Positions 1 to 64,000 of a stretch of DNA of 64,000 nucleotides are shown here, piece after piece. The notes beneath the pieces were generated by a model. The model saw nothing but the letters and a program-made list of their open reading frames with translations. It had not been told where the DNA came from and ran no database searches. The DNA lies in the NCBI RefSeq assembly GCF_015751905.1, contig NZ_JADOUF010000001.1, positions 1,116,001 through 1,180,000 of the forward strand, in the 5' to 3' direction. How positions within the stretch are numbered: position 1 is the stretch's first letter; each line of letters starts with the position of its first letter. The stretch is from Longispora fulva (GTDB taxonomy: Bacteria > Actinomycetota > Actinomycetes > Mycobacteriales > Micromonosporaceae). Position numbers and translations under genes: made by a program.

Positions 1-819
1 GTGGTGCTCTACGTGTGGCACCCGGACGAGAACTACTGGCCGGCCGCCGACGAGGACCCGGCGGACCTCTTCGCCGAGGCCTCCGGCGCTGACCTGTTCG
101 GGGCGGCCCACGCCCAGCTGACGGCCCTCGGCGTCCGCACGCCCAGCGTGCACCTCCTCGACCGGAGCCGGGCCCACTACCCGGCCGACGTCGCCGTCGT
201 CGAGGACGTCCGGGGCGCGACCCTGCAGGCGCTGCTGGAGCGCGACCCGGCCGCAGCCGGGCCGACGATGGCGAAGCTGGCCACAGCACTGGACCGGATG
301 CGCGGCTCCGCGGGAACCCGGATCGGCCGGCCCGCCGCGCCGGGCCCGCGGGACGGCGACTGCGCGCGGATCGTGCTCGACCGCGCGGTCCGCCACCTCG
401 CGGAGGCCGCCGAGCGGGTGGCGGGGATCGCCGCGGCGCGCGACCGGGTGGCCGGCCGGCTCACGGAACTGGCGGCGGCCGTCCGGCCCCGCAGGGCGTA
501 CGGGCTCGTGCACGGCGAGCTGGGGCCCGACCACGTGCTGGTGGCCGACGACGGCGATCCGGTGCTGATCGACATCGAGGGCCTGATGTGGTTCGACGTC
601 GAGTGGGAGCACGTGTTCCTCCGGCTCCGGTTCGGCGCCGACTACCGGTGGCTGGAGACGCCCGACCTCGACCCCGACCGGCTACGTCTCTACGACCTGG
701 CGATGAACCTCTCTCTCGTGGCCGGCCCGCTGCGGCTGCTGGACGGGGACTTCCCGGACCGGGAGTTCATGCTGGACATCGCGGGGCACGCGACCCGGCG
801 GGTGCTGGCCGCGCTGTAG
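1..819 (+). CDS. Aminoglycoside phosphotransferase-like protein (probably 5'-truncated)
   Basis: The C-terminal half carries a kinase-like catalytic signature of the APH/choline-kinase fold: VHGELGPDHVLV (around residue 170) replaces the usual HGDxxxxN loop and LIDIEG replaces the DFG-like metal-binding motif. Such enzymes transfer phosphate from ATP to an aminoglycoside or another small hydroxylated substrate; the substrate cannot be told here. The reading frame is open from the first base, and the N-lobe with the ATP-binding strands is short or missing, so the true start is probably upstream of the window. It converges on the next gene, with a strong hairpin between them. Seen: motifs and open 5' end. 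Inferred: kinase activity. Confidence 0.7.
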   Translation: MVLYVWHPDENYWPAADEDPADLFAEASGADLFGAAHAQLTALGVRTPSVHLLDRSRAHYPADVAVVEDVRGATLQALLERDPAAAGPTMAKLATALDRMRGSAGTRIGRPAAPGPRDGDCARIVLDRAVRHLAEAAERVAGIAAARDRVAGRLTELAAAVRPRRAYGLVHGELGPDHVLVADDGDPVLIDIEGLMWFDVEWEHVFLRLRFGADYRWLETPDLDPDRLRLYDLAMNLSLVAGPLRLLDGDFPDREFMLDIAGHATRRVLAAL

Positions 820-838
820 ACCGGTGTCCGTGGTGGAC

Positions 839-871
839 GGCCGCTCCGACCCGTGCCGGGTCGGAGCGGCC
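839..871. terminator. Bidirectional hairpin terminator
   Basis: A perfect 14-bp stem (GGCCGCTCCGACCC and its complement) with a 5-base loop lies between two convergent genes. There is no long U-run, as is common in actinomycetes. Confidence 0.7.
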
Positions 872-876
872 CGCCG

Positions 877-2265
877 TCAGACCCGGCGGAGCAGCGCGGC
901 CGCCCGGATCAGCGGGCGCAGCTGTTCGCCGGACATGTCGCCCGGCGCGAGGTCGACCAGCTCGTCGAGCACGGTGCTCACCGCGTACGCGCGGGTGTAG
1001 CCGCCCCACACGTCGCCCGTGGCCCGGTCGTCGAGCCGGGCGAGGGCATCGGCGACCTGGTACCGGTCCCCGCCGGGTGCCAGCGCCGCGACCACGTCCG
1101 GGTGCGACAGCAGATCCGTCGCCTCGGTGTACTGCCGGTACAGCTCCCGGGCCCGCCAGTCCGCCAGCCCGCCCACCGCCGTGGTGAGCCGGGCGCGGAT
1201 CCGAAGGCTGGCGGCGAGGACGGCCGACAGGGCCACGGAGTCGCCGACGTCCCCGTCGTACGCCTCGCGGTCCTCGTGGTCGAGGTACCTGCCGACGGAC
1301 CTGATCAGGTCATTCCACAGCTCGGGGAAGTCGCCGGCCGAGCGGACCGAGCCGTAGAGGGTCGCGCGGGCCGGGGCGTCGAGGCGTTCGCCGCGCTGCC
1401 AGTGGCAGTACAGCAGAGCGTTGACCTTCTCGTCGGCGAACCGCAGCTCGCCGGCCTCCCAGCGCCGGACCAGCGACCGGGCCCCCTCGAACATGCCGAG
1501 GCCGTCGCCGAACGCCTCCATCTGCAGGACGGCACCGGCCGCCCGGGCGTCGCCCGCGCCGGTCTCCAGTACCGGGACCGGGCCCGTGACCGGGCCGAGC
1601 GGCGGGAGTTGCGGGCAGGGCTCGTCCCCGTCGGACGGGCGCAGCCGGTGGGCCGAGCGCAGTCCGGACAGCACGGACGCCAGAGACGCCCCGGCGTCGA
1701 GCTGGTGCGCCGCCCGCTCCAACTGCCCTGTCGTGTACTCCTCCGCCGGGAGGTACACCTTGCCCATGGCGTTGAGCAGCTTCGGCAGGGACCGGCTGGT
1801 GATCTTCGCCCGCAGCCACCACGCCAGGATCTGGTGCTGGTGCTGCCCGGGGCGCACGTCGAGGTGCTCGGCCCGCGCGAGGCTGACGACCTCCGCGCGG
1901 TGCCCGGGCAGGGCGGCGTCGGCGAGGAAGTCCTCGCACACGTCCTTCTCGAGTTCGGCCGCGTGTGACCGGAGGCCGGCGAGGACAGCTTCCAGCACCT
2001 GCTCCTTCGGAAGGGCGGCGGACTGGTCGCGCAGCAGGCCCTGCACGATCGGCGGGTGCCGCAGCAGCAGCCGGACCGCCGGCGACAGGTCGGTGCGGGC
2101 CGCGAGCCGGGCGGTGACGTCGCCGACCCTGGGCCCGGCGGGTGCGACAGCCTCGATCTCGCTCTCGAACGCCGCGACGCGTTCGGCGAGGTGCCGGGTG
2201 ACCCGGGGGTCGAGATCGGCGGGTTCGGGCGCGGCGGTGCCGGCGCCCGGTAGGGGCTGGTTCAT
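877..2265 (-). CDS. Uncharacterised 462-residue protein next to the sigma-54 locus
   Basis: I do not recognise this family. The product has no signal peptide or membrane segment, is mostly predicted helical, and has a proline-rich stretch near residues 215-235. It contains no obvious catalytic motif. The ATG is preceded by a good GAAGGAG ribosome site, which fixes the start. The gene diverges from the sigma-54 activator gene across 284 bases and is the outermost gene on the left of that locus. This position suggests a partner or regulatory input, but that is inference only. I saw no -24/-12 element upstream of it. Confidence 0.75.
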   Translation of the reverse strand: MNQPLPGAGTAAPEPADLDPRVTRHLAERVAAFESEIEAVAPAGPRVGDVTARLAARTDLSPAVRLLLRHPPIVQGLLRDQSAALPKEQVLEAVLAGLRSHAAELEKDVCEDFLADAALPGHRAEVVSLARAEHLDVRPGQHQHQILAWWLRAKITSRSLPKLLNAMGKVYLPAEEYTTGQLERAAHQLDAGASLASVLSGLRSAHRLRPSDGDEPCPQLPPLGPVTGPVPVLETGAGDARAAGAVLQMEAFGDGLGMFEGARSLVRRWEAGELRFADEKVNALLYCHWQRGERLDAPARATLYGSVRSAGDFPELWNDLIRSVGRYLDHEDREAYDGDVGDSVALSAVLAASLRIRARLTTAVGGLADWRARELYRQYTEATDLLSHPDVVAALAPGGDRYQVADALARLDDRATGDVWGGYTRAYAVSTVLDELVDLAPGDMSGEQLRPLIRAAALLRRV

Positions 2266-2549
2266 GGTGAGGCTCCTTCACAGCGTGGTGCGCTGGATGC
2301 GGGTTTCCGCTGAAGCCCCGTGCGACTCGGTCGCCGGCCCGCCGGTGTCGCCGGCGGCGCGTGGTCGACCCTGGTCACCGCGGGTGGCGGTGGAACGGGA
2401 GCCTGACAGCTCCCACGATCGCTCACCCTCTTTGTACCTTCGGGCAGACCTTCGCGCAATAGCTACCTTCCAGATGGAATTTCGTACTTTGCCATATTGG
2501 GGCGCATAGGCTCCCTTCGAAGAGACCATCAGGGTGGGGGCTGGCCGGC
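2266..2549. promoter_or_regulatory. Divergent intergenic region of activator gene and 462-residue gene
   Basis: The region holds promoters for both flanking genes. It has an AT-richer core (about 2430-2510) unlike the surrounding DNA. No element with GG-N10-GC spacing was found on either strand; the closest candidates have spacings of 12 or 13, so these genes are probably transcribed by a sigma-70-type factor. Confidence 0.45.
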
Positions 2550-3917
<1,368 letters not shown>

Positions 3918-3997
3918 CCGCCCGGCCTTCGACGGGAACGCCCCGGCCGCAGGAAAGGACTGGCCCAGGCGACCGGGCACGGCACCCAGCGGACCGG

Positions 3998-4765
3998 TCA
4001 GGTCGAGTGTGGCGGTGGGCCGGGTCGCCGGGGCCGGCGGGCCTTCGCCAACAGCCGGCGCAGATTGCCGCCCAGCACGAGGCGTTCGGCGGCCGGCGGG
4101 AGCCCGAGCGCGCGGACCTTGGCGAGTTCGAGGCCCGGGTGCAGCAGCGGGCCGTCGGTACCGAAGAGGATCTTGTGCGGTCCGGCGCGGCGCACCGCCT
4201 CGACCAAGAGGTCGAAGTAGCGCACCCCGGACGTGTCCGTGTGGACGTTGCGGTGCCGGGCGAGGATGTCGAGGAACTGCCGCTGCGCGGCCCAGTGGTC
4301 CGGGAAGGACCCCAGGTGCGGCACGACGAAATCCACATCCGGGTACTCGGCCGCCACCACCTCCAACGGCGCCACCTCCCCGAACGGGTCGTACAGCACG
4401 GGCAGCCGCCACCGCAGCGCCACCTCGCATAGTTCCCGGGTCAGCGGCCCGTCGTGCCGGTGCGCCTTGATCCCCCGGAACCCGTGCACCGTGACCGCCT
4501 CGCCAACCAGGTCCCCGATCCGCCCGGCGTCGGAGACCGTGTGCACGAACGCGAACCCGAGGAACCGTCGCCGGTCGGCGGCGACGATCCGAGCCACCTC
4601 GCGGTTGGCGGTGGCGTAGTCGGAGTGGAACGCGGCGAACAGGACGGTGCGGTCGATGCCGGCGGCGCGGGCCCGGCGCAGGTAGCCGTCCAGTGGGGCG
4701 GCGGTGTCCCATGGCCCGGTCAGGCCGTCGCCGTGCCCGGCGTGACAGTGACAGTCGATGATCAC
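3998..4765 (-). CDS. Small metal-dependent amidohydrolase, last gene of the sigma-54 operon
   Basis: The 255-residue product begins VIIDCHCHAG with the HxH metal ligands (H6, H8) of amidohydrolase-2/TatD-type TIM barrels. It continues with GIKAHRHDG, VPHLGSF and the C-terminal FGTDGPLLHPG, whose Asp is the usual final ligand. Such enzymes hydrolyse or decarboxylate small cyclic or acidic substrates. The GTG start overlaps the stop of the PLP-enzyme gene (GTGA), so translation is coupled. The pairing with an acyl-CoA/amino-acid condensing-type enzyme suggests a two-step small-molecule modification, but no substrate can be inferred. It ends 80 bases from the convergent activator gene. Confidence 0.8.
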   Translation of the reverse strand: MIIDCHCHAGHGDGLTGPWDTAAPLDGYLRRARAAGIDRTVLFAAFHSDYATANREVARIVAADRRRFLGFAFVHTVSDAGRIGDLVGEAVTVHGFRGIKAHRHDGPLTRELCEVALRWRLPVLYDPFGEVAPLEVVAAEYPDVDFVVPHLGSFPDHWAAQRQFLDILARHRNVHTDTSGVRYFDLLVEAVRRAGPHKILFGTDGPLLHPGLELAKVRALGLPPAAERLVLGGNLRRLLAKARRPRRPGPPPHST

Positions 4766-6000
4766 CGCGAGCCCCGGTCCGCCGCCCGGGCCCGCGCCTC
4801 CGCCCGCACGGCGTCCACCAGCGCCCGCGCCGCCACGTCGATGTCCGCCGGCCGGTGCCGGGCGGTCACGGCGAAGGTGACCGCAACCTCCCGGTGGCCG
4901 CCGACCCTGGCGAGCACCGCGCGCACCCCCGCCTCGCCCAGTCTCCGGTGGACGCCGGGGCCGGCCGCGCCGAGCGGTACCCGTTGGATCGGCAGCGGCC
5001 CGGCGCCCAGCGGCAGCCCCGCCGCGCGCACCCGGTGCCGGAACCGGCCGACCAGTCCGGCGAGCCGGACGCGCAGCCGGTCGCCGACCGCGTCGTTGCG
5101 GTCCAGCGCGTGCTCGGCGGCGCGCAGGTCCGCGCTGCTCGGCGGGCTGGTGTGCACCTGGGCCGGGCCCGACCGGGCCACCGCGGCGATCAGCTCGCCC
5201 GGCCCGACGACAGCGGCCACCGGCGCGCCGAACGCCTTGGCGAGGGAGGCCACGACGAGCACCCGGGCCGGGTCGACGCCGTGCCAACGGAGGGAGCCGC
5301 CACCGCCCAGGCCGTAGGGCGCGCGCCGGAGACCGGTTTCGTCCCACCCGTGGTCCGTGCCGCTGGCGGCGTCCCCGTCGACAGGTCCGTTCCCGGGTCG
5401 GTGGACGTCGCGTGGCGGACCGGACTGTCGGGTGCCCAGCAGGCCGAGCGCCTGGGTGTCGTCGAGGATCACCAGTCCGTCGTACGGCCGGAGTACCCGC
5501 AGGTAGGCGGCCAGTGGCACCGGCCCGCACGCCACGCACAGCCCGTCGGCCAGGACGACCGGCCGGTGTCGCGGATGGCGGGCGACGGCCACGGCGAGCG
5601 ACGCCGGGTCGTGGTGTGCGAACGTGTCGACGGGACACCCGGCCCCGGCCGCGGCCCACCGCGCCACCGGGTACACACCGGAGTCGAGGAGCACCCGCCC
5701 GGTCCGGCCCGCCGCGCACGGCACGGCGTCGAGCAGGCCGTGCAGGGTCGAGCGGGCCAGTACGGCGGCCTCCCCGCCGGTCAGCCCGGCGAGGTCGCGG
5801 GCGACGCGCACCGCGGCGGCGGGGACGCCGAGGACCGCCGGGGCCCCGGTGGTGAGCCGCCGCCACGGACGCAGTTCCCCGCTCGGATGGACCATCCCGA
5901 GGAACAACGCCGAGGTGAAGTCGACGGCCCGCCCACCGGAGTGCCCGCTCCCCGCCGCGCCCGCGCGGTCCATCACGCCGGCCAGGCCCGCGCGGCCCAT
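4762..6000 (-). CDS. PLP-dependent alpha-oxoamine synthase-like enzyme (AONS/BioF type)
   Basis: The 412-residue protein follows the fold-type I alpha-oxoamine synthase pattern. It has a substrate segment near residues 126-135 (DTFAHHD), the aspartate motif VILDDTQALG (178-186) and the PLP-lysine motif VVASLAKAFG (K255). Family members condense an amino acid with an acyl-CoA. Two things are odd: the family His of DD(A)H is Gln here (DDTQ, Q183), and there is an insertion near 190-240 rich in Gly and charged residues. Activity may therefore differ from BioF or KBL. The start ATG shares its A with the stop of the preceding gene (TGATG), and its own stop overlaps the amidohydrolase start. Confidence 0.82.
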   Translation of the reverse strand: MGRAGLAGVMDRAGAAGSGHSGGRAVDFTSALFLGMVHPSGELRPWRRLTTGAPAVLGVPAAAVRVARDLAGLTGGEAAVLARSTLHGLLDAVPCAAGRTGRVLLDSGVYPVARWAAAGAGCPVDTFAHHDPASLAVAVARHPRHRPVVLADGLCVACGPVPLAAYLRVLRPYDGLVILDDTQALGLLGTRQSGPPRDVHRPGNGPVDGDAASGTDHGWDETGLRRAPYGLGGGGSLRWHGVDPARVLVVASLAKAFGAPVAAVVGPGELIAAVARSGPAQVHTSPPSSADLRAAEHALDRNDAVGDRLRVRLAGLVGRFRHRVRAAGLPLGAGPLPIQRVPLGAAGPGVHRRLGEAGVRAVLARVGGHREVAVTFAVTARHRPADIDVAARALVDAVRAEARARAADRGSR

Positions 6001-7832
6001 CACGCCCGCCGGGCCGCGCCGCCGCGCCGCTGCAACAGCGCGCTCGGCATCGCCCCGTTCACCCGCTCCGTGAGGTCCACCCCTGTCGCGGCCCGGTAGG
6101 CGTGCGCGTACCGCTGCAGTTCCGGCCGCCAGTACCGGGCCCAGTTGGCCGCCTCCTGCGGGTCGTTGAGAATCGACCAGTCGCCGTACCGGATGGACAG
6201 CAGGATCTGTTCCCCGTAGACGCCCATGTCCCGGAAGTGGGTGACGGTCACGTCCGTCCAGCCCTGCATCTGCTTCATGGTGTCGACCCGATCCATCCAC
6301 TCCTCCTCGTAGGGCACCATGATCCGGCCGCCCATGAACTCGCGCATCTCCGGCCGGGCCAGCAGCCACTCCATGATCAGCATCTCGGCCCGCGCGGAGG
6401 ACGGAAGGTCGCCGAACTGGTTGTGCGCGCCCTCCGCCAGCAGCAGGTGCGTCTCGCGCAGCGCGTTGAGCAGCGGGAACCCGTCGGCGAGCACCGTGGT
6501 GTCGTCATCCTCCTTGAAGAACACGTGCGCCAGGTGCAGCACGTTGTGGAACGACTCGATGAACTTGGACCGCCGGTCCACCACCTGCTCGTCGGGGATG
6601 GCCCGGCCGATCAGCCGCAGGCCGTACTCGTGCTCGTACTCGAAGGACCGGCGGCGCACCGTCAGCCGGCGGTACTCGTCGCTCGTCCATCCCCACAGCA
6701 GGTTCGACATCGGCCGCAGCGGATCCAGGTCGAACCGGACCAGGGGATCGCGCGCCCCGGCCACCCGCCGGTTCTCGAACCGGTTCATGATCGCGTTGAG
6801 GCTCTGGGCGAGCATGCCCTCCTCGTGCCAGTAGGACCAGATCAGCTCGATCGCCAGCGGTCCCGTGATGTGCGACTTGAGGATGCCGTAGCAGTTGTAC
6901 GGCAGTTCCTTCGACGGCTTGAGCGGGATGTCGTTGAGCCGTTCCCTGATCAGTTTCAGGTACGGCAGGACCAGCACCCCCTCGTCCACCAGGCTCTCGT
7001 AGTAGTTGTCCCGGTACTGCCGGATGTCGTCCAGCTGGGCCGTGCCGCCGAGCCGGCGGGCCTCCTCCAGCCGCAGCTTCAGTTGCCGCTGGGGGTCGCT
7101 GAGCTGTTCGTCGATGCTCTGCATCGCCCGGTCGGAGTCGAGGACCCCGGTCTCGTGCATGAGGAACACGTCGGTGGTCCGCTTGAGCAGCGCGTACGCG
7201 TCAGGCCCCCGGGCGTCTCCGGCGGGTCCCGAGCACATCACCTTGTCGACCCACGGCTTGTACTGCCGGAAGCCGATCGCGTTGGTCCGGTTCCGGATGA
7301 TCATCCAGAGGACCTGTCCGGGGGTCGGTTCGAGCGCGGTCCTCTGCAGGCTCACCGGCACCGCCCCGCCCCTGTCGCCGCTGCCGATCCCGGCCTCCAC
7401 GAACAGCTCCCAGACCGTGGAACGCGACGGGCCGTCGGCTTTCAGCGCCGGTTCCGGCGCTGGCGTCTTGCCCTTGCCCGGGGCCTTGGGCGGCAGTTTC
7501 GTCGGAAACGCCTCCTCGTAGGCGTCGGTCGCCCCGTCGGCCGGGGGCGGAGGCTCCTCGCCCTCCTCGCGGATCTTCGGGGTCCGCACACAGTAGATCC
7601 GGTACAGCCCGCCCCGGACCTTGTCGGTGTCCCAGTCGAACACCATATCCCCGGGGTACTGCCGGTCCGAGTCGCTGAACGGCCCCTCCACGTGCCACCG
7701 GTAGAAGTAGGCGTCGGGGTCCCCGTGCGACATGCTGGCGGTGAAGGTGACGACCGTGCCCGCCCGTACCGGTCGGGTGTGGTTGCCCGTGACGGTGAAC
7801 TCGTTGCCCTCGACGGTCAGGTTCGTGGTCAT
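6000..7832 (-). CDS. 610-residue protein with Ig/PKD-like N-terminus, function unknown
   Basis: Residues 1-90 look like a beta-sandwich (GNHTRPVRAGTVVTFTAS, then YFYRWHVEG), resembling PKD/Ig-like folds. A Pro/Lys/Ala-rich linker follows (about 90-150). The remaining 450 residues are helical and rich in Trp, Tyr, His and acidic residues; examples are IELIWSYWHEEGML, FHNVLHLAHVFFKEDDDTTV, LLLAEGAHNQFGDLP and MQGWTDVTVTHFRDMG. I have the impression of a conserved uncharacterised family but cannot name it. There is no signal peptide. The ATG overlaps the stop of the protease-like gene (ATGA) and the stop overlaps the next start, placing it in the middle of a strictly coupled set. Confidence 0.75.
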   Translation of the reverse strand: MTTNLTVEGNEFTVTGNHTRPVRAGTVVTFTASMSHGDPDAYFYRWHVEGPFSDSDRQYPGDMVFDWDTDKVRGGLYRIYCVRTPKIREEGEEPPPPADGATDAYEEAFPTKLPPKAPGKGKTPAPEPALKADGPSRSTVWELFVEAGIGSGDRGGAVPVSLQRTALEPTPGQVLWMIIRNRTNAIGFRQYKPWVDKVMCSGPAGDARGPDAYALLKRTTDVFLMHETGVLDSDRAMQSIDEQLSDPQRQLKLRLEEARRLGGTAQLDDIRQYRDNYYESLVDEGVLVLPYLKLIRERLNDIPLKPSKELPYNCYGILKSHITGPLAIELIWSYWHEEGMLAQSLNAIMNRFENRRVAGARDPLVRFDLDPLRPMSNLLWGWTSDEYRRLTVRRRSFEYEHEYGLRLIGRAIPDEQVVDRRSKFIESFHNVLHLAHVFFKEDDDTTVLADGFPLLNALRETHLLLAEGAHNQFGDLPSSARAEMLIMEWLLARPEMREFMGGRIMVPYEEEWMDRVDTMKQMQGWTDVTVTHFRDMGVYGEQILLSIRYGDWSILNDPQEAANWARYWRPELQRYAHAYRAATGVDLTERVNGAMPSALLQRRGGAARRA

Positions 7833-9100
7833 GGCTTGTTCTCCTCGATGGTGTGGGTGGAGCAGGCCGCGGCGGTGTCCAGGCTGCTGCGCAGCGCCCA
7901 GTGCGTGAGCAGCCGGCCGAGCAGCCTGCTCTCGGCCTCTGGCGTGATCAGGCCGGCGGCCCTGGCCTGCCCGACGGCGGCGAAGACGAGCGTCGGCGGT
8001 TGGGCCCCGAGTCCGGCCGGGCGGTCGCGGAAGGCGTGCCAGAACGCGAGCAGCCGTTCCGGCCGGCGGCTCGGCAGGACCAGATGGTCGCCGAGCGTCG
8101 CGCCCCCCAGGGCCGGCGGGCGGACGGCGAGCACGTGGTCGACGAAGGCGGGGATGCTGGCCTCCAGGCGGCCGAGCAGCTCCGCGTACCCGGGCGCGAG
8201 GCCGCGCGGCGGGTACAGCCCGCGCCACAGGGCGCTCAACGCGTCCCACTGCCGGTGCGGGTACAGGGCCCGGCCGAACGCGCAGCTGACCAGCACGCGC
8301 AGCCAGGGCACGGGATGCGGGTCGGCCCCGCCCGGGCGGAACACCGCCCACCGGGGCAGGCTGACCACGGCCATCAGGCCCAGGGTCGAGCCGGTCCCGA
8401 GCCGGGACACCGACCACAGGTCGGCGAGGATCTCCGAGATCCACCGGCTCCAGCTGGCCCACTCCGGGCCGGACCGGGCGGCCAGGGTCGGTCGGACGAC
8501 CTCCACCAGGGACAGCAGCGCCGCCGCCTGGTGGCCGACCTCGTGCACGAGCGACGAGGCGATGCCGTGCCCGACCATCCGTTCCCGGGGTACCCGGATG
8601 ATCGCCACCGGATTGGCCGCCCCGCCCGGCAGCTGGGTCCGCACCCGCCGGATCGCCGCGCCCGGCCCCCTGGCCAGATAGCAGGCGATCGGCGGCGCGT
8701 CGGGCAGCCGGAGCGCGTCGGTGGCCAGGACGTCCAGCCCGGACAGCCACACCCCGGTCGCGTGCTCGCTGCGTTGCGTGATTACCTCGGTGAACAGGTC
8801 GAACTGGGAGAGCACGTCGTTGAACCGCAGCCGCAGTAGCGTGAACCGGCGCTGCTGCTCCTCGGGGGCCGCCGCCCGGCCGGGTCCGGCGAGCCACCGC
8901 AGGTACCCGCCGATCAGTGCCCGCAGCTCGCGGCGCCCCCGGATCAGGAACTGGTCGATCGCTGACTGCGCGGTGGGGGCCAGCGCCGCCGCCGGCACCA
9001 TCGTCTCGTGCACGGCGAACGGCCGCACTCGGTCGAGTCGGGTCACCAGTGCCCGGGCCTCCTGCTCGAGGTACCAGTGCGCGGTGCCGGCGGCGGACAC
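7829..9100 (-). CDS. HEVGH zinc-metallopeptidase-like protein
   Basis: The 423-residue product has the zinc-protease motif SLVHEVGHQAAALL (H186, E187, H190). A glutamate in WISEILAD (E223), 33 residues downstream, matches a gluzincin-type third ligand. The N-terminal 130 residues are helical and charged. No signal peptide is seen, so it probably acts in the cytoplasm or after release. I chose the GTG that follows the stop of the preceding gene, because upstream in-frame sequence is a low-complexity shadow of that gene. The stop overlaps the next ATG. The two paralogous proteins encoded just before it are obvious candidate substrates, but this is inference. Confidence 0.8.
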   Translation of the reverse strand: MSAAGTAHWYLEQEARALVTRLDRVRPFAVHETMVPAAALAPTAQSAIDQFLIRGRRELRALIGGYLRWLAGPGRAAAPEEQQRRFTLLRLRFNDVLSQFDLFTEVITQRSEHATGVWLSGLDVLATDALRLPDAPPIACYLARGPGAAIRRVRTQLPGGAANPVAIIRVPRERMVGHGIASSLVHEVGHQAAALLSLVEVVRPTLAARSGPEWASWSRWISEILADLWSVSRLGTGSTLGLMAVVSLPRWAVFRPGGADPHPVPWLRVLVSCAFGRALYPHRQWDALSALWRGLYPPRGLAPGYAELLGRLEASIPAFVDHVLAVRPPALGGATLGDHLVLPSRRPERLLAFWHAFRDRPAGLGAQPPTLVFAAVGQARAAGLITPEAESRLLGRLLTHWALRSSLDTAAACSTHTIEENKP

Positions 9101-9101
9101 G

Positions 9102-9971
9102 TCAGGCCCCGACCACGACGATCTTGCGCCCGCGCCGGTACCACCGGCCGGACATCGCCCGCCCCGCCGGGGCGCCGCCCTCCACGGCCGGGAACGCGGC
9201 GGCCCACCCGTCGAGCGCGCGGCTGATCGGGTCGACGAACACCGGCCGCCGCCCGGGCGGCAGCGGGCGCTTCGGCTTCGGCAGGAACGCCCAGGTCGTC
9301 CGCGCCGGTCCGACCGCTCCACCAGCGGGTCCGGCCCACCCGCCCGTCGGGCGCGACGACCCGGGCGCGGACCCGCCCTGGATGAGCCGCAGCAGTCCCG
9401 GCGCGTGTTTGCGGGCCGCGACGGCGACAGCCGTGTGGGCGACCTTGAGCGGTTGCATGCCGCGCGGCGCGCGGGCGGCGTGCTTGGCCGCTCCGGCCGA
9501 CAGTCGGACGATCCTGCGGGCCACCTCGAAGTCGACCTCCTGGTCGGACATCGTCTCGCTGTCGATCTCGAAGAGTCCGGCGGCGGCCGAACCGAGCTGG
9601 GAACCGATCGCCGTGCCGATACCCGGGGCCACCCACGAGCCGAGCGCGCCGCCGACGACGGGCAGCGCCTTCTTCGCCACGTTCTTGAGGATGCCGCCCA
9701 AGGCCCGACCGGCGCTGGAGCGGGCGAAGTTGCCGACCCCGCGCACCGCCGAGCGGAACACGTTGCCGAGGAACTGGTCGAGTTCCTCCTCGTTGGCGAC
9801 CTGCAACAGCTGGCCGGCCAGTTCGTTCTCCATCGCCCCGCCGAGTTCGGAGTCGACCTCCTCCTCTTCCTCGTAGTCGGCCTCCTCCTCGTAGTCGGCG
9901 AACTCGTCCTCGAAGTCGGCCTCTTCCTCGTAGTTCTCGCCGATCTCCCACTGCTGCGCGTAGCTGGACAC
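9102..9971 (-). CDS. Acidic/glycine-zipper protein, paralogue 2 (289 residues)
   Basis: The protein starts with about 45 residues made mostly of Glu, Asp, Tyr and Phe. A conserved helix follows (ELAGQLLQVANEEELDQFLG), then a glycine-zipper stretch (VVGGALGSWVAPGIGTAIGS) capable of membrane insertion or self-assembly. After a helical region (DFEVARRIVRLSAGAAKHAARAP) comes a Pro/Gly-rich linker of about 75 residues that the paralogue lacks. The end, SGRWYRRGRKIVVVGA, matches the end of the neighbouring paralogue. The GTG start follows a TAGGAGGA box that overlaps the upstream stop, so the two paralogues are coupled. No known function is claimed; membrane-active or self-assembling behaviour is inferred from the zipper. 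Confidence 0.78.
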   Translation of the reverse strand: MSSYAQQWEIGENYEEEADFEDEFADYEEEADYEEEEEVDSELGGAMENELAGQLLQVANEEELDQFLGNVFRSAVRGVGNFARSSAGRALGGILKNVAKKALPVVGGALGSWVAPGIGTAIGSQLGSAAAGLFEIDSETMSDQEVDFEVARRIVRLSAGAAKHAARAPRGMQPLKVAHTAVAVAARKHAPGLLRLIQGGSAPGSSRPTGGWAGPAGGAVGPARTTWAFLPKPKRPLPPGRRPVFVDPISRALDGWAAAFPAVEGGAPAGRAMSGRWYRRGRKIVVVGA

Positions 9972-9980
9972 TGTCTCCTC

Positions 9981-10574
9981 CTAGTTATCGAAGATCACGA
10001 TGGTGCGGCCGTGGCGTTCCCAGCGCCCGGACCTGCGCCGACCGCCGCCTGACACCAGCCCGGGGGCGTTGTCGCGCGCGGCGGCCGCGATGGCGCGGCG
10101 CACCACGGCGGCGGCCGGCACGTGCGAGGGAGCCAGGGCGGCATTGCGGGCCGCCGCGTCGGCGAACCGGATGAAGCCCCGGGCCACCTCCCAGTCGCGG
10201 TCCTCCTGGCTGAGCCCTTCGACCTCCAGGCCGAAGACGTCGGCGGCGGCCTGCCCGACCCGGGCCCCGACGTCGCCGCCGCCGGGCACCGCCCACCCGC
10301 CGACGGCGCGGCCCACGATGGGCAGAGCGTCGCGGGCGGCCGACTTCAACACCCCGGTGAGCGCCTGGCCGGTGTCGGAGCGGAGGAACTGGCCGGCCGC
10401 GCTGGCCGCCCCCTTGACCAGGTCGCCGAGGAACTGGTCGAGTTCCTGGTCGCTGCCCAGCTCGAGGAGTGCCGAGGCGAGCTCGGACTCCTGCTGTTCG
10501 CCGAGCCCGGAGCCACCGGGGAGTTCCCCGGCGGCGTCCTCCTGCTCGTACACGGACCGATCCAGATCGTGCAT
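9981..10574 (-). CDS. Acidic/glycine-zipper protein, paralogue 1 (197 residues), first gene of the sigma-54 operon
   Basis: This is the shorter version of the paralogue encoded immediately downstream. It shares ELASALLELGSDQELDQFLG, the ALPIVGRAVGGWAVPGGG zipper-like segment, the helix with WEVARGFIRFADAAARNAAL and the tail SGRWERHGRTIVIFDN. The acidic N-terminus is shorter and lacks the Tyr/Phe-Glu repeats. It has an excellent ribosome site (GAGGAGG, 5 bases before ATG) and a 30-base predicted leader after a -24/-12 promoter. Being first in the operon with the best initiation signals, it may be the most abundant product. No signal peptide is visible. Confidence 0.8.
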   Translation of the reverse strand: MHDLDRSVYEQEDAAGELPGGSGLGEQQESELASALLELGSDQELDQFLGDLVKGAASAAGQFLRSDTGQALTGVLKSAARDALPIVGRAVGGWAVPGGGDVGARVGQAAADVFGLEVEGLSQEDRDWEVARGFIRFADAAARNAALAPSHVPAAAVVRRAIAAAARDNAPGLVSGGGRRRSGRWERHGRTIVIFDN

Positions 10575-10603
10575 GTCTGCCTCCTCGGCGTCCGGCGTCC
10601 CTG

Positions 10604-10630
10604 CCCTCCTTCACTGCAGGATTCGTGCCA
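10604..10630 (-). promoter_or_regulatory. Sigma-54 (-24/-12) promoter of the six-gene operon
   Basis: On the minus strand 10630-10615 reads TGGCACGAATCCTGCA. Compared with the established consensus YTGGCACG-N4-TTGCW it has one mismatch (C for the first T of TTGC), and the diagnostic GG-N10-GC spacing is exact. The predicted start is near 10604, 30 bases before the ATG of the first operon gene. This was the only such match noticed by eye at an intergenic position in front of a gene. Confidence 0.85.
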
Positions 10631-10798
10631 GGGCGTCGACGCGGGGGCGGCTCCGCACGAGCGAACACCTTTTCGGGGGTACGGTGGCCGGGGCCCCGAA
10701 TCTTCGTTCGGCCCGCTCCGGCCCGGTGGCTCGGCGGGCGGCGGCGGGGCGAGGCGGTGACGCGGCGGGCGGCGCGGCGAGGCGGGCGGCGCGGCGGG

Positions 10799-12019
10799 TC
10801 AGCGGTGCTGGGCGGGCGCGATCGCGAGCTGGCCCCGGTACTTCGCGACCGTGCGCCGCGACACCGGATACCCCCGCCGTGCCAGCTCCACGGCGAGCTC
10901 GCCGTCGGTGAGCGGCCGGTCCTCGGCGGCGACGAGGCGGGCGAGCAGTTCCCGGGTGCGGGTGCCGCCCCCGAAGAACGCGCCGAACGCCTCGGTCCGG
11001 CCGGCGGGCAGCAGCACGACCTTGTCGGCCACGGCCCGGCCCACGGTCGTCTCGTGCAGCCCCAGGTCCCGGGCGACGTCGGTGCGGCTCAGGGGCCGGT
11101 GCCCCGCCGGGCCGGTGCGCACGAAGCCGGCCTGCCGGCGGATGACGTACTCGGCGACCCGGCGCAGGGTGCCGGCCCGCCGGGAGAGCCGGGCGAGGAA
11201 CTCGCGGGCGGCGGCCACCTGGGCCCGCACCGCGGAGCACTCCTCGGGGCTGAGCCCGACCGGCGCGGCGGCGAGCCGGGCGTACTCCCGGTTGATCCGC
11301 AGGTCCGCGCCCACGGCCGGCACGTCGACCTCCAGGGTGCCGCCCGGTCCGATCCGGACGACGACGTCCGGCGGGGCGGGGACGCCGGACCCCGAATCGG
11401 GCCCGGCGTGCGGGACGAGCCGGTGTTTGACGAAGTCCACGGCCGCCAGCACGTCGGCGACCGGGTGTCCCAGGGCGGCGGCGATCCGGTCGCACCGGCC
11501 GGCGGCCACGTCCCCGAGGTGCCCGGCGATGATCGGCCGCACCAGGTCCGGGGCCTGCACCGGCAGCGCGTCGAGGTGCAGCAGCAGCGCGTCGGCCAGG
11601 TCCGCGGCCCCGGTGCCGGGCGGCCCGACGGTCCGGATCGCCGCAAGCGCCCCGTCGACCCGGGCCACGTCCACGCCCAGCCACGCGGCGGCCTGCGCGG
11701 GGGTGCGCCCGAGCCAGCCGCGGCGGTCCAGGTCCGCGCACAGGTGCCCGGCGATCCACCGGTCGGCCCCGGGCAGCAGGACGGCGGCCTCGGCGAACAG
11801 GGTCTCCCAGCCCCGGCATCCGGCGGCCAGCTGGTCGGGGTCGGGGCCGGGGGCGTGCCCGCGCCGGTCGGCCGGGACGGACTCCAGCGCCGGGTTTCCG
11901 GCCAGTTCCCGGTCGATGTCGGCCACCAGCTCCGTCGCGGGCATGGCCAGCACGGTCGCGAGGGCCACCTGTTCGGCGTGCGCGCGCAGTTCGGTCGTCG
12001 GTCGGAGTACCAGGTCCAC
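10799..12019 (-). CDS. rpoN: RNA polymerase sigma-54 factor
   Basis: The 406-residue protein aligns along the whole RpoN layout. Region I is at 1-47 (LRPTTELRAHAEQ then ELVADIDRELAGNPALES). The core-binding region includes IRTVGPPGTGAADLADALLLHL (about 128-149). The HTH LSRTDVARDLGLHETTVGRAVADK (310-333) is followed by TEAFGAFFGGG, and the RpoN box SRRTVAKYR (387-395) lies near the C-terminus. It is about 70 residues shorter than the E. coli protein, mainly through a reduced acidic region II. This factor directs RNA polymerase to -24/-12 promoters and needs an AAA+ activator, both found within 10 kb. Its presence is surprising because sigma-54 is generally regarded as missing from Actinobacteria. 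Start: GTG, apparently leaderless. Confidence 0.95.
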   Translation of the reverse strand: MDLVLRPTTELRAHAEQVALATVLAMPATELVADIDRELAGNPALESVPADRRGHAPGPDPDQLAAGCRGWETLFAEAAVLLPGADRWIAGHLCADLDRRGWLGRTPAQAAAWLGVDVARVDGALAAIRTVGPPGTGAADLADALLLHLDALPVQAPDLVRPIIAGHLGDVAAGRCDRIAAALGHPVADVLAAVDFVKHRLVPHAGPDSGSGVPAPPDVVVRIGPGGTLEVDVPAVGADLRINREYARLAAAPVGLSPEECSAVRAQVAAAREFLARLSRRAGTLRRVAEYVIRRQAGFVRTGPAGHRPLSRTDVARDLGLHETTVGRAVADKVVLLPAGRTEAFGAFFGGGTRTRELLARLVAAEDRPLTDGELAVELARRGYPVSRRTVAKYRGQLAIAPAQHR

Positions 12020-12025
12020 GGGACC

Positions 12026-12055
12026 AGCCTAGGGGTACTTTTCCGCTCGTACCCC
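12026..12055 (-). promoter_or_regulatory. Promoter and inverted-repeat operator of rpoN
   Basis: A perfect inverted repeat GGGGTAC-N10-GTACCCC (12032-12038 and 12049-12055) directly abuts a -10-like TAGGCT (12031-12026, minus strand). The rpoN GTG follows that hexamer by 6 bases, which fits a leaderless transcript. The repeat would cover the -35/spacer region, so a bound protein would repress. The binding protein is unknown. Confidence 0.5.
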
Positions 12056-12073
12056 AAATTGGAGGTTTTGCAC

Positions 12074-12111
12074 GGAACCGCCCCGGCACCGTGGGGTGCC
12101 GGGGCGGTTCC
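12074..12111 (-). terminator. Terminator of the alpha-galactosidase gene
   Basis: A 17-bp perfect stem (starting GGAACCGCCCCGGCACC) with a 4-base loop lies 9 bases beyond the stop codon. It insulates rpoN from upstream transcription. Confidence 0.8.
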
Positions 12112-12119
12112 GCTGGAGC

Positions 12120-13934
12120 TCAGGCCCCCGGAGGGGCGTCGAAGGGTGCGCTCCAGGTCTGGTTCGGCTGGTTGGTGCCGCAGGTGTACAGCGCGATCGT
12201 GGAGTTCTTGTCGCCCACGGCCCCGCCGAACACGTCCATGCACTTCGTGCCCACCGCCAGCTGCCCGGACCGCTTGTAGGTCCAGATCTGGCTGGCGTCG
12301 CCGGTGTTGCAGACGGCCATCTTCATGCCGGTGCCGTCGGCGGAGACGCAGTTGGCGGCGTTCTGGACGGACTGGATCTGACCGGTGGACAGCCGGCGCC
12401 ACTGCTGGTTGGTGCCGCCGTGGCAGTCCCACAGCGCGACCTTGTTGCCGACCGCCGCGCCGGTGTACGCGTCCAGGCACAGGGCGTTGGCCTGGAACCC
12501 GGACTGCACGGCCTGGATCACGCCGGTCGGCGTCGCCCCGCCGCAGCTACCCGGGTCGATGGTGTACATCGCGTTGTCGTGCGAGCCGAGGCTCAGCGCG
12601 ATCGAGCCGGTGACCGACTGGTTGGTGTGCGTCCACAGGTTGCGCGCGGTCCGCGAGCAGGTGAGGTTGCCGAAGCCGACCAGGCCCAGGTCCAGGGTGT
12701 AGTTGACGGTGGCGGCGCCCTTGTTGACCACGGTCACGGCGCGCTTGCCGCCGGCCAGCGGCTTGACCACGACGTCGACGCCGGTGTCGTTGTTCGCGGA
12801 GTCCTCACGCCGGGCGAGGTAGCCGCCGGCGCCGAGGGAGTCCTGGTCCACGGCGATGATGTCGGAGTTCTTCAGGATCGCCAGCTGGGCGGCGTAGGTG
12901 GTCGGGTCGGCGGCCATCTTGCGCACGTCCGTGCTGATCATCAGCGGGGAGCCCATCGCCGACCACAGCGCGAACTGGCTGCGCTGCTCGGCCAGGGTGA
13001 GCTGGTTGTTGTCCCCGATCAGCAGCATGTCGGCGTCGTTGGAGTTGCCGGGGGAGTTGTACCGGGCCAGGGCCACGGAGTCGGTGTAGTTCTGCAGGAT
13101 CCCGCCCTCGTAGGCCTGCGAGGCCAGGGGCGCGTTCCACGCGGAGACCTGGGGGTTGTGCCACAGGGTGATGTCGGGGCTGACCCGCCACATCTGGCCG
13201 AGGCCGCGCACGTAGTTCATCGCGTCGTACTTCTGCGAGCTGTTCGGCGAGGCCCCCGCCGGCGCGGACTCGTTGAGCAGGATCTTGCGGCTGGTGTTCG
13301 CGGTCGCGGTCTTCAGCGCGTTGGCGAAGGTGGTCAGGACCTGCTGGCGGTTGTCGAACGTCGTCCCGCAGTTGTCGACCTTGATCGAGTCGGCGCCCCA
13401 GTACGCGAGGGAGTTCGCGTCGACCTGCTCGTGGCCGAGGATGCCGCCGGGCACGCCCTGGCAGGTGTTCACCCCGGAGGTGGTGTACAGGCCCATCTGC
13501 ATGCCGAGGCCGTGCAGGTAGTTGCCGTAGTCGGTGAGCTCCCAGTCGAATCCCGGCTGGCTGCTGCCGCCCCAGGTGGCCGAGCCGTGCAGGTAACCGG
13601 CGGAGGTCCGCTGCATCCAACAGTCGTCGACCGTGAGGTTCGTGTACCCGGCCGCGACGAGGCCGGTGTCCGACATGGCCTTCGCCTGGTCCTGCATGAA
13701 CTGCTGGAAGGAGTAGCCGCTGCTCGTGCCGTCGAGCCGCTGCTGCGCAGCACAGGTGAACCTGGCCCAGTTGTTGAAGCCCATGATCGGCTTCACGCCG
13801 ATCGCCGTGCTGGTGTTCGCCGCGATCGGGTCCGCCTGCGACGCGCCGCCCGAGGCGACCAGCCCGGCCACGGTCAGGGCGGTGGCGGCGCCGCCGGCGA
13901 GCAGCCGGCGGGACCAGCTCCGTGGTGTCTTCAT
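12120..13934 (-). CDS. Secreted GH27 alpha-galactosidase with ricin-type lectin domain
   Basis: The 604-residue precursor has an n-region rich in Arg, a hydrophobic core and an Ala/Asp cleavage area ending near SQADP, so it is secreted. A GH27 barrel follows: MGFNNWARFTC is the family's N-terminal signature and SIKVDNCG carries the nucleophile Asp. A C-terminal beta-trefoil (CBM13) has three QxW repeats (QQW, QIW, QTW). It should release terminal alpha-galactose (or beta-L-arabinopyranose, a related GH27 activity) from plant polysaccharides. The internal ATG of MKTPRSWSRR was chosen because upstream residues do not form a signal peptide. A repeat operator lies just before the start. Confidence 0.92.
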   Translation of the reverse strand: MKTPRSWSRRLLAGGAATALTVAGLVASGGASQADPIAANTSTAIGVKPIMGFNNWARFTCAAQQRLDGTSSGYSFQQFMQDQAKAMSDTGLVAAGYTNLTVDDCWMQRTSAGYLHGSATWGGSSQPGFDWELTDYGNYLHGLGMQMGLYTTSGVNTCQGVPGGILGHEQVDANSLAYWGADSIKVDNCGTTFDNRQQVLTTFANALKTATANTSRKILLNESAPAGASPNSSQKYDAMNYVRGLGQMWRVSPDITLWHNPQVSAWNAPLASQAYEGGILQNYTDSVALARYNSPGNSNDADMLLIGDNNQLTLAEQRSQFALWSAMGSPLMISTDVRKMAADPTTYAAQLAILKNSDIIAVDQDSLGAGGYLARREDSANNDTGVDVVVKPLAGGKRAVTVVNKGAATVNYTLDLGLVGFGNLTCSRTARNLWTHTNQSVTGSIALSLGSHDNAMYTIDPGSCGGATPTGVIQAVQSGFQANALCLDAYTGAAVGNKVALWDCHGGTNQQWRRLSTGQIQSVQNAANCVSADGTGMKMAVCNTGDASQIWTYKRSGQLAVGTKCMDVFGGAVGDKNSTIALYTCGTNQPNQTWSAPFDAPPGA

Positions 13935-13952
13935 GCTCTCTCCTCGGGTGTG

Positions 13953-14028
13953 TCTGCAAAAATCTGCAATCCAACCCCCGATCTCTTGCAGATTTGAGCA
14001 GGGTGGCATGAGTCACAATACCTGTCAA
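13953..14028 (-). promoter_or_regulatory. Promoter and operator of the alpha-galactosidase gene
   Basis: A 9-bp perfect inverted repeat, AATCTGCAA (13961-13969) and TTGCAGATT (13986-13994), sits between the promoter and the start codon. A further TCTGCAA copy at 13953 is spaced exactly 10 bases from the next, i.e. one helical turn. A TTGACA -35 lies on the minus strand at 14028-14023; its -10 is weak. The arrangement fits a sugar-responsive repressor acting as a roadblock. Confidence 0.6.
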
Positions 14029-14168
14029 GCGGTCACCGTGGGTTCACCTTTTCGCACAGTAAAGACAACTCACAGTTGCATTACCTGTGATCGATGCTTC
14101 ATGATGTTTGTCACAAGCTCTAACCGAGCACTAATGAGCACGGGGCCCGAATTTCCCAGGAGTTAGCC

Positions 14169-14231
14169 ATGTCGCACCGTTCGAGTCCGCACGTTCCCGG
14201 TGGCTACTCGGGTCTGCGCAGGACGCACTGA
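14169..14231 (+). CDS. Possible 20-residue upstream leader peptide
   Basis: An ATG with a fair ribosome site (CAGGAG, 6 bases upstream) opens a 20-codon frame (MSHRSSPHVPGGYSGLRRTH). It stops one base before the phospholipase C ATG (TGACATG). The phospholipase start has only a weak site of its own, so ribosomes finishing the peptide could reinitiate there. Nothing else supports its translation. Confidence 0.35.
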   Translation: MSHRSSPHVPGGYSGLRRTH

Positions 14232-14232
14232 C

Positions 14233-16782
14233 ATGGATAGGCGTAACTTTCTGCGGTCGGCGGCGCTGACCGCCGGCGCCGCGGGCGCCTTCACGGTGCT
14301 GCCCGAGAGCCTGCGCCGGGCCATGGCCATGGCCGCGCCGACCGGGGGCCTGGAGGTCATCGAGCACGTGGTGATCCTCATGCAGGAGAACCGCTCCTTC
14401 GACCACTACTACGGCTCGCTGCGCGGCGTGCGCGGCTTCAACGACCCGGCCGCGATCACGCTGCCCACCGGCCGGCCCGTGTTCCAGCAGACCGACGGCA
14501 ACGGCTACGTGCTGCCGTACCCGGTGAACGACCAGTTCATGTCGGGCACCGCGCACGACTGGACCTCCGGCCACGATGCGTGGAACGGGGGCCGCTACGA
14601 CCAGTGGGTCGCCAAGAAGGGCAAGCGCACGATGACGACCCACCTGCGGTCGGCGCTGCCGTTCTACTACGCCCTGGCCGACGCGTTCACGATCTGCGAC
14701 GCGTACCACTGCTCGGAGAACGGCCCGACGAACCCGAACCGGCTGTTCCTGTGGACGGGCATGCTGGGCTACGAGCCCGACGGCTCGCGGGCCATCGGCA
14801 ACGCCGCCTGGCAGAACCCGACCCACCCCGGCTACTCGTGGACCGCCTACGCGGAGCGGCTCCAGGCGGCGGGGAAGACCTGGCGGGTGTACCAGGAGTG
14901 GGACAACTACGGCGACAACTCGCTGGACTACATGGCGACGTTCCTCAACATCGGCCGCAAGGCGGTGTCGAAGACGAACGACGGCACCGGCAAGCCGTAC
15001 GCCAACGTGGAGTACTTCCACTACGCCCTGGAGAAGGCCACCCCCGCCGGGCAGACGACGTTGCTCGACCAGCTCGCGGCCGGCCTGGCGACCCTGACGT
15101 CCGCCGAGCGCGACCTCTACGACCGTGGCCTGGCGCGGGTCCGGCCCGACCAGCTCGTGGCGGCGTTCGGCGACGACGTCGCCAACAACCGGCTGCCGGC
15201 CGTGTCCTGGATCGTGGCACCGGAGAAGAAGACCGAGCACCCGGACTGGGGCCCGAACAACGGCGCGGACCTGACGAAGCAGCTCCTCGACAGGCTGGCG
15301 TCGAACCCGGCGGTGTGGAACAAGACCGTCGTCCTGATCACCTACGACGAGAACGACGGCTTCTTCGACCACGTGCCGCCGCCGGTCCCGCCGCTGAGCG
15401 CGAACGACGGGCTGTCCACCGTGCCGATCACCGACGAGGTGGTCGGCAGCCAGCCGATCGGCCTCGGCGCCCGGGTACCGATGATCGTGGTGTCGCCGTG
15501 GAGCCGGGGCGGCAACGTCTGCTCGCAGACCTTCGACCACACGTCGGTGCTGCAGTTCCTGGAGAAGTGGACCGGCATCGCGGAGCCGAACATCTCGCCG
15601 TGGCGCCGGGCCGTCTGTGGCGACCTGACCTCGGCGTTCGACCTGACCACCGCCAACGTGACCTATCCGACGCTGCCCACCCCGGTGCCGACGGGCGGGC
15701 CGATGTCGACCAACCCGCAGCCGCCGGCCAACCAGGCGCTGCCCGCGCAGGAGAGCGGGCCGCGCACCGCCCGCGCGCTGCCGTACACGCTGACGGTGTC
15801 CGGCCGGGTCGCCGCCGACGGGTTCACGCTCGACTTCACGAGCGCGGGGACGGCCGGGGCGCACTTCTACGTCTACGCCAACGCGTTCCGCACCGACGGC
15901 CCGTGGCGGTACACGGTGGAGGCCGGCAAGACCCTGTCGGACACGTGGGTCGTCGGCAGCCCGACCGGTTCGTACGACCTCACCGCGGTCGGGCCCAACG
16001 GGTTCGTGCGCCGGTTCGCCGGCAACCGGGTCACGGCCACCGCCAGCGGGAACGCGAACCCGGAGGTGACGCTGCGGTACGCGCCGACCGAGAACCGGGT
16101 GTACCTGAAGATGGTCAACACCGGCACGAAGGCGTGCGTCGTCACGGTGCGCGGCAACAACCGCTCCGGCGGCCCGTGGCCGTACACCCTGGCCGCCGGG
16201 GCGACCGTGGAGGACTACTTCAGCACCGGCCCCACCAACGGCTGGTACGACCTGACCGCCACCGCCGACACCACCGACGGGTTCCTCCGCCGGTTCGCCG
16301 GGCACATGGAGAACGGGGCGGCGAGCATCAGCGACCCGGTGATGGCGTCGGGAAAGCTGCCCTGCACAGTCCGGTCCTTCGACAGCCAGGAGACCGTGGG
16401 GGAGTCCGGCGCCGCGACCAACGCGGTCGACGGCAACCCGGCGACGATGTGGCACACGAAGTGGTATGGCGGCAACGCCCCGCTGCCCCACGAGCTCCAG
16501 CTCGACCTGGGCTCGAACCGCACCGTCACCGGGCTGACCTACCTGCCCAGACAGGACGGCGGGGTCAACGGCCGCATCGGCCAGTACGAGGTCTACCTCA
16601 GCACCGATGGCACCACCTGGGGTACGGCCGCGGTGACCGGGACGTTCGCCGACGACGCGACGGCCAAGACCGTCCGCTGTTGGCCCACGACGGCCCGCTA
16701 CGTCCGGCTCCGGGCCCTGACCGAAGCCGGCGGCCGCGGCCCCTGGACCTCCGCCGCGGAGGTCACCCCCCTCGGATGGTGA
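14233..16782 (+). CDS. Tat-secreted phospholipase C with C-terminal discoidin-like domain
   Basis: The 849-residue protein starts with a twin-arginine signal (DRRNFLRSAA) and a hydrophobic stretch. The phosphoesterase domain opens with HVVILMQENRSFDHYYG, the hallmark of the PlcN/PlcH non-haemolytic and haemolytic phospholipase C family. It extends to about residue 480, including the ligand-rich TYDENDGFFDHVPPP. Two DUF756-type beta domains follow (about 500-690), as usual for this family. A C-terminal F5/8 type C (CBM32-like) domain is fused on (ATNAVDGNPATMWHT onward), which may tether the enzyme to glycans. The enzyme hydrolyses phosphatidylcholine-type lipids outside the cell, likely for phosphate or nutrient supply. 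Confidence 0.93.
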   Translation: MDRRNFLRSAALTAGAAGAFTVLPESLRRAMAMAAPTGGLEVIEHVVILMQENRSFDHYYGSLRGVRGFNDPAAITLPTGRPVFQQTDGNGYVLPYPVNDQFMSGTAHDWTSGHDAWNGGRYDQWVAKKGKRTMTTHLRSALPFYYALADAFTICDAYHCSENGPTNPNRLFLWTGMLGYEPDGSRAIGNAAWQNPTHPGYSWTAYAERLQAAGKTWRVYQEWDNYGDNSLDYMATFLNIGRKAVSKTNDGTGKPYANVEYFHYALEKATPAGQTTLLDQLAAGLATLTSAERDLYDRGLARVRPDQLVAAFGDDVANNRLPAVSWIVAPEKKTEHPDWGPNNGADLTKQLLDRLASNPAVWNKTVVLITYDENDGFFDHVPPPVPPLSANDGLSTVPITDEVVGSQPIGLGARVPMIVVSPWSRGGNVCSQTFDHTSVLQFLEKWTGIAEPNISPWRRAVCGDLTSAFDLTTANVTYPTLPTPVPTGGPMSTNPQPPANQALPAQESGPRTARALPYTLTVSGRVAADGFTLDFTSAGTAGAHFYVYANAFRTDGPWRYTVEAGKTLSDTWVVGSPTGSYDLTAVGPNGFVRRFAGNRVTATASGNANPEVTLRYAPTENRVYLKMVNTGTKACVVTVRGNNRSGGPWPYTLAAGATVEDYFSTGPTNGWYDLTATADTTDGFLRRFAGHMENGAASISDPVMASGKLPCTVRSFDSQETVGESGAATNAVDGNPATMWHTKWYGGNAPLPHELQLDLGSNRTVTGLTYLPRQDGGVNGRIGQYEVYLSTDGTTWGTAAVTGTFADDATAKTVRCWPTTARYVRLRALTEAGGRGPWTSAAEVTPLGW

Positions 16783-16792
16783 GACCCGACAG

Positions 16793-16823
16793 GGCCGGGC
16801 AGGTCACCGGCGACCGCCCGGCC
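16793..16823 (+). terminator. Candidate terminator after phospholipase C
   Basis: An 8-bp stem (GGCCGGGC and GCCCGGCC) with a 15-base loop lies 10 bases past the stop. The loop is long, so read-through into the RpiR gene is possible. Confidence 0.45.
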
Positions 16824-16865
16824 CACGGTCCCCATCCGCCACGAACGACAACGCAAGGACGTGTG

Positions 16866-17738
16866 GTGTACACAACCTCCCCCAGCGTGCTGGTCATGAT
16901 CGACGCCGAGCTGTCGCGCCTGCCGGACGCGCTGCGCTCGGTCGGCAAGGCGGTCCTCAACGACCCACTGGCCACGGCGACGATGTCGATGAACGCCCTG
17001 GCCCTGCGCAGCCACACGACCCCGGAGACCGTCGCCCGGTTCTGCCGGGCCCTGGGCCTGGCCGGCTTCCAGGACCTGCGGGTGCGCCTCGCGCGCGAGG
17101 CCAAGCACACCGGTACCGACAGCTGGCCCGACGACATCGGCTTCGACGTCAGCCCCGACGACAGCCTCGCGCACATCGCGGCGGTCGTCGCCCGCGCCGA
17201 CGTGCTGTCCCTGCAGGACACCGCCGACCAGCTCGACCTCAGCGCCCTGGACGCCGCCGCCCGCGCGCTGGCCGTCGCGGGCCGCATCGACGTGTACGCC
17301 CTCGGCGGCAGCGCCTACGCCGCCCAGGAGATGGAGAGCCGCATGCACCGCATCGGCCGCCCCATCTGGGCCCGCACCGAGGCCCAGCAGGCCCAGACCA
17401 GCGCGGCGCTGCTCACCCCGGTCGACGCGGCCATCGCCCTGTCGCACTCGGGCACCACCGGTCAGACCATCGCGGCCCTCTGCCTGGCCGGCAGCGCCGG
17501 GGCGACCACGATCGCGATCACGGACAACCCCCATTCACCCCTCGCCGGGTACGCCGACCACATCCTCACCACGGCCGTGCACGGCACCACCTACCGGCAC
17601 GGCGGCCCGGCGGCCCGGCACGCCCAGCTCCTGATCCTCGACACGCTCTACGTCCGGGTGGCCCAGCTGACCCACGAGCACGCGTCCGCCTGCCTGGAGA
17701 AGACCCGGCACATCCCGGAACACCACCGGGGCACCTGA
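16866..17738 (+). CDS. RpiR/MurR-family transcriptional regulator
   Basis: Residues 1-80 form the RpiR-type HTH (LPDALRSVGKAVLNDPLATATMSM, then TTPETVARFCRALGLAGFQDLR). Residues 120-280 form a SIS sugar-phosphate-binding domain with ALSHSGTTGQTIAAL at the ligand loop. Such proteins sense phosphosugars and control carbohydrate genes. GTG at 16866 was preferred over the adjacent GTG at 16863 because it leaves 6 bases after AAGGA. It could control the nearby alpha-galactosidase, whose operator is an inverted repeat, but no direct link is visible. Confidence 0.88.
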   Translation: MYTTSPSVLVMIDAELSRLPDALRSVGKAVLNDPLATATMSMNALALRSHTTPETVARFCRALGLAGFQDLRVRLAREAKHTGTDSWPDDIGFDVSPDDSLAHIAAVVARADVLSLQDTADQLDLSALDAAARALAVAGRIDVYALGGSAYAAQEMESRMHRIGRPIWARTEAQQAQTSAALLTPVDAAIALSHSGTTGQTIAALCLAGSAGATTIAITDNPHSPLAGYADHILTTAVHGTTYRHGGPAARHAQLLILDTLYVRVAQLTHEHASACLEKTRHIPEHHRGT

Positions 17739-17752
17739 GCGGACACGACGAA

Positions 17753-17784
17753 GGGCGGGCCGACACCGAGGTGCCGGCCCGCCC
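17753..17784. terminator. Bidirectional terminator
   Basis: A perfect 10-bp stem (GGGCGGGCCG and its complement) with a 12-base loop separates the convergent RpiR and peptidoglycan-binding genes. Confidence 0.75.
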
Positions 17785-17794
17785 TGGATCGTGA

Positions 17795-18196
17795 CTAGCC
17801 GACCTGGACGCAGTAGCCGTTCGTGTCCACCCAGTACATCGCCCTGCGGGTGTTCGGGCCGTACTGGCCGTCGGCCGGGGTGCCGGCGATCCGCTGCACC
17901 CGGATCAGGGCGGCCTTGGTGGCCGGCCCGAAGTCCGAATCCAGGGCCAGGTTCTCCCCGTAGCAGTAGTTCATCGTGTACTGGAGCTTCTGCACCGCGG
18001 CGCTGTGCGTGCCCTGGACCATGTTGCAGGTGACCGTGTTGCCGGCCTTGTACATCGGAACCCAGGCGTTGTTGTACAGCGCGACCCAGTCGCAGGTCGG
18101 CGTGGACGCCATGGCCGGGCTCGCCGGGCTGGCGGCCAGCAGGCCGCCGGCGAGCAGGGCCGCGGCGGCCAGTTGGACGAGACGCTGACGAATCAT
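17795..18196 (-). CDS. Secreted peptidoglycan-binding-domain protein
   Basis: The 133-residue precursor has a clear Sec signal (MIRQRLVQLAAAALLAGGLLA, cleavage after SPAMA). The mature part is a single peptidoglycan-binding domain type 1: AVQKLQYTMNYCYGENLALDSDFGPATKAALIRVQR, then DGQYGPNTRRAMYW. Four cysteines could form two disulphides. No catalytic domain is attached, so it probably binds cell wall without cutting it. The ATG has a GAGGAG site. It ends 10 bases from a shared terminator. Confidence 0.88.
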   Translation of the reverse strand: MIRQRLVQLAAAALLAGGLLAASPASPAMASTPTCDWVALYNNAWVPMYKAGNTVTCNMVQGTHSAAVQKLQYTMNYCYGENLALDSDFGPATKAALIRVQRIAGTPADGQYGPNTRRAMYWVDTNGYCVQVG

Positions 18197-18263
18197 CGAA
18201 TCTCCTCGGTACGTGGGGTGGTACCGAGAGGGTGTCAGCGCCCGCGGGACGAAAACCTTGCCG

Positions 18264-21200
18264 TTATCTGACCAGGGCCCGGATTCGCCCGACCTCCGGC
18301 ACGTCGAGCCCGTCGAGGAGCGCCGCCGCCGCCCGCCAGTGCTCCCGGGCGGCGTCCCCGCCCGCCGCCGCACCCAGGGTGATCAGTGCCCGCGCCGCGC
18401 CGATCCGGTGCCCGCCGGGGCCGAGGACGTCGAACGCCGCACCCGCCGCCTCCGCCGCCGCCGGGTCCCCGGCAGCGAGCCGGGCCTCGGCCAGCTCGCC
18501 CAGCGCCACCCCCTCCAGGAGCCGGAAGTGCCGGGTCCTGGCCACCTCGACCGCCAGCGCCGCGTGTCCGACGGCCTCGTCGGCCCGGCCCGTCGCCCGG
18601 GCCGTGGCGGACAGGCCGACCAGGGCCAGGATCTCCGCGTCCGGCAGACCGGCGGCGCGGGCCCCGGCGAGCGCCTCGGAGTGCAGCCTCCCGGCGTCGG
18701 CGTGCCGGCCGAGGCCGCCGAGGACCATGCCCAACGTCCGGCGGACCAGCGCCTCCACATAGGGGTGCTCGAACAGCAGGATCGTGGCCAACGCGCGTTC
18801 GGCGTGCTCCAGGGCCATCTCGGGCCGGCCGGCGTCGTGGTGGACCTCCGCCAGGGTGTTGTACATCCCGGCCTCCAGCACGTCGTCGTGGTGCCGGACC
18901 AGTTCGAGGGCCTCGGTGATGTTGGCGACCGCCTCGTCCAGCCGGCCCAGCTGGTGGTTGAGCATGGCGAGGTTGGACAGGGTCAGCGCCAGCGGCCCCG
19001 GCGAGCCGCTCGACCGGTGGATCGCCAGCGCCCGGGACATGTGCTCCTCGGCGGCGGCCAGCTCGCACAGCTCGAAGTGCACCCCGGACAGGCCGACGAG
19101 GTTGGTGGCCAGGTGGATGGGGCGCCCGGTCCGTTCGTTGAGGGCGATCGCGCGCCGGTGGTGCACGGCGGCCTCGCGCAGGTTGCCGGCCTCGGAGTGC
19201 GCGATGCCGAGGTGTCCCTCGGCGGAGGCCTCCTCGTGGTCCCAGCCGGCCAGCCGGGCCAGCTCCGCCGCCTGCCCGAGGTGCTCGATCGCCTCCTCGT
19301 ACCGGCTGGCCCGGAGTCGGGCCAGCCCGAGGCCGAACCGCATCGCCGCCCGGCCGTGCGGGTCGTCGGCGGCCTCTGCGGCGGCCAGCCCGGCGGCGGA
19401 CACCGCCAGCCCGTCGGCGGCGTGCGCGCCCCGGACGAAGTATCCGCGCAGGTAGTAGGCCAGTTGCCAGGCGAACCGGCCGGGTCCGTGCTCGGCGGCG
19501 TACCCGGCGGCGGAGATCAGGTTGGGCCGCTCGGCGTCCAGCCACCGCAGCGCCGACTCCGGGTCGGCGAACGGCGGGTCCTGCCCGTCGCGGCCCGGGA
19601 ACGCCGGCAGTAGCGGCAACAGGGCCTGCCCGCCGGCCGCCGCGTGCCGCAGGTAGTGCTCGAACAGCCGCTCTACCGACGCGTCCCGCCCGGCGGGGCC
19701 GTCCTCGGCGAGGCTGCGTTCCCGGGCGTACCGGCGGATCAGGTCGTGCAGGACGAGCCGGCCGCCCCCGCGCGACTCGACGAGGTGCGCGCCGGTGAGC
19801 CGGTCGAGCACGGCGGCGCCGGCGCCGGGGCCGGCGTCGGCGTCGGCGAGCACGGCGGCGACCTCGGCGGTGAAGTCGGGGCCGGGGACCAGACCGAGCC
19901 GGCGGAACATCACCCGCTCGTCGTCGGTGAGCCGCGCGTAGGACTGGTCGAACGCCGGCCGGACGGCGGAGCGCTCGTCGTCGGGCACCGCCAGCCGGTC
20001 GATCGTGTCGGCGGCCGTCAGCTCGGCCACGTGCTCGGCGATCAGGCGGTCGGGCAGCACGGACAGGTTCGCCGCCGTGATCCGCAGGGCGAGCGGCAGC
20101 CGGTCGCACGCGGTGGCCAGCGCCGCGAGCGCCTCGGGTTCGGCGTCGGCGCGGTGCCGGCCGATGATCCGGCTGATCAGGTCGCCGGCCTCGGCGGGCG
20201 CGAGCGGGGCCAGGGGCAGGGCGCGGGCGCCCTCGCGGGCGACGAGGCCGGTGAGCCGGTCGCGGCTGGTGACGAGGACCTGGCAGCCGGGGGAGGAGCC
20301 CGGCAGCAGCGGCCGGACGTGCTCGGCCGTGGCGGCGTTGTCGAGGACGACCAGCATCCGGCGGCCGGCGAGCAGGGACCGGTACCGCTCGGCGGCGGCG
20401 TCCAGGTCCTCCGGGATCCGCTCCGGCTCGACGCCCAGCGCCCGCAGCAGCCGGGACAGGGCCACCAGCGCGGACACCGGCGGGCCGGGGTCGTAGCCGC
20501 GCAGGTCGACGTACAGCTGCCCGTCGGGGAACAGGTCAGACCGCTGGTGTCCCCAGTGGATGGCGAGCGCCGTCTTGCCGACGCCGGCCGTCCCGGTGAC
20601 CAGGGTGATCAGCACCGCCGTGCCGTCCGGGCCGGACCCGGCGAGCCGGTCGAGGTCGGCCAGTTCGGCGTGCCGGCCGGTGAAGTCGCCGACGTCGGTC
20701 GGCAGCCCGGCGGGGGCGGCGGGCCCGGCGGCCGGTCGCGGGTCGAGATCGGGGTCGGAGCGCAGGATCGCGGCGTGCAGCTCCCGCAGCTCGGGGCCGG
20801 GGTCCAGGCCGTGCTCCTCGGCGAGCAGCCGGTGCAGGTCGCGGTAGCACTCCAGGGCCTCGGCCTGGCGACCGGACACGTACAGCGCGTGCATCCGGTG
20901 CCCGGCCAGCTTCTCGCGGAGCGGGTGCGCGGCCGCGAACGGGGCGAGGTAGGCCGCGATGTCCAGGTCGGTGCCCGTCGCCAGGCACAGGGCCGCGTAC
21001 TCCTCCACACAGCCCAGTCGCTGCTCGTCCAGGCCGGCGGCGGCGGCGAGCAGCGCCGGACCGGACAGGTCGGCCAGCGCCGGGCCGCGCCACAGGTCCA
21101 GCGCCTCGCGGTACACCCGGATCGCCTGCTCGGTCGGCAGCTCCCGGGCCTCGGCGGCCAGCCGCTGGAACACCCGGGCGTCGAGCTGGTCCGGGTCGGC

Positions 21201-21476
21201 GCGCAGCCGGTAGCCGGCGCTCTCCCGGAGCAGCTCCGAACTGGCGGGGGTCAGCCACAGCGCCCGGCGCAGCGCGGCCACGGTGTTGTGCACCTGTTCG
21301 CGGGCCGTGACCGGCGGCTCGGCGTCCCACAGCATGTCGATCAACCGGGACACCGACACGGTCCGGTTGAGGTCCAGGAGCAGCGCCGCCAGCAGCCGGC
21401 GCTGCCGGGTGCCCGGCACCGGGACCTGCGCGCCCGACCGCCAGACCTCTACCTGTCCCAGGATCCGAAACTCCAT
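18264..21476 (-). CDS. AfsR/SARP-type regulator with BTAD, NB-ARC-like ATPase and TPR domains
   Basis: The 1070-residue protein begins MEFRILGQVEVWRSG, a winged-helix DNA-binding domain of the OmpR/SARP type. A BTAD region follows (about 95-245). An NB-ARC/STAND NTPase has P-loop GTAGVGKTALAIHWG near residue 290 and LVVLDNAATAEHVRPLLPG, the AfsR pattern. TPR-like repeats fill the C-terminal 350 residues. Family members integrate phosphorylation or ligand signals to activate secondary metabolism. The frame stays open far upstream, but the start at MEFRILGQ is set by family alignment. A small SARP gene diverges across 120 bases, so the two may cross-regulate. Confidence 0.9.
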   Translation of the reverse strand: MEFRILGQVEVWRSGAQVPVPGTRQRRLLAALLLDLNRTVSVSRLIDMLWDAEPPVTAREQVHNTVAALRRALWLTPASSELLRESAGYRLRADPDQLDARVFQRLAAEARELPTEQAIRVYREALDLWRGPALADLSGPALLAAAAGLDEQRLGCVEEYAALCLATGTDLDIAAYLAPFAAAHPLREKLAGHRMHALYVSGRQAEALECYRDLHRLLAEEHGLDPGPELRELHAAILRSDPDLDPRPAAGPAAPAGLPTDVGDFTGRHAELADLDRLAGSGPDGTAVLITLVTGTAGVGKTALAIHWGHQRSDLFPDGQLYVDLRGYDPGPPVSALVALSRLLRALGVEPERIPEDLDAAAERYRSLLAGRRMLVVLDNAATAEHVRPLLPGSSPGCQVLVTSRDRLTGLVAREGARALPLAPLAPAEAGDLISRIIGRHRADAEPEALAALATACDRLPLALRITAANLSVLPDRLIAEHVAELTAADTIDRLAVPDDERSAVRPAFDQSYARLTDDERVMFRRLGLVPGPDFTAEVAAVLADADAGPGAGAAVLDRLTGAHLVESRGGGRLVLHDLIRRYARERSLAEDGPAGRDASVERLFEHYLRHAAAGGQALLPLLPAFPGRDGQDPPFADPESALRWLDAERPNLISAAGYAAEHGPGRFAWQLAYYLRGYFVRGAHAADGLAVSAAGLAAAEAADDPHGRAAMRFGLGLARLRASRYEEAIEHLGQAAELARLAGWDHEEASAEGHLGIAHSEAGNLREAAVHHRRAIALNERTGRPIHLATNLVGLSGVHFELCELAAAEEHMSRALAIHRSSGSPGPLALTLSNLAMLNHQLGRLDEAVANITEALELVRHHDDVLEAGMYNTLAEVHHDAGRPEMALEHAERALATILLFEHPYVEALVRRTLGMVLGGLGRHADAGRLHSEALAGARAAGLPDAEILALVGLSATARATGRADEAVGHAALAVEVARTRHFRLLEGVALGELAEARLAAGDPAAAEAAGAAFDVLGPGGHRIGAARALITLGAAAGGDAAREHWRAAAALLDGLDVPEVGRIRALVR

Positions 21477-21596
21477 CGTGCCCCCGTCCGCATGGTGAAC
21501 GGGGAGAATCGTAGAGCGTCGCGGGTCGATATGACGAAAACCTTGTCGAATCCTCGCTGATGGGTTTCCGATAGTGCCACCGAGCAGGATCGGGGC

Positions 21597-22319
21597 ATGC
21601 GAATGTCGACGGGGACGGATGGCGTCCGGCCGCAGGTCGGGCTGTTGGGAGAGGTCGGGGTGCTGGTCGCGGGCCGGTGGATCGGGGCGGGTCCGCCCCG
21701 GCAGCGGTGCGTGCTCGCGGTCCTGGCGCACGCGCCGGGGCGGGTGGTGCACCTCGACGCCGTGATCGACCGGGTGTGGGGCGAGTCCCCGCCGCCGGGC
21801 GCCCGCCAGACGGTGTACGCCTATGTCGCCCGGCTCCGCCGCCTGCTCCGCCCGGCCTCGGTGGGCCTGACCCGGCGCTGCGGCGGCTACGTGCTCGACC
21901 TGGCGCCCCACGACGTGGACGCGCACCGGTTCCGGGCCCTGGCCACCGACCCGGCGGGGCTCGGCCCGGCGCTGGACCTGTGGCGCGGCGACCCGCTGAC
22001 CGGGGTCGCCGGGGACTGGGCGGCGGCGGTGCGGGCCGGGCTGGAGCGCGAACGGCTCACCGCGCTGGCCAGGTTCCACGAGGAGGAGTTGCGGCGCGGC
22101 CGGTTCGAGGCGGTGGTGGGCCCGTTGTCGGAGCTGGTCAGCGCGTACCCGACGGCGGAGCCGCTCGTCGGTCACCTGATGACGGCGCTGTGCGGGGCGG
22201 GCCGGCGGGCGGAGGCCCTGCGCGCGTACGCGGAGGCCCGCAGCCGGATCCGGCGGGATCTGGGCGTGGAGCCGGCCCTGGAACTGCGCGAGCTGCACGC
22301 CCGGGTGCTGCGCGGCTGA
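21597..22319 (+). CDS. Small SARP-family transcriptional activator (winged helix + BTAD)
   Basis: The 240-residue protein has the SARP domain order: an N-terminal winged helix (VGLLGEVGVLVAGRWIGAGPPRQRCVLAVLA, VIDRVWGESPPPGARQTVYAYVARLRRLL) and a BTAD (GDWAAAVRAGLERERLTALARFHEEELRRG, EALRAYAEARSRIRRDLGVEP). It lacks the NTPase and TPR parts of its divergent neighbour. SARPs normally sit beside and activate antibiotic clusters; no PKS, NRPS or RiPP core is visible nearby, so its target is unclear. The sequence before MRMSTGTDG is poorly conserved, so a slightly later start is possible. Confidence 0.85.
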   Translation: MRMSTGTDGVRPQVGLLGEVGVLVAGRWIGAGPPRQRCVLAVLAHAPGRVVHLDAVIDRVWGESPPPGARQTVYAYVARLRRLLRPASVGLTRRCGGYVLDLAPHDVDAHRFRALATDPAGLGPALDLWRGDPLTGVAGDWAAAVRAGLERERLTALARFHEEELRRGRFEAVVGPLSELVSAYPTAEPLVGHLMTALCGAGRRAEALRAYAEARSRIRRDLGVEPALELRELHARVLRG

Positions 22320-22448
22320 CCGGCGTCGGTGTGCGCGCGCACCACTGCGGGCCTGCGGAAACCTGTGCCGGCGGCCATGTCGGGGCCGGCACGGCGCTCG
22401 TAGCATTGTGGAGTGACCCAGGTCACTTTCTCCTCGTGGAGGCCCCTC

Positions 22449-23606
22449 ATGCGCCTGCTCCGCGTCCTCACCACCCTCGCGCTCCTCACCCTGGCGCTCA
22501 CCCTCGCCGGCCCGGCGCACGCCGCCGCCCTGACCGAGGTCACCGGCTTCGGTTCCAACCCGGGCGACCTGCGGATGTTCACGTACGTGCCGCCGGGCCT
22601 GCCGGCCGGCCGGCCGCTCGTGGTCGCACTGCACGGCTGCGGGCAGAACGCCGCCGGGTACGCGACCGACAGTGGCTGGACCGAACTGGCCGACCGGTAC
22701 GCCCTGGCGGTCCTCGTGCCCCAGACGTCGACGGCCAACAACATCCAGGGCTGCTTCAACTGGTTCCTGCCCGGGGACACGGGACGCGGCGCGGGGGAGG
22801 CGCTGTCGATCCGGCAGATGGTCGCCCGGCTCGCGGCCGACGCCGGCACGGACCCCGCCCGGACGTACGTGACCGGCCTGTCGGCGGGCGGGGCGATGAC
22901 CGCGGTGATGCTCGCCGCGTACCCGGACGTGTTCGCCGGGGGCGGGATCGCGGCCGGCCTGCCGTACCGGTGCGCGACCACGGTCCTGGAGGCCACCGTC
23001 AACTGCATGTCCCAGGGCGTCGACCTGACGCCGGCCCAGTGGGGCGACAAGGTCCGGGCCGCGTCCGGGTACAACGGCCCGTGGCCGGTGGTGTCGATCT
23101 GGCACGGCACCGCCGACCCCACGGTCAACCCGGTCAACCTACGCGAACTCGCCGACCAGTGGACCGACGTGCACGGCGCGGACCGCACGGCAGACGTCAC
23201 GGACACCGTGAACGGCTATCCGCACCAGGTGTTCCGCGACGCGGCCGGCGCCGCGGTGGTGGAGACGTTCTCCGTCACCGGGATGAGGCACGCCCAGCCG
23301 ATCGACCCGGGCACCGGCCCGGGCCAGTGCGGCCGGGCCGGCGATCCGTACATTCTGGACGTCGACGTCTGCGCGGCGTACCAGATGATGGTCTTCTGGG
23401 GTCTGGCCACCCCGGCGCCGGGGCCGACGCCGACCCCGGTCTGCGTGACGGCCAGCAACTACGCCCACACCCAGGCCGGCCGCGCGCACGTCTCCGGCGG
23501 CTACGCCTTCGCCAACGGCTCCAACCAGGCGATGGGCCTGTGGAACGCCTACGTGACCAGCACCCTGCGCGAGACCTCCCCGGGCTACTTCGTCGTCGGC
23601 TGTTGA
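22449..23606 (+). CDS. Secreted PHB-depolymerase/feruloyl-esterase-family esterase
   Basis: The 385-residue precursor has a Sec signal (MRLLRVLTTLALLTLALTLA, cleavage near AHA). An alpha/beta-hydrolase of the LpqC/PHB depolymerase family follows: LVVALHGCGQNAAGYA (oxyanion segment), YVTGLSAGGAMTAVML (nucleophile Ser), and a later His in GMRHAQPID. A short C-terminal module (VTASNYAHTQAGRAHVSGGYAFA) resembles tails seen on secreted actinomycete esterases. Likely substrates are polyesters or feruloylated polysaccharides. The ATG at the signal peptide is preceded by GTGGAGG. Its last 22 bases overlap the end of the convergent gene. Confidence 0.88.
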   Translation: MRLLRVLTTLALLTLALTLAGPAHAAALTEVTGFGSNPGDLRMFTYVPPGLPAGRPLVVALHGCGQNAAGYATDSGWTELADRYALAVLVPQTSTANNIQGCFNWFLPGDTGRGAGEALSIRQMVARLAADAGTDPARTYVTGLSAGGAMTAVMLAAYPDVFAGGGIAAGLPYRCATTVLEATVNCMSQGVDLTPAQWGDKVRAASGYNGPWPVVSIWHGTADPTVNPVNLRELADQWTDVHGADRTADVTDTVNGYPHQVFRDAAGAAVVETFSVTGMRHAQPIDPGTGPGQCGRAGDPYILDVDVCAAYQMMVFWGLATPAPGPTPTPVCVTASNYAHTQAGRAHVSGGYAFANGSNQAMGLWNAYVTSTLRETSPGYFVVGC

Positions 23607-24790
23607 CGCACCTGGTGGGCCCCGGCGATGTCCGTCGCGTTGAACGACGGCCCGGAGCCCACCACGACGAGCCGGTAGTCGCCCGGCCCCGACAGCGACG
23701 AGCGGGCCGTCACCCTGGCCCGCAACGACTGGCCGGCCGGCACCCGCACCTGCGCCCAGTTGGGCGTCGTCTGGCTGGTCGCCGACGCCAGCGGCGCGCC
23801 GTTCCCGTCGGTGAGCGCCAGGTCGAACCGGTCGGTGAGCGCGCCGGCCGCCGGCAGCACCTGGGGCAGGAACCAGCAGACGTAGGACACGTCCTCGTAG
23901 GTGTCCAGCTGGTGCACCCGGGCCGGGGTCAACGTGCCGAACACGCAGTCGGTCATCCAGGTCAAAGACGCGAACCCCTTCTCCGGTACGACCAGCACCG
24001 TCACGAACTGGTCGGTGTCCGACGCGAACGGGTACGCCTCCGAGCCGCCCACCGGCAGCGTGTGCCGGACGGTGAAGGAGGTGTCGTTGCCGGGGAGCGT
24101 CAGCGCGTAGCCGGCCGGGTAGTCCTCGACCAGCCCGTACACGTGGTCGGGTCCGCCCGGCCACGGCACGGCCACGGTCCGCCGGACCCGCCCGCCGGCG
24201 TCGACGTACTCGCCGTGCGCGTTGCGGCTCCCGGCCAGCGGACCGGTCGGGCCGAGCGGCCCGAGGGGACCCATCGCGCCGAGCGGCCCCATCGGGCCGA
24301 GGACCGTCCACAGACCGCCGAGCTGGAGTTGGCGGCCGTAGTCGCCGCCGGTCGACGGCAGGGTCTGGCAGTAGGCGGTGACCCCGAGCGGACCCTGCGC
24401 CCCGAGCGGCCCGTCGGGCCCGAGCGGATCGACGGCGCCGAGCGGCGGGGCGAGGCGGGCGGCGGCCCCGGGGAGCGGGCCGTTCGCGCTGAGCGGGCCC
24501 CACGGGCCGAGCGGGCCGAGCTCGCCCAGGGCGCTGATCGGTTTCAGGTAGTCGCGCGCGGTCATCGGCGCCGGCGGCGTGTCCACCACCGGCGGCATCA
24601 CCGACGACACGTCGCCGTGCAGCGCCGCGACACTCGACGCGCTGACGGACGACCCGCTCGACATGGTCCCCGCGCCGGAGCCTGGGCAGGCGCGGACGAC
24701 CGGCGGAGCGGCCAGTCCCGGAGCGCCGGGCACGAGTGCGCCGGCCAGTCCGGCGGCGAGGGCGACGGATACCGCGAAATGTGTCCTCAT
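23585..24790 (-). CDS. Secreted protein with LGPLG-type proline/glycine repeats
   Basis: The 401-residue precursor has a signal peptide (MRTHFAVSVALAAGLAGALV). Two tracts of irregular GPL/LGP repeats lie at about 88-137 (LGPLGPWGPLSANGPLPG) and 164-187 (LGPMGPLGAMGPLGPLGP), resembling short collagen-like sequence without strict Gly periodicity. The C-terminal 200 residues form a probable beta-sandwich (VRVPAGQSLRARVTARSSLSGPGDYRLVVVGSG), like bacterial pre-peptidase or carbohydrate-binding folds. Function is unknown; an extracellular structural or adhesive role is inferred. The 3' end overlaps the convergent esterase gene. Confidence 0.75.
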   Translation of the reverse strand: MRTHFAVSVALAAGLAGALVPGAPGLAAPPVVRACPGSGAGTMSSGSSVSASSVAALHGDVSSVMPPVVDTPPAPMTARDYLKPISALGELGPLGPWGPLSANGPLPGAAARLAPPLGAVDPLGPDGPLGAQGPLGVTAYCQTLPSTGGDYGRQLQLGGLWTVLGPMGPLGAMGPLGPLGPTGPLAGSRNAHGEYVDAGGRVRRTVAVPWPGGPDHVYGLVEDYPAGYALTLPGNDTSFTVRHTLPVGGSEAYPFASDTDQFVTVLVVPEKGFASLTWMTDCVFGTLTPARVHQLDTYEDVSYVCWFLPQVLPAAGALTDRFDLALTDGNGAPLASATSQTTPNWAQVRVPAGQSLRARVTARSSLSGPGDYRLVVVGSGPSFNATDIAGAHQVRQQPTTK

Positions 24791-24883
24791 CGGACCATGG
24801 TGCTCGACGGGGCGGGGGTGCGGGAAAGGTCTTTCGCGCCCACACCCGGCCCCGGTCCGGTGTGCGCGGCCGACATGCCCCGG

Positions 24884-26281
24884 TCACCGCTCGCTGACGG
24901 CCAACCGGAACGCCCCGGGATCCAGGACGCGCGGCAGCGGCCCCCGCACGGGCAGGCCGGCCGACAGCAGCCGGAACCCGGCCCGGTCGAGGAGTTGACC
25001 GACCAGCTCCGTCGTCATCAGCACCCCGAGGTCCCGCCCCGCGCAGACCGGCTCGCCCAGGTCGAACGGGAAGAACCCCGCCTCCGGCGACGGATCGCGC
25101 AGATCGGGCAGGAACGCGTCGGGCTCGGCCACCGTCCGCCGGTCGCCGTGGCCGAACACCGCCGGCACCAGCAGACGGGTACCGGCCGGCAGCACCTCCC
25201 CGCCCCAGTCCACCTCCCGGCAACTGTCCCGGAACAGGTCCCGGGCCGGCGGCCACAGCCGCAGGGTCTCCAGGACGCACGCCCGCGCGACGTCCGGGTC
25301 CTTGCGGGCCCGGTCGGCGAGGTCGCGTTCCCCGGCGAGGACGACCAGCGTGGTCAGGGCCACGCCGGCCAGGATGTCGAACGCCAGGAACCAGTGCGCG
25401 ACCTGCCCGACCACCTTTTCCCGCCCGGTGTCCGTGCCGCCGCCGGTCACCGCGCACCGGGGCGGGTCGATCGCCGCCTCGGCCACGCCGCCCGGGACTG
25501 CGGCGTCCAGGTAGGACCCGAGCCGGTCGGCGAGCCGCTCCCGGACGGCCAGGGCCCGCTCGGCCCGCCGCCGCGCCCCGGGCCATGCGGCGTCCACGCC
25601 CGGTGGCCGGGATCCGTGCCCTTCCGCGCCCAGCTCCAGGTACAGGCCCGTGACCTCGGTGTCCCCGGCCGCCGGGTCGCCGAGGACGATCCGGCGGGCC
25701 ATCCGGTCGACGGCGTTCTGGAACACGGCCCAGGTGAGGACGGCCCGGGCGGCGACCAGGCGGCCCGCCTCCTCGCAGATCACCCGACGGACCGCGTCGG
25801 TGCGCGGATGCCGGTCGGCCACGTCGCCGGGGAACCGGCGGTCCCCGGCACGGGAGGCGGCGCCCCAGCTCAGCGCGAGCCCACCGTCCGGACGTCCCCC
25901 TGCCGCCCCGCCCCGGCGAACCGCGTCACCGGCACACCCCGATCCGCCCGCGCCCACGTCCGCACCGACCGCGCCTGCGCCGCCCGCGCCCGGGACGGGG
26001 TCGCCCAGTACCCGCCGGACGGCGGCCGGGGTGAGGAGCACCAGCACCGGGCCCCGCGGACCCCGGACCCGGACGGCGTCGCCGTAGCGGTCGCGGAACC
26101 GGTCGAGCAGTGCCGTCGACCGGCGGACGGCCCCGTGCCGCCCGGTCAGCCGGGCCGCCCACCGCTGGGGCAGCCACCGGCCCCGGGCGAGCGCCGGCCC
26201 CAGGCGCAGCGCCGCGAACCGCAGGGTGTCGGGCACGTCGGCACAGGGAATCTTTCGCCCCAAATATACTAAATGCGACAT
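24884..26281 (-). CDS. Divergent cytochrome P450
   Basis: The C-terminal half has the P450 signatures: K-helix ExxR in CVLETLRLWPP, the FLPDLRDPSPE segment, and the haem-binding loop FPFDLGEPVCAGRDLGV with the Cys ligand. The I-helix reads FDILAGVALTT, so the acidic residue of the usual AGxD/ET oxygen-activation motif is replaced by Ala. Residues 90-140 contain a low-complexity Gly/Ala insertion instead of the usual B-C region. It may be a catalytically atypical P450 (peroxygenase-like or rearranging) or a decaying copy. It diverges from the oxidoreductase gene across 28 bases, suggesting shared control and possible electron supply. Confidence 0.8.
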   Translation of the reverse strand: MSHLVYLGRKIPCADVPDTLRFAALRLGPALARGRWLPQRWAARLTGRHGAVRRSTALLDRFRDRYGDAVRVRGPRGPVLVLLTPAAVRRVLGDPVPGAGGAGAVGADVGAGGSGCAGDAVRRGGAAGGRPDGGLALSWGAASRAGDRRFPGDVADRHPRTDAVRRVICEEAGRLVAARAVLTWAVFQNAVDRMARRIVLGDPAAGDTEVTGLYLELGAEGHGSRPPGVDAAWPGARRRAERALAVRERLADRLGSYLDAAVPGGVAEAAIDPPRCAVTGGGTDTGREKVVGQVAHWFLAFDILAGVALTTLVVLAGERDLADRARKDPDVARACVLETLRLWPPARDLFRDSCREVDWGGEVLPAGTRLLVPAVFGHGDRRTVAEPDAFLPDLRDPSPEAGFFPFDLGEPVCAGRDLGVLMTTELVGQLLDRAGFRLLSAGLPVRGPLPRVLDPGAFRLAVSER

Positions 26282-26309
26282 TGGACTGATCTTAACGGAG
26301 TGAACAGAC

Positions 26310-27944
26310 GTGAGCACCGCTCCCCGCCCCGCCATCCTGCTCGTCGACGGTGACGTCCTCGCCCGGGAGGAACTCGTCGCCGGGCTCCGGGCCCGCTACC
26401 GCGACCGGTTCCGGGTGGTCGGCGCGTCCGGCCGCACCGAGGCCCTGTCCCTTGCCCGCGAGCTGCCCCAGGTCGGCTCGCCGGTCGCGCTCGTGGTCAC
26501 CCAGCAGCGGCTCACCGACGGGCTCGGCACTGCCCTGCTGGAAAGCCTCCGCGACGACCACCCGGGCGCGAAGCGGATCCTGTTGTGCACGACCGCCGAC
26601 GCGGACGCCGCCCTCGACGCCATCAACCGGACGGGCCTCGACCGGTACCTGGTCGCCCCGTACCTGCCGGTCGAGGAGCGGCTGCACCCGGCACTCGACG
26701 ACCTGCTCTTCGACTGGGACGCCCAGAACATGGCCGCGCACCTCGGGGTCCGGGTCACCGGCCACCGCTTCGCCGCCCGCGCGTACGAGGTGAAGGACTT
26801 CCTCGCCCGCAACGTGGTCCCCTTCGAGTGGGTCGACACCGCCGACGAGTCGTCCCCGACCACGGTCGCGCTGGGCGACGGCCGGGTGTTCCGCGACCCG
26901 AGCCTCGCGGAGCTGGCCCGCGGTCTGGGGCTGACCCAGGAGGCGACCCGCGACGCGTACGACCTGATCATCGTCGGGGGCGGCCCGGCCGGCCTGGCCG
27001 CGGCCGTGTACGGGGCCTGCGAGGGCTTCACCGTCCTGATCATCGAGGACGACGCCCCCGGCGGGCAGGCCGGCAGCACGTCCACGATCGAGAACTACCT
27101 GGGCTTCCCGTCCGGCCTCACCGGGGCGGACCTGGCCCAGCGGGCCCTCGCCCAGGCCCGCCGGTTCGGGGTCGAGTGGCTGTGCACGAGCGTCGCCGCC
27201 GGCCTTCGTACCGGCACCGACGGCGTGAACCATGTCCTGCTCACCGACGGCGTCACCCTGACCGCGCGGGCGATCCTGGTCGCGACCGGCATGTCCTACC
27301 GCCGCCTGGAGGTCCCGGGCGTGGCCGACCTGCTCAATGCCGGCGTCTACTACGGAGCCTCCCTCACCGAGGCGGCCCAGACGACGGGGGAGGACGTCTA
27401 CATCCTCGGGTCCGGCAACTCCGCCGGCCAGGCCGCCCTGTACTTCGCCGAGCACGCCCGTTCCGTCACCGTCCTGGTCCGGGAGAAGTCGATCCACGAC
27501 TCGGCCACCTCGAACTACCTGATCGAACGGCTCCTCGACCACCCGGCCGTGATCCTGCGCGAGGGCGTCGAACTGGCCGAGACGATCGGGGAGGGCCGGC
27601 TGGCCGCGCTGGTGCTGCGCGACAGGGAGACCGGGGACACCGCGACCGTGCCGGCCGGCTCGCTGTACATCCTGATCGGGACCACTCCGTGCAGCGGCTG
27701 GGTGGCCGACGCGGTCGGGCTCGACGAGTTCGGCTTCGTCCTGACCGGACCGGACGTGCGGTCCCGCCCCGAGCGGCTGCCCGTGCCGTGGGCGGCGGAC
27801 CGGGAGCCGATGCTGATGGAGACGTCGATGCCGGGGGTGTTCGCGGCCGGGGACGTGCGGGCGGGCTCCGTGAAGCGGGTCGGGTCGGCGGTCGGGCAGG
27901 GCGCGGTGGCCACCCAGGCGATCACCCAGTACCTGCGGGGGTGA
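26310..27944 (+). CDS. Receiver-domain/thioredoxin-reductase-like fusion oxidoreductase
   Basis: Residues 1-130 resemble a response-regulator receiver (ILLVDGDVLAREELVAGLRARY, CTTADADAALDAI). A glutaredoxin-like segment follows (about 150-205: RAYEVKDFLARNVVPFEWVD). From about 220 it is a thioredoxin-reductase-type flavoprotein with FAD motif DLIIVGGGPAGLAAAVYGA, NAD(P) motif VYILGSGNSAGQAALYF and C-terminal GVFAAGDVRAGSVKRVGSAVGQG. The CxxC redox pair of true thioredoxin reductases is missing: the position reads GVYYGASLTEA. It therefore probably transfers electrons directly from FAD, perhaps to the neighbouring P450; that partner is inferred from position. Confidence 0.88.
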   Translation: MSTAPRPAILLVDGDVLAREELVAGLRARYRDRFRVVGASGRTEALSLARELPQVGSPVALVVTQQRLTDGLGTALLESLRDDHPGAKRILLCTTADADAALDAINRTGLDRYLVAPYLPVEERLHPALDDLLFDWDAQNMAAHLGVRVTGHRFAARAYEVKDFLARNVVPFEWVDTADESSPTTVALGDGRVFRDPSLAELARGLGLTQEATRDAYDLIIVGGGPAGLAAAVYGACEGFTVLIIEDDAPGGQAGSTSTIENYLGFPSGLTGADLAQRALAQARRFGVEWLCTSVAAGLRTGTDGVNHVLLTDGVTLTARAILVATGMSYRRLEVPGVADLLNAGVYYGASLTEAAQTTGEDVYILGSGNSAGQAALYFAEHARSVTVLVREKSIHDSATSNYLIERLLDHPAVILREGVELAETIGEGRLAALVLRDRETGDTATVPAGSLYILIGTTPCSGWVADAVGLDEFGFVLTGPDVRSRPERLPVPWAADREPMLMETSMPGVFAAGDVRAGSVKRVGSAVGQGAVATQAITQYLRG

Positions 27945-28000
27945 CGTGCGGCGACCGCCGGGACCCGGGTCGGGAACCTCCGTAACCGTCTGACGGTCTT

Positions 28001-29392
28001 CTAGATCGTGGCCAGGCGGCGCGCGGCCTCGACCAGCTCGGCGCGGTCGGCGGCGGCCGCGAAGCCGAGCCGTAGGCACGCCTCGGGCGGCTCCGCGGCG
28101 AAGTACCGGCTGCCGGCGCTGACCGCGACCCCCGCCTGCCGGGCGGCGCGGGCGACCGTCGTGTCGTCCGTGCCGGCCGGCAGCCGCACCCACAGGTGCA
28201 AGCCGCCCCTGGCGGGGCGCGCCTGGATCCAGCCGGGGAGCTCCCGGGCCAGCGCGGACGCCAGCTCGGCGTGCCGGTCGCGGAGGACCGCGGCCAGGCC
28301 CCGGACGTGCCGGTCCCACGCCGGCGAGCTGACCAGCTCCAACGCGGCCTCCTGCAACGGGCGGCTGACGAAGAAGTCGTCCACCCAGCGCAGCGCCCGG
28401 AGCCGCTCCAGCACCGGGCCCCGGGCGACGAGGGCCCCGATCCGCAGGGACGGCGCGGCCGGCTTGGTCAGCGAGGCGACGTGCACGACCGTGCCGTCGC
28501 GGTCGTCGGCGACCAGCGGCCGGGCCACCGGCCCTCCGTGCCCGAGGTGCCGGGCGAAGTCGTCCTCGATCACGAACGCGCCGGCCGCCCGGGCCACGTC
28601 GAGCACCTGCCGGCGGCGGGGCGGCGCGAGCACCGTGCCGGTCGGATTGTGGAACGTCGGCTGGCAGTAGAACAGCCGCGCGCCGGTCATCGCGAACGCG
28701 TCGGCCAGCAGGTCCGGGCGCACCCCGTCGTCGTCCATCGGCACCGGCACCGGACGCAGCCCGGCGGCCCGGGCCGCGGCGAGCGCACCCGGGTAGGTGG
28801 GCGACTCCACGAGGACCGGGCTGCCGGGGCCCGCGACGGCCCGGAACACCATCGACAGCGAGCTCTGCCCGCCGGCGGTGACCATGACGTCCTCCGGGGT
28901 GACGCCGCCGCCCGCCATGCCGGCGAACACCGCCCGCAGCGCGGCCAGGCCGTTCGTCGGGGCCCGGCCCCACGCGTCGGGGCGGCGCGCCGCGCGGGCC
29001 AGGGCCGCGCTCAGCGCCCGGGTCGGCTGCAGGGACCGGTGCAGGTAGCCGCCGTCGAGCATGATCGTGCCGGCCGGCGGCGGGCCGAACTCGTCGGTGA
29101 TCGACCGGGTGTCCACGGCGCGGTCGGTCAGGGCGATCGTCTGCCAGGCGGTGTCGGCGGGGCCCTCGCCGGACCGGGTCCTGGGCGTGGCCACGTAGGT
29201 GCCGCTGCCGGGGCGGGTCACCACCGCGCCCTCGGCGGCCAGCTGCGCGATCGCCCGGGCCACGGTCACCGGGCTGACGTGGTGCCGCGCGATCAGCTCC
29301 CGGCTGCTGGGCAGGCGGTCGCCGGGGGACAGGCCGGCGAGCAGCGCGCGCAGGATGGTCACCAGATCCGCAGAAGTGCTACTGTCCAACAT
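28001..29392 (-). CDS. MocR-family transcriptional regulator (GntR HTH + aminotransferase-like domain)
   Basis: The 463-residue protein has an N-terminal GntR winged helix (LPSSRELIARHHVSPVTVARAIAQLAAEGAVVTRPG) and a C-terminal fold-type I PLP domain (VTAGGQSSLSMVFRAVAGPGSPVLVESPTYPG, FVIEDDFARHLG, VASLTKPAAPSLRIGALVA with the PLP Lys). MocR proteins sense PLP or amino compounds and control adjacent PLP-enzyme or transporter genes. Here the start codon is two bases from, and overlaps in opposite orientation with, the start of the class V aminotransferase gene. An inverted repeat spans both starts. Confidence 0.9.
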   Translation of the reverse strand: MLDSSTSADLVTILRALLAGLSPGDRLPSSRELIARHHVSPVTVARAIAQLAAEGAVVTRPGSGTYVATPRTRSGEGPADTAWQTIALTDRAVDTRSITDEFGPPPAGTIMLDGGYLHRSLQPTRALSAALARAARRPDAWGRAPTNGLAALRAVFAGMAGGGVTPEDVMVTAGGQSSLSMVFRAVAGPGSPVLVESPTYPGALAAARAAGLRPVPVPMDDDGVRPDLLADAFAMTGARLFYCQPTFHNPTGTVLAPPRRRQVLDVARAAGAFVIEDDFARHLGHGGPVARPLVADDRDGTVVHVASLTKPAAPSLRIGALVARGPVLERLRALRWVDDFFVSRPLQEAALELVSSPAWDRHVRGLAAVLRDRHAELASALARELPGWIQARPARGGLHLWVRLPAGTDDTTVARAARQAGVAVSAGSRYFAAEPPEACLRLGFAAAADRAELVEAARRLATI

Positions 29393-29414
29393 GAGAGCTA
29401 AGGATAGCGCTTCT
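29372..29414. promoter_or_regulatory. Operator between MocR and aminotransferase genes
   Basis: AGAAGTGCTA (29372-29381) and TAGCGCTTCT (29405-29414) form an inverted repeat with one mismatch, centred on the shared CATG that holds both start codons. It fits a MocR site controlling both genes. Confidence 0.5.
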
Positions 29415-30614
29415 ACAGCCGAACGGAAATCGCTACTCGACATCGTGGCCCTGCGGGCCGACACCCCCGGGTGCGAGCACGTGGTGCACCTCAACAACGC
29501 CGGCTGCGGGCTGCTGGCCACCCCGGTGCTGACCACGATGCTCGACCACCTGCACCTCGAGGCCCGGATCGGCGGCTACGAGGCGTCCGCGGCCCGCGCC
29601 GACGGGGTGAGCGCGTTCTACACCGAGATCGCGGCCCTGATCGGCGCCGAACCCCGCAACATCGCCTTCTCCGGCAGCGCCACCCACGCGTACGCCACGG
29701 CCCTGTCGGCCATCCCGTTCGCGGCCGGCGACGTCATCCTCACCACCCGCAACGACTTCGTCTCCAACCAGATCGCGTTCCTGTCCCTGCGCAAGCGTTT
29801 CGGGGTACGGGTCGTGCACGCCCCCGACGCCCCAGAGGGCGGCGTCGACGTCCCGGCCATGGCGGCCCTGATGCGCGAACACCGTCCCCGCCTCGTGGCA
29901 GCCACCCACATCCCCACCAACTCCGGCCTCGTCCAACCGGTCGCCGAGATCGGCCGGCACTGCCGGGAGCTGGACCTGCTGTACCTGGTGGACGCGTGCC
30001 AGTCCGTGGGCCAGTACCCGGTGGACGTGACAGAGATCGGCTGCGACCTGCTCACCTCCACCTGCCGCAAGTTCCTCCGCGGCCCGCGCGGCTCCGGATT
30101 CCTCTACGTCTCCGACCGGGTGCTGACCGCTGGCTACGAACCGCTGTTCATCGACATGCACGGCGCACGGTGGACGGCACCGGGTGAGTACCGGCGCTCC
30201 GACACCGCGGCCCGGTTCGAGGAGTGGGAGTTCCCGTACACCACGGTGCTCGGCTGCGCCGCCGCCGTCTCCTACACCCGCAAGGTCGGGATCGACGCCA
30301 TCGCCCAGCGCACCCCGGCCCTCGCCGCCCGGCTGCGCCACGGACTGGAGGTGATCGACGGGGTACGGGTCCTCGACCGGGGGCCGCGGCTCGGCGCGCT
30401 GGTCACGTTCGCGATCCGGGGCTGGGAGCCCGCGCCGTTCAAGGCGGCGCTCGACGCCCGGGCCGTCAACTCCGCGCTGAGCTTCCGGGAGTTCGCCCAG
30501 TACGACTTCGGCGACAAGGACGTGGACTGGTGCCTGCGGCTGTCCCCGCACTACTACAACACGACCGAGGAGATCGACCGGGTCGCGGCGATGGTCGCGG
30601 AGCTGGCCCGATGA
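29391..30614 (+). CDS. Class V aminotransferase / cysteine-desulphurase-like PLP enzyme
   Basis: The 407-residue product has the class V layout: VVHLNNAGCGLLATPVL near the N-terminus, AFSGSATHAYATAL, THIPTNSGLVQPVAEIG, LLYLVDACQSVGQYPVDV, and the PLP-lysine segment CDLLTSTCRKFLRGPRGSGFLYV. Related enzymes act as ergothioneine-type lyases, isopenicillin-N-epimerase-like enzymes or aminotransferases; the substrate is not evident. The ATG overlaps the opposing MocR start, so a leaderless mRNA or a downstream GTG start (29446) is possible. Its stop overlaps the start of an MFS transporter (ATGA), linking it to export or uptake of the compound. Confidence 0.85.
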   Translation: MRAKDSASTAERKSLLDIVALRADTPGCEHVVHLNNAGCGLLATPVLTTMLDHLHLEARIGGYEASAARADGVSAFYTEIAALIGAEPRNIAFSGSATHAYATALSAIPFAAGDVILTTRNDFVSNQIAFLSLRKRFGVRVVHAPDAPEGGVDVPAMAALMREHRPRLVAATHIPTNSGLVQPVAEIGRHCRELDLLYLVDACQSVGQYPVDVTEIGCDLLTSTCRKFLRGPRGSGFLYVSDRVLTAGYEPLFIDMHGARWTAPGEYRRSDTAARFEEWEFPYTTVLGCAAAVSYTRKVGIDAIAQRTPALAARLRHGLEVIDGVRVLDRGPRLGALVTFAIRGWEPAPFKAALDARAVNSALSFREFAQYDFGDKDVDWCLRLSPHYYNTTEEIDRVAAMVAELAR

Positions 30615-31924
30615 CCGCCCCCGTGGAGCCCCGGACGAACGGCCTGTGGCGCAACGGCGACTTCCTGCGCTTCTGGCTCGGGGAGACGTTGTCGCTGCTC
30701 GGCACCCAGGTCACCAACCTCGCCCTTCCCCTGACCGCGATCTACGCCTTCGGGGCCACCGACGCCCAGGTGGGGCTGCTGCGGTTCCTGCAGCTCGCGC
30801 CGTACCTCGGACTCGCCCTGGTCTTCGGGGTCTGGGTCGACCGGGCCCGGCGGCGGCGGGTCATGCTCGCCGCCAACCTGGTCCGGATGGTCCTGCTCGC
30901 CCTGATCCCGGCGCTGTCGGCGCTGCACGTGCTGCGGATGACGCCGCTGCTGCTGATCGCCTGCGCGATCGGCGTCGCCTCCGTGCTGTTCGACGTGAGC
31001 TGGATGTCCTATGTGCCCACCCTGGTCCGCGACCCCCGGCACTACGTCGAGGCCAGCGCGAAGATGGGCATCAGCTCCTCCGCCGCGGACGTCGCCGGAC
31101 CCGGGCTGGCCGGCGTCCTGGTCAGCGCCCTGACCGCGCCGGTGGCCCTGGTCGTCGACGCGTGCTCCTACCTGGTGTCCGTGGTCTCGCTGCTGCTGAT
31201 CCGCACCCCGGAGCCGCGCCCCGCCCGACCGGCGATGCCGCGCCGGCTTGGCGTCGAACTGCGCGACGGCCTGGCCTGGGTCTTTCGCTCCCCGGTGCTG
31301 CGGGCCCTGGCCCTCGTCGGGTTCTGCTGCAACTTCTCCCTGGTCACGGTATGGACCATGTTCCTGCTATACGGCACGCACGACCTGCACCTGCCCGCCA
31401 CCGCCCTCGGCGGCGTCTTCGCGACCGCCTCCGTCGGCGGCCTGATCGGGGCCACGGTGTCCCGGCGGGTGATCCGCCGGTTCCCGCTCGGCCGGGTCTA
31501 CCTCGTCGCCCAGTCGGCCCTGGTCCTCGGGCCGGCGCTGATCCCGCTCGCCGCCGGCCCCCGGCCGGTGATGGTGGCCCTGTTCGTGACCTCCTTCTTC
31601 ACCACGTACCTGGGGCTCGGCGTCGCCGGGGTGATCATCGTCAGCCTGCGCCAGACGAGTACGCCACAGTCCATGATGGGGCGGATGACCGCGGTGTTCC
31701 GCACGCTGCTGTTCGGCGGCGGGGCGCTCGGCGGGCTCACGGCAGGGCTGCTGTCCGACGCGATCGGGCACCGGGGCGCGCTGACCGTCGCGGCGGTCGC
31801 TTCCGCGGCGATCGTGGTCGCGTTGCTGGTGTCGCCGGTGAGCAGGCTGCGGGCGCTGCCGGAGGCGGTGGCCGAACCGGAGCCAGCCGCCGGCCCGGTG
31901 ATGGCGGGGGCGGCGACGGACTGA
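30611..31924 (+). CDS. MFS transporter (drug-efflux type)
   Basis: The 437-residue protein shows about 12 hydrophobic segments. The MFS loop 2-3 motif FGVWVDRARRRRVML and an N-terminal FLRFWLGETLSLLGTQVTNLALPL are typical of actinomycete MFS proteins of the enterobactin-exporter/macrolide-efflux group. It is translationally coupled to the class V PLP enzyme, so it probably exports that enzyme's product or a related amino compound under MocR control. No substrate can be named. Confidence 0.88.
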   Translation: MTAPVEPRTNGLWRNGDFLRFWLGETLSLLGTQVTNLALPLTAIYAFGATDAQVGLLRFLQLAPYLGLALVFGVWVDRARRRRVMLAANLVRMVLLALIPALSALHVLRMTPLLLIACAIGVASVLFDVSWMSYVPTLVRDPRHYVEASAKMGISSSAADVAGPGLAGVLVSALTAPVALVVDACSYLVSVVSLLLIRTPEPRPARPAMPRRLGVELRDGLAWVFRSPVLRALALVGFCCNFSLVTVWTMFLLYGTHDLHLPATALGGVFATASVGGLIGATVSRRVIRRFPLGRVYLVAQSALVLGPALIPLAAGPRPVMVALFVTSFFTTYLGLGVAGVIIVSLRQTSTPQSMMGRMTAVFRTLLFGGGALGGLTAGLLSDAIGHRGALTVAAVASAAIVVALLVSPVSRLRALPEAVAEPEPAAGPVMAGAATD

Positions 31925-31951
31925 GTGGCAGGCGGTGGTGATACTGGCCCG

Positions 31952-33040
31952 ATGACGAAGCGGCGCGCGTTCCGGATGGTGGACGAGGAACGGATCGAGG
32001 GCACCTGGCGGCCGGTGTTCGTGCGGAACGGCGAGACGTTCTTCCTCACCGACCTCATCATGTACGCCGACGGGGTCGTCGAGTGCTGGGGCATGCTCAC
32101 CCTCGACGAGTTCCGCGCGAAGCTCGACTCGGGCTGGATCACCGTCACCCCGGTCGACGGCGCGCCGGTCTCGACGTTCGAGTTGGCGACCTGGGACTTC
32201 GCCAACTCGGACGCCTGGCTCACCCCGGACGGCCTGTTCGCCGAGGTCCGCAACGAGATGGACCGCCTCGCCGGCCGGCCGACGGCGGAGGACCGGTGCG
32301 ACGCCGCCGTCGACGCGTTCGTCCGGGAGCCGACCGAGGAGAACCGTGCGGCCCTGCTCGCCGCGTACCTGGCGGTGCCGGAACACGAGCGGATGTTCCT
32401 GGGCGACATGGACGTCAAGGACTGGCCGTACCGGGCGCTGGCCACCCCGCTCGGCGGCACCCTGGCCGACGGCGGGGACCCGGTCACGGCCGAGGACCAC
32501 GCCGGTGCCCTGGAGTACTTCGCCGACCGGGGCCGCATGACCGGGGAGCTGGACGCCCGACGGCACTCCGACGGGCCGGCCGAGACCTCCGACCCGACCG
32601 TCGTCCTGGACACCATCTACGGCCAGTGGCCCGCACCGCCGAGCGTGCACGTGCTGCGCGCGGAGTACCCGGCGGCGGTCGAGGTCGGCGGGCACACCTA
32701 CCCGACCCTGGGCCGGGCGTACTGGGCTCTGGCCGCCGCCGATCCCGCGGTCCGCGACGCGATCCGGGAGGCCGACGGGGACTGGCGGGCCCGGCAACTG
32801 CTGTCCGCCGGCCAGCTCCGCCCGGGCTGGCCGGCCGCGCGCGAGGCGGTGCTGGCCGAACTGCACAGGGCCCGGCTGCGCCAGCACCCGGAGTTGTTGG
32901 ACGTGCTGTTGGCGACGGGGGACGCCCGGATCGTGTACCGGGGGAGCGACTCGGCGTTCCTCGACGCCCGCGACCGGATGGGCCGGATCCTCGAACAGGT
33001 CCGTGCGGAGTTCGCCGCCGCCCGCGCCGGCCTGCTCTGA
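31952..33040 (+). CDS. Two-domain protein with C-terminal NADAR (YbiA-like) domain
   Basis: Residues 1-75 form a small beta-rich domain (RIEGTWRPVFVRNGETFFLTDLIMYADGVVECWG), of a DUF7638-like type. The middle (75-200) is helical and uncharacterised. The C-terminal 140 residues match the NADAR pattern: YPAAVEVGGHTYPTLGRAYWALAAADPAVRDAIREA, then LRPGWPAAREAVLAELHRARLRQHPELLDVLLATGDARIVY and MGRILEQVRAEF. NADAR domains act as N-glycosidases on ADP-ribose-type compounds and can reverse guanosine ADP-ribosylation of DNA. The three-part arrangement is unusual. The ATG of MTKRRAFRM was chosen; an earlier in-frame GTG lacks a clear ribosome site. Confidence 0.75.
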   Translation: MTKRRAFRMVDEERIEGTWRPVFVRNGETFFLTDLIMYADGVVECWGMLTLDEFRAKLDSGWITVTPVDGAPVSTFELATWDFANSDAWLTPDGLFAEVRNEMDRLAGRPTAEDRCDAAVDAFVREPTEENRAALLAAYLAVPEHERMFLGDMDVKDWPYRALATPLGGTLADGGDPVTAEDHAGALEYFADRGRMTGELDARRHSDGPAETSDPTVVLDTIYGQWPAPPSVHVLRAEYPAAVEVGGHTYPTLGRAYWALAAADPAVRDAIREADGDWRARQLLSAGQLRPGWPAAREAVLAELHRARLRQHPELLDVLLATGDARIVYRGSDSAFLDARDRMGRILEQVRAEFAAARAGLL

Positions 33041-33052
33041 CCGAGGCGGCGC

Positions 33053-33490
33053 TCAGGCGACCGTGATGGTCAGATCCATTCCCTGGGCCTTGTGGTTGCC
33101 AACCGGACACCAGATCTCGTACGTCCCCGCCCGCAGGGTCACCGTCATCCGCTGCTCGGCCCCGCCGGGCCGGATCGACGTGGTCTGCTCGCTGACGCCC
33201 GGCCCCTTGATGGCCAGCGCGTGCGTGACCTGACCCTGTTCGCGCACCACGAACGTGTACGTGCCCGGCGTGAACGTCCGCTGCGACAGCGTGATGGTGA
33301 ACTCCGAGAGGTCCGCCGTGACCGTGGTACCCGACGCCGACGGCGCGCCGGAGGTCGGCCCGGCCGCCGAGGTCGCGGCCGGGGGCGTGGTCGTGGGAAC
33401 CGACGGGGTCGCGCCGTTGTCGCTGCCGCCGCAGCCGGCGAGCCCGATTCCCGCGGCGAGCAGTACCGCCGCCATCCGATGCCTGTGCAC
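33053..33490 (-). CDS. Cupredoxin-like copper-binding lipoprotein
   Basis: The 145-residue precursor carries a lipoprotein signal (lipobox LAGC, Cys20) and a Thr/Pro/Ala-rich spacer. A plastocyanin-like fold follows with all four type I copper ligands in order: His90 (QVTHAL), Cys128 (IWCPVGNH), His133 and Met138 (KAQGM). It is membrane-anchored on the outside and likely carries single electrons or stores copper. Convergent with the NADAR gene (12 bases apart). Confidence 0.9.
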   Translation of the reverse strand: MHRHRMAAVLLAAGIGLAGCGGSDNGATPSVPTTTPPAATSAAGPTSGAPSASGTTVTADLSEFTITLSQRTFTPGTYTFVVREQGQVTHALAIKGPGVSEQTTSIRPGGAEQRMTVTLRAGTYEIWCPVGNHKAQGMDLTITVA

Positions 33491-33593
33491 GTGACGCCCC
33501 CTGTCCGAACCCCGTCCTCTCCTTCCTACCAGCCGCCCACCCGGCCGGACCCCGTTTCGGCGACACCGCCCGGGGCGGCCCTAGACTGGCCGG

Positions 33594-34421
33594 ATGCTGC
33601 GCCCCTTCCGGCAGGTCGACGTGTTCACGACCACCCCCTACCGGGGCAACCCGGTCGCCGTTGTCCTCGACGCCACCGGGCTGACCACAGACCAGATGCG
33701 CCGGTTCGCGCGGTGGACGAACCTGGCCGAGACGACGTTCGTGCTCCCGCCGAGTACCCCGGCGGCCGACTACCGGGTGCGGATCTTCACCCCGACGACG
33801 GAGTTGCCGTTCGCCGGACACCCCACGCTGGGTACCTGTCACGCCTGGCTCGAGGCCGGCGGCGTCGCGGCGTCCGACGTGGTCGTGCAGGAGTGCGGGG
33901 CCGGCCTGGTCCGGGTGCGCAGGACGGCCGACGGGCTCGCGTTCGCCGCGCCGCCGCTGCTGCGCTCCGGGCCGGTCGAGGAGTCGCTGGTGGCGCACGT
34001 CGCCGGCCTGCTCGGCCTCGACCGCTCGGCGGTCGTCGACGCCGAGTGGGTGGACAACGGCCCGGGCTGGGTGGCGGTGCTGCTCGCCGACGCCGACGCG
34101 GTGCTCGCCGTGCGCCCGACGACGGTCGACCTGGACCTCGGGGTGGTGGGGCTCTACCCGCCGGGGTCGCCGTGCGCCGTGGAGGTGCGCGCGTTCTCCC
34201 CGCAGGACGGGCTCGCCGTGGAGGACCCGGTCACCGGCAGCCTGAACGCCTCCCTGGCACAGTGGCTGCTGCGCACCGGCCGGCTCGCCGCGCCGTATGT
34301 CGCGAGCCAGGGCACCGTCCTGGACCGGGCCGGCCGGGTGCACCTCAGCGAGGACGCCGACGGCGCGGTCTGGGCGGCCGGCGGGACCGTGACCTGCGTG
34401 TCCGGCGAGGTCGAGCTCTAA
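33594..34421 (+). CDS. PhzF-family isomerase-like protein
   Basis: The 275-residue product shows the PhzF diaminopimelate-epimerase-like fold: FRQVDVFTTTPYRGNPVAVVLDA at the start, the catalytic Glu in NLAETTFVL, FTPTTELPFAGHPTLGTCHAWLE, and the second-half repeat EDPVTGSLNASLAQWLL. Members isomerise small metabolites; only a few make phenazines, and no phenazine genes are present here, so the product should not be read as phenazine. It stands alone and converges on the PurA-like gene. Confidence 0.92.
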   Translation: MLRPFRQVDVFTTTPYRGNPVAVVLDATGLTTDQMRRFARWTNLAETTFVLPPSTPAADYRVRIFTPTTELPFAGHPTLGTCHAWLEAGGVAASDVVVQECGAGLVRVRRTADGLAFAAPPLLRSGPVEESLVAHVAGLLGLDRSAVVDAEWVDNGPGWVAVLLADADAVLAVRPTTVDLDLGVVGLYPPGSPCAVEVRAFSPQDGLAVEDPVTGSLNASLAQWLLRTGRLAAPYVASQGTVLDRAGRVHLSEDADGAVWAAGGTVTCVSGEVEL

Positions 34422-34440
34422 GATCACGAACCCGTCGACG

Positions 34441-34477
34441 GTTACGGCGACACCTGCCCCGGGTTCCAGCGGTCGCC
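34441..34477 (+). repeat. 37-base intergenic repeat, copy A
   Basis: This segment begins GTTACGGCGACACCTGCCCC. It matches copy B (38725-38761, opposite strand) at 36 of 37 positions and is related to copy C (43702-43738). It lies in the gap between the convergent PhzF and PurA-like genes. Confidence 0.75.
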
Positions 34478-34542
34478 CCGTCCCCGGCCCGGGGCGGTGA
34501 GGGATGTGCGATCCCCGACCGACCCGGCCCGGGTGGCCCCGG

Positions 34543-35571
34543 TCAGCCGGTCGGCACCGGCACCAGGTCGATCATGTCGCCCAGCCGGGGCCCGGTGTCC
34601 ACCATGGTCACCGGCGCGCCGGTCGCCTCCTCCACCAGGCCGATCAGGTCCCGCACCCGGGGAGTGACCGCCCCGGTGTCCCGTGCGCCGCGCATCCGCG
34701 GGTCGTAGTGGTCGCAGAACGTCAGGGCGATCTGGGTGGGCCCGTTGAGCATGGCCGCGTACCGCAGCAGGTCGAAGTCGAGGCCCTCGGCCTTGCGCCG
34801 GGTCCGCCCGGTGTGCACGCCGTACTCCGCAATGCCTCGCGCCTCCGCCTCGGCCGCCGACATCTCCAGCGGGAGCGGACCGGCCCCCACCCGGGTGGGC
34901 ATCGCCTTGACGACCATGACGACGTCGGTGACGAGTCGCCAGTTCAGCCCGACGTCGTCCATCGCCGCGGCGGCCGTGCAGTTCCCCGACGTCGTGTACG
35001 GGTAGTCGGGGCTGAACGCCAGCGACAACATCGTGCCCTGCGACCCGGCGACGACCACGGTCCGCCCCTCGTCGGCGGCGACGGCGTTGACCTCCCGCGC
35101 GACGTCGGTGACGTACGGGGCGAGGGCGGGGACGTCCTTGGCCTGCACGGCCCGGCGGAGCACGAAGTCGGCCCGGGCGTGCCCGTTGCCGGTGCAGGTG
35201 GACCCGACCGTGTCGGCCAGGTGCCGGTCGGCCCGCTCGGCCCGGACGTGCTCGGGCGTGATCACGCCGCACCGGCCGTCGATCATCGCCCGGCCTTCGA
35301 GGCCGAACCGGGCGACCTCGTCGGCGAGCACCAGCGGATCGACCAGCACGCCGGGACCCACCGCGACCCGGGTGCCGGGGTTGACCCATCCGATCGGCAG
35401 CTGACGGGCCTTGACCAGGGTGCCGTCCTCCAGGGTCACGCTGGCGCCGGCGTTGGTGCCGACCCCGGCGCGCACATTGAGCTCCGCTCGGTGCTTCAGG
35501 GTGAGGTGGGCGCAGGTCTTGCCCTTGCCGGAATCGCCCCACAGGGCGTCGACGACGACGATGGCACTCAC
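34543..35571 (-). CDS. Short adenylosuccinate-synthetase-like (PurA-related) protein
   Basis: The 342-residue protein clearly belongs to the PurA fold: WGDSGKGKT (PurA WGDEGKGK, catalytic Asp kept), GTNAGASV in place of GHNAGHT, GSTCTGNGHARAD for the IMP loop, AGSQGTMLSL and VVKAMPTRVGAGPLP. It is about 90 residues shorter than housekeeping PurA, and the catalytic His of NAGHT is replaced by Ala. It may be a ligase with another nucleotide or amino-acid specificity rather than AMP synthesis. The GTG start overlaps the stop of the upstream TrmB-type regulator, so the two form a coupled pair. Confidence 0.82.
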   Translation of the reverse strand: MSAIVVVDALWGDSGKGKTCAHLTLKHRAELNVRAGVGTNAGASVTLEDGTLVKARQLPIGWVNPGTRVAVGPGVLVDPLVLADEVARFGLEGRAMIDGRCGVITPEHVRAERADRHLADTVGSTCTGNGHARADFVLRRAVQAKDVPALAPYVTDVAREVNAVAADEGRTVVVAGSQGTMLSLAFSPDYPYTTSGNCTAAAAMDDVGLNWRLVTDVVMVVKAMPTRVGAGPLPLEMSAAEAEARGIAEYGVHTGRTRRKAEGLDFDLLRYAAMLNGPTQIALTFCDHYDPRMRGARDTGAVTPRVRDLIGLVEEATGAPVTMVDTGPRLGDMIDLVPVPTG

Positions 35572-36422
35572 GGGTGGACCTCCGGGGATGGTGCGAGTAG
35601 TCCGGCGGCGGAGTCCGCGCCGAACCCGACAATCGAGATGAGCTGTTGGGCCTGCTCGGGCGGCAGCAGCCGGGTGCGCAGGTTCACCAGGTGCGGCCCG
35701 AAGGCCGCCTCCAGCTCGGGGGCGAACCGCTCGTAGATCGCGGCCATGTACGTCTCGTCGCGGATGAGCTTCTCCACGACCCGCACCAGGGCCGGATTGC
35801 GGGTGAACACCGCCCCGGCAGGGTCGTCGAACGAGGCGACCAGCGCGGTGGTGTGGTCGACGGCGACGGTGAGCAGGTGCCCGCCGACGGTGCGCGACAG
35901 CGACTCGTGCCGGTACACGTCGCCGAAGTCCAGCTCGGCGTCGCCGAAGACGTTCACGACGACCTGGCGGCCGGCCTCGGACGCGGCGCGCAGCGGGCCG
36001 GCCAGCCAGTCGAGGTCGCTGGCCCAGACGCACACCGCGACCCGCCTGGTGGCCTCGCGCACCAGAGTCACGGTGTGGTCGATGACCGCCGCGCGGTCCC
36101 GCAGCGTGAAGGCGGCCTGCTCCTGCGGGGCGGTGACCGCCGCGAGGTCGGCGATCAGGCTGTCGGCGCGCTCGGCGGTCTGCCGTTTGATCCGGCCGAG
36201 CACCTCGGCCGGCGGGTGGGCCACGAACCGGGCCGGCGTGTCCTCGGAGACCCGGGCGACGACGCTGCGGTCCACCAGGGCCGAGAGCACCTGGTACACG
36301 TTCGCGCGTTGCAGGCCGGCGCTCTTGGCCAGCTCGTATCCGGTGGCGAAGGGCTGTTGCAGCAGGGCGACGTAGACCCGGGCCTCCTGGGAGGTGAACC
36401 CGAGCGCCGTCAGGCGTTCCAT
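35568..36422 (-). CDS. TrmB-family transcriptional regulator
   Basis: The 284-residue protein starts with a winged HTH (LTALGFTSQEARVYVALLQQPFATGYELAKSAGLQRANVYQVLSAL) typical of TrmB/sugar-specific regulators. A long helix (LGRIKRQTAERADSLIADLAAV) joins it to a phospholipase-D-like ligand domain (RVAVCVWASDLDWLAGPLRAASEAGRQVVVNVFG). TrmB proteins are commoner in archaea. It is coupled by a GTGA overlap to the PurA-like gene, so it probably senses a related nucleotide or sugar compound. Confidence 0.85.
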   Translation of the reverse strand: MERLTALGFTSQEARVYVALLQQPFATGYELAKSAGLQRANVYQVLSALVDRSVVARVSEDTPARFVAHPPAEVLGRIKRQTAERADSLIADLAAVTAPQEQAAFTLRDRAAVIDHTVTLVREATRRVAVCVWASDLDWLAGPLRAASEAGRQVVVNVFGDAELDFGDVYRHESLSRTVGGHLLTVAVDHTTALVASFDDPAGAVFTRNPALVRVVEKLIRDETYMAAIYERFAPELEAAFGPHLVNLRTRLLPPEQAQQLISIVGFGADSAAGLLAPSPEVHP

Positions 36423-36466
36423 CACGTGGCCCGACGCTACCCGGTGCGTAGTAGTGAACGCAACTA

Positions 36467-36835
36467 CTACTCGAGCGCCGCCTCCGCGGCCAGCCTGTCG
36501 AACGTCTCGACCAGCACGGCCCGCCGCGCGACCCGGTAGTCGGGCTTCGGCTCCAACCCGTCGATCGTCGCGTCCCAGATGGCCAGGAACGTCGTCTTCC
36601 ACTCCGCCACGGTCTCCGGCGCGGGCAGGGCCACCCCGACGTGCCCCTGCCGGGCGAGCAGGCACAGCAGCTCCAGGTTGCAGGGCACGGCCACCCCCCA
36701 GTACTCGTCCGGTTCGAGCTCGACGGGGTCGCCGGCCATCGCCGCCACCACCTCGTCGAGCAGCCGGTCCGTGAGTTCGGCGAGGTGGTCGGCCGCCGTG
36801 TCGCTGTCGAAGTTGCCACTGCCCCAGGTGCCCAT
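36467..36835 (-). CDS. DUF4259-family protein
   Basis: The 122-residue product opens with MGTWGSGNFDSDTAADHLAEL, the hallmark of DUF4259. The rest is helical, with FLAIWDATIDG and a charged end. No biochemical function is known for the family. The internal ATG was chosen because the family begins exactly at MGTWG. It stands alone, 44 bases from the TrmB gene. Confidence 0.85.
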   Translation of the reverse strand: MGTWGSGNFDSDTAADHLAELTDRLLDEVVAAMAGDPVELEPDEYWGVAVPCNLELLCLLARQGHVGVALPAPETVAEWKTTFLAIWDATIDGLEPKPDYRVARRAVLVETFDRLAAEAALE

Positions 36836-36939
36836 CGAACCTCCATCGTGTGTGACGGGATCGTGCCAGCCCGGTACGACAGTTGCCGGCGTTGACACCC
36901 TGTCCTAGCATCGGCGTTCAGACGACCGGCCCCTCGCCA

Positions 36940-37100
36940 CCGCACAGTGGCACCGGGAGTCACCGCCGAGTCACCCTCCGGGTGAGCCGGGGACCCAAGG
37001 TACGTGGGGTGAATCCGTCCGACTCCTCAGTGGAGGACCGGCCGGTAGGGCGCTCTTCCCGCCCGAATCCGTCAGCTGACCTGGTAGGCGGGTACGGGAG
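36940..37100 (+). promoter_or_regulatory. c-di-AMP (ydaO/yuaA) riboswitch
   Basis: The leader contains the conserved blocks of this class in order: a GCCGAGTC element, CCGGGGACCCA, GGGGTGAATCCG, GTAGGGCGC, CCGAATCCGTCAGCTGACC and GGTAGGCGGGTACGGGAGAAGG just before the gene. In actinomycetes this riboswitch precedes cell-wall-remodelling genes and reduces expression when c-di-AMP is high. Boundaries are approximate. Confidence 0.9.
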
Positions 37101-37116
37101 AAGGGTTCCTGCTGTC

Positions 37117-38109
37117 TTGTCCGCACCAGCGCGGCGCGCCGCCGTGACCGCCGTCGCCGTTCTCGCAACGACGCTGCTCGCCGTCACCCCCGCCCAGGCC
37201 GAGCCCGAGGGCGGCACGAAGGCCCTCCGCGACGCGCTCGCCGCCGCCTCCCAGGGCTACCAGGACGCCCGGACGGCGATCGACAACGCGAAGAAGCGCG
37301 AGGCCGAGCTGTCCGAGCAGGTCACCGCCTCGCAGGCCAAGGTTGCAGACCTCACCGCCGCGGTGGGCCGGCTGGCGGCGGCGCAGTACCGGGGCGGGTC
37401 CACGGCGCAGCTGGAGGTGCTGCTGTCCAGCGGGTCGCCCGACAGCTTCCTCGAGTCGGCGGCGACCGTGCGCTACCTCTCCGAGCGCGACGGCGCGCAG
37501 GTCAGCGCGCTCAAGGCCGCCCAGGCCACCCTCGCCCGGCAGCGCAAGGACCTCGACGCCGCGATCATCGAACAGGAGACCCAGCTCAAGGAGCTGCGCA
37601 AACGCCAGGACGAGGCGCTCAAGGCGCTGCGCTCCGCCGGCGGCGGCGACCCGACCCTCGGCTTCGGCGACCTGCCGGCCAACGCCGCCCCGGCACCGCG
37701 CAACCCGGACGGCAGCCTCCCGTCGGAGAGCTGCTCGGTGAAGGACCCGACGACGAGCGGCTGCCTGACCCCGCGGACCCTGCACGCGTACGAGGAAACG
37801 AAAAAAGCGGGATTCGACCACTATGTCTCGTGCTACCGCTCGATGGAGGACGGCGGGGAGCACCCGCGCGGCCGGGCCTGCGACTGGGCGGCGGCCCCCA
37901 ACGGCTTCGGCGGCCAGGCGTCCGGGGCCGACAAGGACTACGGGAACCGGCTCGCCGCGTGGTACATCGCCAACGCCGACCGGCTCGGGGTGCTCTACGT
38001 GATCTGGTTCCGGCAGATCTGGATGCCCGGCACCGGCTGGCGGTCCTACTTCGGCAGCGGCGACCCCTCAGCCGAGCACACCAACCACGTGCACCTGTCC
38101 ATCCGCTGA
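37117..38109 (+). CDS. Secreted coiled-coil cell-wall-associated protein under riboswitch control
   Basis: The product has a signal peptide (RRAAVTAVAVLATTLLAVTPAQA), then a coiled coil of about 150 residues (ELSEQVTASQAKVADLTAAVGRLAAAQ, LAAAQYRGGSTAQLEVLLSS), as in NlpC/P60 and RipA-like hydrolases. The C-terminal domain (HYVSCYRSMEDGGEHPRGRACDWAA to TNHVHLSIR) is a conserved actinomycete extracellular domain with His and Asp residues that recall M15-type peptidases, but the usual NlpC Cys-His-His set is absent. The frame is open through the riboswitch, so longer starts are excluded. TTG after GAGAAGG is the best start; no ATG fits. Likely 330 residues. Confidence 0.8.
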   Translation: MSAPARRAAVTAVAVLATTLLAVTPAQAEPEGGTKALRDALAAASQGYQDARTAIDNAKKREAELSEQVTASQAKVADLTAAVGRLAAAQYRGGSTAQLEVLLSSGSPDSFLESAATVRYLSERDGAQVSALKAAQATLARQRKDLDAAIIEQETQLKELRKRQDEALKALRSAGGGDPTLGFGDLPANAAPAPRNPDGSLPSESCSVKDPTTSGCLTPRTLHAYEETKKAGFDHYVSCYRSMEDGGEHPRGRACDWAAAPNGFGGQASGADKDYGNRLAAWYIANADRLGVLYVIWFRQIWMPGTGWRSYFGSGDPSAEHTNHVHLSIR

Positions 38110-38125
38110 GTGGCACGATGACCAC

Positions 38126-38677
38126 ATGATCAACACCATCAGAGTGGTACGCGCCGACGAATGGCCCCAGGTGAAGGAGCTCCGGCTGGCGGCGCTGCGC
38201 GATCCGGTCGCGCATCTGGCGTTCCTCGACACCTACGAGCTCGCGTCGGCCCGGCCCGACGAGTTCTGGCAGGAACGCACGCGGGGCGCCGCCGAGGGCG
38301 GGGCGGCCCGGCAGTTCGTCGCCGAGGACGCCGACGGTCGCTGGCTGGGCGGGGTCACCGCGCTCGTCGAGCTACCCGGCGCCGAGGGCGCGTTCGGTGA
38401 GACGGTGACCGTGGCCCAGACCCACATCGTCGGCGTGTACGTCCGGCCGGAGGCCCGGGGCGCCGGCCTCGCCGAGGAGCTGTTCCGCGCGGCGCTGGAC
38501 TGGTCCTGGACACTGACCGACCCGCGGGTCGAGCGGGTCCGGCTGTTCGTGCACCAGGACAACGCCCGGGCCGAGGCGCTCTACGCCAAGGTCGGCTTCC
38601 GCCGCACCGGAGTATCGGTCCCGGTGCCCGCCGACGAGTCCCGCCGCGAGAACGAACTCGCCGTCACCCGGCCCTGA
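38126..38677 (+). CDS. GNAT-family N-acetyltransferase
   Basis: The 183-residue product has the GNAT core: beta-4 IVGVYVRPEARGAGLAEELFRAALDW, with the acetyl-CoA pyrophosphate loop variant RxxGxA, and HQDNARAEALYAKVGFRRTG at the C-terminus. It transfers an acetyl group from acetyl-CoA to an unknown amine. It starts 16 bases after the coiled-coil protein gene and may be co-transcribed with it. Confidence 0.9.
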   Translation: MINTIRVVRADEWPQVKELRLAALRDPVAHLAFLDTYELASARPDEFWQERTRGAAEGGAARQFVAEDADGRWLGGVTALVELPGAEGAFGETVTVAQTHIVGVYVRPEARGAGLAEELFRAALDWSWTLTDPRVERVRLFVHQDNARAEALYAKVGFRRTGVSVPVPADESRRENELAVTRP

Positions 38678-38690
38678 CCAGCTCCCCCCA

Positions 38691-38710
38691 GGTGACAGCG
38701 GGTGACAGCG
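38691..38710 (+). repeat. 10-bp tandem duplication
   Basis: GGTGACAGCG occurs twice in direct succession just after the acetyltransferase stop, next to 37-base repeat copy B. It is probably a replication slip. Confidence 0.6.
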
Positions 38711-38724
38711 GGCCCGCGTGCCCC

Positions 38725-38761
38725 GGCGACCGCTGGAAACCGGGGCAGGTGTCGCCGTAAC
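38725..38761 (-). repeat. 37-base intergenic repeat, copy B
   Basis: Read on the minus strand it differs from copy A (34441-34477) at one position. It lies between a convergent acetyltransferase and serine hydrolase gene, 12 bases from the latter's stop. Confidence 0.75.
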
Positions 38762-38773
38762 AGATGATGGTCT

Positions 38774-40099
38774 TCAGATCTTCAGCGTCGCGTGAATGTC
38801 CGCGCCCGGGGCCGCGTCCTGGGCGATCACCAGCGTATCCGGCGAAGGGAACCGGACCGTGGCGTTGAGCCCGGCGGCCCGCCAGGACCCGTGGTCGGCC
38901 GGTCGGAGCGCCAGCGGGGCCTGGCCCGGCGCGGTCAGCGTGAACTCGGGGCCGTCGGAGGTGACCACGAACTCGCCGTCGTCGCCGACGAACCGGCCGG
39001 CCACCGCCGGCCCGCCGGCCGGGGTCGCAGAGGCCTCCGGCCAGCCGAGACCCTTTGCGAGGGCCGGCAGCAGCGCCTCGGCGATCAGCGCGTACCCGTA
39101 GTCGCCGTTGGTCATGATGACCGCGCCCCGGCCGCCGTCGAGGAACAGCTTCGCGTCGCACTGGAAGCCCTCGTTGCCGCCGCTGTGCCCGATCCACCGG
39201 GGCTCGCCGGGCTCCTGGACCTGCAGGCCGAGGCCGTAGGCCCGGTGCGGCGTCGACCGGGTGGCCATCTGCCCGGCCATGTCCCGGGGGAGCAGCGCGC
39301 TGCCCTCACCGTTCAGGCTGGCCCGCAGGGTGAGGAAGAGCCGCGCCAGGTCCGTGGGCGTGCTCCAGAGCCCGGCGGCGGCCATCTCGGGGTAGGTGTG
39401 CGCCTCCCCGGCCAGCGGCACCGGCCCCGGCCGGTGGCCCGAGGCGGTCGACCCGGCCGGCTGCGGCCCGAACACGCTGCGGGTCATGCCCAGCGGGCCC
39501 AGGACCTGCTCGGCGACCAGGTCGGCGTAGTCGCGGCCGGTCACGTCGCACAGCACCTGCTGCATGATGGTGTACCCGCCGCCGGAGTAGCTGAACCGGG
39601 TGCCCGGCACGGACACCACCCGGACCGGGTCGCTGTTGCCCCGACCGTCGAGCAGCTCGGGGACGCTCGGCACCGGCACGCCCGCCGGGTACCCGATCAG
39701 GCCGTGCACAGTCGTGCCCGCCGTGTGCCCGAGCAGCTGGCGGAGCGTCACCCGGGGCTGCCAGCCGGCGTTGGCCGGAACCCGCCACGACGTGAGCGCG
39801 TCGTTGACGTCCGCGTCCAGGTCGAGCGTGCCGTCGGCGGCGAGCCGCAGGACGCATGCCGCCGCCACGGCCTTGCTGATCGAGGCGGCCTGGAACAGGG
39901 TCTGATCGGTCACCGGCTCGGGCCGGTCCGCGCACAGCACCCCGGCGGCCAGGGTGTCGACGACCTCGCCGCCCTCGATCAGCGCGATGCTCACGCCCGG
40001 GACGTGGCAGGCGGCCAGCGCCTCCGCCAGGTCGACCGGCGGGTCGGTGTGCGGCCGGCCGAGGTCGATGTCGCGCAGGTGGGTGTGCAGAACGGACAC
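38774..40099 (-). CDS. Serine beta-lactamase-like hydrolase (class C/esterase EstB type)
   Basis: The 441-residue protein has the SxxK nucleophile motif in LFQAASISKAVAAACVLRL (Ser73, Lys76), a YSG version of the YxN motif (RFSYSGGGYTIMQQ) and WIGHSGGNEGF corresponding to the KTG/HxG element. No signal peptide is visible, so it is probably cytosolic or released differently, and an esterase or peptidase role is more likely than beta-lactam resistance. A C-terminal beta domain (VAGRFVGDDGEFVVTSDGPEFTLTAPG) is typical of the family. GTG start chosen from alignment; GGAG lies about 9 bases upstream. Confidence 0.88.
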   Translation of the reverse strand: MSVLHTHLRDIDLGRPHTDPPVDLAEALAACHVPGVSIALIEGGEVVDTLAAGVLCADRPEPVTDQTLFQAASISKAVAAACVLRLAADGTLDLDADVNDALTSWRVPANAGWQPRVTLRQLLGHTAGTTVHGLIGYPAGVPVPSVPELLDGRGNSDPVRVVSVPGTRFSYSGGGYTIMQQVLCDVTGRDYADLVAEQVLGPLGMTRSVFGPQPAGSTASGHRPGPVPLAGEAHTYPEMAAAGLWSTPTDLARLFLTLRASLNGEGSALLPRDMAGQMATRSTPHRAYGLGLQVQEPGEPRWIGHSGGNEGFQCDAKLFLDGGRGAVIMTNGDYGYALIAEALLPALAKGLGWPEASATPAGGPAVAGRFVGDDGEFVVTSDGPEFTLTAPGQAPLALRPADHGSWRAAGLNATVRFPSPDTLVIAQDAAPGADIHATLKI

Positions 40100-40214
40100 G
40101 GTGTCACTCCATCGTGGAAGGGCCGGCACGAGGATCATGCACGATGTCAACCGGGTGGGCCACACCTTTCGTTTCCTGTCCGACCATCTCACCCGACAGG
40201 CCGGAGGGCCGCCC

Positions 40215-40721
40215 GTGCGCGACCGAGACGACACCGAGTTCCGAGAATTCGTCAGCAGCCGGATACCCGGCCTCCGGCGGTCCGCCTACCTGCTGTGCGG
40301 CGACGTGCACACCGCCGACGACCTGGTCTCCATCGCCGTCGGCAAGGTGTACCGGCACTGGCGCCGCATCCAGCGCCTCGAGCACCCCGACGCGTACCTG
40401 CGGCGGATGCTCCTGACCGCCTGGCTCGACGAGCGCCGCCGGCCCTGGCGGCGCGAACAGCCCACCGACGCGCCGCCGGAACGGGCGCACCCCGGCGAGC
40501 GGGACGTCACCGAACGGCTCAGCCTGCTGGGACACCTCGACCGGCTGACCGGCAGGCAACGGGCCGTCCTCGTCCTGCGGTTCTTCGACGACCTGAGCGT
40601 CGAACAGACCGCCGACCTGCTGCGCCTGTCCACCGGCACCGTCAAGACCCACACCGCCCGCGGCCTGGCCGCGCTCCGCGACCTGATCGGCGTCCCCGCA
40701 CTCACGAAGGACCAGACATGA
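40215..40721 (+). CDS. SigE-family ECF RNA polymerase sigma factor
   Basis: The 168-residue protein has sigma region 2 (EFREFVSSRIPGLRRSAYLLCGDVHTADDLVSIAVGKVYRHW) and region 4 (LGHLDRLTGRQRAVLVLRFFDDLSVEQTADLLRLSTGTVKTHTARGLAAL). This is the SigE/SACE-type ECF group common in actinomycetes. The GTG is preceded by GGAGGG at good spacing; an upstream ATG lacks a ribosome site. Its stop overlaps the start of a membrane protein (ATGA), which is the usual place for an anti-sigma partner. Confidence 0.9.
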   Translation: MRDRDDTEFREFVSSRIPGLRRSAYLLCGDVHTADDLVSIAVGKVYRHWRRIQRLEHPDAYLRRMLLTAWLDERRRPWRREQPTDAPPERAHPGERDVTERLSLLGHLDRLTGRQRAVLVLRFFDDLSVEQTADLLRLSTGTVKTHTARGLAALRDLIGVPALTKDQT

Positions 40722-41548
40722 GCACCGAACGACTCCGTACCCTGTTCGACGAGACCGCCGGACCCGACGTGCTCGGCCCGCCCGGGATCGACCTCGACGC
40801 CGTGATCGGCCGCGAACGCGGGGCGCGTACCCGTCGTCGGGTCTTCGCCGTGGGCGGCGCCACCCTCGCCGTCGCCGCCCTGGCCCTGGCGCTGCCGACG
40901 GTCCTCACCGGCGCGGTGACCGGTGCCGCCATCCCGGGAGGGCCAGGGACCCGCGCGGCCGATCCGGCAGCGTCGGCGGCCCCGACCGGCACTCCCACCG
41001 CGTCGCCCGGGCCGCGGGGCCGGGAGGAGGTGGCCGGGGCGCTGACCGCCGTGCTGGGCACCCGGATCCGCGAACTGCTCCCGGCGGCCACCTTCGTGCC
41101 CCTCACCGAGCAGGCCGGCCGGGCCGGTGCTCTGCAGGTCTTCCCCAGCCAGGCGATCGCGTTCAAGGCCGGGGCCGATATCGCCGACTCCGGGGGTACC
41201 AGCACGCTGTCCATCCTGATCATGCCGCAGGACGCCCCCGCCGAGCACCGCAGTTGTCCGCGGGACGTCAGCCTCAGTGACGCCCCCGAGTGGAACTGCA
41301 CCTGGAGCACCCCGGCCGACGGTTCCCTGGTGCTGGAGTCCTCCGCCCCGGCCGCCGCCGGCATCGTGGCCCACGAGGTGGTGGTCTACCGCGCCGGCTA
41401 CATGGTGCTGGTCAAGTCGGCCAACTACGGCTACAACTCGGTCCAGCAAGGCAAGAACATGCCGCGTCCGGCACCGCAGCGGGCCACCCCCGCCGTGGAC
41501 GTGGCGATCGCCCGGGATCTGGCCGACCGGCTCAGCCTGGCACTGTGA
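40718..41548 (+). CDS. Single-span membrane protein coupled to sigma factor (putative anti-sigma/effector)
   Basis: The 276-residue product has a charged cytosolic N-terminus (MSTERLRTLFDETAGPDVLGPPGIDLDAVIGRERGARTRRR), one membrane span (VFAVGGATLAVAALALALPTVL, about 42-64), a Pro/Thr/Ala linker and an exported domain with three Cys (HRSCPRDVS, WNCTW). This layout is standard for proteins encoded directly after SigE-type factors. Whether the short N-terminus binds the sigma factor is unproven; no classic zinc anti-sigma motif is present. Confidence 0.75.
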   Translation: MSTERLRTLFDETAGPDVLGPPGIDLDAVIGRERGARTRRRVFAVGGATLAVAALALALPTVLTGAVTGAAIPGGPGTRAADPAASAAPTGTPTASPGPRGREEVAGALTAVLGTRIRELLPAATFVPLTEQAGRAGALQVFPSQAIAFKAGADIADSGGTSTLSILIMPQDAPAEHRSCPRDVSLSDAPEWNCTWSTPADGSLVLESSAPAAAGIVAHEVVVYRAGYMVLVKSANYGYNSVQQGKNMPRPAPQRATPAVDVAIARDLADRLSLAL

Positions 41549-41554
41549 CGGGGG

Positions 41555-41582
41555 CGGGCCCGGGCGATCCGTCCCGGGCCCG
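41555..41582 (+). terminator. Terminator after the sigma/membrane-protein pair
   Basis: A 10-bp stem CGGGCCCGGG / CCCGGGCCCG with an 8-base loop lies 7 bases past the stop. Confidence 0.7.
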
Positions 41583-41619
41583 GCAGGTCCGCCCGGCGCG
41601 GCCGTGCTGTAATGGCCAG

Positions 41620-42273
41620 ATGATCATGATGGGGGACCTGATCCGCCGGTGGCAGCGCGGCTGGTGCCTGGCCAGGCGCATACCCGACGGCATCCCGGTC
41701 GACGGCGGCGTCGAGGTCCGCTGCGACCAGCCCGGCCGCCAGGTCGAGGTGTTCGCGCTCCGCGCCGACGAGGAACCCGACTCGGTGGCCCGGTTGGCCG
41801 CCCGGGTGGCCGCATCCGACGTCACCACCTGGCTGACCGTGACCACCACTCGGCCCCGCGACGTCGAGGCCACGATCCGGGCGGGCGGGCTCGAACCCCT
41901 CGACCGGCCCGAGTGGCTGATGTCCGTCGACCTGGCCGGTCATCCGCGCCCGGCGCCGGTCGGGCCGTACCAGGCCACGGTCGACGTCGACGGGCCGGTC
42001 GTCACGGTCGTGATCCACCACGGGTCCGGCGAGCTGGCGGCCAGGGGTCAGATGGCGGTGTCCGGCGCCGACGCCGTGGCCGACAAGATCGAGACGATGC
42101 CGGCACACCGGCGGCGGGGCCTGGCCAGCGCGCTGATGGGCGCGCTCGCCGGGGCGGCGGTCGAGCGGGGCGCGCGGACCGGGCTGCTGATCGCCAGCGC
42201 CGACGGCCAGCACCTGTACTCCAGCCTCGGCTGGCGCCGCGAGGCCGACGTCCTCATCGCCCGGCGGCCGTGA
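41620..42273 (+). CDS. GNAT-family N-acetyltransferase
   Basis: The 217-residue protein has a divergent N-terminal half and a C-terminal GNAT core, MPAHRRRGLASALMGALAGAAVERGARTGLLIASADGQHLYSSLGWRREADVL, with the R/QxxGxA acetyl-CoA motif (RRRGLA). Three possible ATG codons occur within nine bases; the first is used. Substrate unknown. It is separated from the preceding pair by a terminator. Confidence 0.85.
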   Translation: MIMMGDLIRRWQRGWCLARRIPDGIPVDGGVEVRCDQPGRQVEVFALRADEEPDSVARLAARVAASDVTTWLTVTTTRPRDVEATIRAGGLEPLDRPEWLMSVDLAGHPRPAPVGPYQATVDVDGPVVTVVIHHGSGELAARGQMAVSGADAVADKIETMPAHRRRGLASALMGALAGAAVERGARTGLLIASADGQHLYSSLGWRREADVLIARRP

Positions 42274-42304
42274 GCCTCACCGCCGGGCGGCCTCGACCCC
42301 ACGG

Positions 42305-42964
42305 TCACCGCTGGGCGGCCGTGACCGCCTCGACGACAGAGGTCCGGCCGCCGATCAGCTCCAGGGTCGACCCGGCGGTGCCCGGCGCGTCCAGCAGCGC
42401 CACGATCACGGCCGCCACGTCGTCGCGGGTCACGTCCCCGCGCCCGGTGCCGGCGGCCAGGGTCACCAGCCCGGTACCGGGCCCGTCGGTGAGCCGCCCC
42501 GGCCGCAGCACCGTCCAGTCGAGCCCGGCCCTGGCCCGCACGTCGTCGTCGGCCGCGCCCTTCGCGCGCAGGTAGGCGGCGAACACCGGGTCGGTGCCGG
42601 CCGGCGGGTCGGTGTCGGCGCCCATGCTGGACACGATGACGAACCGGCGCACCCCGGCCAGCTCGGCCGCGTCGGCGAACAGGGCCGCGGCGCCCCGGTC
42701 CACGGTGTCCTTGCGGCCGATCCCGCTGCCGGGGCCGGCCCCGGCGGCGAACACGGCGGCGTCGGCCCCGGCGAGATGGGCCGCGACCTCGGTGGCGGAG
42801 GCGGACTCCAGGTCGCAGGTGATCGGCTCGGCCCCTGCGGCGCGCAGGTCGTCGGCCTGTCCGGGGTGGCGGATCAGGCCGGCGACGGTGTCGCCGCGCG
42901 CGGCGAGGAGCCGTTCGAGCCGGAGTGCGATCTGGCCGTGTCCGCCGGCGACGACTGTGCGCAT
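42305..42964 (-). CDS. Atypical short-chain dehydrogenase (NAD(P)H-binding, SDR_a5 type)
   Basis: The 219-residue protein starts MRTVVAGGHGQIALRLERLLAARGDTVAGLIRHPGQ, a glycine-rich NAD(P)-binding loop (GGHGQI). It continues DAAVFAAGAGPGSG, RFVIVSSMGAD and GLDWTVLRPGRLTDGPGTG. This subfamily (YwnB/Ycf39-like) often lacks the YxxxK catalytic pair and binds NADPH as a sensor or quinone reductase; none is seen here. It lies 9 bases after the flavin-reductase-like gene on the same strand, so the two probably form an operon. Confidence 0.88.
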   Translation of the reverse strand: MRTVVAGGHGQIALRLERLLAARGDTVAGLIRHPGQADDLRAAGAEPITCDLESASATEVAAHLAGADAAVFAAGAGPGSGIGRKDTVDRGAAALFADAAELAGVRRFVIVSSMGADTDPPAGTDPVFAAYLRAKGAADDDVRARAGLDWTVLRPGRLTDGPGTGLVTLAAGTGRGDVTRDDVAAVIVALLDAPGTAGSTLELIGGRTSVVEAVTAAQR

Positions 42965-42973
42965 CCCCCGACC

Positions 42974-43609
42974 CTAGGCCGGTTGGGGGAGCTGGTGCGG
43001 CATGTTCCAGCCCTCGGCGAGCCGGGAGGGGTGCACGTTGTCGCCGCCGCCGAAGAACTCGCAGAACTTCATGATCAGGGGATCCCAACCGATCGGGTCG
43101 ACATACGCGGTACCCGGAATGATCAGGCTCTCCTCGACGTGCGCGCGCCGGATCAGGACGTGGAACGCCGTGGCGCGCGGCTCGGGCATGCCGAACGGGT
43201 GGGCCGCGACCACCTCGCACTCCAACTGGATCGGGCACTCGGCGATCCGGGGCGCGCCGACCAGGTCCGAGGGCTGCGCGGTCAGGCCGGCGACGCCGAA
43301 CTTGTCGGGCTCGTGGCGGTACCCCTGCGCGGCCTTGCCCGGCGGGACGTCCGGCGTGCCGGTGGTCATCGCGAGCCGGTCGACGGCGTCCACCAGGGTC
43401 GACGGCGCGAGGTTGAGCACGCATCCGCCCTCGCGGAGCAGGTTGGCGGCGGTCTGGGAACTGTTGCCCAGGCCGAGCATGCACGCCTGGCCGAGCCACC
43501 AGGCCGACGACATCGGGGCGATGTTGGCCGTGCCGTCGGGGTTGCGGGAGCTGATCAGCACCACGGGGGTGCCGTAGTAGTGCACCTTGAGATCGGTGAC
43601 CTTGTGCAT
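42974..43609 (-). CDS. Flavin-reductase-like FMN-binding protein
   Basis: The 211-residue product matches the flavin reductase-like split-barrel family: YYGTPVVLISSRNPDGTANIAPMSSAWWLGQACMLGLGNSSQTAANL, then REGGCVLNLAPSTLVDAVDRLAMTTG and the later ECPIQLECEVV and PGTAYVDPIGWDPLIMKF. Members reduce or bind FMN and often protect from or modify xenobiotics. The ATG at MHKVTDLKVHYYG is conserved; upstream residues are non-coding. Followed by the SDR gene, suggesting a joint redox function. Confidence 0.88.
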   Translation of the reverse strand: MHKVTDLKVHYYGTPVVLISSRNPDGTANIAPMSSAWWLGQACMLGLGNSSQTAANLLREGGCVLNLAPSTLVDAVDRLAMTTGTPDVPPGKAAQGYRHEPDKFGVAGLTAQPSDLVGAPRIAECPIQLECEVVAAHPFGMPEPRATAFHVLIRRAHVEESLIIPGTAYVDPIGWDPLIMKFCEFFGGGDNVHPSRLAEGWNMPHQLPQPA

Positions 43610-43701
43610 GGGACGTCCTTCGCGAGGCGGCGGGTTCACCGTCGAGCCTGCCCCGGTCGCGCGTCCGTCGCTGGCGGCGAAAAGACATCGAACTTCGTCT
43701 G

Positions 43702-43738
43702 GTACGCCCGACAACTGCCCCGGGTTCCGGCGGTCCTC
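43702..43738 (+). repeat. 37-base intergenic repeat, copy C (degenerate)
   Basis: This copy keeps the core CTGCCCCGGGTTCC and flanking similarity to copies A and B, with several substitutions and a one-base insertion. It lies in the divergent gap between the flavin-reductase-like and SGNH hydrolase genes. Confidence 0.5.
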
Positions 43739-43845
43739 GCCGCTGGACGATCCGGGCGTCGGGGCCGGTCCGCCGCCTGAGACCTGGCGCACAAAGGGTT
43801 TTGTTACGGTCGCGTAGGGTCGCGGTGATCGTCCAGGATGGCGGG

Positions 43846-44652
43846 ATGACTGGTGACGACCCCCAGGGGAGATACGACTCGTACGTCGCCCTCGGCGACA
43901 GCTTCACCGAAGGACTCAGCGACCCGGGCCCGGACGGCTCGGTCCGCGGCTGGGCCGACCGGCTCGCCGGGCACCTGGCCGGGCACGCCCCCGGCCTGCG
44001 GTACGCGAACCTGGCCGTCCGCGGCCGGCTCCTCGGCCAGGTCGTGTCCGAGCAGGTGCCGGTGGCCGCGCGGATGCGCCCGGACCTGGTGACCTTCTGC
44101 GCCGGCGGCAACGACCTGCTCCGGCCGGGCGGCGACCCCGACGCCCTCGCGGAGGCGCTGGAGGTCGCGGTCCGCCGGCTGCGCGGCGCGGGGGCCGAGG
44201 TGGTGCTGTTCACCGGGTTCGACACCGGTCGGCAGGCCCGGATGCGGATGCTGCGCGGGAAGATCGCGACGTACAACATGCACATCCGCGCCCTCGCCGA
44301 CGCCCACGACTGCCGGGTGGTGGACCTGTGGCCGATGACGGTGCTGGACGACCCCCGCGCGTGGGGCGAGGACCGGCTGCACCTCGGGCCGGAGGGCCAC
44401 CGGCGGGTCGCGCTGCGGGCGTGCGAGGTGCTCGGGGTCCCGGTGGCCGAGGACTGGCGGGAGCCGTGGGCCCCGGCCGAGCCCCGGGACTGGGTCACCG
44501 CCCGGCGGACGGACCTGCGCTGGGCCAGGGAGTTCCTGGTGCCGTGGCTGGGCCGCCGGCTGCGCGGACAGTCCTCGGGGGACGGCCGCACCGCCAAACG
44601 CCCGGCCCTGTCCCCGGTCGTCGGGACCCCACCCGCCCGCTGCCAGCGCTGA
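43846..44652 (+). CDS. SGNH/GDSL hydrolase (cytosolic type)
   Basis: The 268-residue protein has SGNH blocks I (YVALGDSFTEGLSDP, Ser nucleophile), II (LAVRGRLLGQ, Gly), III (FCAGGNDLLRPGG, Asn) and V (EDRLHLGPEGHRRVALRA, Asp/His). No signal peptide is present. The C-terminal region (WAREFLVPWLGRRLRGQSS) is common in the actinomycete SGNH group of unknown substrate; an esterase or lipase activity is expected. The ATG used lies 13 codons before the first SGNH block. Confidence 0.9.
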   Translation: MTGDDPQGRYDSYVALGDSFTEGLSDPGPDGSVRGWADRLAGHLAGHAPGLRYANLAVRGRLLGQVVSEQVPVAARMRPDLVTFCAGGNDLLRPGGDPDALAEALEVAVRRLRGAGAEVVLFTGFDTGRQARMRMLRGKIATYNMHIRALADAHDCRVVDLWPMTVLDDPRAWGEDRLHLGPEGHRRVALRACEVLGVPVAEDWREPWAPAEPRDWVTARRTDLRWAREFLVPWLGRRLRGQSSGDGRTAKRPALSPVVGTPPARCQR

Positions 44653-44718
44653 ACCCGACCCACCCGTGCGGCCGTGTCCGCGCCCGGTTCCGCGCCGCGG
44701 CGGTGCCATAGTGGACAC

Positions 44719-45375
44719 GTGGACGCCATCGGGACATCTGAGACCGCACGACCCCGTGACGCCCGCCCCGGACGACCGCCCGTCCCCGGCCAGGCCGCCC
44801 CCGTCGCGGCGCTCACCTCCTGGGTCGCGATCGACTTCGAGACCGCCAACCCGAAGCGCGGCAGCATGTGCGCGGTCGGCATGGTCGCGGTGACCGACGG
44901 CGAGGTCGTCGAGTCGTTCGGCACCCTGGTCCGGCCACCGGCCTCGGCGGGGGAGTTCAACCCGTGGAACGTCCGGGTGCACGGCATCACGGCCCGCGAC
45001 GTGCTCGGCGCGCCCTCCTGCGGGCAGGCGCTGGACCTGATCGACCGGTTCGCCGCCGGCCGGCCGCTGGTGGCCCACAACGCGTCGTTCGACAACAGCG
45101 TGCTCACCCGCGCGCACGAGCTGGTCGGCCGCCCGGCCCCGGCGCGCCGGATGTACTGCACGCTGGAGCTGTCCCGCCGGCTCTGGCCGCACCTGGACGA
45201 CCACCGGCTGCCGACCGTGGCCACGGCGACCGGCTTCCGTTCCCTGGATCACCACGCGGCGCTGTCCGACGCCCGGGCCGCCGCGCACGTGATGCTCACC
45301 GGCCTGCGGCTGCACGACACGACGGACCTGGGCGTGCTCGCGGGCCGGGTCGGGCTCGGACACCGGAACTCTTGA
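44719..45375 (+). CDS. DEDDh 3'-5' exonuclease (DnaQ-like)
   Basis: The protein has the exonuclease blocks I (WVAIDFETANPKRGSM, Asp/Glu), II (PLVAHNASFDNSVL, Asp) and III (LDHHAALSDARAAAHVML, His/Asp). DEDDh enzymes of this stand-alone type trim DNA or RNA 3' ends in repair or RNA processing; the HIT-like DnaQ polymerase context is absent. The GTG start (VDAIGTSETARP) was chosen because ATAGTG lies about 10 bases before it in a leaderless-like arrangement; an in-frame ATG at 44674 is the alternative. The tyrosinase promoter overlaps its stop codon. Confidence 0.88.
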   Translation: MDAIGTSETARPRDARPGRPPVPGQAAPVAALTSWVAIDFETANPKRGSMCAVGMVAVTDGEVVESFGTLVRPPASAGEFNPWNVRVHGITARDVLGAPSCGQALDLIDRFAAGRPLVAHNASFDNSVLTRAHELVGRPAPARRMYCTLELSRRLWPHLDDHRLPTVATATGFRSLDHHAALSDARAAAHVMLTGLRLHDTTDLGVLAGRVGLGHRNS

Positions 45376-45401
45376 CGTTGGAGTAACTGCTCGATTACAG
45401 T
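45372..45401 (+). promoter_or_regulatory. Sigma-70-type promoter upstream of tyrosinase
   Basis: TTGACG (45372-45377) and TACAGT (45396-45401) are spaced 18 bases apart, close to the actinomycete housekeeping consensus. The resulting leader of about 180 bases contains an 8-bp stem (GAAGCCCG at 45409 and CGGGCTTC at 45453) and a T-rich stretch, so a leader-based control is possible. Confidence 0.5.
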
Positions 45402-45586
45402 GAGCGATGAAGCCCGACCCGATCGTGAGGCAGAGATGCTGAATCGACGAGCCGGGCTTCTCCGTACCCCCGAATGGTTTTTTGCAGATCATGCATATTG
45501 TGGGGATTCCGCGACCTCGGCGGCCGGGGCCTGGTAGCTGTGGAAGGGGGCGACCGCGCCCCGTGGCCACGCATCGGGGGAGAGCC

Positions 45587-47080
45587 ATGCCGCACACCTT
45601 CGTCCGCCGCGACGTCTGGGACCTCCAGGCGGAGGGCGGCACCTGGAACGACACCCTGTCCTGGTACTCGATCGCCGTCGACGCCATGACCCTCCGCTCG
45701 GCCAAGGACGTCCTCGACCCGACCGGGTGGACCTACCAGGCGGCGATGCACGGCACGAAGACGCCGAACCCGAAGCCCGGGGTGCTGTGGAACAGGTGCC
45801 AGCACGGCAGCTGGTTCTTCTACCCCTGGCACCGGATGTACCTGTACTACTTCGAGCGGATCGTCCGCAGCGTCATCGTCAGGGACCACCGCGGGCCGGC
45901 CGACTGGGCCCTGCCGTACTGGAACTACCTGTCCGGCGGCCCCCACGCGGCCCTCCCGCCGGCCTTCCGGGAACCGTCCCGCGACCTGGGCCCGAATCCG
46001 CTGTACCGGGAGCTGCGCAACACGACCAAGGGCGTCGACGTCAACGCCGGCGACCCGATCACCGGCGTGGACGTGCCCGGCCAGCCGTCCGTGGTCAGCT
46101 ACGAGCGGAGCTTCTCCTACCGCAACTTCTGGTCGGACAACTGGGTCGGTCCGTCGTTCGGCGGGACGCAGCTGAAGCCGGCGCAGTTCGGCGGGAACCC
46201 CGGCCAGCTGGAGATCTACCCGCACGGGGTCGTGCACGACGCGGTCGGCGGCGAGCACGGCCTGATGGGGAACGTGAGGACGGCCGCCTCCGACCCGATC
46301 TTCTGGCTGCACCACGGCAACATCGACCGGATGTGGGAGCTGTGGCTGCGCCGGGGGGAGGGCCGGGCCAACCCGGACCACAAGGACTGGCGCGCCCAGA
46401 AGTTCGAGTTCTACGACGAGGACGGCAACCGGCAGACGATGACGGCGGCCGACGTGCTGGACACGGCCCGCCAGCTGGGCTACCGCTACGACAACCTGCA
46501 CGAGGTCGCCCCGACCGCCGACGCCGGGGGTCCCCGGGCCCGACGGTCACCGACGCCGGGCCGACCGCGCCCGGAGCCCGAGCTCCTGGCCGCGTCCGAG
46601 CGCGGCACGACCCTGACGGGTACGGGCGTGACGGTCGGCATCGCGCTGGACCCGGCCGCGCGCGACACCATGGCGGCGGCCGGCGCGCCGCGCGGGGCCG
46701 GTGACGCCCAGGAGGGCGAGGACCGGTTCGCCCTCGCGCTGGAGGGGGTCTCCGTCGACCGCCAGGTCGGCGAGGTGTACCAGGTCTACATGCGGCCCTC
46801 GGCGGACGCCGCCGACGAGTACTTCGTGGCGAACCTGTCGTTCTTCGGCGCCCAGCCGCACGTCGACAACGACGAGGACGACGCGGCGCACCCCGGCGGG
46901 GACCTGTCGATGAGTTTCGACATCACCGACATCGTGCGGCGCCTGACCGCCGACGGGCGATGGGACCGCAGCCGGGTGACCGTCGACCTGCGCCCGATGG
47001 GCACGTCCGGCATAGCCGACGCCGCCCGGCCGGGCCACCCGCCGGCGGTGATCCGCAGGTTCGGCATCTACCGGTACTGA
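45587..47080 (+). CDS. Tyrosinase / polyphenol oxidase-family type 3 copper enzyme
   Basis: The 497-residue enzyme has CuA ligands His55 (AAMHG), His73 (RCQHGSWFFYPWHRMYLYYFE) and His82, and CuB ligands in HGVVHDAVGGEHG and DPIFWLHHGNIDRMWELW. It oxidises phenols or catechols to quinones. Unlike the short Streptomyces MelC2 (about 270 residues) it has a C-terminal beta domain after a Pro/Arg-rich linker (VGEVYQVYMRPSADAADEYFVANLSFFG), resembling the plant polyphenol oxidase tail that shields the active site. No MelC1 caddie gene and no signal peptide are seen. The stop overlaps the next start (TGATG). Confidence 0.92.
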   Translation: MPHTFVRRDVWDLQAEGGTWNDTLSWYSIAVDAMTLRSAKDVLDPTGWTYQAAMHGTKTPNPKPGVLWNRCQHGSWFFYPWHRMYLYYFERIVRSVIVRDHRGPADWALPYWNYLSGGPHAALPPAFREPSRDLGPNPLYRELRNTTKGVDVNAGDPITGVDVPGQPSVVSYERSFSYRNFWSDNWVGPSFGGTQLKPAQFGGNPGQLEIYPHGVVHDAVGGEHGLMGNVRTAASDPIFWLHHGNIDRMWELWLRRGEGRANPDHKDWRAQKFEFYDEDGNRQTMTAADVLDTARQLGYRYDNLHEVAPTADAGGPRARRSPTPGRPRPEPELLAASERGTTLTGTGVTVGIALDPAARDTMAAAGAPRGAGDAQEGEDRFALALEGVSVDRQVGEVYQVYMRPSADAADEYFVANLSFFGAQPHVDNDEDDAAHPGGDLSMSFDITDIVRRLTADGRWDRSRVTVDLRPMGTSGIADAARPGHPPAVIRRFGIYRY

Positions 47081-47751
47081 TGGTCGCGCCCCGGCACGCG
47101 GGCCTGCTGTTCTGGGTGGCGGGGGCGTGGTTCGACATCGCGCTCCTGCACCTGGGACTGCTCGGCGGCGCGCCGGTCGCGCACCACCACGGGCGGATCG
47201 GCGTGGCCGCTGCCCTGGCCGGGTGGCTGGGCATGACGGTCACGATGATGGTGCCGCCGCTGTTCCCGCTGCTGCGGCACCTGACCGCGAGCACGCTGCG
47301 ACGGCGGCGCGCGGTCTGGCTCTTCCTCGTCGGGTACCTGGTGCCCTGGGCCGGCTACGGCCTCCTCCTCACCGGCGCGCTCGCCGCGTTCCCGGGCGTC
47401 CGGCGGGGCGCGCTGACGGCGGCCGCCCTGCTGGTCGCGGCCGGCTGGCAGGTGATGAGGGTCCGACGCCGACTGCTGCGCGGCTGCCGCACCGGGACGG
47501 TCCTGCCGGCGCACGGCTGGCGCGCGGACGCCGGCGCGTGGACGTTCGGGCTGCGCAACGGGTCGCGGTGCGTCGGCGCGTGCTGGGCGATGATGCTCGT
47601 GATGGCCGTCGCCACCACCGGTCACCTGCCGCTGATGGTGCTGTTCTTCGCGGTGGTCTGGGCGGAGAAGGTGCTGCTGCGGGCCCGGGTGCTGGCCCGC
47701 CCTGCGTCGGCGGCGTTCGCCACCCTGGCCGTCGCGTACGCGGTGCTGTGA
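47080..47751 (+). CDS. DUF2182 multi-pass membrane protein
   Basis: The 223-residue protein has about six hydrophobic segments. It carries the DUF2182 signature GSRCVGACWAMMLVMA, with Cys and Met residues placed to bind a metal, plus MTVTMMVPPLFPLLRHL earlier. The family is described as putative metal-binding integral membrane proteins. Translational coupling to a copper enzyme suggests copper supply or handling for the tyrosinase; this is inference from position and the Cys/Met motif. Confidence 0.85.
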   Translation: MVAPRHAGLLFWVAGAWFDIALLHLGLLGGAPVAHHHGRIGVAAALAGWLGMTVTMMVPPLFPLLRHLTASTLRRRRAVWLFLVGYLVPWAGYGLLLTGALAAFPGVRRGALTAAALLVAAGWQVMRVRRRLLRGCRTGTVLPAHGWRADAGAWTFGLRNGSRCVGACWAMMLVMAVATTGHLPLMVLFFAVVWAEKVLLRARVLARPASAAFATLAVAYAVL

Positions 47752-47838
47752 ACGACCGGTCCAGCCGCATCGATTTCTAGGCTTATGGGCGATTCGCGTA
47801 CTCTGTTGCGGATGTCCAGACCTTGAAGGGATGCGGTT

Positions 47839-48192
47839 GTGCAGAAGAGATGGTGGCTAGGCGCCGGTATCGCGGCGGCGGCCGGAGTGGCGCTGCTCGG
47901 CGGGGTGGCCACGGCCGCCCCGTCGCTGAGCGGTCCGCTGCTGCAGTTCATGACCCCGGCCAAGCCGTCGGCCCCGGCGTCGGCGGCGCCCCAGGTCCGG
48001 CCGTCCGCGACGAAGGCCGTCCACGCGCCCCGGACCCAGGCTCCGAGGACGCACGCTCCGGCCACCCGGCCGCCGGCGAGCCCGACGGCCGCCGCGAGGA
48101 CCACCGTCGCGGTGCGACCGAGCCCGAGTCCGGCCCCGGCCCGGTCGGCCGCGCCGCACCAGGGCGGGCTCGGCGGGCTGCTCGGCCACTAG
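47839..48192 (+). CDS. Small secreted Ala/Pro-rich protein
   Basis: The 117-residue product has a signal peptide or anchor (MQKRWWLGAGIAAAAGVALLGGVATAAP), then low-complexity Ala/Pro/Thr/Ser sequence with basic residues (VHAPRTQAPRTHAPATRPPAS), ending GGLGGLLGH. It is likely disordered and cell-surface or secreted. No family is recognised. The GTG follows GAAGGGATG at reasonable distance, and codon use supports it as a real gene, though small size limits certainty. Confidence 0.6.
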   Translation: MQKRWWLGAGIAAAAGVALLGGVATAAPSLSGPLLQFMTPAKPSAPASAAPQVRPSATKAVHAPRTQAPRTHAPATRPPASPTAAARTTVAVRPSPSPAPARSAAPHQGGLGGLLGH

Positions 48193-48198
48193 CGACCT

Positions 48199-48229
48199 CC
48201 GCTCCGGCCGGCGCGCCCGGTCGGAGCGG
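48199..48229 (+). terminator. Terminator of the small secreted-protein gene
   Basis: An 8-bp stem CCGCTCCG / CGGAGCGG, extended internally by GCCGG and CCGG, lies 7 bases past the stop. Confidence 0.65.
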
Positions 48230-48270
48230 GAGGGCCGCGCTGGGCGGTACCCGTCAAAGTTTAGTTCTTG

Positions 48271-48290
48271 CTTATATAAGTGTCGACATA
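48271..48290 (+). promoter_or_regulatory. AT-rich operator/promoter of the ArsR-type gene
   Basis: A perfect palindrome CTTATATAAG (48271-48280) lies next to GTCGAC and ATATACT in an otherwise GC-rich stretch, 13-32 bases before the GTG start. It fits autoregulation by the ArsR-type repressor. Confidence 0.5.
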
Positions 48291-48302
48291 TACTCTCTGG
48301 GT

Positions 48303-48665
48303 GTGCACGCATTCGACATCCTCGGCGACCCGGTCCGCCGCCGCATCCTCGAGCTGCTCGCCGACGGCGAGCGGGCCGCGGGCGACCTCGGGGCCGTGGT
48401 GCAGGCCGAGTTCGGCATCTCGCAGCCGGCCGTCTCCCAGCACCTCAAGGTGCTGCGGGACAGCGGGTTCGCGACGGTGCGCGCCGAGGGCACCCGACGC
48501 CTCTACGCCGTCGACGCCGAGCCCCTGCGGCAGGTCGACGAGTGGCTCGACCCCTACCGGCACTTCTGGAACCAGCGGCTCGACGCCCTCGCCACCGAGC
48601 TCGCGCGCGGCAGACGCGAACGGCGCGCCGCCGACCCGACACCGAAAGGCACGGACACGCCATGA
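48303..48665 (+). CDS. ArsR-family transcriptional regulator
   Basis: The 120-residue protein has the winged-helix ArsR core (HAFDILGDPVRRRILELLADGERAAGDLGAVVQAEFGISQPAVSQHLKVLRDSGFATVRAEGTRRLYAV) and a WLDPYRHFWNQRLDAL tail shared by the group that pairs with SRPBCC proteins. No metal-binding CxC is present. The stop overlaps the next ATG (ATGA). It likely represses its own operon through the AT-rich palindrome upstream. Confidence 0.92.
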   Translation: MHAFDILGDPVRRRILELLADGERAAGDLGAVVQAEFGISQPAVSQHLKVLRDSGFATVRAEGTRRLYAVDAEPLRQVDEWLDPYRHFWNQRLDALATELARGRRERRAADPTPKGTDTP

Positions 48666-49246
48666 CCACCGACACGCCCACCATCGACAACACCCGGCAC
48701 GAGCTGTACCGGCGGGAGATCGCCGCCGGTGAGGCCCGCTGCGCCGTCTTCCGCCGCACCTACGACGCGCCCATCGAGGACGTGTGGGACGCGTGCACCG
48801 ACCCCGCACGGCTCCGGCGGTGGTACGCGCCCGTGGAGGGCGACCTGACCCTCGGCGGCTCGTTCACCCAGGGCGCGTTCGGCCCCGGCAAGGTGACCCG
48901 CTGCGAGGCGCCCCGGCTGCTGACCGTCGCCCTCGGCGGCGTCGAGCCGGCGTCCGACGAGATCGAGCTGCGGCTGACCGCCAACCCCGACGGCGGCACC
49001 ACACTGGAGTTCGAGCACGCCACCACGCGCGACACCCACGAGATCAACGGCCAGATCTTCGACGCGGTGTACTGCATGGGCGGCGGCTACGGCCCGCGCC
49101 TGATCACCCTCGACCAGCACCTGCGCGGCGAGCTGCCCGCGACGGTGAACGCCGGGGAGCTGCACCTGCTCGCGGAGTACCGGCCGGCGATCGACGCCAG
49201 CATGGCGGCACTCGCCGAGCTGATCGAGGCCGACCGGAACCGCTGA
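48662..49246 (+). CDS. SRPBCC/AHSA1-family ligand-binding protein
   Basis: The 194-residue protein carries the AHSA1 pattern: FRRTYDAPIEDVWDACTDPARLRRWYAPVEGDLTLGGSF, TRCEAPRLLTVAL and the C-terminal GYGPRLITLDQHLRG. These START-like cavities bind hydrophobic ligands. Coupling to an ArsR-type repressor is a widespread arrangement in actinomycetes, in which the two respond to an unknown compound or solvent stress. Confidence 0.9.
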   Translation: MTTDTPTIDNTRHELYRREIAAGEARCAVFRRTYDAPIEDVWDACTDPARLRRWYAPVEGDLTLGGSFTQGAFGPGKVTRCEAPRLLTVALGGVEPASDEIELRLTANPDGGTTLEFEHATTRDTHEINGQIFDAVYCMGGGYGPRLITLDQHLRGELPATVNAGELHLLAEYRPAIDASMAALAELIEADRNR

Positions 49247-49288
49247 CCCCGGGCCGACCGGAACCGCTTACCGCCGGGACCGGCGCGG

Positions 49289-50290
49289 TCACGCCCCGAG
49301 CCGGGCGGAGAGCTCGCCGAGCGCCGCCTGCCGGTACTCGGTGGCGGCGCTCACGACAAACCCGACCTGCCGGTTCACGTGCAGCATCGGCACGTTGTCC
49401 GCCGCCGACATCGTGCTGACCTGCCCGACCTCCGGGTGCTCCGCGACCAGCCACCGCAGGTTCTCCGCCTTCATCCACCGGCCCAGCCGCCGGCCGCGGT
49501 GCGCGGCGAGCACGCTGGTGTCCTGCTGGCGGGCGAGGTCAGGCCGGCTGGCGTGCACCTCGAGGAGGGTGGTGCCGGCGACCGTCCCCGTGGCCTCGTG
49601 CACGGCGGCCACCACCCGGGCCTCGCACCCGCGCCGCCGGTCGGCGTCCTCGGAGTCGCGGACCCGCTCCGGGGTCCAGGCCGGCACCGCGAAGTCCAGC
49701 TCGCCCCGGGGCGCGTCCCGCAGCGCGTCGCGGGCCGTGGCGTAGGAGGCCAGGAGGTCCTCCGGCGCCCGGCCCGACCACCGGACCAGCCGGTAGCCGG
49801 GGACGGCCGGCACCTGCCACAGTGTCCGGTCGGCGGTCGACAGGTCCAGGACCTGCCGGGCGGTGCTCTGCGCGACGGCGAACCCGTGCGCGTCGGCCCA
49901 CGCAGCCCCCGGTCCGCCGGCCGGCACCCCCTCCAGGATCAGGGTCCGGCGGCCCTCGGCCCGGGCGAGCATGGTCCGCAGCAGTGCGGTGCCCAGGCCC
50001 CGCCGGCGCGCGTCGGGGTGCACGGTCCCGTTGACGCCGGCCAGGTCGGTGTTCTCGTCGTCGAACAGGATGAGCAGGGCGACGCCGAGGATCCGGTCGC
50101 CGTCCCGGGCCGTCCAGCGGGTCAGACGGCGGCCCGGCGAGGGCGGCATCGCGTACCGGGCGGTCAGGGACCCCCGGGTCGGGGCCGGTTCGCCCGTGCG
50201 GTCGACGGCGAGGGCCGCGCGTTCGATCTCGACGAGGTCGTCCCAGTCGGTGTCCGTCGCGGTGGCCGGGTCGAACGGTGCGATGTGCAT
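49289..50290 (-). CDS. Double-GNAT-domain acetyltransferase
   Basis: The 333-residue protein contains two GNAT-like halves. The first has VNGTVHPDARRRGLGTALLRTMLARAEG with a full acetyl-CoA loop (RRRGLGTA). The second has TSVLAAHRGRRLGRWMKAENLRWL and VPMLHVNRQVGFVVSAATEYRQ. Tandem GNATs of this mycothiol-synthase-like shape are common in actinomycetes; the substrate is unknown. The ATG has GGGGAGCC upstream, while the longer frame has none. Confidence 0.88.
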   Translation of the reverse strand: MHIAPFDPATATDTDWDDLVEIERAALAVDRTGEPAPTRGSLTARYAMPPSPGRRLTRWTARDGDRILGVALLILFDDENTDLAGVNGTVHPDARRRGLGTALLRTMLARAEGRRTLILEGVPAGGPGAAWADAHGFAVAQSTARQVLDLSTADRTLWQVPAVPGYRLVRWSGRAPEDLLASYATARDALRDAPRGELDFAVPAWTPERVRDSEDADRRRGCEARVVAAVHEATGTVAGTTLLEVHASRPDLARQQDTSVLAAHRGRRLGRWMKAENLRWLVAEHPEVGQVSTMSAADNVPMLHVNRQVGFVVSAATEYRQAALGELSARLGA

Positions 50291-50346
50291 GATGGCTCCC
50301 CGTGTCGCGTTCCGACGACCCACGATAGCGACCGCGACGCTGATCT

Positions 50347-50388
50347 GGTGCCTGGTGCCTGGTGCCTGGTGCCTGGTGGCCGGTGCCG
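50347..50388 (+). repeat. 7-bp tandem repeat (TGGTGCC)
   Basis: Four perfect TGGTGCC units and two variants occur head to tail between two minus-strand genes, just upstream of the double-GNAT start. Copy number may vary between strains. Confidence 0.85.
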
Positions 50389-50429
50389 GTCGGCCGCCAG
50401 CTGCCGACGACGCGGCCCGCGCCGGGGCC

Positions 50430-51233
50430 TCAGGCCGTCCGGGCCAGGAACGACTCCAGTGCCGCGCCGAACGCCTCCGGCCGGTCCAGGTTCACCATGT
50501 GCCCCGCCCCGGGCACCGTGACCAGCCGCGCGTCGGCCGCCTCGCCCCGCAGCCGCTCGGCGGCCCGCAGGATGTCCGTCGAGTCCAGGTCGCCGACCAC
50601 CACGTCGACCGGCATCGCCAGCTCCCCGAACCGGCCGCCCGCCCCGACCTCGACGACCGTGCCCGCGCTGCCGGCGTGCCGGAGCAGCGTGCCCCGGGCC
50701 ATCGCCGCGCACCGGGCCCGCACCTCGACCCCGACCTGCTCCGGGGCGCGGTGCGGTCCGTCCACCCAGACGCGCAGCAGTGCCTCCAGCAGGGCCCCGG
50801 CGTCGCGGGCCGCCACGGCGCGGTCGATCTCCGCCAGGCACGCCAGCACGTACGGATCCGAGAACTCCATACCGCTGTACCCGGGGCCGACCAGCAGCAT
50901 CGCCGCCACCCGTTCCTGCGCGCGGAGGGCGAAGTCGATCGCGGTCCGGGCGCCCAGGGACAACCCGACGAGGGTCACCCGGTCGAGCCCGAGGTGGTCG
51001 AGGAGCCCGGCCAGGTCCTCGGTGGAGGTGAACTCCCCGGCCGGACGGGTCGAGGACTCCCCGTGACTGCGGGCGTCCAACCGGACCACGTCGTGGCCGC
51101 CGGCCAGCACCGCGAACTCGACATCCCACTGCGACCGGTCGAGGACCCCCGCGTGCAGCAGCACCACGGGCCGACCCGATCCCGCCCGCTCGTAGGCCAG
51201 CTCGCCCTGGCGGACCCGTGCGCGTGACGTCAT
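50430..51233 (-). CDS. Alpha/beta hydrolase
   Basis: The 267-residue enzyme shows the alpha/beta-hydrolase fold: PVVLLHAGVLDRSQWD (oxyanion), VVRLDARSHGESS, the nucleophile elbow VTLVGLSLGARTAIDFAL (Ser) and the catalytic His in TVPGAGHMVNLDRPEAF, with an Asp in VVVGDLDSTDIL. It could be an esterase, lactonase or C-C hydrolase; no context decides. The second ATG was chosen because GGGGGTGG precedes it. Confidence 0.9.
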   Translation of the reverse strand: MTSRARVRQGELAYERAGSGRPVVLLHAGVLDRSQWDVEFAVLAGGHDVVRLDARSHGESSTRPAGEFTSTEDLAGLLDHLGLDRVTLVGLSLGARTAIDFALRAQERVAAMLLVGPGYSGMEFSDPYVLACLAEIDRAVAARDAGALLEALLRVWVDGPHRAPEQVGVEVRARCAAMARGTLLRHAGSAGTVVEVGAGGRFGELAMPVDVVVGDLDSTDILRAAERLRGEAADARLVTVPGAGHMVNLDRPEAFGAALESFLARTA

Positions 51234-51389
51234 CGTCCACCCCCTGGTCATCGACCGCTTCCGTGAGCCTAGCCCTTCGTGCCTGGTCGGAGCGGGCTTC
51301 GCGTCCGGAGGTCCGATCCGGCTGGCGGGCCAGCGGTCCGTCCGCTATGGTCTCTGCGCCGGGTGACCACCCCGAGCCCGCGAGTCCTC

Positions 51390-51434
51390 GCCTCGAAACC
51401 CCGCGTCCCTGACGCGGAGATTCGAGGCTTTTTT
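51390..51434 (+). terminator. Strong rho-independent terminator without an upstream + strand gene
   Basis: A nested hairpin (GCCTCGAA with TTCGAGGC outside, CCGCGTC with GACGCGG inside, triplet loop) is followed by six T residues on the plus strand. It is the only classical U-tailed terminator seen in the window. All genes for 2 kb upstream are on the minus strand, so it must end an unannotated transcript or act as an attenuator for one. Confidence 0.8.
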
Positions 51435-51521
51435 GTGCCCTGAACACAGGTCACGAGGCGCTCGACGAGAGGTGAGAACGCATGGTGATCAATCGGAACC
51501 ACACCTGGCTGTGGGCCGGTG

Positions 51522-51953
51522 TCAGAGCCGGTCGAACAGCCAGCGCGGGCCGGCCGTTGTCGCGCCGAGCGCCCTCACCCGGTCGCGCAGTCCCCGGTCG
51601 GCCGTCACCACCGTGACCATGCGGCCGGGGTCGGCGGCCAGCGCTTCCGCCACGAGTGCCACGATCCGGTCGTCCCCGGAGCCCGGAGCGTGCACGACCG
51701 TGACCCGGCCACCCGCCGACGGGCCCGGAGCCGCAGGCGTGCCCGGCACCGCGGCGTGCGGATCGGCCGGACGATCGGGGCCGGCCCTGTCGACCCGCGC
51801 CCGGCCCTCCGTGACGAGAACGAGGGCGTCGTCACCCCGGTATCCGTCGAGTTCCGCCAACAGGCGGCGGGTGGCACCGGCGCGGTCCCGCCACCAGCCG
51901 TCCGGGCGTGAGCCGACCACGTTGGCGGCGTCGACCACAATCAGGGGCTGCAC
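51522..51953 (-). CDS. NYN/PIN-like domain protein (YacP-like)
   Basis: The 143-residue protein starts with LIVVDAANVVGSRPDGWW, the N-terminal Asp/Asn signature of NYN/PIN-like nucleases. Further features are DALVLVTEGRARVD, HAPGSGDDRIVALVAEAL (acidic cluster) and VTVVTADRGLRDRVRALGA. The arrangement matches the YacP-like group, expected to be metal-dependent RNases. It stands alone. The stop and start are well defined by family length. Confidence 0.85.
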   Translation of the reverse strand: MQPLIVVDAANVVGSRPDGWWRDRAGATRRLLAELDGYRGDDALVLVTEGRARVDRAGPDRPADPHAAVPGTPAAPGPSAGGRVTVVHAPGSGDDRIVALVAEALAADPGRMVTVVTADRGLRDRVRALGATTAGPRWLFDRL

Positions 51954-52440
51954 GGTCCCAGCCTGACAGACGAGCGGCGCCCACCCCCATGGCCAGGGCG
52001 GACGCCGCTCGTTCCCTTCGCACCCCCGGCTGTGACGGGCGGGATACTCGTGGACATCGAGGGTGCGGTTGCAGGCGCCAGCCGCAAGGTGGTGAGCTGT
52101 CCGGAGAGGGTTGGGTTCTCCTGCGCCTGACCCGACGTTACGCCCGGTTCCGCCGCCGGTGATTCGCCTGATCAGTCAGTCCGAGGTGGCCGTCCGAGCG
52201 CCTCTGACCTGCCCGGACGTCCAGGTCGGTCCGGTTTTGGCCCTACAAGGGACCCTGGCGGAGTAGGCTGCCCGGCCATCCCGGAACCGTGGGGGAGCGA
52301 GCCCCTGCCCCAGGCCCCGGGGCGCCCACGGCCGTCACCTGGGCGCACGCCGCGGCCGCGCGCCCGCGACCAGCGCCGCGCGTGGACGTCCGGCTCGGAA
52401 CGGACCCGAGCTGTGTCCGGTCCGCCGAACCCGCTGGACA
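51954..52440. other. 487-base stretch without a recognised gene
   Basis: It holds a hairpin with a 10-bp stem (ACGAGCGGCG at 51970, CGCCGCTCGT at 52003) that could terminate transcription, and a smaller stem GACCTG / CAGGTC near 52208-52229. Short frames here lack coding character and ribosome sites. I see no tRNA or known riboswitch motif. It probably contains the promoter of the NYN gene and the 3' region of the SGNH gene. Confidence 0.5.
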
Positions 52441-53148
52441 TCACCCCGCGTCCGGGCTGACCCCCAGGGACCTCCACCACGCCGAGCGGATCGCGTGCGC
52501 GCCGAAGGCGTTCGGCTCGACCACGCCGCAGTACCAGAGAGCCGGGTCGGCGGGGCGGGGCTCCGGCCCCGACGGGTCGCCGGCCGTCACGCCGTGCCCG
52601 TGGAACGCCGCACGCAGGTCGACCACTGTCGCGCCGTGCGCTGCGGCCACGCCGGCCAACGCCGTGTTGTACTCGCCGATCACCGCCGGGCCGCCCGGCC
52701 ACGGGTCCAGGCCGGAGCCGGGGACCTCACCGGTGCCGTCGCTCGGGTCGTACACCGTGCCGACCAGCAGCGGACCGTCGCCGAGCCGGGCGCGCAGGGC
52801 GGCCAGGACCGCGTGCGTGCGGCCGGTGACGTCGTCGAGTTCGGCGCGGGCGGCCGCGGAGTCGCCGTAGCGGCGCAGCAGGTCGTTGCCGCCGATCGTC
52901 ACCCTGGCCAGGGCGAGGTCGCCACCGGGCAGGTTCGGCAGCTGGTACGCGAGCAGGTCGGCGCTGGTCGCGCCGTCCCGGGCGAGGGGAACGAACCCGA
53001 TTCCCGGGTGCCGGGTGGCCAGGTCCCGGCCGGCCCAGGCCGGGAAGTCGGCGTCCCGGTTGCGGTACAACAGGCTCGCGGCCCCGTGGCCGGGGCCGCC
53101 GGAGTAGTCGTCGATGGACATCGAGTCACCCAGGGCGGCGTAGAACAT
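52441..53148 (-). CDS. SGNH hydrolase
   Basis: The 235-residue protein begins directly with block I (MFYAALGDSMSIDDYSG, Ser nucleophile). It continues with block II (LARDGATSADLL), block III (VTIGGNDLLRRYG) and a C-terminal EPNAFGAHAIRSAWW carrying the catalytic His. There is no signal peptide. It acts presumably as an intracellular esterase of unknown substrate. It lies next to, but is separate from, a secreted SGNH esterase on the same strand. Confidence 0.9.
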   Translation of the reverse strand: MFYAALGDSMSIDDYSGGPGHGAASLLYRNRDADFPAWAGRDLATRHPGIGFVPLARDGATSADLLAYQLPNLPGGDLALARVTIGGNDLLRRYGDSAAARAELDDVTGRTHAVLAALRARLGDGPLLVGTVYDPSDGTGEVPGSGLDPWPGGPAVIGEYNTALAGVAAAHGATVVDLRAAFHGHGVTAGDPSGPEPRPADPALWYCGVVEPNAFGAHAIRSAWWRSLGVSPDAG

Positions 53149-53287
53149 CCGCCGAGTATGGGCACCCGGTCCTGGGCCGGCAACGCGAATAGCGGTCGCG
53201 GGTGGGGGCCGGTACCCGTCAAGGTCGCGGTCTTCGTGGGCCGATCCTGCCCGGTCCGGCCGACGGCCACCGGCCCGACAACGGGAG

Positions 53288-53329
53288 CCGACCGCCGTCC
53301 CGGAGGGCGCGCTCCGGGACGGCGGTCGG
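53288..53329 (-). terminator. Strong hairpin terminator of the secreted SGNH esterase gene
   Basis: A perfect 18-bp GC-rich stem with a 6-base loop lies 9 bases past the stop codon. No T-run follows, as is usual for actinomycetes. Confidence 0.85.
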
Positions 53330-53338
53330 CGGGCCGGG

Positions 53339-54466
53339 TCAGGACAGTGTCATGCCCGCCGGCCCCTGACCTGCCGTGTTCCTGCAGGACCGACTCGCCG
53401 CGGTGCTCGCCGCCGACAGCGCCAGACACCTCCCCAGGGCCTGCTGGCCGTACGCGTTCGGGTGGAACGACTCCCGGACGTCCCCGGGCGAGGACGTGTA
53501 CCCGGTGACCAGCCACCGCACCCACTCGCTGCTCGCCCCGGACGCCGGATGCGTCGCGTCGACCTGCCGGCTGCCGGTCGAGCACACCTCGCGGCCCTCG
53601 AACGCGTCGCGCAGGTCCAGGAAGCGTGCGCCCCGGTCGGCGGCCACCTCCGCGATCATGTCGTCGAGCTGGTTGGTGAGGGTGTCGCGGGCCCAGTCGA
53701 GGTCCCCGTCCCAGAACGGGCAGCCGCCGGTGTTGGTGCGGGTCCAGCCGTACTCGCCGTAGCGGTTGCCCGAGGCGCGCGAAACAGGGGACGGCGAGGA
53801 CTGCACGATCAACGTGTAGCTCGTGGCGGAGTAGCCCGCGCCGGACATCACGGCGCGGATCTCGTCCACGGCCTTGCCGACCGACGCGCGGACGGCATCG
53901 ATCTTCTGGTCGACGACGGTCTGCTGGTCTGGGTTGCAGTAGTAGTACAGCATGTACGCCTTCACGCACGCTGTGATGATGTCGGCGAACCCGAGGTCGT
54001 TGCCCCCGATCGTGAGCGCGATCAGCTTCACGTTCTTGGCGCGGGCGATGGCCGCGAGCTGGTCGGCCTGCGGCGCCTCGCCCTTGAACGCGACGCCGCC
54101 GTTGGACGCGCGGAACACGTTGGCCGTGGTGGCGCCCGAGCAGGCGAGGTTCACGCGTTCGGTGACGTTGAGTGCCGCCGAGCGGATCGGGGCCGTGTCG
54201 GAGCGGTCGCAGGCGTTGTCGTAGGAGGTGCCGTAGACCCGGTGCGGGTCGGCCGTGCCGGCGGAGTAGGAGCGGTCGGTGCCGTCGAACGAGCCGGTCG
54301 TGGACAGGCTGTTGCCCTGCCACCGGCCAGCCTCGCCCGAGGCGTAGCTGTCACCGAGCGCGACGGCTGCCGTGGGAAGGGCCGCCTGGGCGGGCGTACC
54401 CAATAAATTGATGCTTATCAATGCTGAAACGGACAGTGCGACTGTCCAGAAGCGAGCGCGGGGCAT
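53339..54466 (-). CDS. Secreted SGNH esterase/lipase (SEST-like)
   Basis: The 375-residue precursor has a signal peptide (MPRARFWTVALSVSALISINLLGTPAQA). Block I VALGDSYASGEAGRW, GATTANVF, TIGGNDLGFAD and C-terminal ESFHPNAYGQQALGRCL give the Ser, Gly, Asn and Asp/His set. Several Cys pairs are typical for the secreted Streptomyces scabies-esterase-type fold. It likely hydrolyses lipids or acyl esters outside the cell. AAGAGG precedes the ATG. Confidence 0.92.
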   Translation of the reverse strand: MPRARFWTVALSVSALISINLLGTPAQAALPTAAVALGDSYASGEAGRWQGNSLSTTGSFDGTDRSYSAGTADPHRVYGTSYDNACDRSDTAPIRSAALNVTERVNLACSGATTANVFRASNGGVAFKGEAPQADQLAAIARAKNVKLIALTIGGNDLGFADIITACVKAYMLYYYCNPDQQTVVDQKIDAVRASVGKAVDEIRAVMSGAGYSATSYTLIVQSSPSPVSRASGNRYGEYGWTRTNTGGCPFWDGDLDWARDTLTNQLDDMIAEVAADRGARFLDLRDAFEGREVCSTGSRQVDATHPASGASSEWVRWLVTGYTSSPGDVRESFHPNAYGQQALGRCLALSAASTAASRSCRNTAGQGPAGMTLS

Positions 54467-54685
54467 GGCGGGACCTCTTAAAGGTGCAGGTGGGCGGGAC
54501 ACTGCACGTCCGAGAGCACCTGCCCCCACAGGGTGCTCGGCCGTAAGTTACCGGTTAGTATGAGCACGGTCACACCCCCGGGACAATCCCCGTTTCGTGT
54601 TCGGTCCACCGCACCGAGTAGTCGACGGAGGGTAGTGACGAACGTCTACTAGGCCATTCGCGCCCGGCCGGGTACTTTTCCCGCC

Positions 54686-57600
54686 ATGTGGGTGGGACTG
54701 TTGGGGCCGGTCGAGGTCCGGCACGACGGGGTGGCCCTTCCGCTCGGGTCGGCGATGCAACGCACCGTGCTCGCGTTGCTGGCGCTCGACGCCGGCCGGG
54801 TCGTCTCCGTCGACCGGCTCGTGGACGGGCTGTGGGCCGAGGCGCCGCCGGAGCGCACCTCCGGCCTGATCCAGACCTACATCTCCCGGCTGCGCGCGGC
54901 GTTCCGGCCCGCCGGGGTGGACATCCGTCGCAGCGGCAACGGGTACGTGCTGGAGATCCCGCCCGCCGACGTCGACGCCCGGGCCTTCCAGTCGGCCGTG
55001 GCCGCCGCGCTCGCCGCCGCCGACCCGGCCCCGCTGCGGGCGGCCCTCGCGCTGTGGCGCGGCGACCCGCTGGGCGACCTGCGGTCCACGCCCCTCGTCG
55101 ACCGGATCCGCGCGGGCCTCGCCGAGGAGCACCTGACCGCCGTCGAGGAGTGCCTCGACCGGGAGCTGCGCGCCGGCCGGCACCGCGAGATCGTCGGGGA
55201 ACTGGCCCGGCTGCACGCCGAGCACCCGCTGCGGGAACGGTTCCTGTCCCTGCTGCTGCTCGCGCTGTTCCGCGACGGCCGGCAGTCCGAGGCCCTGCAA
55301 CGCTACGAGGACGCCCGCCGGCACCTCGCCGACGAACTCGGCCTGGACCCCACGCCGGAGCTCGCCGACCTGCACGGCCGGATCCTGCGCAACGACCCCG
55401 GCCTGAACCCCGCCCCGCCGGTCGCGGTCCGGGTGCCCCGGCTGCTGCCGTACGACGTGCGGGACTTCACCGGGCGGGTCGCGGAGCTGGCGTACCTGAT
55501 GACGCTCGCCGAGGGGGTCGCGCACACCGTCGTCATCTCCGCCATCGACGGCATGCCCGGGATCGGCAAGACCGCGATGGCTGTGCACATCGCGCACGCG
55601 CTCGCCGACCGGTTCCCCGACGGCCAGCTGTTCGTCGACCTGCACGGGTACACCCCGGGCCGCACGCCCGTCGACAGCGCCGCCGCGCTGCGCCTGCTGC
55701 TGCGCGCCCTCGGGGTCGCAGAGCACCAGCTGCCCGCGGACCCCGACGAGCGGGCCGCCCTCTGGCGCGACCAGCTCGCCGGCCGCCGGGTGCTGATCCT
55801 GCTCGACAACGCCGCCGACGCCGCGCAGGTCCGGCCGCTGCTGCCCGGTACCCCCGGAAGTCTGGTCCTGATCACCAGCCGACGCCGGTTGACCACCCTC
55901 GACGGCGCCGAGTCGCTGCTGCTGGAGGTCCTGCCCGCCGAGGACGCGCACGCCCTGTTCGTGGCCGTCGCCGGCGACGCGGTGCTCGCCGAGCCCGACG
56001 CCGTCGCCGAGGTGCTCCGGCTGTGCGGGTACCTGCCGCTGGCGGTGCGGATCGCCGCGGCCCGGATCGGGTTGCGCCGGCACCGCCCGGTCGAGCGGCT
56101 CGCCCAGCTGCTGGGCGCCGAACACCAGCGCCTCGCCGAGCTGTCCCTCGACGACCGGGACGTGACCGCGGCGTTCAACCTGTCCTACGACGCGCTGCCC
56201 GCCGACCAGCGCTGGCTGTTCCGCCTGCTGGGCCTGCACCCGGGCGCGGACTTCGAACCGCACTCCGTGGCCGCGCTCGCCGGGCGCACCCCCGACGCCG
56301 CAGAGCGCCTCCTCGAGCGCCTCGCCGACGCGCACCTGCTGCTGCGCGGCACCGGCGACCGCTACACCTTCCACGACCTCCTGCGGGTGTACGCCGCCGA
56401 CCGGGCCGCCGACCTCGCCCCCGCCGACCGCGACGCCGCCCTGGCCAGGCTGTTCGACCACTACCTCGCCACGGCCGGCGCGGCGGTCGGCCTGACCGGG
56501 CTGGTGATGCCGCCCGGCAGGTACCCGGCCCCGGTCGTCGGGCACCCCACCCCGGTGGAGTTCGGCACGAAGGACGAGGCGCTGGCCTGGCTGACCGCCG
56601 AGCGGGCCGGCCTGATCGCCGCCGCCGAGCTGGCCCCGGCCGCCGGACACCCCCGATTCGGGTACGACCTGGCCACGACCACCATGCGCTACCTCGACGC
56701 GCACGCCCACTACGCCGACGCCCTGGCCCTCTACGGCCACGCCCTGCGGGGCGCGGAGGACGCCGCCGACCGCGCCGGCCAGGCCGACCTGTTGCGGTTC
56801 ACCGGCCAGATCCACTTCCGCCGGGCCAGCTACGACGTGGCCGCCGAGCACGTCGGACGGGCCATGCTGCTGCACCGCGCCGAGGGCGACCAGGCCGGCG
56901 AGGCCGGAGCACTCGACGTCCTCGGCATGATCCACGGTCACAGGGGCGAGCTCGACCAGGCCCTGATCTGCCTCCAACAGGCCCTCGACCTGCACCGCGC
57001 CACCGGCTACCGGGTCGGCGAGACCGTCGCCCTGAGCACCATCGGCGGCATCTACGGCCGGCTCGGCGACTACCGCAGGGCCGGGGACCACTTCCGCCAG
57101 GCGCTCGCGGGCAGCCACGACGTCGGCAACCGGGAGATCGAGGGCACGGCGCTGGCGAACCTGGCCACGGTGTACCAGCGGCTCGGCCGGTACGAGGAGG
57201 CCCTCGACCACTGCCGCCGCGCCCTGGCCGTCACCCGCGAGACCGGCAACCGGCGCGGCGAGGCCAACGCCCTGGCCAACCTCGGCCTGATCTACGGCCG
57301 GCTCGACCGCCCCGCCCTCGCCCTCGACCACTACGAACAGTCCCGCCGCCTGCACCGCGAGATCGGCCACCGGTCCTCGGAGGGCTACACCCTGACCGGT
57401 GTCGGCGACATCCACCACCGCGCCGGCGACCACGACCTGGCCCTCGAGCACCACCGCCGCGCCCTGGACCTCAGCCGCGAACTCGGCGACCGCAACCTCG
57501 AGGCGCACGCCCTCAACGGCCTGGGCGCGGCCAGCCTGGCCCTGGGCTCCGCCGACCAGGCCCTCGTCTGGCACACCCGGGCCGAGGCGGTGTCCCTCGA

Positions 57601-57811
57601 CACCGGCGACGCGTACTCGCAGGCCAGAGCCGTCGAGGGCCTCGGACACGCGCACCATGCTCGCGGCGCGATCACCTCCGCCGTGACCTGCTGGGAGCAC
57701 GCGCTGTTGATGTACGCCCGGCTCGGGGTCGCCGAGGAGGGCACCCTGCGGGAACACCTGGAAGGTTTCGCGTCCCGCGACGCAATGGTCCGGCCCACCC
57801 CGACCGTCTGA
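54686..57811 (+). CDS. AfsR/SARP-type regulator with BTAD, NB-ARC-like ATPase and TPR array
   Basis: The 1041-residue protein has a winged-helix domain (MWVGLLGPVEVRHDGVALPLG), a BTAD (ending LADELGLDPTPELADLHGRILR), and an NTPase with P-loop DGMPGIGKTAMAVHIAHALA (about 290) and VLILLDNAADAAQVRPLLPGTPG. The C-terminal 350 residues are a regular run of TPRs (GEANALANLGLIYGRLDRPALALDHYEQSRRLHRE and similar). It resembles the regulator at 18.3-21.5 kb in layout. A sigma-factor gene follows 25 bases after its stop, so the two may be co-transcribed. Confidence 0.92.
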   Translation: MWVGLLGPVEVRHDGVALPLGSAMQRTVLALLALDAGRVVSVDRLVDGLWAEAPPERTSGLIQTYISRLRAAFRPAGVDIRRSGNGYVLEIPPADVDARAFQSAVAAALAAADPAPLRAALALWRGDPLGDLRSTPLVDRIRAGLAEEHLTAVEECLDRELRAGRHREIVGELARLHAEHPLRERFLSLLLLALFRDGRQSEALQRYEDARRHLADELGLDPTPELADLHGRILRNDPGLNPAPPVAVRVPRLLPYDVRDFTGRVAELAYLMTLAEGVAHTVVISAIDGMPGIGKTAMAVHIAHALADRFPDGQLFVDLHGYTPGRTPVDSAAALRLLLRALGVAEHQLPADPDERAALWRDQLAGRRVLILLDNAADAAQVRPLLPGTPGSLVLITSRRRLTTLDGAESLLLEVLPAEDAHALFVAVAGDAVLAEPDAVAEVLRLCGYLPLAVRIAAARIGLRRHRPVERLAQLLGAEHQRLAELSLDDRDVTAAFNLSYDALPADQRWLFRLLGLHPGADFEPHSVAALAGRTPDAAERLLERLADAHLLLRGTGDRYTFHDLLRVYAADRAADLAPADRDAALARLFDHYLATAGAAVGLTGLVMPPGRYPAPVVGHPTPVEFGTKDEALAWLTAERAGLIAAAELAPAAGHPRFGYDLATTTMRYLDAHAHYADALALYGHALRGAEDAADRAGQADLLRFTGQIHFRRASYDVAAEHVGRAMLLHRAEGDQAGEAGALDVLGMIHGHRGELDQALICLQQALDLHRATGYRVGETVALSTIGGIYGRLGDYRRAGDHFRQALAGSHDVGNREIEGTALANLATVYQRLGRYEEALDHCRRALAVTRETGNRRGEANALANLGLIYGRLDRPALALDHYEQSRRLHREIGHRSSEGYTLTGVGDIHHRAGDHDLALEHHRRALDLSRELGDRNLEAHALNGLGAASLALGSADQALVWHTRAEAVSLDTGDAYSQARAVEGLGHAHHARGAITSAVTCWEHALLMYARLGVAEEGTLREHLEGFASRDAMVRPTPTV

Positions 57812-57836
57812 GAGGGGAAGCCCCTCGGAGGTGATG

Positions 57837-58334
57837 GTGCGGTTCGAAGAATTCGTCGACAACCGGCTCGACGCCCTGCTGCGATACGCGGTGGTGCTCA
57901 CCGGCGACCCCCACCTAGCCCAGGACGTCGTCCAGGAGACGATGGTCCGCGCCCAGTTGAAATGGCGGCGGATCAGCAACGCCGACCGGCCGGAGCCGTA
58001 CGTGAAGCGGATGCTCACGAACGTCTACCTCGACTGGCGGCGCGGCCCCTGGTGGCGCCGGGTACTGCTGCGCGGCGACGACACCCCCGACCCGCCGGTG
58101 CCGACCGACCACGCCCAGGCGGCGGTCGAACGGGACGCGATGTGGCTGCTGCTGGCCGGGCTGCCCCGCCGGCAACGCGCCGCCGTCGTGCTCCGCTACT
58201 ACGAGGGACTTCCCGACGCCGAGATCGCCGACGTACTCGGCTGCGCGGTCGGCACCGTGCGCGCACACATCAGTCGGGCCCTGGCAACCCTGCGCACGCA
58301 GCTCCGCCCGGTCACCGTGGGAGGGGAACAATGA
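57837..58334 (+). CDS. SigE-family ECF RNA polymerase sigma factor
   Basis: The 165-residue protein has region 2 (RFEEFVDNRLDALLRYAVVLTGDPHLAQDVVQETMVRAQLKW) and region 4 (LAGLPRRQRAAVVLRYYEGLPDAEIADVLGCAVGTVRAHISRALATLR). Three start codons (GTG, ATG, GTG) occur in a row; the third has the best distance to GGAGGT. Its stop overlaps the start of an LCP protein gene (ATGA), which takes the usual place of a membrane partner. Confidence 0.9.
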   Translation: MRFEEFVDNRLDALLRYAVVLTGDPHLAQDVVQETMVRAQLKWRRISNADRPEPYVKRMLTNVYLDWRRGPWWRRVLLRGDDTPDPPVPTDHAQAAVERDAMWLLLAGLPRRQRAAVVLRYYEGLPDAEIADVLGCAVGTVRAHISRALATLRTQLRPVTVGGEQ

Positions 58335-59329
58335 TCGAGGACGACATCCGCGCGACCCTGACCCGGCACGAGCCGCTCACCCCCGACGGGACGGCGCTGC
58401 GGCCCAGGATCGCCGCCGAGGCGCGCCGCCGCCGACGCCGGAACCGGATCGGCCAGGTACTCGCCGGCATCCTGGTGTTCGCCGTGGCGGCGGCGGTGCC
58501 GGTCGCGTGGCGGGCGACCCGGCATCCGGTACCCCCCGCGGGCCCTCCGGCAGCGCAGCCGCCGGCCCCGCGCGACTTCCTGCTGATCGGCACCGACCGC
58601 CCGGCGGGCTCGCCCGACCCGACCCGCGCCGACGCCGTCATGCTCGCCCACGTCTTCGCCGACGGGCGGAGCGCCGCCCTCGTGTCGTTCCCGCGCGACA
58701 CCCTGGTCCCGTTCGCCGGCCGCCAGGAGAAGATCAGCCAGGTGTACGCCCTCGGCGGCGCCCCGGCCCTCACCCGCGTCGTCTCCGACCTGGTCGGCAT
58801 ACGGATCGACGGGGCGGTGACCATGGACTTCACGGGCCTGCGCGGCGTGACCGACGCCGTCGGCGGGGTGGACCTGTGCCTGGAAATCCCGTTCCAGTCC
58901 ATCCACACCCACCGGGTCTTCCCCGCAGGCTGCCGGCACTACTCCGGCACGGAGGCGGTGGACTTCGTCCGGCAGCGCTACAACCTGCCCTTCGGCGACC
59001 TCAGCCGGATCCGGAACGAACAGCAGCTGTTCACAGCGCTCGCCCGTCGCCTTGACGGGATGGGGACGGCGGACCTGGTCGGACTCGTCCGGGCGGCAGG
59101 ACCGGCGATCACGGTGGACATGGGGGTGCTCGACCTGGCCCGGCTGGTGGGGGAGTTGCGCGGTCTGCGGGCTGAGCACGTCGTGGCGGTCACGGTGCCG
59201 ACCCGGTCGGTCAACGGGCCCGACGACTATCTGGGGGAGGGGACCGAGCCCGGGGCCGCCGAGCTGTTCCGCGCGGTCCGCGAGGACACCCTGATGGAAT
59301 GGATCGCGGCCCACCCGCCGCCCCGCTGA
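58331..59329 (+). CDS. LytR-CpsA-Psr (LCP) family glycopolymer transferase
   Basis: The 332-residue protein has a cytosolic Arg-rich segment, one membrane span (IGQVLAGILVFAVAAAVPVAW) and an exported LCP domain: DFLLIGTDRPAGSPDPTRADAVMLAHV, ALVSFPRDTLVPF, KISQVYALGGAPAL, and the pyrophosphate-binding signature VRQRYNLPFGDLSRIRNEQQ. LCP enzymes attach teichoic acid-like or arabinogalactan-type polymers to peptidoglycan. Coupling with a sigma factor suggests regulated wall modification. Confidence 0.92.
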   Translation: MIEDDIRATLTRHEPLTPDGTALRPRIAAEARRRRRRNRIGQVLAGILVFAVAAAVPVAWRATRHPVPPAGPPAAQPPAPRDFLLIGTDRPAGSPDPTRADAVMLAHVFADGRSAALVSFPRDTLVPFAGRQEKISQVYALGGAPALTRVVSDLVGIRIDGAVTMDFTGLRGVTDAVGGVDLCLEIPFQSIHTHRVFPAGCRHYSGTEAVDFVRQRYNLPFGDLSRIRNEQQLFTALARRLDGMGTADLVGLVRAAGPAITVDMGVLDLARLVGELRGLRAEHVVAVTVPTRSVNGPDDYLGEGTEPGAAELFRAVREDTLMEWIAAHPPPR

Positions 59330-59488
59330 CGCCGCTCGGCGTGACATGATCGCTGAATCCGGCCGGAACATGGGCTTGCGGCCGGAACAGCGAACATCCC
59401 GGCGGGCGGCGCGGGTTGCCGAACCGCTGTGCCCGGGGCTCCGGGGAATCCGATGGCGCCACGCGACCGGGCCGTCCAGAATCGCGGG

Positions 59489-60004
59489 ATGGCCGACGTG
59501 GAGCTGTCCGACGGTGTCATCACTCTGTCCCCGCCGCGCCCGGACAATGTGGACGCGCACCTCGCGGGGGAGGACGCGCCGCTCGTCCGCTGGCTCAACG
59601 GCGGGCCCGGCACCCGGGAGGGCGTCGAGGCGTACTTCCGGCACTGCCGGGAACAGTGGGACACCGCCGGTCCGCTGCGCGCCTTCGGCATCAGGGTCGC
59701 TGGGACCCTCGCCGGGACGGTCGACCTGCGGTTCGAGGGCGAGGGCCTGGCACCCGGCCAGGTGAACGTCGCCTACGGCCTGTACCCGTCCTTCCGGGGG
59801 CGCGGCCTGGCCACCCGCGCGGTGCTCCTGGTGCTCCGGTACGCGGCGGGCGCGGGCGGTCGGGAAGCGGTGATCCAGGTGGAGCCGGACAATCCCGCGT
59901 CAGCGGCGGTCGCCCTGCGGTCAGGGTTCGGCCCCGGCCAGGGGACAGTCGGCTCCGACGGCACGCGCTATGACCGGTACACCAGGGACCTGGCGGGCCA
60001 TTAG
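59489..60004 (+). CDS. GNAT-family N-acetyltransferase (RimJ/RimL-like)
   Basis: The 171-residue product has VAYGLYPSFRGRGLATRAVLLVLRYAAGAGGREAVIQVEPDNPASAAVALRSGFGPGQ, with the RGRGLA acetyl-CoA loop and the NPASAAVALRSGF motif typical of RimJ/RimL-like enzymes. The ATG at MADVELSDG was chosen; upstream residues are non-conserved. It converges with, and overlaps by four bases, the XRE regulator gene. Confidence 0.88.
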   Translation: MADVELSDGVITLSPPRPDNVDAHLAGEDAPLVRWLNGGPGTREGVEAYFRHCREQWDTAGPLRAFGIRVAGTLAGTVDLRFEGEGLAPGQVNVAYGLYPSFRGRGLATRAVLLVLRYAAGAGGREAVIQVEPDNPASAAVALRSGFGPGQGTVGSDGTRYDRYTRDLAGH

Positions 60005-61173
60005 CACATGGCTGACCTCAGACGATCCGTGAACTCCTCGGTCCGCAGCTCGCCCGGGTATCTCTCGTGCAGGGCGGACTCGAGTTCGCTGGCCACCATG
60101 ACCAGCGACGGCAGGGACCGACGGTCGCCGCTGAGGGCCTCAGCGCCCTTCGCCAGCGCGTCCTCGAGGTTTCCGGTGCGCGCCGCGACCACTCCGAGCG
60201 TCAGACGTGCCTCAGCGGCGCGCATCGGCGACACCTCGACGCCATGGGGTCGTTGCGATCGCGCGATGACCTGACGCGCGTGGGTCGCGGCAAGCTCATC
60301 CGCTCCCGCCAAGCGGTAGGCGTCCATCGCGTAGAAGTCCCACTTGTCGGGGTCGACAACGAAGTGATGGTCGGGACGGTCGGGGCGGGGCAGGACCGAC
60401 AACAGATCCGCTCCCTCGTCGAGCGCGCTTCTGACGGCCTCGATGTCCCCCAGTCGGGCGTAGGCCTTCGCTCTCTGCGCCAATAGCTGGACCGTGACCG
60501 ACTCGGAATGGGCGATCATGATTCCGGCGTTCGCCTCCGTGACGACGCGACCGTAGCGTCCCTGGGTGAGGGCGAACCACGCTCTCATCTCATGGGTCCA
60601 GGCGAGGATCTCGGCGTTGCCGGCCTCATGCGCGAGTTGCCGGGCGGCGACGCGGGTGGACTCCGCGCCGGCTCGCATCCCCATGTCGTACTCGACGCAT
60701 CCGATCAACAGGGCCAACCGTCCGGCGGCGACGAGCAGATCCCTGTGCTGCTGGAGGCCGACGGGTCGATGGAGCAGCGTGACCACATGGCGTAGCCATT
60801 CCTGGGATTCGCGCCTGAGGTCCGTGGCGTCCCGATAGGGGTACTGGCAGCACAGCTCGAAGATGGTGGAATCAAGCGCCTCCAGCGTCGAAGCTGACGT
60901 GTCGGAGGACTGGATTCTCAGGAGGAGGTCCGCGGTCTGCCATGGCTGAGAGTCACGCGCGGCGGCGATGTCGAGGTGTGCGGCGGACATCAGCTCGCCC
61001 CGCGCGCCGAGCGCCGCATCGCATGCCTTCGCCACGGCCGCGCTCGGCAGCTTCTTTCCGTTGGCGATCTTCGACAGATAGCCCTTGTCGAAGGAGGCCA
61101 GTTCGGCAAGCCTGCCCAGGCTCACCCCGCGCTCGGCCATGAGGTGCCTGAGGGTCTCGCCGAAGGATGCCAT
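60001..61173 (-). CDS. XRE-family regulator with C-terminal TPR-like domain
   Basis: Residues 1-65 form a lambda-repressor-type HTH (FGETLRHLMAERGVSLGRLAELASFDKGYLSKIANGKKLPSAAVAKACDAALG). The remaining 320 residues are a helical TPR-like array (GAESTRVAARQLAHEAGNAEILAWTHEMRAWFALTQGRYGRVVTEAN, VQLLAQRAKAYARLGDIEAVRSALDEG). This architecture is common in Streptomyces and Micromonosporaceae and is often linked to small adjacent genes, as here, where three overlapping small genes diverge from it. Ligand unknown. Confidence 0.9.
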   Translation of the reverse strand: MASFGETLRHLMAERGVSLGRLAELASFDKGYLSKIANGKKLPSAAVAKACDAALGARGELMSAAHLDIAAARDSQPWQTADLLLRIQSSDTSASTLEALDSTIFELCCQYPYRDATDLRRESQEWLRHVVTLLHRPVGLQQHRDLLVAAGRLALLIGCVEYDMGMRAGAESTRVAARQLAHEAGNAEILAWTHEMRAWFALTQGRYGRVVTEANAGIMIAHSESVTVQLLAQRAKAYARLGDIEAVRSALDEGADLLSVLPRPDRPDHHFVVDPDKWDFYAMDAYRLAGADELAATHARQVIARSQRPHGVEVSPMRAAEARLTLGVVAARTGNLEDALAKGAEALSGDRRSLPSLVMVASELESALHERYPGELRTEEFTDRLRSAMC

Positions 61174-61385
61174 GTCCGTCACCTGTCGCACATTGCCATG
61201 ATCAGTGGGCGTTCCCCGGGGTTGCCGTGTTGCCCATCATGACGGGCAACTCAGACAACTCCCGCACGCCCACTGTAGTCGGCAGGCTGTGTGCAGGGCG
61301 CTCCCCGTTGGTGGTATCCGCATCGCGGAATGGTGGTTCCGAGCCGTCGGCGGGGAGCGGCCCACTCAGCTGAGAGGGGCGGGAC
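61174..61385. promoter_or_regulatory. Divergent intergenic region of XRE regulator and small-gene trio
   Basis: 212 bases hold the promoters for both sides. The segment near 61218-61262 contains several CGGGCAACTC/GTTGCC-like half sites (GTTGCCGTGTTGCCCATCAT), which may bind the XRE protein. No stronger motif was seen. Confidence 0.35.
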
Positions 61386-61565
61386 ATGGACAACGCTGGT
61401 GTGATGTCGGTCGAGGAGGCCAGGGCGGTCATGCTGACGCACACGGAGTCGCCCGGTGGCTGGTGTCTGGGATGCCGCAGGCCGGGAACCCCGGACATCC
61501 TGTGGCCGTGCGAGGGCCGGAGGTTCGCGTACCAGGTGCTGATCGCGCGGGGACTCCTGGCGTGA
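61386..61565 (+). CDS. 59-residue Cys-containing protein, first of the XRE-linked trio
   Basis: The product MDNAGVMSVEEARAVMLTHT continues with GWCLGCRRPGTP and ILWPCEGRRFAYQVLIARGLLA. The CxxC and a later Cys suggest a small metal-binding knuckle. The ATG follows GAGAGGGGCGGGAC at good distance, and the GTGA overlap with the next gene supports a real frame. I know of no function; such small proteins accompany XRE/TPR regulators in actinomycetes. Confidence 0.65.
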   Translation: MDNAGVMSVEEARAVMLTHTESPGGWCLGCRRPGTPDILWPCEGRRFAYQVLIARGLLA

Positions 61566-61768
61566 GCGCCGAACGACCGGCCGGGACGATGTCCCCGGTC
61601 AAGGCGCTGATCCGTCTCCTGGCCGAGCTGGTGCTGGAGCTGCACAGGCCGGTCGACGGCGTCGACGTGTGCGTCGGGTGCGCGATGGCGTCAGGTACCG
61701 GTCAGACGTTTCCCTGCTGGCCGGCGAACGCCGCGCGGGACGCCCTGGAGGTGGTGGACGGTGGGTGA
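61562..61768 (+). CDS. 68-residue Cys-containing protein, second of the trio
   Basis: The GTG start overlaps the preceding stop (GTGA). The product VSAERPAGTMSPVKALIRLL contains GVDVCVGCAMASGTGQTFPCWPANAARDALEVVDGG, again a CxxC plus a third Cys in FPCWP, so it resembles the first protein in its cysteine pattern. It overlaps the next gene by 8 bases. No function recognised. Confidence 0.65.
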   Translation: MSAERPAGTMSPVKALIRLLAELVLELHRPVDGVDVCVGCAMASGTGQTFPCWPANAARDALEVVDGG

Positions 61769-62114
61769 CTACTACTCGGCGGCGGCCCAGGTCGTGCGGA
61801 CCAGGGCGGCGGCTCACCGGGCCGGCGACGACCCGGCTCCGGAGCCGCCGCGCCGGTTCGCCTTGCGGCGCTGGCGCGATGACACGGGCGTGAGTGGGCT
61901 GGGGATCGTGGCCTACGGCGTCGCGTGGACCGATGACAAGGTCGTCCTGCGGTGGCTGGGGACGACCACCGGTGTGGCTCAGGTCTGCGTGTTCGATTCC
62001 CTCGACGACCTGATGCGTATCCACGGGCACGGTGGTCGGTCGGAGGTCGTGTGGGTGGACCCGCACTCGATCGACCTGGCCGCCGATGTCCGCATCGGCG
62101 GATACGTCGACTGA
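61761..62114 (+). CDS. 117-residue protein, third of the trio
   Basis: The GTG start is nested in the end of the second small gene. The product has a basic N-terminus (AQVVRTRAAAHRAGDDPAPEPPRRFALRRWRDDTGVSG) and a compact alpha/beta domain (GIVAYGVAWTDDKVVLRWLGTTTGVAQVCVFDSLDDLMRIHGHGGRSEVVWVDPH). I have seen similar products beside XRE regulators in Micromonosporaceae but cannot give a family name or function. Confidence 0.7.
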   Translation: MGDYYSAAAQVVRTRAAAHRAGDDPAPEPPRRFALRRWRDDTGVSGLGIVAYGVAWTDDKVVLRWLGTTTGVAQVCVFDSLDDLMRIHGHGGRSEVVWVDPHSIDLAADVRIGGYVD

Positions 62115-62141
62115 ACGGCCCGGGCGGGCCTTCGACCCTCC

Positions 62142-62591
62142 TCAGGGCATCCGGCGCGGCTCGCCCAGGTGGGTGTCGTCAGGGCCGACCGCGCTGCCGT
62201 CCGGCCGGACGAGCCTGAGCCTCGCCAACGGCTCGCCGGTCGTCCGGTCGATCAGCGGGACGTACTCCTCCCCGGGCGCGACCGCGTGCTCCTCGCCCCA
62301 CTGGCGGAGGGCGACGATCACGTCGAACAGCCCGCGGCCCTCGTCGGTGAGGACGTACTCGCGGTAGCTGGTGCCGTCCGACGCCGGCTCGCTGCGCAGG
62401 ACGCCCGCGTCGACGAGGGTGCGGAGCCGGGTGCTGAGGATGTTCTTGGCGACGCCGAGGCCGCGGTGGAACTGTCCGAAGCGTCGTACCCCGCAGAACG
62501 CGTCCCGGATGATCAGCAGGGACCACTTGTCGCCCAGGAGGTCGACCGTGCGGGCCACGGGGCAACCGGAAAGTGTTGTCGGCATGTCCAT
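62142..62591 (-). CDS. HxlR-family transcriptional regulator
   Basis: The 149-residue protein has the HxlR winged helix: SGCPVARTVDLLGDKWSLLIIRDAFCGVRRFGQFHRGLGVAKNILSTRLRTLVDAGVL, with the conserved N-terminal Cys, and YVLTDEGRGLFDVIVALRQWGEEH. It diverges from the hydrolase gene across 132 bases and is its probable regulator, possibly responding to an electrophile or aldehyde through the Cys. A second in-frame ATG two codons on is possible. Confidence 0.92.
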   Translation of the reverse strand: MDMPTTLSGCPVARTVDLLGDKWSLLIIRDAFCGVRRFGQFHRGLGVAKNILSTRLRTLVDAGVLRSEPASDGTSYREYVLTDEGRGLFDVIVALRQWGEEHAVAPGEEYVPLIDRTTGEPLARLRLVRPDGSAVGPDDTHLGEPRRMP

Positions 62592-62723
62592 GCGATCGCC
62601 TTTCTCGACGGTCCACCCAGGCTGGTTGCATATCAAAACCAGTCAACCTATGCTCGTGACGGTTTCAATTTACTACCAGTTTCCCGCGACGGGCGGGCAG
62701 CTCGACCTCAGGGAGAACACGCC

Positions 62724-63662
62724 GTGATCGCCCCGCACGAGACCTTCGGTGGAACCTACCCGTTCCGCCCGCACTTCAGCTCCGCGCCCGGGTTCACGAT
62801 GCACTACGTCGACGAGGGCGCCGGGCCCGTCCTCCTGTGCCTGCACGGCGAGCCCACCTGGGGGTACCTGTTCCGCGACCTGGTGCACCGGTTCTCCGCG
62901 GGTCACCGGGTGGTCGTACCCGATCACATGGGTTTCGGGAAGAGCGAGACGCCGGCGGACCGGTCCTACCTGGTCCAGGATCACATCGACAATCTTGAGG
63001 CGTTCGTCCTCGACCTCGACCTGCACGACATCACGCTCGTCCTGCACGACTTCGGCGGACCGGTCGGCATGGGGCTCGCCGCCCGGCGTCCGGAGCGGGT
63101 CGCGCGGGTCGTCTCCGTCAACGGCCCGACGCCGTTCGGGCAGCCCGGGCTGGGCGCGGCGTTGGCGGGCAACGCCGACGAGGCTCCGTGGTTCCGGTGG
63201 ATCGCCCGGGCGCACCGGGACGGCAGGCTGGAGAGCGTGCTCGGTGAACTGGGCTACCACATCCTGAGCACGCTCAAGCTCAACGGGTTCGAGAACAACC
63301 AGGTCATCTCCGACACGTGGATCGAGGCGTACGGCGCGGCGTTCCCGACGCCGGCGGAGGCACTGGGCGCGATCGGGTGGGCGAAGGGGCTCGCGACCGG
63401 CGCGCACGTCTTCGAGGAGCCGAGCGGTGCGGCCCGGGCGGCACTGGCCGGGGTTCCGGCGCTGGCCGTCTGGGGGAGCGCCGACCGGACCCTGAACGGC
63501 GGATACTTTCTCCCCCTGTTCCGGGAGGCCTTCCCCGGTGGGACCGTCGCCGAGCTGCCCGGGGTCGGGCACTACGCCTTCGAGGACGCGCCGGAGGCGA
63601 TCGCCGGGCTCCTGGCGGAGTTCCTCGACACCACGAGTTCAGCGGTCACGGTCGCGTCGTAG
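62724..63662 (+). CDS. Haloalkane-dehalogenase-like alpha/beta hydrolase
   Basis: The 312-residue protein shows LCLHGEPTWGYLFRDL (HGEPTW is typical of haloalkane dehalogenases), VVPDHMGFGKSETP, an aspartate nucleophile in TLVLHDFGGPVGM (Asp109) and the catalytic His in LPGVGHYAFED. The Trp that normally follows the nucleophile and binds halide is Phe here (F110), so dehalogenase activity is uncertain; epoxide hydrolase-like or other ester chemistry is possible. GTG start after AGGGAGAA. Controlled probably by the divergent HxlR gene. Confidence 0.85.
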   Translation: MIAPHETFGGTYPFRPHFSSAPGFTMHYVDEGAGPVLLCLHGEPTWGYLFRDLVHRFSAGHRVVVPDHMGFGKSETPADRSYLVQDHIDNLEAFVLDLDLHDITLVLHDFGGPVGMGLAARRPERVARVVSVNGPTPFGQPGLGAALAGNADEAPWFRWIARAHRDGRLESVLGELGYHILSTLKLNGFENNQVISDTWIEAYGAAFPTPAEALGAIGWAKGLATGAHVFEEPSGAARAALAGVPALAVWGSADRTLNGGYFLPLFREAFPGGTVAELPGVGHYAFEDAPEAIAGLLAEFLDTTSSAVTVAS

Positions 63663-64000
63663 GACGGCGAACGCGGCGGGCGGTGGCCCCTGGTCGCGTC
63701 GGGTGAGGACGCATCGTGCGATGTCGCTGGCGGGAGCTGTGCCGGTGTCGACGTCGAGGTCGTAATGCCCGTGGGCGTGGACGGTGCGCAGATGCCCCCG
63801 GGCCAGGCCGGCGCGACCGCGGGGTCCACGGGCGCGTTCGCGTTCCTCGAGGACTGGCAGCGGACAGTGCACGCCGACGAAGAGCACGTCCAGGCCGGTC
63901 AGGGCGTCCAGCCAGTCGTCGAGGAGCTCGGGCGCGAGGAGCATCTCGTCGATGACGAGGTTGTTGCCAGCCACGGTCAGCGCCGCGATGGACGCGTGCA
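63639..64000 (-). CDS. Chloramphenicol-phosphotransferase-like protein (5' end outside window)
   Basis: The fragment reads VAGNNLVIDEMLLAPELLDDWLDALTGLDVLFVGVHCPLPVLEERERARGPRGRAGLA, the middle and end of a CPT-like P-loop kinase: the GNNLVIDEML strand, the VHCPLPVLEERERARGDR-type lid (here GPRGRA) and the HxHGxYDLxVDT tail. The P-loop itself lies beyond the right edge. Such enzymes phosphorylate hydroxyls of antibiotics or other metabolites. Its 3' end overlaps the convergent hydrolase gene by 24 bases. Confidence 0.8.
   Translation of the reverse strand, partial: HASIAALTVAGNNLVIDEMLLAPELLDDWLDALTGLDVLFVGVHCPLPVLEERERARGPRGRAGLARGHLRTVHAHGHYDLDVDTGTAPASDIARCVLTRRDQGPPPAAFAVLRRDRDR

Follow-up and report, generated by a model that had tools for sequence, protein, structure and literature searches.

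Sigma-54 (RpoN) works together with AAA+ enhancer-binding proteins of the NtrC, NifA and PspF class. Actinobacteria were described in 2011 as lacking the sigma-54 system (PMC3162934), rpoN was counted in 2 of 182 Actinobacteria genomes (PMC3372290), and a 2025 survey recorded it in 4 of 173, one of them misclassified and the rest set aside, which concluded that the Actinomycetota are effectively without functional RpoN and proposed high GC content as a reason (PMC12316311). A candidate rpoN gene on a Micromonosporaceae chromosome raises the question of whether such a gene can be genuine in this group and, if so, what it controls. The window analysed here is a 64-kb stretch with a GC content of 73.7%, covering positions 1116001-1180000 of one 8,676,660-base contig, a closed chromosome.

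A divergent sigma-54 gene on a closed chromosome

The original prediction had placed an rpoN gene at 10799-12019 on the strength of region I, a helix-turn-helix motif and an RpoN box. The open reading frame is real, encodes 406 aa and contains both quoted motifs, LGLHETTVGRAVADK and the RpoN box SRRTVAKYR. In Pfam searches of the product, Sigma54_DBD (PF04552; 7.8e-26, 91.2 bits, cut-off 22.8) and Sigma54_CBD (PF04963; 2.9e-18, 66.7 bits, cut-off 22.9) passed their cut-offs, whereas the region I profile Sigma54_AID (PF00309) stayed below its own (E 0.0024, 18.1 bits, cut-off 23.8), so that the proposed check against three profiles came out positive for two of them. Using phmmer against PDB sequences, we obtained 23 matches at E<=0.001, every one named sigma-54 or RpoN (best 6.9e-27), with no significant alignment over region I. 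Since the AID score is below cut-off and region I did not align to PDB sequences, the claim that this region is present stands for a degenerate form only, which MAFFT could align to relatives (...LxxxIxxELxxNPALE). Only a short stretch separates region I from the CBD, and the NCBIfam model TIGR02395 (rpoN) matched at 1.3e-51 and 176 bits, under its equivalog cut-off of 277. Judged by these profiles and alignments, the product is a divergent but genuine sigma-54.

The gene is the sole PF04552 match in its own genome. Rarity of sigma-54 in this group is the one point in favour of assembly contamination or a mis-binned contig, a condition that had been named beforehand as fatal to the prediction. 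The gene lies within a single closed contig of 8.68 Mb, its GC by codon position (0.85/0.55/0.96) matches the pattern of the window, and the same cluster recurs in other genomes of several families, all of which makes this explanation so improbable that we consider it ruled out. Neighbouring genes outside the cluster described below (12120-14009, 14200-16782 and 18264-23105) encode an alpha-galactosidase with a ricin-type lectin part, a phospholipase-C-like phosphoesterase and a large AfsR/SARP-like regulator, respectively.

A linked activator, a row of six genes and candidate control sites

The original prediction was silent on any linked activator, promoter, enhancers or target operon. Inspection of the DNA on the downstream side of rpoN revealed the following features.

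10799-12019, minus strand: rpoN, sigma-54, 406 aa (Pfam, TIGR02395, phmmer against PDB sequences, alignment)
10697-10710, minus strand: enhancer-like site 1, CGAACGAAGATTCG, with its midpoint 73 nt before the T of TGG
10662-10675, minus strand: enhancer-like site 2, CGAAAAGGTGTTCG, with its midpoint 38 nt before the T of TGG
10615-10630, minus strand: -24/-12 sigma-54-type promoter, TGGCACGAATCCTGCA, some 41 nt ahead of the ATG that starts the operon
9981-10574, minus strand: first gene of the inferred operon, 197-aa acidic glycine-zipper-like protein starting MHDLDR
9102-9971, minus strand: second, paralogous 289-aa acidic glycine-zipper-like protein with C-terminal GRWYRRGRKIVVVGA
7829-9100, minus strand: 423-aa HEVGH protein, putative metalloprotease (HExxH being the only basis)
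6000-7832, minus strand: protein of about 610 aa with an N-terminal Ig/PKD-like part and a conserved helical part
4762-5991, minus strand: PLP-dependent alpha-oxoamine-synthase-like enzyme, approximate start (bioF 2.8e-14, below cut-off)
3998-4765, minus strand: amidohydrolase, final gene of the row (Amidohydro_2, 1e-18)
2550-3917, plus strand: sigma-54 activator (enhancer-binding protein), 455 aa, AAA+ with GAFTGA and a Fis-type helix-turn-helix

The six genes between the activator and rpoN form a closely packed row on the minus strand, which we infer to be one operon. The start of the PKD-like gene was deduced from an ATGA overlap, and its protein was analysed as 6000-7826. The activator gene is convergent with this row. 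Its product matched PF00158 (Sigma54_activat; 5.7e-53) and HTH_8 (22.7 bits, cut-off 22), Walker A is present, GAFTGA is intact, and the C-terminal Fis-type helix-turn-helix carries VTDRALQLRR. It accounts for the one strong PF00158 match of the genome (182.5 bits); three further matches above cut-off are weak (22.7-28.6 bits). GAFTGA is kept in 14 of 15 aligned activator rows, the fifteenth (L057) being a fragment. At that locus the activator (5587-6849) is full-length by tblastn, yet open reading frame extraction gave 103 aa only, possibly owing to a frameshift, a sequencing error or an extraction flaw.

The cluster recurs at the RpoN loci examined in the window's class

To find out how common the gene is, we searched 354 Micromonosporaceae genomes with PF04552 and obtained 12 raw matches, nine of which represent full-length RpoN, the window included; the three weak matches resembled neither RpoN nor the cluster in tblastn. 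At all nine loci rpoN, the operon core and the activator occur together, with rpoN divergent in G340. A class-wide sample of 394 genomes gave seven raw matches and three full-length RpoN. Both new genes adjoin a Gly-zipper gene and the promoter, and close relatives of the HEVGH protein (E<=3.6e-169) were present in exactly these three genomes. Nine other genomes of the class (L185-L193) contain distant HEVGH relatives only (E 1e-18 to 1e-42). Among 112 Geodermatophilaceae genomes three encode RpoN, and the one new locus, L180, is also linked to the operon. The suggested survey of related actinomycetes thus did recover the gene, in 9 of 354, 3 of 394 and 3 of 112 genomes.

Outside the window's class, a sample of 396 genomes from the phylum contained 15 strong long-frame RpoN (126-197 bits against PF04552). 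These genes (L034-L048) span six families. No cluster operon gene was detected within the roughly 3.4 kb examined at each, and four have an activator-like match nearby. In the light of these genes, the view that sigma-54 is absent from Actinobacteria, on which the original prediction drew, calls for some qualification.

Starting from the operon instead, we used the HEVGH alignment to scan named genomes. Of the 158 relatives detected, we retained the 80 best, which comprise 49 from Pseudomonadota, 10 from Actinomycetota, five from Chloroflexota, 15 from eight further phyla and one unplaced. The operon is hence present in at least nine other phyla. Within these best 80 of 158, rpoN lies in the locus in seven, all Actinomycetota; in Agromyces, the end of another contig carries rpoN and the first operon gene together with a perfect promoter. 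Two of the eight RpoN genomes found through the operon duplicate G003 and G022 and were counted once, leaving 18 distinct actinomycete RpoN loci, 12 from the RpoN search and six from the operon. In all 18, rpoN adjoins the operon, a linkage that is not independent for the six loci found through the operon itself; all 12 loci from the RpoN search adjoin a Gly-zipper gene and the promoter. The circuit recurs across actinomycetes, in six or more named families.

In the 70 non-actinomycete loci from the best 80 of 158, rpoN was found in none within the locus DNA examined, and the activator is present in 49, rising to 39 of 42 where more than 20.5 kb was examined. Whole genomes were searched for 45 of the best 80 carriers, and 41 contain RpoN. 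The four without a match comprise two Streptomyces and two MAGs, one from Chloroflexi and one from Acidobacteria; in these MAGs rpoN may have been missed, since promoter or enhancer cores are kept there. Streptomyces xylophagus (L131) and S. scabichelini (L121, on a 5-kb contig) retain the operon core with no RpoN in the genome, and their locus DNA yielded neither an activator match nor a -24/-12 promoter. In L131 one enhancer-like core lies at the start of the first gene. At both loci the operon appears to have been rewired naturally to a promoter of a different type.

A conserved, predicted -24/-12 promoter before the first gene

The site TGGCACGAATCCTGCA is the top-scoring -24/-12 match of the whole window. 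Taken by itself it is within chance, since two one-mismatch promoter matches occur in the 64 kb where 0.67 would be expected, and 12 of 100 shuffles yield at least two; the case accordingly rests on position and conservation. A loose scan with TGGN9TGC gave 67 matches against 35.8 expected and had no discriminating power. To assess conservation, we scored the 330 nt after the rpoN stop in the actinomycete loci or, in G340 with its divergent rpoN, the region before the first gene. A site of at least 19 (of 21.2) was present in 16 of the 18 loci, where dinucleotide shuffles predict 0.09. The exceptions, L056 and L057, are sister Geodermatophilaceae loci whose best sites score 16.2, two of them tied. 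Both have GCGCACGCTTCTTGCA about 43 nt before ATGCACGAC, in the place where other loci have the promoter, and their RpoN box is altered to SRSAVRKYR. Three loci with the box ARRTVAKHR have TGGCCC. It is suggestive that RpoN box and -24 element changed together, a pattern seen in two clades only. Across named genomes, actinomycetes included, a site scoring 18.7 or more precedes the first Gly-zipper gene in 59 of 73 loci, and 14 fall short of this threshold; 186 of 3650 background windows reach it.

We also looked for signs of sigma-54 autoregulation. Upstream of rpoN in 17 loci (G340 omitted), sites of at least 18 were detected in G010, G152 and G052 only, and none before the rpoN of the window, for which we therefore set autoregulation aside.

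Paired palindromic sites upstream of the promoter

Inverted repeats upstream of the actinomycete promoters led us to define by eye an enhancer 16-mer, GCGAAGC-N2-GCTTCGC. We then applied it to 54 non-actinomycete loci selected for a promoter score of at least 18.7 and enough upstream DNA. It was found with at most four mismatches in 47 of them, compared with 540 of 3240 shuffles, and the mean number of mismatches was 2.5 against 5.4 in shuffled DNA (1.9 against 4.7 for the 18 actinomycete loci). This result on the 54 loci is the sole independent test of the motif, because the simpler core CGAAN6TTCG was chosen after both sets of loci had been viewed. The core occurs in 53 of the 54 non-actinomycete loci (shuffles 52/5400) and in 11 of the 18 actinomycete loci (shuffles 6/1800); three more actinomycete loci carry it with one mismatch. 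In actinomycete loci, 19 cores fall in 3,960 nt upstream as opposed to five in 478,087 nt elsewhere.

At least two cores are present in 47 of the 54 non-actinomycete loci, 45 of these with a spacing of 41-42 bp. Eight of the 18 actinomycete loci have two cores, 20 to 44 bp apart, and only three of them show 42-44 bp; in the window the distance is 35 bp, as compared with the 41-42 bp of most non-actinomycete loci. Rayleigh values are indicative only, as eight periods were scanned over related, paired sites. The two sites of the window fit the core alone, and its best match to the full 16-mer lies elsewhere, at -162.

No core was found upstream in L173 or in G010, G152 and G052. In the last three, the activators have also lost the VTDRALQLRR recognition helix. 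Owing to the missing core, the lost helix and a variant RpoN box, we regard the circuit of these three genomes as decayed or changed.

One target or many, and remnant or working gene

Could the linked operon be just one member of a wider RpoN regulon? The sequence TGGCACN6TGCW occurs 25 times in the genome, and other promoters might lack this enhancer. Against such a regulon, 25 sites are far fewer than the 161 of the backward control, a core followed after 20-50 nt by a promoter exists once in the 8.68-Mb genome, at this locus (backward control 0), only one activator is strong, and 12 of 12 loci from the RpoN search sit at this operon. We consider a wider regulon unlikely.

A second alternative holds that rpoN is a decaying or non-functional remnant of a transfer and that the operon is driven by a promoter of the sigma-70 family. 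Published work on the phylum amounts to this view, as the passages concerned set such genes aside (PMC12316311). It would fit with the sub-threshold region I, with the fast evolution of this RpoN and with the two Streptomyces, which keep the operon with no RpoN in the genome and neither activator match nor promoter in the locus DNA examined, and hence indicate that the operon can be kept in the absence of sigma-54. However, the rpoN frames are long and open in 18 of 18 loci, the RpoN box is recognisable in all and canonical in most, GAFTGA persists in the activator rows (14/15), promoter and enhancers exceed chance across loci, and in the two Streptomyces the promoter is gone where rpoN is gone. 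These observations leave the remnant explanation with a small probability, slightly below that of the wider regulon.

The actinomycete RpoN form one clade beside Chloroflexota

A phylogeny had been proposed as a further check, with a clade of actinomycete sequences as the supporting outcome. In a 65-row maximum-likelihood tree, the 15 actinomycete RpoN of the cluster indeed form one clade (100/97), placed beside two Chloroflexota RpoN (99/91), with two further ones branching next (100/98), and apart from Pseudomonadota RpoN and from RpoN of other Actinomycetota classes. Quick trees likewise grouped the actinomycete activators (support 99), as well as 15 actinomycete HEVGH proteins with those of two Streptomyces (support 99). 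The rows of the RpoN tree comprise RpoN only, from operon carriers and from the same phylum, so that the tree places the gene within RpoN. Because of this sampling and of long branches (1.02 for the window, 2.34 for G155), the donor phylum is likely rather than certain. The original prediction had offered a rare acquisition or an overlooked lineage-specific system; both halves find support.

A zinc-ribbon-like insert of the form CxxC...CxxC, located after region I and ahead of the CBD, is present in 13 of 17 actinomycete RpoN, with CGC as the second half in two of these 13, and in two of four Chloroflexota RpoN; of these four rows, L170 is cut at the start and could not show it. It is absent from all 31 other RpoN and from all 15 of the other Actinomycetota classes. 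The L180 protein, outside the 13/17 count, has the insert too; the window RpoN does not. The insert may thus mark this branch of RpoN.

The operon products

The HEVGH protein has no Pfam family and no PDB sequence match, and its structural model (pLDDT 87) has no PDB fold match at E<=0.001. The PKD-like protein also lacks a Pfam family, and its model (pLDDT 69) is without a PDB match at E<=0.001; AAVR domains, which are PKD domains, resemble its N-terminal part (E 0.38, target TM 0.68). The oxoamine-synthase-like gene has no full-length match in three of eight family relatives (G010, G152 and G052).

The possibility that the cargo belongs to a known phage, defence or plasmid system was pursued and rejected. 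In PHROGs a single cargo protein had matches, all of them weak (best 0.0064), and the remaining five had none, while the activator matched a family of unknown function; PADLOC returned nothing for the six window proteins submitted; and six of 72,556 plasmid records matched, with no informative annotation; the one record inspected more closely has no gene annotated at the site.

For the Gly-zipper proteins, 172 open reading frames from 85 loci were compared, and a C-terminal GRWxRRGxxI-like motif stands out: 123 of the 172 have [RKEQ][WY]xRxGxx[IV] within the last 40 residues. In Nitrosomonas ureae one Gly-zipper protein also contains Amidase_2 and PG_binding_1, and the row there includes M20 peptidase and aminotransferase genes. 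The Gly-zipper proteins look like exported or envelope proteins. A role of the operon in the cell envelope is a guess, one that would fit the view, put forward in PMC3162934, of sigma-54 as a controller of the cell exterior.

A probable self-contained sigma-54 circuit

Together with their conservation, the tree and the single joint site in the genome, the parts and their order, all read from the DNA, make it highly probable that this locus is a self-contained and probably single-target sigma-54 circuit. Holoenzyme formation, activator binding, transcription, the extent of the operon, an inducing signal and the roles of the products are predictions from this arrangement. RpoN would take the place of a sigma-70-type factor on the host RNA polymerase, and the resulting holoenzyme would bind at 10615-10630, the -24/-12 promoter. 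The linked AAA+ activator would bind the two palindromic candidate enhancers (10662-10675 and 10697-10710), touch the closed complex through its GAFTGA loop and use ATP for opening. The operon would thereby be switched on from 10574 down to 3998, yielding Gly-zipper-like, HExxH and PKD-like proteins and two enzymes.

As for its origin, operon, activator, enhancers and promoter probably represent an old sigma-54-dependent module common to many phyla, most carriers of which have rpoN elsewhere in the genome. On entry into actinomycetes devoid of sigma-54, the module would have brought or gained an rpoN of its own, nearest among those compared to Chloroflexota RpoN. We think it likely, with somewhat less confidence than for the circuit itself, that an enhancer-dependent module has in this way acted as a complete, portable package, brought its own sigma factor into high-GC actinomycetes that lacked sigma-54, and now operates there with actinobacterial RNA polymerase as an insulated circuit of one promoter, in which RpoN box and -24 element, as well as activator helix and enhancer, would have changed together, on an RpoN branch marked by the zinc-ribbon-like insert.

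The circuit resembles classic sigma-54 systems in its CBD and DBD, RpoN box, -24/-12 promoter, GAFTGA activator and paired upstream palindromic sites as candidate enhancers. It differs from them in the degenerate region I, the short region II, an apparently single target, the CxxC-CxxC-like insert in most of the clade and a host group said to lack sigma-54. Cereibacter has several rpoN genes. RpoN3 of Cereibacter sphaeroides is paired with a cognate activator (PMC11999139), and rpoN2 of Mesorhizobium loti R7A is an extra copy in a strain whose nifA copies lie on a symbiosis island, rpoN1 being elsewhere on the chromosome (PMC3538637). Both share with the present locus a sigma-54 copy tied to a particular activator and regulon; unlike in these bacteria with multiple rpoN, the copy described here is the sole PF04552 match of its genome.

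The gene itself is not unseen, as PMC3372290 and PMC12316311 have already counted actinobacterial rpoN. The latter names rpoN in Alloactinosynnema L-07, Modestobacter marinus BC501 and Citricoccus SGAir0253-1, and its passages on these three describe no linked activator, promoter or operon. All three plausibly belong to the clade defined here, judging from the Modestobacter relative L057 in our tree. In the titles and abstracts that our literature search covered, and in passages of the three survey papers cited at the outset, we found no description of the complete circuit.

Because the circuit is conserved in at least six families and occurs in a window of 74% GC, our comparative data argue against the conclusion that Actinomycetota effectively lack functional RpoN, and against high GC content as a reason (PMC12316311). 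A system supposed to be absent, and the explanation offered for its absence, become directly testable. The locus would represent a natural case in which a sigma factor has lost its global regulon and retained a single promoter together with its enhancers and activator, and it could offer actinomycete genetics a switch that is compact and separate. Beyond this phylum, it draws attention to an operon that is widespread and uncharacterised and, in many phyla, apparently controlled by sigma-54.
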